Shown piece by piece: positions 1 through 26,027 of a DNA stretch of 26,027 nucleotides. The stretch is taken from positions 1-26,027 of the IMG/VR virus record IMGVR_UViG_3300030106_007162; one strand, written 5' to 3'. The position numbers and the translations under genes were made by a program. Below the pieces are notes generated by a model that was given only the letters and a program-made list of their open reading frames with translations, was not told the origin of the DNA and did no database searches. Each line of letters starts with the position of its first letter. Position 1 is the first letter of the stretch. This DNA comes from a virus.

Positions 1-74
1 ATATCTCGCATCAGAATGCCAGACTTCATCTGTTTGGGGGGTGTAAATTCCATCGCGTGTTTGAACAGCCTCAC
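1..74 (-). CDS. 5' end of an unidentified protein, cut by the window edge
   Basis: An open frame on the minus strand continues off the left edge. It could begin at a GTG (74-72) that overlaps the TGA of the preceding gene in a GTGA junction, or at an ATG (53-51). Only about 24 codons are visible, too few to name a family. The close junction suggests it is the next gene of the small minus-strand operon that starts near position 750. A lysis function would fit a neighbour with a short hydrophobic start followed by a coiled coil, but nothing visible here proves it. Confidence 0.35.
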   Translation of the reverse strand, partial: MRLFKHAMEFTPPKQMKSGILMRD

Positions 75-325
75 CCTTTATCAGCCTCAGTGTAGAAGGT
101 TGATAAATGTTCAAACCGCTTACGTTCGGAGGCAAGACGGTTTCGCAAGAGGTCAGCCCGATCAGCATCACTGCTATCGCCGCTATCCCTAAGCTTTTCA
201 ATCTCTTGTGTAATTGCGTCTTCTCTATCTCTAAAGTCTTGGTGTAGGTCATAATAAAATTTTTTGTTTTTAAGCGCTAAGAATAGTTCTATTGACTTTA
301 ATATTGATTTAATTAGTGTGAACAT
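71..325 (-). CDS. small coiled-coil protein with hydrophobic N-terminus, possibly spanin-like
   Basis: This is a protein of about 84 residues if it starts at the ATG at 325; an alternative ATG at 367 would add 14 residues but overlap the upstream gene by 59 bases. The N-terminus carries a short hydrophobic/amphipathic stretch (MFTLIKSILKSIELFLAL). It is followed by a highly charged region rich in Glu, Arg, Asp and Lys with heptad-like spacing, predicted as a coiled coil. A short membrane-proximal segment followed by a charged coiled coil is typical of phage inner-membrane spanins (Rz-like), but the hydrophobic part is brief and interrupted by charges. The identity is therefore a guess. It lies third in a minus-strand operon with overlapping genes. 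Confidence 0.5.
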   Translation of the reverse strand: MFTLIKSILKSIELFLALKNKKFYYDLHQDFRDREDAITQEIEKLRDSGDSSDADRADLLRNRLASERKRFEHLSTFYTEADKG

Positions 326-503
326 TGGCTTTTGGGATGCAATCGAAGACCACGGTTTCTTTGCCATCTACAACTTCTTTAACTGAACCCCTCACTGTTT
401 TAGCGCAGTCAATTGCCCAGTTTAAAGCGCCATCTAAATTAGCATTGTAGCTGTGATGATATTCTCCTGCACGGTTGTATACTATATAGTGTTTATTCTT
501 CAT
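309..503 (-). CDS. small uncharacterised phage protein
   Basis: A 64-residue protein whose start overlaps the end of the upstream gene by 11 bases, which supports translation in one operon. It has a compact, soluble composition with an N-terminal aromatic beta-like segment (YIVYNRAGEY), a central helix (GALNWAIDCAKTVRG) and a C-terminal strand containing VVFDC. I do not recognise the family. The fold looks like a small alpha/beta domain without membrane segments. No catalytic motif is visible. Confidence 0.55.
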   Translation of the reverse strand: MKNKHYIVYNRAGEYHHSYNANLDGALNWAIDCAKTVRGSVKEVVDGKETVVFDCIPKANVHTN

Positions 504-750
504 GTTGAGGTATAAATTTTAAAGCGACCCTGCCAACGTTTTCTTTATTATCGGAAAGGAATCCATTTATTAAAACGCAATCTGGCAAGAAGTCAACAGT
601 TTTTTGATCAAGAAGATAAGTATCATCTCCAAAAAGCAGTTCCCGAATTGCTGTTGAGCCATTCATATAGGTTTTTACCATCAACCCCTCCTTGTCTCGT
701 AAATGCTCTGTTGCGGGATTAGCCCCAACCACTTTAAATTTAACCTTCAT
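493..750 (-). CDS. small uncharacterised phage protein
   Basis: An 85-residue protein and the first gene of the leftward operon, transcribed divergently from the tail-tip module. It begins at the ATG at 750, 79 bases from the start of the tail gene on the other strand. A sigma70-like promoter lies upstream (800-827). The sequence alternates hydrophobic strands (KVKFKVVGA, CVLINGF, GRVALKFIP) with charged loops, which suggests a small beta-rich soluble domain. No Shine-Dalgarno sequence is evident. I do not recognise the family. Confidence 0.55.
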   Translation of the reverse strand: MKVKFKVVGANPATEHLRDKEGLMVKTYMNGSTAIRELLFGDDTYLLDQKTVDFLPDCVLINGFLSDNKENVGRVALKFIPQHEE

Positions 751-751
751 C

Positions 752-782
752 TTGATTGAATTACACCCAAAAAATGTATAAT
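752..782 (+). promoter_or_regulatory. candidate promoter for the tail-tip module
   Basis: On the plus strand a perfect TATAAT (777-782) lies about 48 bases before the ATG at 830. Two imperfect -35 hexamers are possible: TTGATT (752-757, 19-base spacer) or TTGAAT (756-761, 15-base spacer). Neither spacing is ideal. Further TATATT/TATTAT-like boxes at 797-804 are alternatives. There is no strong ribosome-binding site in front of the ATG at 830. Confidence 0.25.
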
Positions 783-799
783 TTTCAGTTCTTTTTTAT

Positions 800-827
800 A
801 TTATATATCATTGAAGTGTAAAATCAA
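800..827 (-). promoter_or_regulatory. candidate sigma70-like promoter for the leftward small-gene operon
   Basis: On the minus strand TTGATT (827-822) is followed by a 16-base spacer and a perfect TATAAT (805-800). The predicted start of transcription near 793 gives a leader of about 43 bases before the ATG at 750. The region is very AT-rich, so chance matches are easy. Confidence 0.4.
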
Positions 828-829
828 CT

Positions 830-2941
830 ATGGCGGGTGAAGGAAAAAATCAAGTAGCAAGCAGTCTTTTGGATTTGCAGCCTACTGCTGTGTTGGAATT
901 CTTTCAGTTATTTCCAGACCCCATAACTGAAGGCGCAAAACGAATGAATTTTCATGGTGGCACCTTATTTGGAGATGTGGTCACTTGGCAAGGGGTTCAA
1001 TATATACCAACAGCTTTAGAGGGAGAGGGTTTTGAAACTTTTGGTGATAAACGTCTAGCGCGACCAAAAATACGAATTTCTAATAAGAATAATCAAATAA
1101 CTCGGCTGCTTCAACTCCATAAAGACCTTGTTAACGCGCAAGTTGTCAGAAAAAAAACGTTCGTCAGATACTTGGATGATGTTAACTTTGATGGTGGGAA
1201 TCCGTTTGGGGCGGCAAATTCTGAAGCGGAGATAAGCTCAGAGACTTGGCTTATAGGACAAAAGCTTCAAGAGAATAGAGTTTTTGTAGAGTTTGAATTA
1301 AATTCGCCGCTGGATTTAGAAAGCTTTGATGTAAATTATCGCTCTATCATAGCTAAGTATTGTTATTGGCAATATAGGGGTGAGGGTTGCCGCTACGAAG
1401 GTCTGCCAATCGAACAGAGTAATGGTGAAACTTTCACAGACCCTACGGGTGGAATTGTTACGCCTGCATATCGCAGCTATAGCCAAGACCCACTTGTCGC
1501 TGGTAGCGATGTTGCGTCATTTTTCACGAACCCTGATGCTGAGTATGCTATAAATAGAGAGTATGAAAAAGGAGATGTAGTAATACTTACCAATAATAAA
1601 ATTTCTATTCAACCCTATCAGGGTTATGTAACCGACGAACCCGTAAAACTAAAAACAGTATATGTGTGCGTTAGTGGTAACAGTGGTCAAGCCCCAGAAA
1701 ATAACCCAACCTACTGGCAACAAGACGGATGTACTAAAAAGCTGGGCGCTTGTCGCAAAAGATTCAATGAAACTGAAGATTTAGGGTTTTACCAAAACTC
1801 GTCGGTCGCATCAGGATTTAAATACCTGAGTTTTTCAGGAACTGATACTTTGGAAAATGCCGATGGTTTCGCAGATGATGTATTAGCAAAAGCAGGCATA
1901 TTTTACAGCAATAAGCCGCAAATAACAGGTATATTCACGGCAACTGGAGAATGGACTGTTGCGGGATGGGTAAATGCAAACAATCTGTCCAGTGAGGTCG
2001 CAGGTATTCTTAGCACCACAAAAAACACTGGCAACAATGGGGGTTTATATGATTTTCTAAACATAACCCTAATATCAGGAAAGCAAGGCAGGGAGGACGA
2101 AATGCAAATCCCTGGAAATGTCGGAGCGTTTTATCGATCTGATGTAGAGGTTACTTTTGAGGCACTTAACCGTCCCGAAGAAGCTGTTGTTGGCCCATTT
2201 GACATAGAAGTGGACGGTTTCCCTGCTCGCGATGACGCTGAAACTTTTGACTTTGGCTCAGTGCTGAGTCCAACTTGGTACTTTTATGCCATAACAAACG
2301 AGGGTAAGGGTACTCTTAATCCAGATTGGGAAGACATAACTTATGGAACACGCTTAAGAAGTTACGTTGGAAATGGTCCGCTACTTAACAAAATTGAAAC
2401 TAAAAGAAACAAACTGTTTAAAAATCAGGAAATTAGAAATTTAAGTGGTTTTGTCCCGCAGCACTTTATGTTGGGGGGTATCCCATATAACACGGGATCA
2501 GGTCACGCTTCCATGAACGGTAAACTCGGCCCATGGGCTATTTGGAATAGGTCTTTAAATGACGAAGAAATAGACTTCTTATACAAAGATATAGAAAACC
2601 CTATTGGAACCCGTAACGAGCAGGTTATTAATTTTGTACCTCGCCCTTTCCATGAATGCGTTGGCCAACGCGCTGGCATAACGGGCATAGTTAATGGGAG
2701 TGGCTTAATCGCTTGGTGGGATATGACCACGGGAGACATCGGCGGCAATGTAACGGGCTTGGTAGATAAATCTGAGAACAATTATTTCTTAACTGGGTCG
2801 GGCTTTTACGGCACTGGTCAACATGATTTTGTTGAACTAGATGTTTTACAAAAAATTAAAAACCCAAGCTCACCATACCCACGCTTCGGTGGATACCCAG
2901 GAACAGATGGATTTGCATATGGAGAAGGTTCACAAGTTTAA
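830..2941 (+). CDS. lambda gpL-like tail-tip protein with inserted carbohydrate-binding and LamG-like domains
   Basis: The 703 residues align in style with phage minor tail protein L, which joins the tail tube end to the tip and, in lambda, binds an iron-sulphur cluster. Residues 1-190 show the gpL core, ending in YCYWQYRGEGCRYEG. Cys178 and Cys187 (C-x8-C) and Cys301 and Cys308 (C-x6-C) match the paired cysteine spacing I recall for lambda gpL. The canonical C-terminal end FGGYPGTDGF is at about 685-698. Lambda gpL is only about 230 residues, so most of this protein is insertion. Between the Cys pairs (about 240-300) is a segment resembling CBM5/12 domains (YEKGDVV, TYWQQDGC). After Cys308 comes a concanavalin-like LamG domain (about 330-590, ending WAIWNRSLNDEEIDFLY). 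A truncated second LamG onset (GLIAWWDMTTGD) follows at about 623. It probably exposes sugar-binding surfaces on the tail tip. Confidence 0.82.
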   Translation: MAGEGKNQVASSLLDLQPTAVLEFFQLFPDPITEGAKRMNFHGGTLFGDVVTWQGVQYIPTALEGEGFETFGDKRLARPKIRISNKNNQITRLLQLHKDLVNAQVVRKKTFVRYLDDVNFDGGNPFGAANSEAEISSETWLIGQKLQENRVFVEFELNSPLDLESFDVNYRSIIAKYCYWQYRGEGCRYEGLPIEQSNGETFTDPTGGIVTPAYRSYSQDPLVAGSDVASFFTNPDAEYAINREYEKGDVVILTNNKISIQPYQGYVTDEPVKLKTVYVCVSGNSGQAPENNPTYWQQDGCTKKLGACRKRFNETEDLGFYQNSSVASGFKYLSFSGTDTLENADGFADDVLAKAGIFYSNKPQITGIFTATGEWTVAGWVNANNLSSEVAGILSTTKNTGNNGGLYDFLNITLISGKQGREDEMQIPGNVGAFYRSDVEVTFEALNRPEEAVVGPFDIEVDGFPARDDAETFDFGSVLSPTWYFYAITNEGKGTLNPDWEDITYGTRLRSYVGNGPLLNKIETKRNKLFKNQEIRNLSGFVPQHFMLGGIPYNTGSGHASMNGKLGPWAIWNRSLNDEEIDFLYKDIENPIGTRNEQVINFVPRPFHECVGQRAGITGIVNGSGLIAWWDMTTGDIGGNVTGLVDKSENNYFLTGSGFYGTGQHDFVELDVLQKIKNPSSPYPRFGGYPGTDGFAYGEGSQV

Positions 2942-3326
2942 AACACTCAAGAGTGCATTCCGCAAGATTGAGGAGATAGGGGACCAGAATGCCACGATTG
3001 AAGCTTGCGGATTCATTGGTTTTGCTGAAGAAGATCAATCTTTTATTGTAAAGGAAGAGGACAATAGTTCGCCTTCTCCTAGTGAATTTTTTCTAATTGA
3101 CCCAATTAATTATCTTTTATTTAAGGATAAATATGAAATGGTGGGAGTTTTCCATAGCCATATGATTGGCGATGAAGAGCCTTCAGAATTCGACATTAAA
3201 ATGGCTGAAAATTGTTGCCTGCCGTTTCTAATTTATTCTTTAAATACAAAAAAAATACATATTTATGAGCCACAAAAAGTCGAATGTAATGTAAACATAT
3301 TGAGAAGGATGAAGGCACTCGTATGA
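2907..3326 (+). CDS. lambda gpK-like JAMM/MPN metallopeptidase (tail assembly), lacking the NlpC/P60 domain
   Basis: A putative zinc metallopeptidase of the JAB/MPN family. From the ATG at 2907 it has 139 residues. The full JAMM signature is present: Glu32 in IEACGFI, then His83-Ser-His85, seven residues, Ser93 and Asp96 (HSHMIGDEEPSEFD). Lambda gpK fuses this domain to an NlpC/P60 cell-wall hydrolase; here the protein ends after the JAMM domain. The gene lies between L-like and I-like genes, the canonical lambda order. The chosen start overlaps the upstream gene by 35 bases and has AGGA just upstream; starts at 2919 or 2841 are possible. Its TGA overlaps the next ATG (ATGA). The likely role is maturation or assembly of the tail tip, perhaps acting on the I-like protein. 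Confidence 0.85.
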   Translation: MDLHMEKVHKFKTLKSAFRKIEEIGDQNATIEACGFIGFAEEDQSFIVKEEDNSSPSPSEFFLIDPINYLLFKDKYEMVGVFHSHMIGDEEPSEFDIKMAENCCLPFLIYSLNTKKIHIYEPQKVECNVNILRRMKALV

Positions 3327-3985
3327 CGACTATAAAATTACATGGACTTTTAGCGAAAGAGTATCAAGACCAATTCGTTTTAAATATCGCAAAACCCCAA
3401 GATGTTGTCAGAGCAATCGATTGCAATAGAAAGGGTTTTCTTAAACGATTCAATGAACTCAAAAGAGAGGGATTTCACTATGATATAATCGTTGACAGGG
3501 GTCACATATCTAAAAAAATAAAACAAGTTGATTTAGTGCCTGTAATAGTTGGATCTGGCGCTATAGTTGCAGGAATCGCGGGAATATTTGGCGGGGGCGC
3601 ACTCGCTACTGCGGGCGCCACTCTGGCCGTTGGTGCGGGAGTCGCCATGTTAAGTAAAGCATTAAAGCCAAAGCCCGAGCAAAGACCTGACGTAGGGGGT
3701 ACAGCCGCCACGGATAGTGGCCCAGCCGCCAACGATGAACCCGTTACATTTCAATCAAGGGCAGCAGTCGCATCGATGGTTTTTAATAATGTGGCTAACA
3801 TTGCATCACAAGGAGACCCAGTGCCTATTGGCTATGGGCGATTAAAGATTGGATCTTCAGTTGTTCAAGCAACAATCAAATCCTTTCCAATGTCACACAA
3901 GACTTCACAAGCCTTTAATCGAAATCCTTTTAACGTGGAAGGTCAAGTAGATGTCATGCAAGAAATCTATAGCGCTGGGGACTAA
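3323..3985 (+). CDS. lambda gpI-like tail assembly protein with ubiquitin-like N-terminus
   Basis: A 220-residue protein in the position of lambda gene I. Residues 1-65 form a beta-grasp (ubiquitin-like) pattern starting TTIKLHGLLAKEYQDQFVLN, as in gpI homologues. Residues about 72-112 are a Gly/Ala-rich hydrophobic segment (VPVIVGSGAIVAGIAGIFGG onward), also typical. The C-terminal third contains the family signature DPVPIGYGRLKIGSSVV. GpI-like proteins are needed for tail-tip assembly and pair genetically with the JAMM peptidase; ubiquitin-like and JAB pairs in phage tails are established in comparative genomics. The gene joins its neighbours by ATGA upstream and TAATG downstream, so translation is probably coupled. 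Confidence 0.85.
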   Translation: MTTIKLHGLLAKEYQDQFVLNIAKPQDVVRAIDCNRKGFLKRFNELKREGFHYDIIVDRGHISKKIKQVDLVPVIVGSGAIVAGIAGIFGGGALATAGATLAVGAGVAMLSKALKPKPEQRPDVGGTAATDSGPAANDEPVTFQSRAAVASMVFNNVANIASQGDPVPIGYGRLKIGSSVVQATIKSFPMSHKTSQAFNRNPFNVEGQVDVMQEIYSAGD

Positions 3986-6900
3986 TGAAGCATATTAATA
4001 AAAAGATAAGGCTTGCTGGCGGTGCAAGTTACTTGAGAGCGAGCCGACGAGGAGGAGCAGCGGCCACCCGCGCACCGCAGGGCTTTCGTAATAGAGGTCG
4101 CAGCGACGGTGGCGGTGGTGGCGGTGGTGGCGGCGGTGGTGGAAGCACCCCCAAAAAGAACACCAAAAACAATTCTAAAGGCCCCGAGATTATACCGCCT
4201 GTTTATTTGCCTCCACAGCTTGGCTCACAACAATATGGAGCATCTCACAGTTACGCAGAGACAATTGACTTGCTGACTGATGGCCCAATCGCTGGAATAG
4301 TAAATCAAAATGGCTTGATTTGTGATGGTGGCAATATTTTACAAGGTGTATATCTTGATGATACCCCTGTTGCTGTCACAGATAATAACACGCTTAAGGG
4401 TTACTTTGACTTGGGATCAGCTACTGATCCAACAGGCGCTCTGCAATTTAACGATAACAAGCTGATTTCAGGATTCTTTGAGGAACTGAAAGGTGTTGGA
4501 AATTTAGGGGGGGCTAACGGTTGGAACCCAACTGCGCCGCAGTCTTTGGTTACGATGGGAGTGAAGTGGGGAGGCCCTCGCCCAATACGAATTCGTAATA
4601 ATATAGGCACTTACAAACTTTTTACCCACACAAGAGCTGGAAGTTGGCCAGTGCTTAGAACGGGAGGCCACTTTAACGCAAACTACGATGATTACCAAAC
4701 TGTCTGCCTTTACACAGACAACGCTACCGTACAGGATTCTAAATTCATGTTTACTATCGGTAATAATGTCTGGAACGTTCACCTTTGGGGTCAACACATG
4801 GCGAGCAGCGCTAGGCAACACCTAAAGTATAGTCCGTCCGCATTAACACCCTCAGAGCAAAATGGTAATCCAAAGTGCGGTTTACAGGCTAATTTGGATT
4901 TAATTTACGATAACTTTTACTCTCAAACAGACAATAAACACCAAAGAGAATTAGCAAGAAGGGTTTTGGCAAGATTGGGAGATGGATACCCCGAACAACC
5001 ACTTGGGCAGCGATTAAAAGATGTTTTAAATGAAAGTTCCAAGCGCAACTGTCATGTTATTCTGAGGCCAGATAAAACACAGAACGGCATCGCTGGGATG
5101 AACTTATTGAGTGGTGGCAAACTAATGGATTACAGCTTCAAGCTGTTCAATTCCGAAGGTAAAAGCGTATTCGCAGGCATGGATGATGTCTATGTTTATG
5201 ATTTTATTTGTCCAGAAATAAACAGTGATGGGACACTTACGGGCCAAGTTGAAGGATTTATAGTTGTATCTTTTAAGTGGGCGGAAGGGCAGTGGAAGGG
5301 TGGTAACTGGGGCAAAGTAAACGCGAACTGGGGGCGAGCGTATGGGGTTTCGGATAAAATAACCGATGCCTTTAGAACCACTTCATCCCTTAATTACAGC
5401 AGGGATCTGCCGACAGCTAACGGTATTAATACTTTAAAATTTAATTACTCAAATGTTTTGGCGGAATTCCGTGAAGGTAATGAGGATCAGATGCCTCTAA
5501 AGTATTTCAACCATGTGTTTATTGATCATGTTTATGATAAGCCTTTGTACGGGCCATTTAAACCAGGTAGACCTGCTCAAACCGTATCCACAAACAGGAA
5601 CATGCTTACTGCGCCACGCTCAAGAATAGCGACGGCGAACGGACTTCCAGTTAATGAGGGTAGTGAGGACACAAGGGGTAGAGGAAGGCATAGGTATGAT
5701 TACGCGAATTGGGCAAAAGATTCACTGCCAAATTTTGAAGAGGCAGCGATTACGCAAACACATGTCGTCCTCAACCCAAATGTTGAATCTGTTTTCGTTA
5801 CTTTAAATGTCGGGCAGCTTAGAGACACCCTGCAAACCCAGTTGCGTGGAGTAAGGGGCGCTCTTGGTGAAGATGGCACACTAAACCCAGGAGCAACATT
5901 TCCATCCATATTGAACGTTAGTGTAACAACTGGATTGATTGATGAGAATGGCACTAAAACGCCGAGTAAGACGCGAAATTATCGAATCATGGCGTTAATT
6001 GAATCTCAGACGCTAATTGATATAGGCAATCCCGATGGGATACCTGATACCTACACCTATGTAGAACCACTTGGGGATGCCGAAAGCTTGGTGACGCCAA
6101 TACCACTGCCCGCCCTAAGTCAAGAAAATTTAAGGGCGCACAGAGACTCTGATTTAAATAAAACTATAATTATAAAACCCGACGAACATATAGCGATACA
6201 AAGGTATGTGGAGGTTGCAAGATTATCCACAGAAACTAATTCTGTTTTAATTGCCAAATCAGTTGATCTTAACAAAATTACAGAAATCATACCTGTTAAT
6301 TTAACTTACCCATTTTCTACTCTTGTGGGGACTAAACTAGATTCCCGCTCATTCGGTAGTATACCTGTTCGCAGTTTCGATTGTAAGCTTAAGAAAGTAA
6401 AAGTCCCAAATAACTACAAGCCTATGGCGCTTAATGGGCAAGACAAAAGATATTTTTTGACCCAAGGAGCTTTCGATGACGCACTAAAAGAAAACAAATT
6501 AATTTACGATGGTGATTGGGATGGATCATTCGATGGAGAGTTACAGTGGACAGACAATCCCGCGTGGATTCTGTATGATCTACTTACCAGCACTCGATAC
6601 GGTTTGGGGCAACACATAGATGAAACCACAATAAACAAATGGCAACTATATGAAATAGGTCGTTTTTGTGATGCTGTCGATGATAATGGTTATTTCCTCG
6701 GTGTGCCAGATGGTCACGGCGGAAGAGAGCCTCGCTTTTCCTGCAACATAGTTTTTGATGCGGGTATGAAAATATATGACGCCATAAACACCATAGTTGG
6801 ACTGTTTAGGGGCGCAGTTTTCTTTAATAATGGGGAAATTAATTTTGTTGATGACCGCCCAAGAGAAACCGTGAATTTATTCACGAACGAAAGCGTCTTG

Positions 6901-8583
6901 GATGGAATGTTCCACTATTCAAACAATAGGCGCGATCAAACTTTTAACTGTATTGAAGTTACATACACAGATAGGTTCGATAGTTACATACCAAAGGTCG
7001 AAGTGGTTGAGGATGAGGAAGATATTAGGCAGCGTGGTTACTTCAAAAAGAAGATGGAGGCGGTTGGCATCACCTCTAGAGCAATGGCAAGAAGAGCCGC
7101 AGAGCATCAAATTTTCAGCACAACGAAAGAAAATCAAACTGTTGCTTTTGAAGCGGGTCTAGAGAGTCTACTGTGCCAACCTGGAGACCTAATTGTCGTT
7201 GAGGATGAACTAAAAACACTAAAGGAAAACTTTGGTAAGATTTTAGAGGTTAACGTGGCGGATGAAACAATAAGGCTGAGTAATAAATTTAACTCCTCGG
7301 ACATGACGGGACGGTTAACAGTGTATACGCCGACAGGTAGAGACACGATAACTGAAGTCGAAGCTGTGGCAGAGAGGAATCGGCAAAGATCGATAGGCTT
7401 TAATATTACAGGTAGTATGCCTAATACCGTCCACAACTATCTAAGGGGAGAATACAATTTCTCTGGATATACTCCTGGGTATTCTTACGCAACGGGCCAG
7501 TATGATCCAACACCTCCTGAAGCTTCGGGGGCTTTTGAAGAATACGCTCTTTATACGGGAACTGGAATCGGTGATAATTTAAATATGCTTTATTTCTCAA
7601 CCGCATTTACTGGTTGGGTTTTCGCAACTGGGGATCAAATTAATGTTGATAGTGATGTCCAAAGCATATTTATAGCGAGTGGAACGGGAAGCACACTGTA
7701 TGATTTGGGAACTGGCTTCATGAATAATTATGACACAAACGAAGCGGATAGAAGGGGTGAATCATATTGGGCAAGCGTATCGGGAATGTTTTCTGGTAAT
7801 AATATTCTAGATACCATAACCCACGGACTTCTGCCTTCGGAAGTAATGCTTACAACGCCATCGCAGACGACGGTGTTAAGTGTTACTGGGGAAATTACCC
7901 TAAAGGATTACGGCTGCTTAGTTTCAGGATTTGTCCCAGAGCAGGCACAAATGCTTCCATTCTTAAAACTGGGAAGCACAGCTAAATTTGAAATCAAAGA
8001 GAAAGATCCATTCATCTACAAGGTTCTAGCTTTAACTGAAACTAATCCGAATCAATTCCTATTATCTGCTACCAAATATGATACTGGCAAGTGGGCCTTG
8101 ATTGAGGATAATATATCGATAGAAAACAAAGTAAATACTTTTGCTTACAGGGTGGCGCAATGTGTTGGCGATATTTGCTATACCACTTTAGAACCCCCGA
8201 AATGGACTGGGTTATCCACGGGAGACGGAACAGATTTTCAAACGTTTTTTATTAGTGGAGATTTCACTGACCCAAATGGGGGACCACCTATTGCCGACTC
8301 TAACGCCACAGGATTCCATGTTACATTGCAAGGCCCACGTTACAGGCACGAACAAATCGTATCAGCCCCAAGCCCTCCAGCCAATGGTTTTTGTGTAAAA
8401 TTCGATAATCTTAGCTCAATTGGTCAGTATGGCCTAAAGGCAGTTGCCTTAGGAAACCAAGGCTCCACAAATACTACGGAAGCATATTTTAACTCGTCAC
8501 CTGCTCAAACTGGAATGTTCGTTCTTTTTGAGGAAAATTTACCGTTTGGTAGAAGTTGGGCAGACGGAATTTTAATACAATAA
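3985..8583 (+). CDS. lambda gpJ-like tip attachment / host-specificity protein
   Basis: A 1532-residue central tail-tip protein that would contact the host receptor and form the baseplate hub. The N-terminal half carries gpJ hallmarks: SYAETIDLLTDGPIAGIV at about 90-107 and VYLDDTPV. The middle contains the tip-attachment core with NPAWILYDLLTSTRYGLGQH (about 860-880), a Gly- and Asp-rich region, FNCIEVTYTD and the QPGDLIVVEDE hub motif. The C-terminal 450 residues are beta-rich with repeated T/G/Y segments and would reach outwards. It is longer than lambda gpJ (1132 residues), partly because of an inserted stretch at about 110-680. The N-terminal 60 residues are Arg/Gly-rich and include 12 consecutive glycines. 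The ATG overlaps the stop of the I-like gene (TAATG). Confidence 0.88.
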   Translation: MKHINKKIRLAGGASYLRASRRGGAAATRAPQGFRNRGRSDGGGGGGGGGGGGSTPKKNTKNNSKGPEIIPPVYLPPQLGSQQYGASHSYAETIDLLTDGPIAGIVNQNGLICDGGNILQGVYLDDTPVAVTDNNTLKGYFDLGSATDPTGALQFNDNKLISGFFEELKGVGNLGGANGWNPTAPQSLVTMGVKWGGPRPIRIRNNIGTYKLFTHTRAGSWPVLRTGGHFNANYDDYQTVCLYTDNATVQDSKFMFTIGNNVWNVHLWGQHMASSARQHLKYSPSALTPSEQNGNPKCGLQANLDLIYDNFYSQTDNKHQRELARRVLARLGDGYPEQPLGQRLKDVLNESSKRNCHVILRPDKTQNGIAGMNLLSGGKLMDYSFKLFNSEGKSVFAGMDDVYVYDFICPEINSDGTLTGQVEGFIVVSFKWAEGQWKGGNWGKVNANWGRAYGVSDKITDAFRTTSSLNYSRDLPTANGINTLKFNYSNVLAEFREGNEDQMPLKYFNHVFIDHVYDKPLYGPFKPGRPAQTVSTNRNMLTAPRSRIATANGLPVNEGSEDTRGRGRHRYDYANWAKDSLPNFEEAAITQTHVVLNPNVESVFVTLNVGQLRDTLQTQLRGVRGALGEDGTLNPGATFPSILNVSVTTGLIDENGTKTPSKTRNYRIMALIESQTLIDIGNPDGIPDTYTYVEPLGDAESLVTPIPLPALSQENLRAHRDSDLNKTIIIKPDEHIAIQRYVEVARLSTETNSVLIAKSVDLNKITEIIPVNLTYPFSTLVGTKLDSRSFGSIPVRSFDCKLKKVKVPNNYKPMALNGQDKRYFLTQGAFDDALKENKLIYDGDWDGSFDGELQWTDNPAWILYDLLTSTRYGLGQHIDETTINKWQLYEIGRFCDAVDDNGYFLGVPDGHGGREPRFSCNIVFDAGMKIYDAINTIVGLFRGAVFFNNGEINFVDDRPRETVNLFTNESVLDGMFHYSNNRRDQTFNCIEVTYTDRFDSYIPKVEVVEDEEDIRQRGYFKKKMEAVGITSRAMARRAAEHQIFSTTKENQTVAFEAGLESLLCQPGDLIVVEDELKTLKENFGKILEVNVADETIRLSNKFNSSDMTGRLTVYTPTGRDTITEVEAVAERNRQRSIGFNITGSMPNTVHNYLRGEYNFSGYTPGYSYATGQYDPTPPEASGAFEEYALYTGTGIGDNLNMLYFSTAFTGWVFATGDQINVDSDVQSIFIASGTGSTLYDLGTGFMNNYDTNEADRRGESYWASVSGMFSGNNILDTITHGLLPSEVMLTTPSQTTVLSVTGEITLKDYGCLVSGFVPEQAQMLPFLKLGSTAKFEIKEKDPFIYKVLALTETNPNQFLLSATKYDTGKWALIEDNISIENKVNTFAYRVAQCVGDICYTTLEPPKWTGLSTGDGTDFQTFFISGDFTDPNGGPPIADSNATGFHVTLQGPRYRHEQIVSAPSPPANGFCVKFDNLSSIGQYGLKAVALGNQGSTNTTEAYFNSSPAQTGMFVLFEENLPFGRSWADGILIQ
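4108..4143 (+). repeat. GGN microsatellite encoding twelve consecutive glycines
   Basis: A run of GGT/GGC codons encodes residues 42-53 of the gpJ-like protein, immediately after an Arg-rich segment (SRRGGAAATR). Trinucleotide repeats of this kind can change length by slippage without breaking the frame. It would behave as a flexible linker at the N-terminus. Confidence 0.8.
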
Positions 8584-8587
8584 AAAA

Positions 8588-11500
8588 ATGCCATACTATC
8601 CCTACACACCTAGTGGAACATTTATTTTAGAGGTTAACCCTTCGGGGGCAACGCCACTAATTTCTGGAGGGTATACGGCTGCTACAGGGGCTACTGGCGC
8701 TGGTGGCATTTACGCAGCCTCAGGTTTTAAAGTAGTTGATAATTTTTTCTTTGCTCATACCACTGGCAACAGTGCAGACCAAGATTACTTGGCTACAGGA
8801 AACCCAACTAATATTGCTTTAGCGACAGGCACTGGATATGTCTACGGAGGAGATATAAGAGGGACAGGCGATAACTACTTAGCTTTCGGAACGACAACCT
8901 CAACAGGTTTGGCTAGTCAAGTCGAGCATTTTGTGGGAGCTTACGCACGATACACAGACGCCGCAGGAAAAACATTAACGGGACTGATTTCGGGGGGCAA
9001 CGGTTACTACACGGGATCATATACTACCTTACCGCCGCTACAGGAATTTACTACAATTTTCCCTGAGGTTGACACGGGTAATTTGGCCAATAGTGCAACT
9101 GGAAGTGGTATTCATTTATTTAGAGATGTTACACTTACTTTTTCTGAGATAGTTGACAGAGCGGGTGTTACTCTTGAAACACAAGATCAATTACAAAATA
9201 ATCTTTTCTTTAATGGATTTGATATCGACATCTTGAACATCACGGGCGGAATGGTGTTCAGTGGCTACAAGAGTGGATTAAAAAGCAGAAGCTTCCCTTT
9301 TAGTGAACAAGAAAATATAAATGTTTTTGGCACTTACACTTCAGACTTTGCTGTCAGATACTCCTTGCAAGATCAAAATGGTGAAGAGCAAGTAAGCGAA
9401 ATATATTTATACGGAAATCCACTAGAAATAGATTTTCTATACATCACTGATGCGAGTGGGCGCTACCTAAGTCAAAGTAATGACAGCAACTTTATTACTA
9501 CAGGAAGTGGATCTGACGAGCTATTTTTAACAAATAGGCAATATGTAACAGGTGAGCCAATCACGGGAGGTATTAATATAGAATTTGCGTTTAAGAACAA
9601 TCCAAATTTCACAGAATACGGAAACAGTGTTCATGTTTATGGTCAAACGGGTTCAGCGGACTTCGCAAGAAATGCTAGTAATTTTATAGCAACGATCCCA
9701 CTGAACCCAGAGAAGGCGGGGCAAACATACGAACTAACACCCAAGGATGGGGATACAGAGGGCCTTCTAACAGAAACGGATTACTATTTCCAATTGGAGC
9801 CAGAAAGCGCCATATCAAAAGGAAAAGTTATTAAGGTCGGACCACACAAGATCCAGCCTGTTGAGCAAGACCCGCGAGATGCGGGGCAACCCCTTTACAA
9901 TAGGGGGAATCAATACCTAGCTGGCGATCTGGATGTTGCTGGCTGCGTTACAGGGGAGTGTTTAACAATTTCCACAGCCGCTTACCCCAACACTATTGAA
10001 ACGGCAGGCGGTAATGTCGGTTTAGGTAAAGTCCCAGGAACCGCTGGTAGTGATCCGAAACTAGACATTAACGGTAGGCTTCAAGGAGTTGGCGCTGGTG
10101 GAAGGGTAACGGGTCCAGGTGATGTGCCTTACCTGCTTTCTGGAGATGCGGCTGATTCCGTAACGCTTCAAGATGTTACTGATAATGGTAACACGACAAC
10201 CAATGATATAAGTTGTGGAACAAACACCACCCCAACCGCTCCAGTCACAATAAAAACTGACGCTAGTGACCACGCAGGACTTGATGTCTATGCCGACGGA
10301 GATCTTGGTAATAGAATTCTAACACTCAAGGCTGACTCAAGTGCCGCAGGCGAAATTATAGTTAAGGATACGGCTGGAGTTGATAGTGTTAAGTTGTCCA
10401 ATACTAGCAGCAGGGGGCAATTGGGCCTGTTTGACTCAGGGGGCAACCTGCGCGGGGAGATGATTGTAGATGGCAATAATCAAGGCGAATTAACGCTAAA
10501 GGATTCTTCTGCCAACGACAGCGTTAAGCTTGCTAGTGACTCTAATAAGAGGGGCGTAGTGGACATTTATGATGCGGCGGGAGCATCAAAGGTTGAAATC
10601 AAAGCTGATTCTAGTGACGAGGGGGTCATGTCGATTAAAGATTCATTGGGCGCTGTGCAAACAATGGTTCAAGCTCATAAATCAGTCATATCAGCAGCCT
10701 ACTCAAACATCTACTCAACTGGTTCTGTTATTATTGGCGGTTCGGGTCATATCATTAGTGGTGATTATGATGTCATTGCTGGGGGTGCAGCAAATGACAT
10801 TTCAGGCATTAATGGTAACTTTAATTTCATTGGTGGTGGCTCTGGAATTTGCATTGAAGAATCAACCTACTCTTCCAGTGTGGGTGGTCTGAACAATGAC
10901 ATTATCACGGGTAATTTTGCAGTCATAGCGGGGGGGGAAAATAATTTAATTAGCGGAAATCAAGCTGTACAAGATCGCTACAATTTTATTGGGGGGGGTT
11001 TGGACAACAGCATTACAGGTGTTGGCTGGGCCTCTATCGTGGGGGGTGAGGGCAATCACATAGAAGGGGTAAACTCCACTGTAGTTGGGGGTGCAGCCAA
11101 TAAGGCTTATGAAGGCTATGGTTTTATAGGTGGTGGACAAGAGAATGAAATTCGAGGAGAATTTGGGGCTATTTTAGCAGGAGAAACCAATATAGTTTAT
11201 GGTACTCATGCAATAGTAGCTGGTGGAAATGAGAACTGGGCCTCTGGACACTATTCTTTTGTTGGGGGTGGGCAATTAAACCGAGCTAGTGGAAAATATT
11301 CATATGCCTTTGGTCGCCAAGCTTTAGTTGCCGCCACTCACAGTGGAGCAGCAGTATTAGCGGATGGACAAAATAGACCTCACACTTCAAGCGGCGACCA
11401 TACCCTTAATCTAGATTTCGCCAGTGGTGTTTACATTGGCGGTGGTGGAGCTTTATATGTAAGTGGTAATCCTGTAATGACGGGAGCGCATACTGTTGAA

Positions 11501-12985
11501 GAGGATACATTCCAAACAGTTACAAACAGAGGAGACACAACAACAAACTCTATAGAAGTCGCAGGAAAATTCTTATCGGGTGTAACTGGCAAGTTTAGCA
11601 GGGACTTGGACGTGGGTCTCACCCCAGCTTTATCAGTCTCCTCCACTAATGATAGGGTTGGTATTGCAATGAGTGCCAGCGATGTCAATGGTGGCAAATT
11701 GGGGATCTACGGGGGAACGGCGGTAGGCTCAAGCTATGCGCCATACTACGCGCCCCCCAGTAATGGTTTAACAGTAGAGGGAACAGCGGGGTTTGGAACA
11801 CCCACCCCTGATGGAACTGGTGCTGTGCATATTTATAAAAATGCAACTATAAATGCCATCACGGCACCATCAGCAGGAGGCGCAACACTGCACCTTCAGG
11901 ATAGCTCTAATCACATGTATCTGGATGGGAATTCTATTCTCACCGCCGCCAATACATGGATAAGCACCAGTGGCAGCAACTACTTAGCTTTTGGAACTAA
12001 TAATACAGAACGCATCCGCATTGAGGGTGGTGGAGACATTGGAATCGGCACAACCAACCCATCATACTGCTTAGAGGTAACGAAAAGTGAAGCCTCAAGC
12101 CTTCTCTCTAGATTCTATAACTCGTCCTCCACTAATGGTCAGGGTATTCTCGTACGCGCTGGAGAAACATCAAACGAGAATAGAATACTACAACTTGCCT
12201 CTAGGGATGATACCAAGGTAATGACGGTTAACTCCAACGGAAGAGTTGGAATTGGAGCAGATACCACTCCCGATTATAACCTTGATTTAGGAGGGGACAC
12301 CTCTTCGACTTCAAATACATTTAGAATCAATCAAAATGATGGCGGAACTGCGATCAGAATTGGAGCAGGTGGGGGTAGTAGTGATGTAACCTTGCTAAGG
12401 GTAGATGGCGAAAGCACTGAGCATAATGGCGAAAGCGACAAATCCAACTTTGGCTTCTCCCTTAATTATATGGGTAGCAGGTCAAGTAACGCTAATAGCC
12501 TTTCTTTGTTTTGCGATGACGGGGGAGCAACCAATCAAGTAGAGGGTCTAACAGTCACGCAAAGTGGCCAACTGGGTATCCTTGACACCTCCATAACTGG
12601 TTATAAGTCTGACGATCTAGCGCTTACTGTTGGAGGGCCAGCGCAAGTCATGGGTCACTTCTCCGCTACCAGTAAATCTTTTTTAATTGATCACCCAACC
12701 AAAGAAAATAAAAAGCTACAATACGCTTCCTTAGAGGGGCCAGAGCATGGGGTATTCGTTCGCGGAACAACGAATAAAAATATAATTAAATTACCAGATT
12801 ACTGGAAAGATTTAGTGCATGAAGATTCCATAACTGTAACGCTAACACCTCTTCATACATTCCAATCCTTGTATGTAAAATCTAAAACCCCAGAACAAAT
12901 CATGGTTGGGGGTGTAGAAAAATCTTATGATTATGTTGTTTACGGCGAACGCAAAGATATAGATAAGTTGGAGGTGGAAATATGA
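8588..12985 (+). CDS. large repetitive tail fibre / receptor-binding protein
   Basis: A 1465-residue adsorption protein directly downstream of the gpJ-like gene. Residues 1-440 are Gly/Thr/Tyr-rich beta structure. Around 440-560 come LDVAG and VGLGKVPG segments typical of fibre shafts. Residues about 570-690 hold roughly 25-residue repeats around VKL and IKD. Residues about 715-905 carry many copies of an IxGGxxNxxxG repeat, the triangular beta-prism pattern of trimeric adhesins and phage fibres. Residues about 1050-1340 repeat RVGIG and DIGIGTTNPS segments. The last 110 residues begin KSFLIDHPTKENKKLQYASL, a C-terminal domain common on marine T4-like and pelagic phage fibres, and show no clear S74 peptidase dyad. 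The protein is probably a homotrimer. It starts four bases after the upstream stop with no clear Shine-Dalgarno sequence and ends in an ATGA overlap. Confidence 0.82.
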   Translation: MPYYPYTPSGTFILEVNPSGATPLISGGYTAATGATGAGGIYAASGFKVVDNFFFAHTTGNSADQDYLATGNPTNIALATGTGYVYGGDIRGTGDNYLAFGTTTSTGLASQVEHFVGAYARYTDAAGKTLTGLISGGNGYYTGSYTTLPPLQEFTTIFPEVDTGNLANSATGSGIHLFRDVTLTFSEIVDRAGVTLETQDQLQNNLFFNGFDIDILNITGGMVFSGYKSGLKSRSFPFSEQENINVFGTYTSDFAVRYSLQDQNGEEQVSEIYLYGNPLEIDFLYITDASGRYLSQSNDSNFITTGSGSDELFLTNRQYVTGEPITGGINIEFAFKNNPNFTEYGNSVHVYGQTGSADFARNASNFIATIPLNPEKAGQTYELTPKDGDTEGLLTETDYYFQLEPESAISKGKVIKVGPHKIQPVEQDPRDAGQPLYNRGNQYLAGDLDVAGCVTGECLTISTAAYPNTIETAGGNVGLGKVPGTAGSDPKLDINGRLQGVGAGGRVTGPGDVPYLLSGDAADSVTLQDVTDNGNTTTNDISCGTNTTPTAPVTIKTDASDHAGLDVYADGDLGNRILTLKADSSAAGEIIVKDTAGVDSVKLSNTSSRGQLGLFDSGGNLRGEMIVDGNNQGELTLKDSSANDSVKLASDSNKRGVVDIYDAAGASKVEIKADSSDEGVMSIKDSLGAVQTMVQAHKSVISAAYSNIYSTGSVIIGGSGHIISGDYDVIAGGAANDISGINGNFNFIGGGSGICIEESTYSSSVGGLNNDIITGNFAVIAGGENNLISGNQAVQDRYNFIGGGLDNSITGVGWASIVGGEGNHIEGVNSTVVGGAANKAYEGYGFIGGGQENEIRGEFGAILAGETNIVYGTHAIVAGGNENWASGHYSFVGGGQLNRASGKYSYAFGRQALVAATHSGAAVLADGQNRPHTSSGDHTLNLDFASGVYIGGGGALYVSGNPVMTGAHTVEEDTFQTVTNRGDTTTNSIEVAGKFLSGVTGKFSRDLDVGLTPALSVSSTNDRVGIAMSASDVNGGKLGIYGGTAVGSSYAPYYAPPSNGLTVEGTAGFGTPTPDGTGAVHIYKNATINAITAPSAGGATLHLQDSSNHMYLDGNSILTAANTWISTSGSNYLAFGTNNTERIRIEGGGDIGIGTTNPSYCLEVTKSEASSLLSRFYNSSSTNGQGILVRAGETSNENRILQLASRDDTKVMTVNSNGRVGIGADTTPDYNLDLGGDTSSTSNTFRINQNDGGTAIRIGAGGGSSDVTLLRVDGESTEHNGESDKSNFGFSLNYMGSRSSNANSLSLFCDDGGATNQVEGLTVTQSGQLGILDTSITGYKSDDLALTVGGPAQVMGHFSATSKSFLIDHPTKENKKLQYASLEGPEHGVFVRGTTNKNIIKLPDYWKDLVHEDSITVTLTPLHTFQSLYVKSKTPEQIMVGGVEKSYDYVVYGERKDIDKLEVEI
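10735..11310 (+). repeat. in-frame beta-prism repeat array of the tail fibre
   Basis: About a dozen degenerate repeats of 14-20 codons follow the pattern [FIV][IVLA][GA]GG-x2-N-x2-[IA]-x-G. Examples are VIAGGAANDISG, VIAGGENNLISG, FIGGGLDNSITG, IVGGEGNHIEG, FIGGGQENEIRG and FVGGGQLNRASG. This is the YadA-head or hemagglutinin-like trimeric beta-prism motif. The DNA is correspondingly rich in G tracts. Confidence 0.75.
10930..10998 (+). repeat. two G8 homopolymer tracts inside the fibre gene
   Basis: Eight consecutive G occur at 10930-10937 and again at 10991-10998. Both encode the GG or GGG core of neighbouring beta-prism repeats. A G6 tract follows at 11041-11046. Tracts of this length are prone to slipped-strand length change, which would shift the frame and truncate the fibre. 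Confidence 0.7.
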
Positions 12986-13707
12986 GTGCTGTGTCGGGAC
13001 CAAAAATAGTAACGGCAGGACTGCTGCTCGCCATAGATGCCGCCAGCCCTAAATGCATGGTCGCTGGTGGAACGACCTGTAAAAATTTAATTACAGGAGG
13101 GCTATTAACGGGTGCAAGTGGAACCCCAGGTTCGGGAACCCACACTCCAAACGCCGCCAACTTTCCTGAACACAGTAGTCTTTTCGGTGGTGTATTTGAT
13201 TTTGCGGGTGGCAGAGGTATGAATGTGGATGAAGACTTGGGATCTCGAACTGCTATTTCTATATCTATGTGGTTCTACAAGAATGACGATGGCACACAAT
13301 ACTTTACTGATGGAAGAAATAACGGGGGACAGTGGTTCCTGTCCAACTACACTTCTGATAATATAAATTACACAGAACTTTTAACCTATGATTTTGATGG
13401 AAGCTATGATGCAGACAACCCCAATTTTTTAAATAGGTGGATTCATATGGTAGCCACTAGCGATAGTAGTGGGTCAGTCCTTTATCTTAATGGTAATCAA
13501 GTAAACACCACTAATGAAAGTAGCTTTGATGAGGACATTGGGAAAAACTTTAGAATTGGAACACGATACACCACTAGTAGTGAGTGGACTGGATATATGG
13601 GACCGATCTATATTTATGATCGCAAAATCTCTGCCGCAGAAGCAAAACAAAACTTTCTCGCTCAGAAGGGGCGTTTCGATAACGGTGACCTTTTAGTGTA
13701 TTCTTAA
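12982..13707 (+). CDS. LamG/concanavalin A-like lectin-fold protein, first of a tandem pair
   Basis: A 241-residue, apparently single-domain protein of the LamG-like concanavalin A superfamily. Diagnostic segments are GLLLAIDAASPK near the N-terminus, the central strand SISMWFYKND, the WIHMVATSD followed by VLYLNGNQV pair, and the closing IYDRKISAAEAKQNFLAQKG. Such proteins are frequent next to tail fibres in marine phages, where they probably bind glycans or decorate the fibre. There is no signal peptide or catalytic motif. A strong ribosome-binding site, GGAGG at 12970-12974, sits seven bases before the ATG, which overlaps the fibre stop (ATGA). The following gene is a diverged paralogue. 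Confidence 0.75.
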   Translation: MSAVSGPKIVTAGLLLAIDAASPKCMVAGGTTCKNLITGGLLTGASGTPGSGTHTPNAANFPEHSSLFGGVFDFAGGRGMNVDEDLGSRTAISISMWFYKNDDGTQYFTDGRNNGGQWFLSNYTSDNINYTELLTYDFDGSYDADNPNFLNRWIHMVATSDSSGSVLYLNGNQVNTTNESSFDEDIGKNFRIGTRYTTSSEWTGYMGPIYIYDRKISAAEAKQNFLAQKGRFDNGDLLVYS

Positions 13708-13724
13708 TGTAATAAAGATTTAAA

Positions 13725-14411
13725 ATGATAATTGGACCAACAATAAATAGAGATGGATTGATACTCTGCGTTGATGCCATGTCTAAGAAGTCTTACCCAG
13801 GATCTGGAACCACCTTTTTTGATTTGAGTGGTGAACAGAACCACCTAACTATCGCTGGAAGCCCTGATTTTTCGCGGCTTGAGGGTTTTGTTTTTCAGAA
13901 TATAACTTCTAAATACATGATAGCGGACCCCTTTCCATTTGGAACGTCTGAGCTTACAATTGAGATTTGGTGTAAAACAAGCAATACAGGCTCTCGCGCC
14001 ATTATTAGTTATTCAGATCGAAGTGATCACAATGAGGCTATAATGTTTGCTCCAAATAGCCTTGTATTCTACGGCCCAAGCAGTAATATCAGCACTGGTA
14101 TTAGTGTGGCTGATGGAAAATTTCATCAAGTTGTTAGGACATCCCTCAGAAGTTCGGGTGCTGAAACGCTGTATGTTGATGGAGCTTCAAGATTCACGGG
14201 GACATTGGCGGCTGGAACTAACTTCGGTGCAGATGGAATATTGGTTGTCGCGCAAGAACAGGACTCTGCTGGTGGTGGCTTTTCTGGTGGCCAAGCATTT
14301 GATGGTCCACAAGCTATCATAAGAATATACAATAGGGTTTTAAGCGCCGCCGAAGTTAAACAGAACTATTTAGCGTGTAAGGGAAGATTCCCAGATTTAA
14401 CAAATGTCTAA
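13725..14411 (+). CDS. LamG/concanavalin A-like lectin-fold protein, second of a tandem pair
   Basis: A 228-residue paralogue of the upstream gene. It shares the opening (DGLILCVDAMSKKSYPGSG, TTFFDLSGEQNHLT), a central LTIEIWCKTSNTG strand, HQVVRTSL and LYVDG strands, and the end IYNRVLSAAEVKQNYLACKG. The closing 20 residues are nearly the same as in the first copy, whereas the middle has diverged strongly. The likely role is glycan recognition or decoration of the adsorption apparatus. Seventeen bases separate it from the first copy, and no strong Shine-Dalgarno sequence is visible. It overlaps the next gene by eight bases. Confidence 0.75.
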   Translation: MIIGPTINRDGLILCVDAMSKKSYPGSGTTFFDLSGEQNHLTIAGSPDFSRLEGFVFQNITSKYMIADPFPFGTSELTIEIWCKTSNTGSRAIISYSDRSDHNEAIMFAPNSLVFYGPSSNISTGISVADGKFHQVVRTSLRSSGAETLYVDGASRFTGTLAAGTNFGADGILVVAQEQDSAGGGFSGGQAFDGPQAIIRIYNRVLSAAEVKQNYLACKGRFPDLTNV

Positions 14412-15111
14412 TATATATATAAATCCTTCGTCTGGAATGGTTGAATTTAATACTGGCGCAGCCAGTGGTGACTTCATCGACCTTAATCTATCGGGCGCTT
14501 CTAGATTCACCTTTGAAAATAGCGGTGAATTAAATTTGTCTAGCCTTGGAACTGGAGTGGCTGAAAAATTTACCATTGATAGCCAAAGCGGAAGATTATT
14601 TACCGTAGACACAAACTTTGATTCCGTGTTTTCTGCGAATGATATTGCGGGACTGCCAATTTTAGAAGCTTACAGCGACGGTTCTGTTGTAATGGGAGAC
14701 TACAATAGTGGGGATTTTGTTCTTACAGGAAACAAACTTGGCGTTGGAACAAAAACGCCAGCAAGCAGATTAGATGTTGATGGCTCCGTTACATCTGTAA
14801 CGGATTTGACCGCCACCACCAGTTCTTCTTACACCTTCGTTGCAACCGATCAGAGTAACATGGTTTCATTTAATAGCGCAAACCCGATTACGGGGCTTAT
14901 ACCACCCAACAGTTCTGTGGCCTTTCCCATTGGAACAGAAATTGGGGTATTCCAATTAGGTGCGGGACAATTACATATTACAACAGGCAGTAATGCCGTG
15001 AGTTTGAATGCGGCAGATGCCGAAACTAAAACCCGCGTCCAGTTTAGTTCTGCCATGTGCTACAAAACGGGAACTGATGGATGGCTCTTGGTAGGTGATC
15101 TAACCTCTTAA
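14404..15111 (+). CDS. short tail-fibre-like structural protein
   Basis: A 235-residue protein that ends the plus-strand module. The N-terminal half is a fibre-like beta structure (MVEFNTGAASGDFIDLNLSG, FTIDSQSGRLFTV) leading to the shaft motif LGVGTKTPASRLDVDGSV at about 115-135. This recalls the GIGTTNPS-type repeats of the large fibre. The C-terminal 100 residues look like a compact beta-sandwich found at the end of many phage fibres (AFPIGTEIGVFQLGAGQLHI, then a final GTDGWLLVGDL). Such a domain may be the receptor-binding head. The protein is probably expressed with the lectin genes. Only seven bases separate its stop from the stop of the convergent gene, and no terminator is visible between them. 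Confidence 0.65.
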   Translation: MSNIYINPSSGMVEFNTGAASGDFIDLNLSGASRFTFENSGELNLSSLGTGVAEKFTIDSQSGRLFTVDTNFDSVFSANDIAGLPILEAYSDGSVVMGDYNSGDFVLTGNKLGVGTKTPASRLDVDGSVTSVTDLTATTSSSYTFVATDQSNMVSFNSANPITGLIPPNSSVAFPIGTEIGVFQLGAGQLHITTGSNAVSLNAADAETKTRVQFSSAMCYKTGTDGWLLVGDLTS

Positions 15112-15118
15112 ATTTTAT

Positions 15119-15349
15119 TTAATCTAATTTAAATGCCTGAAAGTGCGGAGTTTTTCCGTCACTAAATTCGTTCTTAAAAATACAAACAGGAATCTTGTGT
15201 ATGATACCATCAGGCCCCTCTATTTCGAACGAGCCAGATAGATAACTTTTGCCATTATCCCTTTTCTTCGTCCAGAACACTCCGACTTTGTTCTTCTTCC
15301 ATTTTGAGGAAGGTTTCTCTTGCGATGGCGATGAAGTCTTTTCTTGCAT
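15119..15349 (-). CDS. small phage protein, DUF736-like
   Basis: A 76-residue protein and the last gene of the long leftward operon. After a Ser/Lys-rich leader of about 20 residues it has KVGVFWTKKRDNGKSYLSGS and later KIPVCIFKNEF, closing with a short PHFQAF strand. This resembles DUF736-like small phage and plasmid proteins: an Ile/Val-Gly aromatic opening, a Gly-Lys-x-Tyr-Leu-Ser-Gly turn and an hhhFKN strand, with a single-stranded-DNA-binding-like beta barrel as a possible fold. The only visible ATG gives a 95-base out-of-frame overlap with the preceding gene, unusually long for this genome. A non-ATG start further downstream would shorten it. Confidence 0.5.
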   Translation of the reverse strand: MQEKTSSPSQEKPSSKWKKNKVGVFWTKKRDNGKSYLSGSFEIEGPDGIIHKIPVCIFKNEFSDGKTPHFQAFKLD

Positions 15350-15458
15350 GTCTTGGAAGGCTATTATATTGTTTTTTTAATCTACGGTAAACCCTTCTTG
15401 ATACCATATCATCAGGAGGGCAAAGTTTTCTTAGTTGTTTGGCTATTTTACTATTCAT
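15255..15458 (-). CDS. small basic phage protein
   Basis: The preferred start is the ATG at 15458, whose last two bases join the upstream TGA in an ATGA overlap. This gives 67 residues instead of 75 from the in-frame ATG at 15482. The protein is basic and mainly helical, with the core RKLCPPDDMVSRRVYRRLKK followed by QYNSLPRHARKDFIAIARE. The alternation of Arg/Lys with aromatic residues resembles small helical DNA-associated phage proteins, but I do not recognise a named family. It overlaps the last operon gene by 95 bases. Confidence 0.55.
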   Translation of the reverse strand: MNSKIAKQLRKLCPPDDMVSRRVYRRLKKQYNSLPRHARKDFIAIARETFLKMEEEQSRSVLDEEKG

Positions 15459-15898
15459 AATTTTGCGACGTAAGTAACGCAATCTGGCTTGAATCCCATT
15501 TTTTCATAAAATCCATTAAGCTTTTCATATTTCGGGTTGTTAACGACAGAACTCATGGAAACACAATCAAACTTTTTGTCTTGAGCAAATTTAAGGGCTG
15601 TAACCAAGAGCTTATAACCGCATTTTTCATCTGAGGAAAACCAGCCATATTCTTGGAATATTCTCTCCTTGAATATTTGACTCTTGTGATTCAGAAATGC
15701 TATGTATCCATTATATTTATCATCTTTTAGATTGCCCCATAGAAAGAAGTCCCACGCTAAAACGGATTTGTGAGCCAATCCGTGGTAACAGTTTTCCAAA
15801 TCATAATTTACAAAATTGTGGTGATTGGGGGGATCGAGTTCAGCAATATCCGCCACTAATTTTTTCAAATCATCTGGGTTAAGAATTCTTTTTATCAT
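15455..15898 (-). CDS. GNAT-family N-acetyltransferase
   Basis: A 147-residue protein with the arrangement of a Gcn5-related acetyltransferase, which transfers an acetyl group from acetyl-CoA to an amine. A central strand with YNGYIAFLNH leads to a CoA-binding-like segment (WFSSDEKCGYKLLVTALKFA at about 85-105) in place of the usual Q/RxxGxG/A loop. The last part, VSMSSVVNNPKYEKLNGFYEKMGF, is the classic GNAT end with an N..........FYEKMGF motif. The pyrophosphate-binding loop is degenerate, so the substrate and activity are uncertain. It joins both neighbours by ATGA overlaps. Confidence 0.65.
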   Translation of the reverse strand: MIKRILNPDDLKKLVADIAELDPPNHHNFVNYDLENCYHGLAHKSVLAWDFFLWGNLKDDKYNGYIAFLNHKSQIFKERIFQEYGWFSSDEKCGYKLLVTALKFAQDKKFDCVSMSSVVNNPKYEKLNGFYEKMGFKPDCVTYVAKL

Positions 15899-16650
15899 TG
15901 ATTAAGCACCGAAATCAACTTGCGAGCCTCCTTAGCTGGGATGTCTCCAAAGGACACCCACTTCTTCGCTGACTCATTCCTGTAGGTTTCATCCTTCCAC
16001 AAGTCCCTCAAAAGCTCCTTGCAGCCCTCAAAGGAGTCTACTTGATGTTTGTCCCTCAGAGTCTTTTGAAGCAGCCCTACGGGCGTAATAGGGGCAACAG
16101 CTTCAGCTTCTACAGCCTGACCCGCACCTTGAGATTTATCGATCTCATCTGCACCCACAATATGAATATTCAAGTAGTTGCGAACACAGCGCACGAATGC
16201 CCTGTTGCAGGCTATTGTTTCAAGGAATTTAGCACAAAAGGCATCAGTATTGGCTAAAGTGGCATTGGCTACGTCCTGATATTCGGTCGTCCAATCACCA
16301 ACACTCTCATAATTTTTCTGCCAGTAAATTGTGCATTTTGCTGTGACGTAACCATCTGAAACATTATTTACCTGAAACTCGACACCAGCATAGCCTCTAA
16401 GCTTTGCTAACTCCTTAATGCCGCCGAGCATAATCAAAAGCTGTTTATCATCCAAGCCTTCGGTAGAATTTGGCACAGGCTTGTTGCGAGCATCAAACCA
16501 GCCTTTATTAGGGTAAAGGAACTCAGGCTTAATCATTGAGCGCCAATCAATCGAACCGTCCTCATTAAAAACATAATCTACGTTTTCAAGTAGGCCATCA
16601 TCGTTGCGCTTGTAAATATCTGGTCCGTATAATTTTTTAGTTTTGCTCAT
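15895..16650 (-). CDS. conserved phage protein of unknown function, possible recombination-associated
   Basis: A 251-residue soluble protein. Visible blocks are LLIMLGGIKELAKLRGYAGV at about 70-90, a beta pair with VTAKCTIYWQKNYE, then an Ala-rich helix (DVANATLANTDAFCAKFLE) and a highly patterned ACNRAFVRCVRNYLNIHIV segment at about 145-165. The last 70 residues form a separate, linker-connected domain ending in KEARKLISVLNQ. The alternation of beta strands with an NRAF-x-R-x-VRN helix is loosely like single-strand annealing proteins (Erf/Rad52 type), but no defining motif is present. I would call it unknown. It overlaps the upstream glycosyltransferase gene by 14 bases and the GNAT gene by an ATGA. 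Confidence 0.6.
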   Translation of the reverse strand: MSKTKKLYGPDIYKRNDDGLLENVDYVFNEDGSIDWRSMIKPEFLYPNKGWFDARNKPVPNSTEGLDDKQLLIMLGGIKELAKLRGYAGVEFQVNNVSDGYVTAKCTIYWQKNYESVGDWTTEYQDVANATLANTDAFCAKFLETIACNRAFVRCVRNYLNIHIVGADEIDKSQGAGQAVEAEAVAPITPVGLLQKTLRDKHQVDSFEGCKELLRDLWKDETYRNESAKKWVSFGDIPAKEARKLISVLNQ

Positions 16651-17776
16651 AGATATAAAAGTGGTCTAATTCTTTCCAATAATCAACACTATCCAGCACT
16701 TTATTATTGGAGTCAAGACCTTTTTTCCAATGAGCGTAACTTAAATATTCTTTATTGCCCTCAAGTAGTCTTTTGGAGGAGAAAAACTTAGCATTCGCGC
16801 TTAGCCCGTCTATTTTTGATCGCTCGGGATTGTATAATCTCACAAGAACATCGAAGTATTTGTTCCTTATTTCACCCAAGTCTTTCTTGTCTTTGACAAG
16901 CAATGTACATGGGATATTCCAGTTTTTTAATGTTTTAAAATAGCTTTCGGGTATAATATCCCAAGACGGATCTACAAAAATAAATAAACCTGTGATATTC
17001 GCTGAAAAATCCTTGAGTCCGTGGGGTTGGATTAGTTGATCGCTTATGATTGTAACTTTGTGGTTTTTCGCGTATTGCAAAAACGCAGCTTCATCGTAAC
17101 CATAGTCAATTCTCAAAAACAGAGACTGCCCCTGCGCCAAATTAATATTAGTAAATGAAGTTGGAATAACCTCTAGCGCAACCTGCCCAAAATTTGCGCC
17201 TACATGCTTGGTGGTAAAATTAATTGATCCATCGACCCGCAATAACTTTAATACCGCCGCCGCGATTTCTTCAGCTTTAATTTTATTAATCTGTTGTCTT
17301 GGATCTTGAATATTGAAGCATGGCTTGCCATCCCACTCGGGCGCTAAATTTATGTTTAATTTACTAGCTGAAAAAATAGGGCGATTTGTGTTTGGAAAAG
17401 TATTACCAAAAATATTTACAGTTGGAATATTTTTCGCACTTGCAGCATGAGAAAGAACGCCATCAGAACCCAAATGCAAAAGTGAATTGGATAAAATGAA
17501 ACATTTCTGTTTAAATGAAACGTTTAAAATATTATCTACTCCTGCGATTGGTTTCGAATCGCCAAGTTGAATAACTTTTATTTTATTAAGCTTCAAAACA
17601 GGCTTCAATAAACTGAGAACGATATCGTAATGTTTGTAGTGTTTTGCTGGTTTGTTTTCTTCCGTTGCGATAGTTATATATTTATCTGCGACAAGGGGAA
17701 AAAAGTGATCCTTGATGATGGGGCGTGAAATTTTTACACCTAAGTTTTTGGCGTATTCTTCTAGTAAGTGGGACAT
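16637..17776 (-). CDS. GT9 (heptosyltransferase-like) C-terminal lobe plus an unknown domain
   Basis: A 379-residue protein. Residues 25-180 match the nucleotide-sugar-binding C-terminal lobe of glycosyltransferase family 9: a strand around VIQLGD, then FILSNSLLHLGSDGVLSHAA and NIPTVNIFGNTFPNTNRP, the counterpart of the ADP-heptose-binding region of heptosyltransferases. The N-terminal lobe expected of GT9 is missing here and is found instead at the C-terminus of the upstream gene, two bases away. Residues about 190-379 form a domain I do not recognise, alpha/beta in pattern (LFLRIDYGYDEAAFL, KVTIISDQLI, GLFIFVDPSW). A role in assembling or modifying a surface or phage glycan is likely. The short gap (TAG-GA-ATG) implies translational coupling or a frameshift between the two genes. 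Confidence 0.65.
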   Translation of the reverse strand: MSHLLEEYAKNLGVKISRPIIKDHFFPLVADKYITIATEENKPAKHYKHYDIVLSLLKPVLKLNKIKVIQLGDSKPIAGVDNILNVSFKQKCFILSNSLLHLGSDGVLSHAASAKNIPTVNIFGNTFPNTNRPIFSASKLNINLAPEWDGKPCFNIQDPRQQINKIKAEEIAAAVLKLLRVDGSINFTTKHVGANFGQVALEVIPTSFTNINLAQGQSLFLRIDYGYDEAAFLQYAKNHKVTIISDQLIQPHGLKDFSANITGLFIFVDPSWDIIPESYFKTLKNWNIPCTLLVKDKKDLGEIRNKYFDVLVRLYNPERSKIDGLSANAKFFSSKRLLEGNKEYLSYAHWKKGLDSNNKVLDSVDYWKELDHFYIYEQN

Positions 17777-17778
17777 TC

Positions 17779-19668
17779 CTATAGTAGTGAAAATTGATGG
17801 GTGTTCACACCATTGTGAATGTATGCGGCACTCTTTTGTGTGGTGGTGTTCGGATAAAAAACCATTTCAAATATGCCCTCTTGTGGGCCAATCCCCTCTA
17901 ACGCTAAACAATTTTCAAGAAGTGGGCTGTACGGTAAGCACTTGTGTATATTTGGGTTGTCTTCTATATATTGAAAATATTCAGGCTTAGTAAAAAAATA
18001 AATATTGTAATTTTTATATTGTTTTTTGAGATTATTTATAAGCGCATTAACTAAAAAGACATCCGTTTCGCTCTCTTGCAAAACAATACCAATTCTGCGC
18101 CCCTTGTCATCTGAATCCAGTAAATCTATAAGATCAGGAGCATTATTTTGTGCATTTTCTTGAGCAGCAACGTTTTTGAAATGTTGCAGCACACTTTTCG
18201 GATCATTGCCAGCCCTTAGGTGTGCCATCCAGTGTTTAAATCCTTGCGTGTTTTTATCAACGGTATCATTAAGAATATTTTTGTAAATATCAATAAGGAA
18301 CTCCTCTTGATTAATGTATTTTTCTTTTGGCTGATATTCGGGATTTAGTTTAACGCGATTCAAGTCATAATCATAATTAACTTCTGGCATATTGTCGATT
18401 ATATCCTCAAGCTGGCGACCAATAACTTCTGTAGAAAAATTGTCTATTACCCATTCCCTAGATTTTTGCTCGCGAAGACGCCTATCCTTCTCGTCCATTT
18501 TATATACCTCGATTAATTTTTCCGCCATATCTTCTGAATCTGTGGAAGCTTTAATGAATTGCGTCCCAGGTTCTCTATACTCATGCCATGCGAGGGGAAT
18601 ACCCCCACTTTCCTCAGTTGCGCTATCTTCGCCACAGGAATAATTAGTAACCAAAGTAATTAATTCTGTTAACTTTGCCTCTTGAATGGGTATTTCTTGA
18701 CCGCCGCTAGTGAAGGGGTGGCAATAAACATCCATCAAATTGTAAATCTCATTTAACTGAGCCTCGCTAACTCCAGCGCTTGGATTTGTTGTATTTTGAG
18801 ATTTTTTGCTGCCGCACAAATTACAGTCTTGCTCTTGTCCTGTGAATGGTCTTACTGAATAACCCTTGCATTTATTACAAACATAAGTTGTTAATATGTC
18901 AGTGGGATTAATACCTTTTTCCTCAACGATTCTTGGAATATCCCAGCCCTCTGACCAGTGCGTATGCAAGAGTAGTTTTGCATTAGGAACTGAAACCTTT
19001 AACTTTTTAAAGCTGTCCAAAAGATTTGGAACACTTTTGCGTAATTGATTCCTAAAAACATAACCTACTATGTACTCGTTAGATAGGTTGTGCGACCGTC
19101 TTAGCTTTAAGCGTTCATCGTCTGTAAACCTATAGAAATGACTGGTATCTAATGATCCTCTTAAGGTTTTAACGTGATCATAACCGATTTTTTTCATCGC
19201 CCTTTCAGCGAAAGAGGCCCAAACGTAATAATGCTTTACCTTTGGGGCAAAATCTATAGCTGACTGCAAAATGGGTAGGCTGTCCAAAGTTGTCCAAATC
19301 ATGGTGTTTATCTTGTCCCACCAAGGTTTTTTGTTATATCCATTAAATGCCCAGATATCCTCTATACCAATGTAAACATCAGGTTTAAATTCTTTAATTG
19401 CTAGATCCACTAAACTTTGCCCATAGCCCTCGGCACGTTGCTGCTCGGGATTCAACGTCTGTAATTTACCTTGGTCGGGAAGGGAGCCTCTACACTCCCA
19501 TGGAACATTTTGGGTCTGAGGGTCTTGCCAGTGTACACCATTGGCTAATTCGACAAGGTTATATTTGCCCGTGTCGTAAAGATAGCGCATTATGTTTCTT
19601 TTGTTTTTGCCAAAACCTGTGAAGGCTCTACAAAAATTAGAGTGAATTAGAACAGTTTTCTTTTTCAT
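17779..19668 (-). CDS. multidomain glycosyltransferase: GT4-like, zinc-ribbon insert, DUF4214-like, GT9 N-terminal lobe
   Basis: A 629-residue protein. Residues 1-430 look like a GT-B retaining glycosyltransferase (group 1/GT4): an N-terminal strand with FCRAFTGFGKNKRNIMRYL, VGYVFRNQLRKSVPNLLDSF at the second lobe, and HPFTSGGQEIPIQEA (316-331) in place of the E-x7-E nucleotide-sugar site. A four-cysteine ribbon, CNKC at 264-267 and CNLC at 282-285, is inserted in the donor-binding lobe. Residues 455-505 resemble DUF4214 (FLIDIYKNILND, then GFKHWMAHLRAG). Residues 525-629 look like the N-terminal lobe of GT9 (RIGIVLQESETDVFLVNALI, YNIYFFTKPEY) and stop just where the C-terminal lobe should begin. 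The start overlaps the upstream stop (TAATG). The target glycan is unknown. Confidence 0.72.
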   Translation of the reverse strand: MKKKTVLIHSNFCRAFTGFGKNKRNIMRYLYDTGKYNLVELANGVHWQDPQTQNVPWECRGSLPDQGKLQTLNPEQQRAEGYGQSLVDLAIKEFKPDVYIGIEDIWAFNGYNKKPWWDKINTMIWTTLDSLPILQSAIDFAPKVKHYYVWASFAERAMKKIGYDHVKTLRGSLDTSHFYRFTDDERLKLRRSHNLSNEYIVGYVFRNQLRKSVPNLLDSFKKLKVSVPNAKLLLHTHWSEGWDIPRIVEEKGINPTDILTTYVCNKCKGYSVRPFTGQEQDCNLCGSKKSQNTTNPSAGVSEAQLNEIYNLMDVYCHPFTSGGQEIPIQEAKLTELITLVTNYSCGEDSATEESGGIPLAWHEYREPGTQFIKASTDSEDMAEKLIEVYKMDEKDRRLREQKSREWVIDNFSTEVIGRQLEDIIDNMPEVNYDYDLNRVKLNPEYQPKEKYINQEEFLIDIYKNILNDTVDKNTQGFKHWMAHLRAGNDPKSVLQHFKNVAAQENAQNNAPDLIDLLDSDDKGRRIGIVLQESETDVFLVNALINNLKKQYKNYNIYFFTKPEYFQYIEDNPNIHKCLPYSPLLENCLALEGIGPQEGIFEMVFYPNTTTQKSAAYIHNGVNTHQFSLL

Positions 19669-20147
19669 TACTGCTTGAAGCTTTTATTCTTTGATAAACG
19701 GTAAATGTACAGTTCCTGCAAATAAAATTTCAAAAATTCACGCAGACAATAAGCTTCTGACATTTCGACGCCTATGCCAAATTTATTTGCCGAGTTTCGT
19801 GTTACCCCAAAAGAAAAGGCTTTGCTACCATCTTTTTTTGTATATGGCTTGAACAAGATTGAGGTTTTATTATCCTCGTAAGAGTGAAAGGCAGAAAATT
19901 CTTGGTAATTTTCAATCGCCTGAATAAATCCTCCTATTTCAATTTCATTTAACTTAATAGAAATTGACTTTTCGGGATTTTTCGCGTTTTCAGAAAAAGA
20001 TCCGCTCCGAGTTTTACTATTCCAAGAATACTGTTTTACAGCCCTAATGTATACACAAGGCTCTTGGTTTTTATTATTAGCTCCTATATCAAAACTGAAC
20101 GCACAACCCGTATTTTTAGCGTTGGGTTTGTAGTATTGAACAATCAT
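19668..20147 (-). CDS. uncharacterised protein, possible whirly/MRP-like single-stranded nucleic-acid-binding fold
   Basis: A 159-residue protein that is beta-rich in the first 120 residues and helical at the end. The pattern is GCAFSFDIGANN, VYIRAVKQYSW, then KSISIKLNEIEIGGFIQAIE, a second set of strands (SILFKPYTKKDGSKAFSFGV) and a final helix with YCLREFLKFYLQELYIYRL. The order of two four-stranded sheets each followed by a helix is reminiscent of whirly/MRP nucleic-acid-binding domains. This is a pattern impression, not a motif match. A hairpin occupies nearly the entire gap between the upstream stop codon and this ATG. The gene overlaps the downstream glycosyltransferase by TAATG. Confidence 0.5.
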   Translation of the reverse strand: MIVQYYKPNAKNTGCAFSFDIGANNKNQEPCVYIRAVKQYSWNSKTRSGSFSENAKNPEKSISIKLNEIEIGGFIQAIENYQEFSAFHSYEDNKTSILFKPYTKKDGSKAFSFGVTRNSANKFGIGVEMSEAYCLREFLKFYLQELYIYRLSKNKSFKQ

Positions 20148-20173
20148 GTAAGATTGTATGAAACAATCTCCCT
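20148..20173 (-). promoter_or_regulatory. hairpin between a Shine-Dalgarno-like GGGAG and the start codon
   Basis: On the minus strand GGGAG (20172-20168) overlaps the stop codon of the DUF1501 gene. It is followed by the inverted repeat ATTGT/ACAAT (up to AGATTGT/ACAATCT, 20169-20151) with a five-base loop, then TAC and the ATG at 20147. Linear spacing from GGGAG to ATG is 20 bases, too long. With the five-pair stem folded, the effective spacing falls to about five. Alternatively the full seven-pair stem hides the GGGAG. Confidence 0.45.
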
Positions 20174-21383
20174 AATTCAATATTTCTTTTATGATTTGAC
20201 CCTTCTGGGCCACCGTAAACGGCCTGCCGTTTGGGGAAAAATGCTCTTCTTCTACATCAATACCCAAAAGATGTGCGGTGGTGCAGTTTAGATCTGCGGC
20301 GTCATGAGATTTACTGGTAACCTTAATGGCTTTTTTGTCGCTTTCACCAAGCACCATTCCACCCTTAATGCCACCGCCTATCATCAATGCTGAATAACAC
20401 TGGGGGTGGTGATCGCGCCCACTGTTGACGTTTATACGCGGAGTCCTTCCAAAATCTGTGGTTAGCGTAATGAGGGTGCTGTCCAATAAGCCGTCCGCTT
20501 CCAAGTCTATAACCAATGCGCTCAATGCGTCATCAAGTTCTTTTAGTTTGTCATCTAATTTTGTAAAATTATCCACATGCGTATCCCAACCACCATTATT
20601 TATTTCTATAAATTGAATGTCACCCTTAATGAGCCTCTTTGCTAATAAGCAGCCCTGACCAAGCCTTGTTTTGCCGTAAGCATCTCTTTTTTTCTGACTC
20701 TCTCTTGATAGATCAAATAAATCTAAATCTTTTGACTTGAGAAACTTGATTGTGTCATCATAAAAATCTGAATATTCTTTTACAATGGGGTATTTTTTAG
20801 ATACAATGTTTGCATTAAGGCTACTTAGCAAAGTTAAGCGCTCCTGTAAATGCCTATCCGTTCTTACGTTCTTTAATCCCGCGTTCGGGTCAACAATGGG
20901 CAATGGCGACTTGATACGCGGTAGAAATCCAGATTTTGGATGAGCAGAAGAGCCAGAAATCAATACATAATCGGGCATTTCCCTCTCCCTATCCTTTAGG
21001 TGTGCCGCCCATGAGCCGAGACTTGGATGAACTATTGTGCCTATCTGCCGATAAGAAGTTCGATTTAGGTATTGTGCTGGACCATGAGCGCCTGTTTTGG
21101 AACTCATTCCCCTAATTACGCAAATTTTATCCATCGTTTTAGCAAGCTTGGGTAGGCGATGGCCGATTTGGATTCCATCTACATTTGTTGCAATCTTGCT
21201 CGTTTGACCCTTTACCTCATCATCATCTTTTGGATCAAATGAATCTATGTGGCTCATACCTCCATCAAGATAAATGTAAATTACATTTTTTACCTTAGGA
21301 TTTGCCTGCTTTGCTGCGCCCTTGAGAGCGGTAAGCCCAAAGGCTGAAGTGGCTAAGCTATTTATAAAAAGTCTACGGTTCAT
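20172..21383 (-). CDS. DUF1501 protein (sulfatase-like, Tat-exported), PVC-bacteria family
   Basis: From the ATG at 21383, which overlaps the upstream TGA (ATGA), the protein has 403 residues. An ATG at 21422 would only add 13 residues before the signal. The start MNRRLFINSLATSAFGLTAL is a twin-arginine-like signal peptide. The DUF1501 domain follows at full length: VIYIYLDGGMSHIDSFDPK (about 34-52), GAHGPAQYLNRTSY, HPSLGSWAAHL, NNGGWDTHVDNF, TLTTDFGRTPRINVNSGRDH and GGGIKGGMVLGESD, ending NGRPFTVAQKGQIIKEIL. All these blocks are typical of the alkaline-phosphatase-like superfamily member found mainly in planctomycetes and verrucomicrobia. The chemical function is not established. Its operon partner is the DUF1549/DUF1553 gene, the usual arrangement in those bacteria, but here it sits in a phage. 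Confidence 0.9.
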   Translation of the reverse strand: MNRRLFINSLATSAFGLTALKGAAKQANPKVKNVIYIYLDGGMSHIDSFDPKDDDEVKGQTSKIATNVDGIQIGHRLPKLAKTMDKICVIRGMSSKTGAHGPAQYLNRTSYRQIGTIVHPSLGSWAAHLKDREREMPDYVLISGSSAHPKSGFLPRIKSPLPIVDPNAGLKNVRTDRHLQERLTLLSSLNANIVSKKYPIVKEYSDFYDDTIKFLKSKDLDLFDLSRESQKKRDAYGKTRLGQGCLLAKRLIKGDIQFIEINNGGWDTHVDNFTKLDDKLKELDDALSALVIDLEADGLLDSTLITLTTDFGRTPRINVNSGRDHHPQCYSALMIGGGIKGGMVLGESDKKAIKVTSKSHDAADLNCTTAHLLGIDVEEEHFSPNGRPFTVAQKGQIIKEILN

Positions 21384-23113
21384 GTTATTAATTTCATTTC
21401 GTGAGAGTTCAATAAAACCCACACAATGTCGTAAAGTAATGCGCCAGCCAGCGCTTTCTTTTCTCCTGCTGTTGGCATTCTACCCAAGAAAGAATAAAAC
21501 AGTATCTCCAAGGATTTCTCTTTTGGTGCGCTCTGAGCTTTTTTCATTGCAAAGCTAATTTTAGAACCCAATGTACTTGCTAGTGGGCTGTTCATCAAAA
21601 CTAGAATTTGCGTAATGTTCCCATCTGTATCACCGTTCTGAATTAATTCTCTATCCGAGCGCCCAAACTCAATTAGAAAGTTGGCATTTTTAGAATTTTC
21701 AAACACATGTGATGAGCGTATCGCCAGTAAAGAGCCAAGTTTTGGGGCGCTATCATAATACTTCCTGTTCAAGGAATTATATTCATTGTGTTTTTTGACA
21801 ACCGTTGCGGCGTCCATTTCAGCAAGGTCAGAGAAAACATTTAGATATTGTTCATCGTAGCGCTTTGGTTGCCAGCCATCAGGATCACCGACATGAAGAG
21901 TTACAAGAGAATCCCAGAACTGGGGCGCCGTCATTCTTCTCAGCGCTGGACCTCTAAATTTACCCTCGGCATCAGCCTCGCTCTGATAAAATCTTGTGTT
22001 TAGCAAGATTCTATTAAAGTTCTTTGTGTCATAGTTAACTTTTTTAATTACTGTGATTAAATACCTGAGTAATTCATCGTTTTTACTCTTAACGAGTTTC
22101 TCACCCTGCGTAATGGTATTTAGGCCATCAATCAAGGGGAAACCAAAAGCCCTATTCCATAATCTGTTAACGATATTTGCTGCAAAAAAAGGATGCTCAT
22201 CAGCCGTCAGCCAATTAGCAAAATCTTCTCGTAGTTTTGTTCTATCCCTATGCTCTCTAATATGCTTACCAAATACGGTTCTCGCCTTGACCGTTTCATT
22301 TGGCTCTCCATCCCTATACTGATAATCGTGCGGTAATTTTAATGTCTTTTTTTGGTTATCGTTAACCCCATACTGATACCCATACCTAATAAATTGGTTG
22401 ACCTTATTTATAGTTCCCCTGCTGTCACCCTTATCCATTGCGGTTGCCTCCTCCCTTATTCTTTTCAAGTGTCCATTATCACCTTTACGATTACGGGTAT
22501 CAAGCGGCCCAAAAAATGCGGTTAGATTATAGTAATCAAACTGACTCCAATCATCGAAAGGGTGGTCATGGCATTGAGCGCAACTTATATCCATGCCAGC
22601 AAATGCCTGAAATGTATTGCTGACATTATCCAACAACATTCCCTCGTCGCGTAAAAAATATCCAACCTCAGGATTCTCCCAAATACGACCCTTTGCCGTA
22701 AGCATTCTCTTAACCATTACATCATAGCTGACGTTATCGCTAATCTGATCCTTTATCCAAAAAATGTAATTAACGCCATTTACATTATTACTAAGTCTTT
22801 TTTTTATCCTGAGCAAATCTGCCCAAAAGTTAAACATATTTTCAGTATAGCCGCTACTATCTAGGAGCTTATCAATTAACTCTTTGCGTGAGGTAAAAGA
22901 CTGACCCTCATCATATGTTGGAATGCGCCCAACAATATCTATGTATGCCCGCCGAATAAACTTTTCATCCGAAATCGGCTTTGGCATTTCTTGACGCTGC
23001 CTCTTTAGTTGATTGGCGATTATTACGTCAATTTTATTACTGTAATTTTCAGAGCCTAAGCCGCCAAAAGTTGTAATAAAAAACAAGACTAGACCCGTAA
23101 AGAGCTTTTTCAT
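21380..23113 (-). CDS. DUF1549/DUF1553 protein with CxxCH motif (exported), PVC-bacteria family
   Basis: A 577-residue protein with an N-terminal signal peptide (MKKLFTGLVLFFITTFGGLG). Residues about 25-200 are the DUF1549 (PSCyt2) domain: ISDEKFIRRAYIDIVGRIPT, LIDKLLDSSGY, FWADLLRI and a CAQCHDHPFDDW block with Cys178, Cys181 and His182, the canonical c-type heme signature. Residues about 285-575 are DUF1553 (PSD1): FAANIVNRLWNRAFGFPLID, ILLNTRFYQSEA, GPALRRMTAPQFWDSL and a closing YDIVWVLLNSHEM. It is shorter than many PVC homologues because it lacks an N-terminal PSCyt1 domain. It probably acts in the periplasm or at the cell surface as partner of the DUF1501 protein, with which it shares an ATGA overlap. 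The family function is unknown, and haem binding is inferred from the motif. Confidence 0.9.
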   Translation of the reverse strand: MKKLFTGLVLFFITTFGGLGSENYSNKIDVIIANQLKRQRQEMPKPISDEKFIRRAYIDIVGRIPTYDEGQSFTSRKELIDKLLDSSGYTENMFNFWADLLRIKKRLSNNVNGVNYIFWIKDQISDNVSYDVMVKRMLTAKGRIWENPEVGYFLRDEGMLLDNVSNTFQAFAGMDISCAQCHDHPFDDWSQFDYYNLTAFFGPLDTRNRKGDNGHLKRIREEATAMDKGDSRGTINKVNQFIRYGYQYGVNDNQKKTLKLPHDYQYRDGEPNETVKARTVFGKHIREHRDRTKLREDFANWLTADEHPFFAANIVNRLWNRAFGFPLIDGLNTITQGEKLVKSKNDELLRYLITVIKKVNYDTKNFNRILLNTRFYQSEADAEGKFRGPALRRMTAPQFWDSLVTLHVGDPDGWQPKRYDEQYLNVFSDLAEMDAATVVKKHNEYNSLNRKYYDSAPKLGSLLAIRSSHVFENSKNANFLIEFGRSDRELIQNGDTDGNITQILVLMNSPLASTLGSKISFAMKKAQSAPKEKSLEILFYSFLGRMPTAGEKKALAGALLYDIVWVLLNSHEMKLIT

Positions 23114-23116
23114 GTC

Positions 23117-24391
23117 TTACTTTTTCTTTTGTTTTTCTTTCATCACCTCATCATGACGCTTCATAAAAGCCTCATGAGATGGACCCGCCATATAAAGAGT
23201 CTTACCGTCTTTAGTCTCATGGGAGTGAAATCCCTTAAGACCCAGTTTTTTTGCGTCCTTTAGAGCCTCGTCCTTGGTTTTAAAGTAATGCTGCATTACT
23301 TCGGGGGCGCCCTGCGCCCTTTTAAGTGCTTCTTGAGTGGGCCTATCCTTATCCCCAGGTTTAGCAGGCTTGTAGTTTTTGCCCATTCTTTGTTTTTTCT
23401 TCCTGATGTTCTCCCATAAGGAAGACATTGCTTCTGCCGCCCAGTTTTTCTCTGAAGCGGAAACTATATCTTGGTCAGCCTTCCTATAGGAATCCTTAAC
23501 TTTGCCACCTCTTCTCATTTTTAGGAACATATTTACGCGAGCCATTGCCCAGCCATGTCTGGACATATTGGGTCTATGTGAGGTGCTAAACGCCCCCGAA
23601 CCTCGACGATATACTTTCTTTAACTGAGAAAGCGTTACCTTCTTTGAGTGTTTGGAATTATGTTCTTTAACTTTTTCTTTTAGCGCATTGGTTGTTTTTT
23701 CGCTAAATGTAATTTTACCACCCTTTTCTCCTGCACTACCCTTGGGATTTTTCTTTGAGCCTTTCTTTCTTTCGCTAGGCTCAGCAGGGGTTTGAGCGCC
23801 ACTTTTGCGACCGCTTCGCTTAGCAGCCTCAGAGACCTCTGCCTCTGGCGCATTGGCCAACTCGGGATTCATGGCTAATAGCTCGTCATGATCAAATAAA
23901 GTTTCACCATCCCACTCGTAATCATTCTCCACTGAACCCTCTACTTTTTTACCAGCCCTCCACTGTTTGCAAGACCAATACCGAGCTTTCCACTTTGGAC
24001 CTGGGTTATCACAATTATGCCTAGCCCTAAAACTCTTGCGACGGGCAGGATCATCCCTTTTGATTTCCATATTGGGGTCACCAAAATTAACTTTCACAAC
24101 ATTACCCTTTTCGTTTTTGACATAAACGGAGAATTTTTTCGGACCTTTTGGGGTCCTGAATGGCTTATTTAATGGCTTATTCTCATTTGCTGATTGCGAA
24201 AAAAATAAAGCTTCTGATGAGCCTTCCCCCACAATAAGCGAAGCGTTAGAGCGTTCTTTATTGAATTGAGAGTAGCAGACAGCGGCCCTCTGCTTGTTGT
24301 CTTTGAATTCATCCTTCTTGGATAGCTCCATCATGCAGCGATCCATGAATTTAGAATACTTTTCTCCGTTGTTTGGACTTGGAAGTGGCAT
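23117..24391 (-). CDS. multidomain basic phage protein with FGDP, RGxGAFSTSHRP and C-terminal HSH modules
   Basis: A 424-residue, very Lys/Arg-rich protein built from short modules often seen in marine phage proteins, some linked to capsid maturation proteins. Residues 1-45 have a Cys/Lys helix (KYSKFMDRCMMELSKKDEF, AVCYSQFNK). Residues 88-145 hold VNFGDPNMEIKRDDPARRKS followed by FRARHNCDNP and ARYWSCKQW. After an acidic and then basic low-complexity linker (about 180-225), residues 255-292 carry KKVYRRGSGAFSTSHRP and WAMARVNMFLKM. The last 55 residues contain KKLGLKGFHSHETKDGKTLY and an SHEAF motif. I do not know its function. The modular make-up suggests an internal or structural protein. 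It lies three bases after both neighbours' junctions, in the operon with the DUF1549 gene. Confidence 0.65.
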   Translation of the reverse strand: MPLPSPNNGEKYSKFMDRCMMELSKKDEFKDNKQRAAVCYSQFNKERSNASLIVGEGSSEALFFSQSANENKPLNKPFRTPKGPKKFSVYVKNEKGNVVKVNFGDPNMEIKRDDPARRKSFRARHNCDNPGPKWKARYWSCKQWRAGKKVEGSVENDYEWDGETLFDHDELLAMNPELANAPEAEVSEAAKRSGRKSGAQTPAEPSERKKGSKKNPKGSAGEKGGKITFSEKTTNALKEKVKEHNSKHSKKVTLSQLKKVYRRGSGAFSTSHRPNMSRHGWAMARVNMFLKMRRGGKVKDSYRKADQDIVSASEKNWAAEAMSSLWENIRKKKQRMGKNYKPAKPGDKDRPTQEALKRAQGAPEVMQHYFKTKDEALKDAKKLGLKGFHSHETKDGKTLYMAGPSHEAFMKRHDEVMKEKQKKK

Positions 24392-24394
24392 ATA

Positions 24395-25459
24395 TTAAGC
24401 TTTTACACCTAAAATTGGCTCTGTGAGCGTTTTCAGGATAAATTCTCTATTCTGTTCGAACAATGGAATTGAGCGAAATCTTTCGTAGCACTGTGAAAAA
24501 GTATCGGCTATGTCCAAAATTCTATTAACCCTATAGGAATTAAACAAATAAACCTCATAGATGTAAGCGCTTATCAGATCTACTAATTTTTTCCGCATTA
24601 AACAATTATAAATTTTTAGGTATAGACGCATATCCAGTTCCGTGCCTGTGTGTTCGCAAAAAACTGGCAAAAGATTTTTTTCATGATCTTTAGAGAATCC
24701 AGACTCCAAGATTAACTCAATAAAATCAACAAATGGGTGACCCATCGAGTTGTTATATAGGGTATCGAAATAAAAATCGGCGCCACCCCAAAATATAGAA
24801 TCTGGTGATAATTTACCATGGCACTTTTTTCTATTCTCTGGACTTATGTCAGGTAATGATTTGGAGGCTTGCTTACCAAACTCTAAAACTAGCGATTGCA
24901 GCGTATCGTAGTCAGTGTAAGCTTCCACCCTTTCTTTTTCCTCTGTAGACAAGATGCTTTTAAGATTGCCCTGATCAATATCCTGCTTAAAAACTGTTTT
25001 ATAATGCCTTTTAATGGGTTTTGTGCGTTGAAATTGCGCGTAGCAATCAAAAAGAGTCTCATGCTTGGAGAGTAGAATCGAGCGACCAACTTCTCTCGCG
25101 GTTTCTGAAGGACGGAAGCCGCAAAGAAGATATGAGAAATCATCACCCAATTTGACATTGCCAGCGGCCAGCCAATATCCACAAACAGGCGACTGGGCCG
25201 ATTTGAGGTTGTTTGACTCGCGCTTTAAAAAGGGACTGTCCTTCTCAAAAGAAATTTTTACCCTCAAAAAACGACCCTGATCATCTGTAATTTCATAGTC
25301 ATCGTAGTCATTATGGCAAATTAATAATCTTACCTGTTGAGGCGATATATTTATATCTATTTTTTTAAAAAGCTCAGTAATGAACCTTTCATCATCTTTC
25401 AGTCGGTCATCTGTACCCATGACATAGGCTCTACCTCTAAATAAAGAAGAAATTTTCAT
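24395..25459 (-). CDS. APH/choline-kinase-like protein with degenerate catalytic loop (probable pseudokinase)
   Basis: The chosen start is the ATG at 25459 (354 residues), because the ATG at 25492 lies inside the terminator hairpin. The N-lobe has DDYEITDDQGRFLRVKISFE with a candidate ATP-binding Lys68 and an alpha-C-like LKRESNNL (Glu81). Residues 213-224 read CHGKLSPDSIFW where aminoglycoside phosphotransferase-like kinases have HGDLxxxNxxW: the catalytic Asp is Lys216 and the Mg-binding Asn is Ser221. The following FYFDTLYNNSMGHPFVDFIE resembles the second metal-binding Asp and the GDPxxDF segment. The C-terminal 100 residues are helical. The family assignment rests on pattern only. If it is correct, transfer activity is probably lost and the protein may bind or regulate a partner. 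It is the first gene of the leftward operon. Confidence 0.55.
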   Translation of the reverse strand: MKISSLFRGRAYVMGTDDRLKDDERFITELFKKIDINISPQQVRLLICHNDYDDYEITDDQGRFLRVKISFEKDSPFLKRESNNLKSAQSPVCGYWLAAGNVKLGDDFSYLLCGFRPSETAREVGRSILLSKHETLFDCYAQFQRTKPIKRHYKTVFKQDIDQGNLKSILSTEEKERVEAYTDYDTLQSLVLEFGKQASKSLPDISPENRKKCHGKLSPDSIFWGGADFYFDTLYNNSMGHPFVDFIELILESGFSKDHEKNLLPVFCEHTGTELDMRLYLKIYNCLMRKKLVDLISAYIYEVYLFNSYRVNRILDIADTFSQCYERFRSIPLFEQNREFILKTLTEPILGVKA

Positions 25460-25463
25460 CACA

Positions 25464-25501
25464 TATAATAAAAAACTAACCCCCTTTTTCAAGGGGGTTA
25501 G
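25464..25501 (-). terminator. strong intrinsic terminator on the minus strand
   Basis: On the minus strand CTAACCCCCTT (25501-25491) pairs perfectly with AAGGGGGTTAG (25486-25476) across a four-base loop. Six T follow directly (25475-25470). This 11-pair GC-rich stem plus U-tract is a textbook Rho-independent terminator for leftward transcripts. No T-tract follows on the plus strand. It lies between the 75-residue gene and the long operon, five bases before that operon's first ATG. Confidence 0.85.
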
Positions 25502-25563
25502 CGAAGTGGGAGGATTGAGTGCGCCATGCTCCCCCCGTTTTTAACAACACCGCCTAGTCCGAC

Positions 25564-25791
25564 CTAGAAAGTCTTGCCAAATTTTTGTTGAGCAAGACGC
25601 ACACCGCAAATGCTTGTTTTGGCAAGCTTGCGATCAACTCCTGCATTGCGATCATGAACATGAATATAATTGTCGGTTTCGCCTCCAAACTGTGCATTCA
25701 TGCTCTCGCCCTGTGTCGTATAGAGGCCAAAAAATCTACCCTTGCTGGCTCGAATGGCTCTCATTACCCTATTATTCACTTTTCTCTTCAT
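25564..25791 (-). CDS. small basic uncharacterised phage protein
   Basis: A 75-residue basic protein. It opens with a helix (MKRKVNNRVMRAIRASKG) followed by FFGLYTTQGESMNAQFGG, an apparent strand-turn set (NYIHVHDRNAGVDRKLA) and a final segment KTSICGVRLAQQKFG. I recognise no named domain. The Arg/Lys-rich helix followed by small strands would fit a nucleic-acid-associated protein. Its ATG lies six bases after a sigma70-like -10 hexamer with no Shine-Dalgarno sequence, so the message is probably leaderless. A strong terminator stands about 60 bases after its stop codon. Confidence 0.6.
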   Translation of the reverse strand: MKRKVNNRVMRAIRASKGRFFGLYTTQGESMNAQFGGETDNYIHVHDRNAGVDRKLAKTSICGVRLAQQKFGKTF

Positions 25792-25797
25792 GACGTA

Positions 25798-25826
25798 ATA
25801 CTAACTCAAAACTAGCTGTTTGTCAA
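25798..25826 (-). promoter_or_regulatory. sigma70-like promoter giving a leaderless message
   Basis: On the minus strand a perfect -35 TTGACA (25826-25821) is followed by an exact 17-base spacer and TAGTAT (25803-25798; four of six match TATAAT). The ATG of the 75-residue gene starts six bases later (25791), where transcription should begin. The promoter overlaps the last codons of the upstream Clp-like gene. Confidence 0.65.
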
Positions 25827-26027
25827 TTATTTTGGTGGAAATTTTTTCAATGTTTTGGTTTTTTATAATAAATTCAGAAAGTGGCACTTGCACTAGCGTT
25901 TTTATAACATTTTTAATATTCCTAGCGTTTTGATTTTTATTTTTAATCTGTTGTAAAACGTAATTTTTTAAAGATGCTGAAAGTGTAAAGGTTATATTCC
26001 TTTCGCTTAAACGATCTTGAATTTTTT
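25801..26027 (-). CDS. 3' end of a Clp/Hsp100 (ClpA/B/C-type) ATPase-like protein, cut by the window edge
   Basis: The last 74 codons of a minus-strand gene, entering from the right edge and ending at the TAG at 25803-25801. The visible sequence starts IQDRLSERNITFTLSASLK and continues with an N-A-R-N-I-K-N-V-I helix and VQVPLSEFII. It fits the D2-small C-terminal domain of Clp/Hsp100 unfoldases, where RLxxRxIxLxLT is followed by GARxLKRxIxxxIxxPLAxxIL. The usual Gly-Ala-Arg-Pro-Leu-Lys-Arg box is altered to NARNIKNVI, a change at the sensor-2 arginine region. The ATPase core is outside the window. Phage-encoded Clp-like ATPases exist, but what this one does is unknown. Confidence 0.5.
   Translation of the reverse strand, partial: KIQDRLSERNITFTLSASLKNYVLQQIKNKNQNARNIKNVIKTLVQVPLSEFIIKNQNIEKISTKIIDKQLVLS

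Follow-up and report, generated by a model that had tools for sequence, protein, structure and literature searches.

A recurrent, mobile phage cassette built from signature proteins of PVC bacteria

The DUF1501-containing module of PVC bacteria was reported by Kamneva et al. (2012), as cited in PMC4452313 and PMC4960237, and the partner families can be numerous in these organisms, Rhodopirellula baltica containing 41 each of DUF1549 and DUF1553 (PMC2754498). DUF1501 is presented as lacking biochemical characterization (PMC4452313), while an analysis of PSCyt2 gene neighbourhoods, in which PSCyt genes occur near sulfatases, gives the function of the PSCyt genes as not known (PMC5615132). Carriage of the pair by phages was not found in the literature searched. 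Here we describe a DUF1549/DUF1553 (PSCyt2/PSD1) and DUF1501 gene pair in an IMG/VR virus record, a linear sequence of 26,027 bases that is referred to below, in its entirety, as the window, and we follow the pair through other viral contigs. The relevant features of the window are as follows.

830-8583, plus strand: lambda-type tail genes (L, JAB-domain protein, tail assembly protein and a J-like gene; PF05100, Prok-JAB and phrog_32, with J identified by tblastn)
16637-17776, minus strand: GT9/heptosyltransferase-like protein in the same gene run as the pair (PF01075 E=7e-4, under the curated cut-off)
17779-19668, minus strand: group 1 glycosyltransferase with a DUF4214 domain, same gene run as the pair (PF00534 E=9.5e-8; PF13946 E=6e-4)
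19668-20147, minus strand: flanking gene, 159 aa, conserved backbone (69% identity in contig G354:C260)
20148-24394, no strand: extent of the cassette that is absent from the empty site in G354:C260, where the flanking genes are about 59 bp apart
20172-21383, minus strand: DUF1501 protein, 403 aa from ATG 21383, with a twin-arginine-like export start (PF07394 E=2.2e-97; invariant residues; PDB profile matches)
21380-21383, minus strand: ATGA overlap joining the two genes (read from the sequence)
21380-23113, minus strand: DUF1549/DUF1553 (PSCyt2/PSD1) protein, 577 aa, with a Sec-like start and CAQCH (PF07583 and PF07587)
23117-24391, minus strand: lysine-rich modular protein, 424 aa, with DUF5824 and phrog_7595 modules, the third cassette gene in the window lineage (PF19141 E=6e-9; phrog_7595 E=6e-13)
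24395-25492, minus strand: flanking gene, 365 aa, conserved backbone (30% identity in G354:C260; same order in the related contig G011)

An earlier note on this DNA had claimed that both proteins are complete, carry intact motifs and are embedded among phage genes, and this observation is confirmed: the pair is real, and better than first described. The phage setting is provided by the plus-strand tail genes of lambda type, of which minor tail protein L matches PF05100 at 8e-41 in a Pfam profile search, and a minus-strand operon encoding the group-1 and GT9-like glycosyltransferases lies downstream of the pair. The profile search that the note had called for aligned all three families nearly end to end, with PF07394 covering profile positions 2-390 of 390 (327 bits, the cut-off being 27), PF07583 positions 1-207 of 209 (E=4.7e-39) and PF07587 positions 2-241 of 244 (E=1.7e-24). 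Neither gene contains an internal stop codon, and the motifs LDGGMSHID, GGWDTH, FGRTPR, GRDHHP and CAQCH are all present, the larger protein combining the PSCyt2 and PSD1 domains with CxxCH in a single polypeptide. The start of DUF1501 is probably ATG 21383 rather than the mechanically assigned GTG 21422, since the former yields the twin-arginine-like start MNRRLFINSLA and forms the ATGA that shares the TGA stop of DUF1549/1553, the overlap by which the note had joined the genes. Each of 18 viral homologues has R3, R4 and F6 of this start. Indeed, the export signals and motifs of both proteins are conserved among viral homologues, and the twin-arginine-like start of DUF1501, together with the Sec-like start of its partner, would indicate that both are exported.

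DUF1501 looks like a hydrolase or transferase and not a redox enzyme. Residues D50, H100, T109, D267, F311-G312-R313 and H325 are invariant across viral and cellular homologues and are kept in the window protein, which has all 23 of the invariant columns in a 25-member viral and cellular alignment. The AlphaFold model is weak (pLDDT 51), with LtaS, YejM/PbgA and sulfatases as its top Foldseek matches in the PDB at a TM of about 0.3; the models of both proteins were built from narrow viral alignments, and a broader alignment would probably give a better model of DUF1501. Profile comparison with the PDB was informative only with the broader DUF1501 profile, the matches of a viral-only profile being designed-repeat artefacts. 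With the broader profile, the weak matches (27 of 27) fall in the sulfatase/alkaline-phosphatase superfamily, and the DUF1501 segment TLITLTTDFG aligns to the sulfatase strand TLVIFTSDNG. That strand holds an acidic metal ligand. The weak model and the weak profile matches both point to membership of DUF1501 in this superfamily, with T109 as a candidate nucleophile at the level of a guess. The formylglycine motif C/S-x-P-x-R was found neither in the window protein nor in its conserved columns, and DUF1501 is thus not classed as a classical (formylglycine) sulfatase.

The partner protein probably binds haem covalently at its CxxCH motif, in which C178, C181 and H182 are invariant among viral homologues; the motif is kept by every one of the 119 viral locus copies, a count in which some contigs appear more than once. 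At 577 aa the viral protein has both domains complete, whereas most cellular versions are about 590-830 aa. Its predicted structure is helical (pLDDT 76), and structure and profile comparison yielded no significant PDB match, only weak similarities to phycobilisome-linker-like and DUF4214-like proteins being observed. It could be argued from the invariant CxxCH that DUF1549/1553 acts as an electron carrier with c-type haem, or in the manner of a peroxidase, aiding respiration or peroxide detoxification in the infected host, with DUF1501 as its dedicated partner, and CCP_MauG matches in 4 of 19 members point in the same direction. These matches are insignificant (best E=0.01), however, the fold has no PDB counterpart and the partner resembles a hydrolase or transferase, such that we regard a redox role for the pair as quite improbable.

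The pair is carried by unrelated tailed phages with T4-like, other myovirus and lambda-type backbones. Four IMG/VR scans identified more than 60 viral contigs that carry it, the largest of 224,703 bases, and neither protein was found in isolated phages in INPHARED. The two genes are nearly always adjacent, in the order DUF1549/1553 then DUF1501 and usually no more than 21 bp apart, the exceptions being an extra DUF1501 paralogue in a few contigs and a reversed order in one (L249). Searches with the PSCyt2 model found a single copy in 36 of 37 further contigs, the remaining contig being cut and having a gene fragment at its edge, while four PVC genomes returned 14 to 101 blast matches each. T4 gp23 is present in seven pair-carrying contigs, where it is about 33% identical to the gp23 of cyanophages, the nearest, if distant, isolated phages. 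The terminases of the carriers fall into two sets, one strongly T4-type and the other scoring more weakly. Among the other backbones, G019 encodes a tail sheath, a baseplate and its own terminase, G023 a tape measure protein, and G011, a 78-kb relative of the window, a phage minor tail protein.

Within these genomes we show that the pair is a discrete, removable cassette, as empty sites occur both in the T4-like group and in the window lineage. Contig G354:C260 is collinear with G011 and with the window genes at 15.4-20.1 kb and 24.4-26.0 kb, yet has about 59 bp where the window has 4.25 kb containing exactly the DUF1501, DUF1549/1553 and 424-aa genes; the upstream side of the window cassette is, in addition, repeated in G011. 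The pair and the 424-aa gene are absent together while the flanks remain collinear, which argues against chimerism. In the T4-like phages one side of the pair is formed by small genes (c2 and c10) with an amidase, and the other side by gene c12. The same neighbours occur without the pair in L283, L284 and L285, the interval being 138 bp in L283 compared with about 3.26 kb in L280. At the same T4-like site in G043 the pair is 42-57% identical to the nearest group-A copy, while its neighbours are mostly 60-94% identical. The locus unites phage hallmarks, optional presence and cellular relatives in PVC bacteria, the attributes of a moron or auxiliary metabolic gene (AMG) cassette. That the pair is an artefact, through chimeric assembly or bacterial DNA taken as viral, might be suspected because the contigs are metagenomic and chimeric scaffolds do occur. 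This explanation is already contradicted, however, by the empty sites in both lineages, and by a pair that is conserved in independent assemblies and backbones and occurs as one copy in contigs of up to 225 kb; its probability is close to negligible.

The third gene of the window cassette has counterparts elsewhere. In seven members of a separately acquired viral clade, DUF5824/phrog_7595-type modular genes are found close to the pair, directly next to it or between its two members, and the occurrence of such a gene in two lineages makes the 424-aa gene a candidate third component, although in the T4-like group no such gene was found adjoining the pair. One possible consequence is that the third gene draws the pair into virion assembly, where the enzymes would act on virion glycans or at entry, and not on the host at exit. 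The position of the modular gene next to the pair in both lineages, its loss together with the pair, and the adjacent glycosyltransferases fit such a role, while the export signals on both proteins and the T4-like loci that lack the gene beside the pair do not, and we consider a virion-linked function very unlikely.

Both genes are shown to be under purifying selection, to co-evolve and to be inherited as a unit. Estimates of dN/dS are mostly 0.03-0.15 among closely related phages, more distant pairs being near saturation, and a mirror-tree comparison of DUF1549/1553 with DUF1501 over 47 pairs gave r=0.959 (0 of 999 permutations), a correlation to which shared descent contributes. In the DUF1549/1553 tree 28 viral representatives fall on one side of a branch with a support of 88, and 26 of these, including the window, are grouped with a support of 95 in a reduced tree; a second viral group (8 rows) and one single viral row are placed among cellular sequences. 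A single clade of all viral copies was rejected (AU p=0.0036), indicating that phages gained the pair at least twice. The window protein is roughly 50-98% identical to its viral kin, and its top confirmed full-length cellular match in the genomes searched (387 from one verrucomicrobial order, 392 from the Planctomycetota phylum) is 42% identical. We infer that the cassette originated in PVC-like bacteria. The earlier note had taken the pair as a signature of this group; DUF1501 alone is not exclusive to PVC bacteria, since control searches also match Caulobacter and Deinobacterium.

The note's further proposal, a phage-borne auxiliary pair acting in a PVC host, holds in its first part: the collinear flanks without the cassette, and the upstream side repeated in G011, show that it is neither a chimera nor a decayed prophage. 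The host part did not gain the same footing, with no isolated phage carrying the pair and the top bacterial match proving chimeric. That match (55%) was to a contig of a Roseibacillus metagenome-assembled genome, PBAI01000036, which for about 5 kb matches a T4-like phage contig at 99-100% identity; a jump in GC from 0.33 to about 0.60 and ambiguous bases within the contig mark it as a chimeric scaffold, and it was rejected as a host link. Two observations are suggestive of a PVC host for the carriers. G354:C260, the phage contig related to the window, was binned with a Verrucomicrobiales genome, but it has no host flanks and is phage-like over its full length (GC about 0.39-0.45, compared with 0.52-0.60 in the other contigs of the bin), and this co-binning is thus only suggestive. 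Similarly, the tmRNA of the T4-like carriers matches verrucomicrobial tmRNA at about 63%, compared with 52% for planctomycete and 53% for E. coli tmRNA, a resemblance that is only suggestive given the few phyla compared. Among the DNA matches inspected in 387 genomes, from the order of G026, no spacers were identified, the matches consisting of tmRNA, a single related phage contig and short stretches of conserved sequence.

The genes around the cassette bear on when, and on what, it may act. A peptidoglycan hydrolase is encoded within about 5 kb of the pair, and often adjacent to it, in T4-like, G019-, L028-, L036- and G034-type phages, and in the window and in G005 the cassette is adjoined by glycan genes (glycosyltransferase or heptose). 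Membership of a lysis module does not apply to all carriers, as no such gene was found in G011, and in G049 and G051 a distance of 62-70 kb separates the amidase from the pair; in other lineages the neighbours are replication, portal or RNR genes. Linkage to lysis is thus a tendency, not a rule. It could be argued that the pair instead represents nutritional auxiliary metabolic genes, mediating the periplasmic breakdown of sulfated or phosphorylated poly- or oligosaccharides and thereby providing more carbon, sulfur or phosphorus for phage production. Such a role is consistent with the superfamily to which DUF1501 probably belongs, with the other metabolic genes carried by these phages, and with the location of PSCyt genes near sulfatases, together with carbohydrate-binding modules, in freshwater Verrucomicrobia (PMC5615132). 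It should be emphasized, however, that neither a transporter nor a glycoside hydrolase is among the top neighbour families listed, and that the position of the pair beside lysis genes in several backbones suggests late rather than metabolic timing. We therefore view a nutritional function as somewhat unlikely.

The explanation we favour, tentatively and at a little short of an even chance, is that the pair is a mobile accessory (‘moron') cassette, acquired and exported as set out above, whose products act late in infection to modify host-envelope glycans that carry sulfate or phosphate. That they act on the envelope or on surface glycans can reasonably be inferred from the fold superfamily, the export signals and the neighbours, and the removable nature of the cassette in viral genomes suggests that the pair probably helps the virus to act on the host envelope. 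In the proposed sequence both proteins would be exported during infection, DUF1501 by the Tat route, already folded, as a metal-dependent member of the sulfatase/alkaline-phosphatase superfamily and DUF1549/1553 by the Sec route, probably with covalent haem at CxxCH, and together they would alter the anionic envelope glycans. The most likely gain would be a surface layer that is weakened or masked, such that either progeny escape and do not bind again, or superinfection is blocked. A bolder version, which we think unlikely, is that in some lineages a three-gene module, consisting of a modular adaptor, a haem-type exported protein and a sulfatase-superfamily enzyme, strips or alters anionic host-surface glycans by a new chemistry and so forms, from PVC signature proteins, a receptor-destroying or release system like viral neuraminidase. 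If true, a glycan-stripping module of this kind would reveal the role of the signature proteins in PVC bacteria. A single compact, co-evolving phage pair, kept under selection, with presence/absence variants at two sites and few probable targets, all at the cell envelope, offers a minimal system in which to find the function of the pair, and its distribution shows that phages with different kinds of tail have repeatedly come to share one accessory cassette.

This study identifies a real phage cassette, recurrent, mobile and under selection, that is assembled from signature proteins of PVC bacteria and has a proposed mechanism and a possible PVC host. Similar to the DUF1501 module of PVC bacteria, the viral pair comprises the same two families with export signals, and the order DUF1549/1553 then DUF1501 is that of nearly all the Verrucomicrobiota and Planctomycetota loci fetched. 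In contrast with that module, which is present in many copies per PVC genome, there is one pair per phage contig, the viral PSCyt2 protein is shorter and its identity to confirmed cellular copies is at most 42%. DUF1501 resembles the alkaline phosphatase/sulfatase superfamily in its Foldseek and profile matches and in the aligned metal-site strand, but displays TEFGRTP or TDFGRTP in place of the usual DHG or DNG. Finally, the pair is similar to phage moron and AMG cassettes in being a discrete, optional block that moves between backbones and has bacterial relatives, and differs from them in that it is an exported two-protein unit, recurrent across unrelated backbones and joined in two lineages by a third, modular gene.

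At the locus of the DUF1501 and DUF1549/1553 pair, the window's DUF1549/1553 protein (21380-23113) shows a weak likeness to DUF4214/phycobilisome-linker domains at its C-terminus, and there is a DUF4214 domain in the nearby glycosyltransferase (17779-19668). In some phages the pair is adjoined by a second, divergent DUF1501 paralogue (L004:11203-12624; upstream in L195, L223, L225, L226 and L011; all being compared stretches). A further small protein is encoded at the left end of the window:

71-367, minus strand, small protein in the same similarity cluster as the c2 proteins

In T4-like phages and those of the L028 type, the c2 proteins that cluster with it are encoded immediately upstream of the pair.

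In L006, a 171-kb T4-like contig that carries the pair, a heptose/sugar-type run (5180-8048) forms an insertion with the lysis genes on one side and the pair on the other, and its genes appear by sequence to be heptosyltransferase-like, kinase-like and adenylyltransferase-like. Sugar-nucleotide genes are also numerous between 38 and 66 kb (L053-L055) of G011, the 78-kb relative of the window, and include epimerases, GDP-mannose dehydratase, NeuB and a DegT aminotransferase.

Two contigs come from bacterial genome assemblies. The first, L070 (PBAI01000036.1:1-7365), is a scaffold of the Roseibacillus SP52 MAG in which ~5 kb of T4-like phage DNA, with a GC content of 0.33, is fused to bacterial-looking DNA with a GC content of ~0.60; the contig contains ambiguous bases. 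The second, G354:C260 (L335-L337), is a phage contig of 31 kb that belongs to the same lineage as the window but lacks the cassette, and was binned with a genome from the order to which Roseibacillus belongs.

Many phages with the pair encode a tmRNA (RF00023), among them L280 (2395-2805), L322, L317 and L318. The tag peptides predicted by ARAGORN comprise 19-32 residues in several pair-carrying phages, compared with 9-11 in the Verrucomicrobiales genomes examined.
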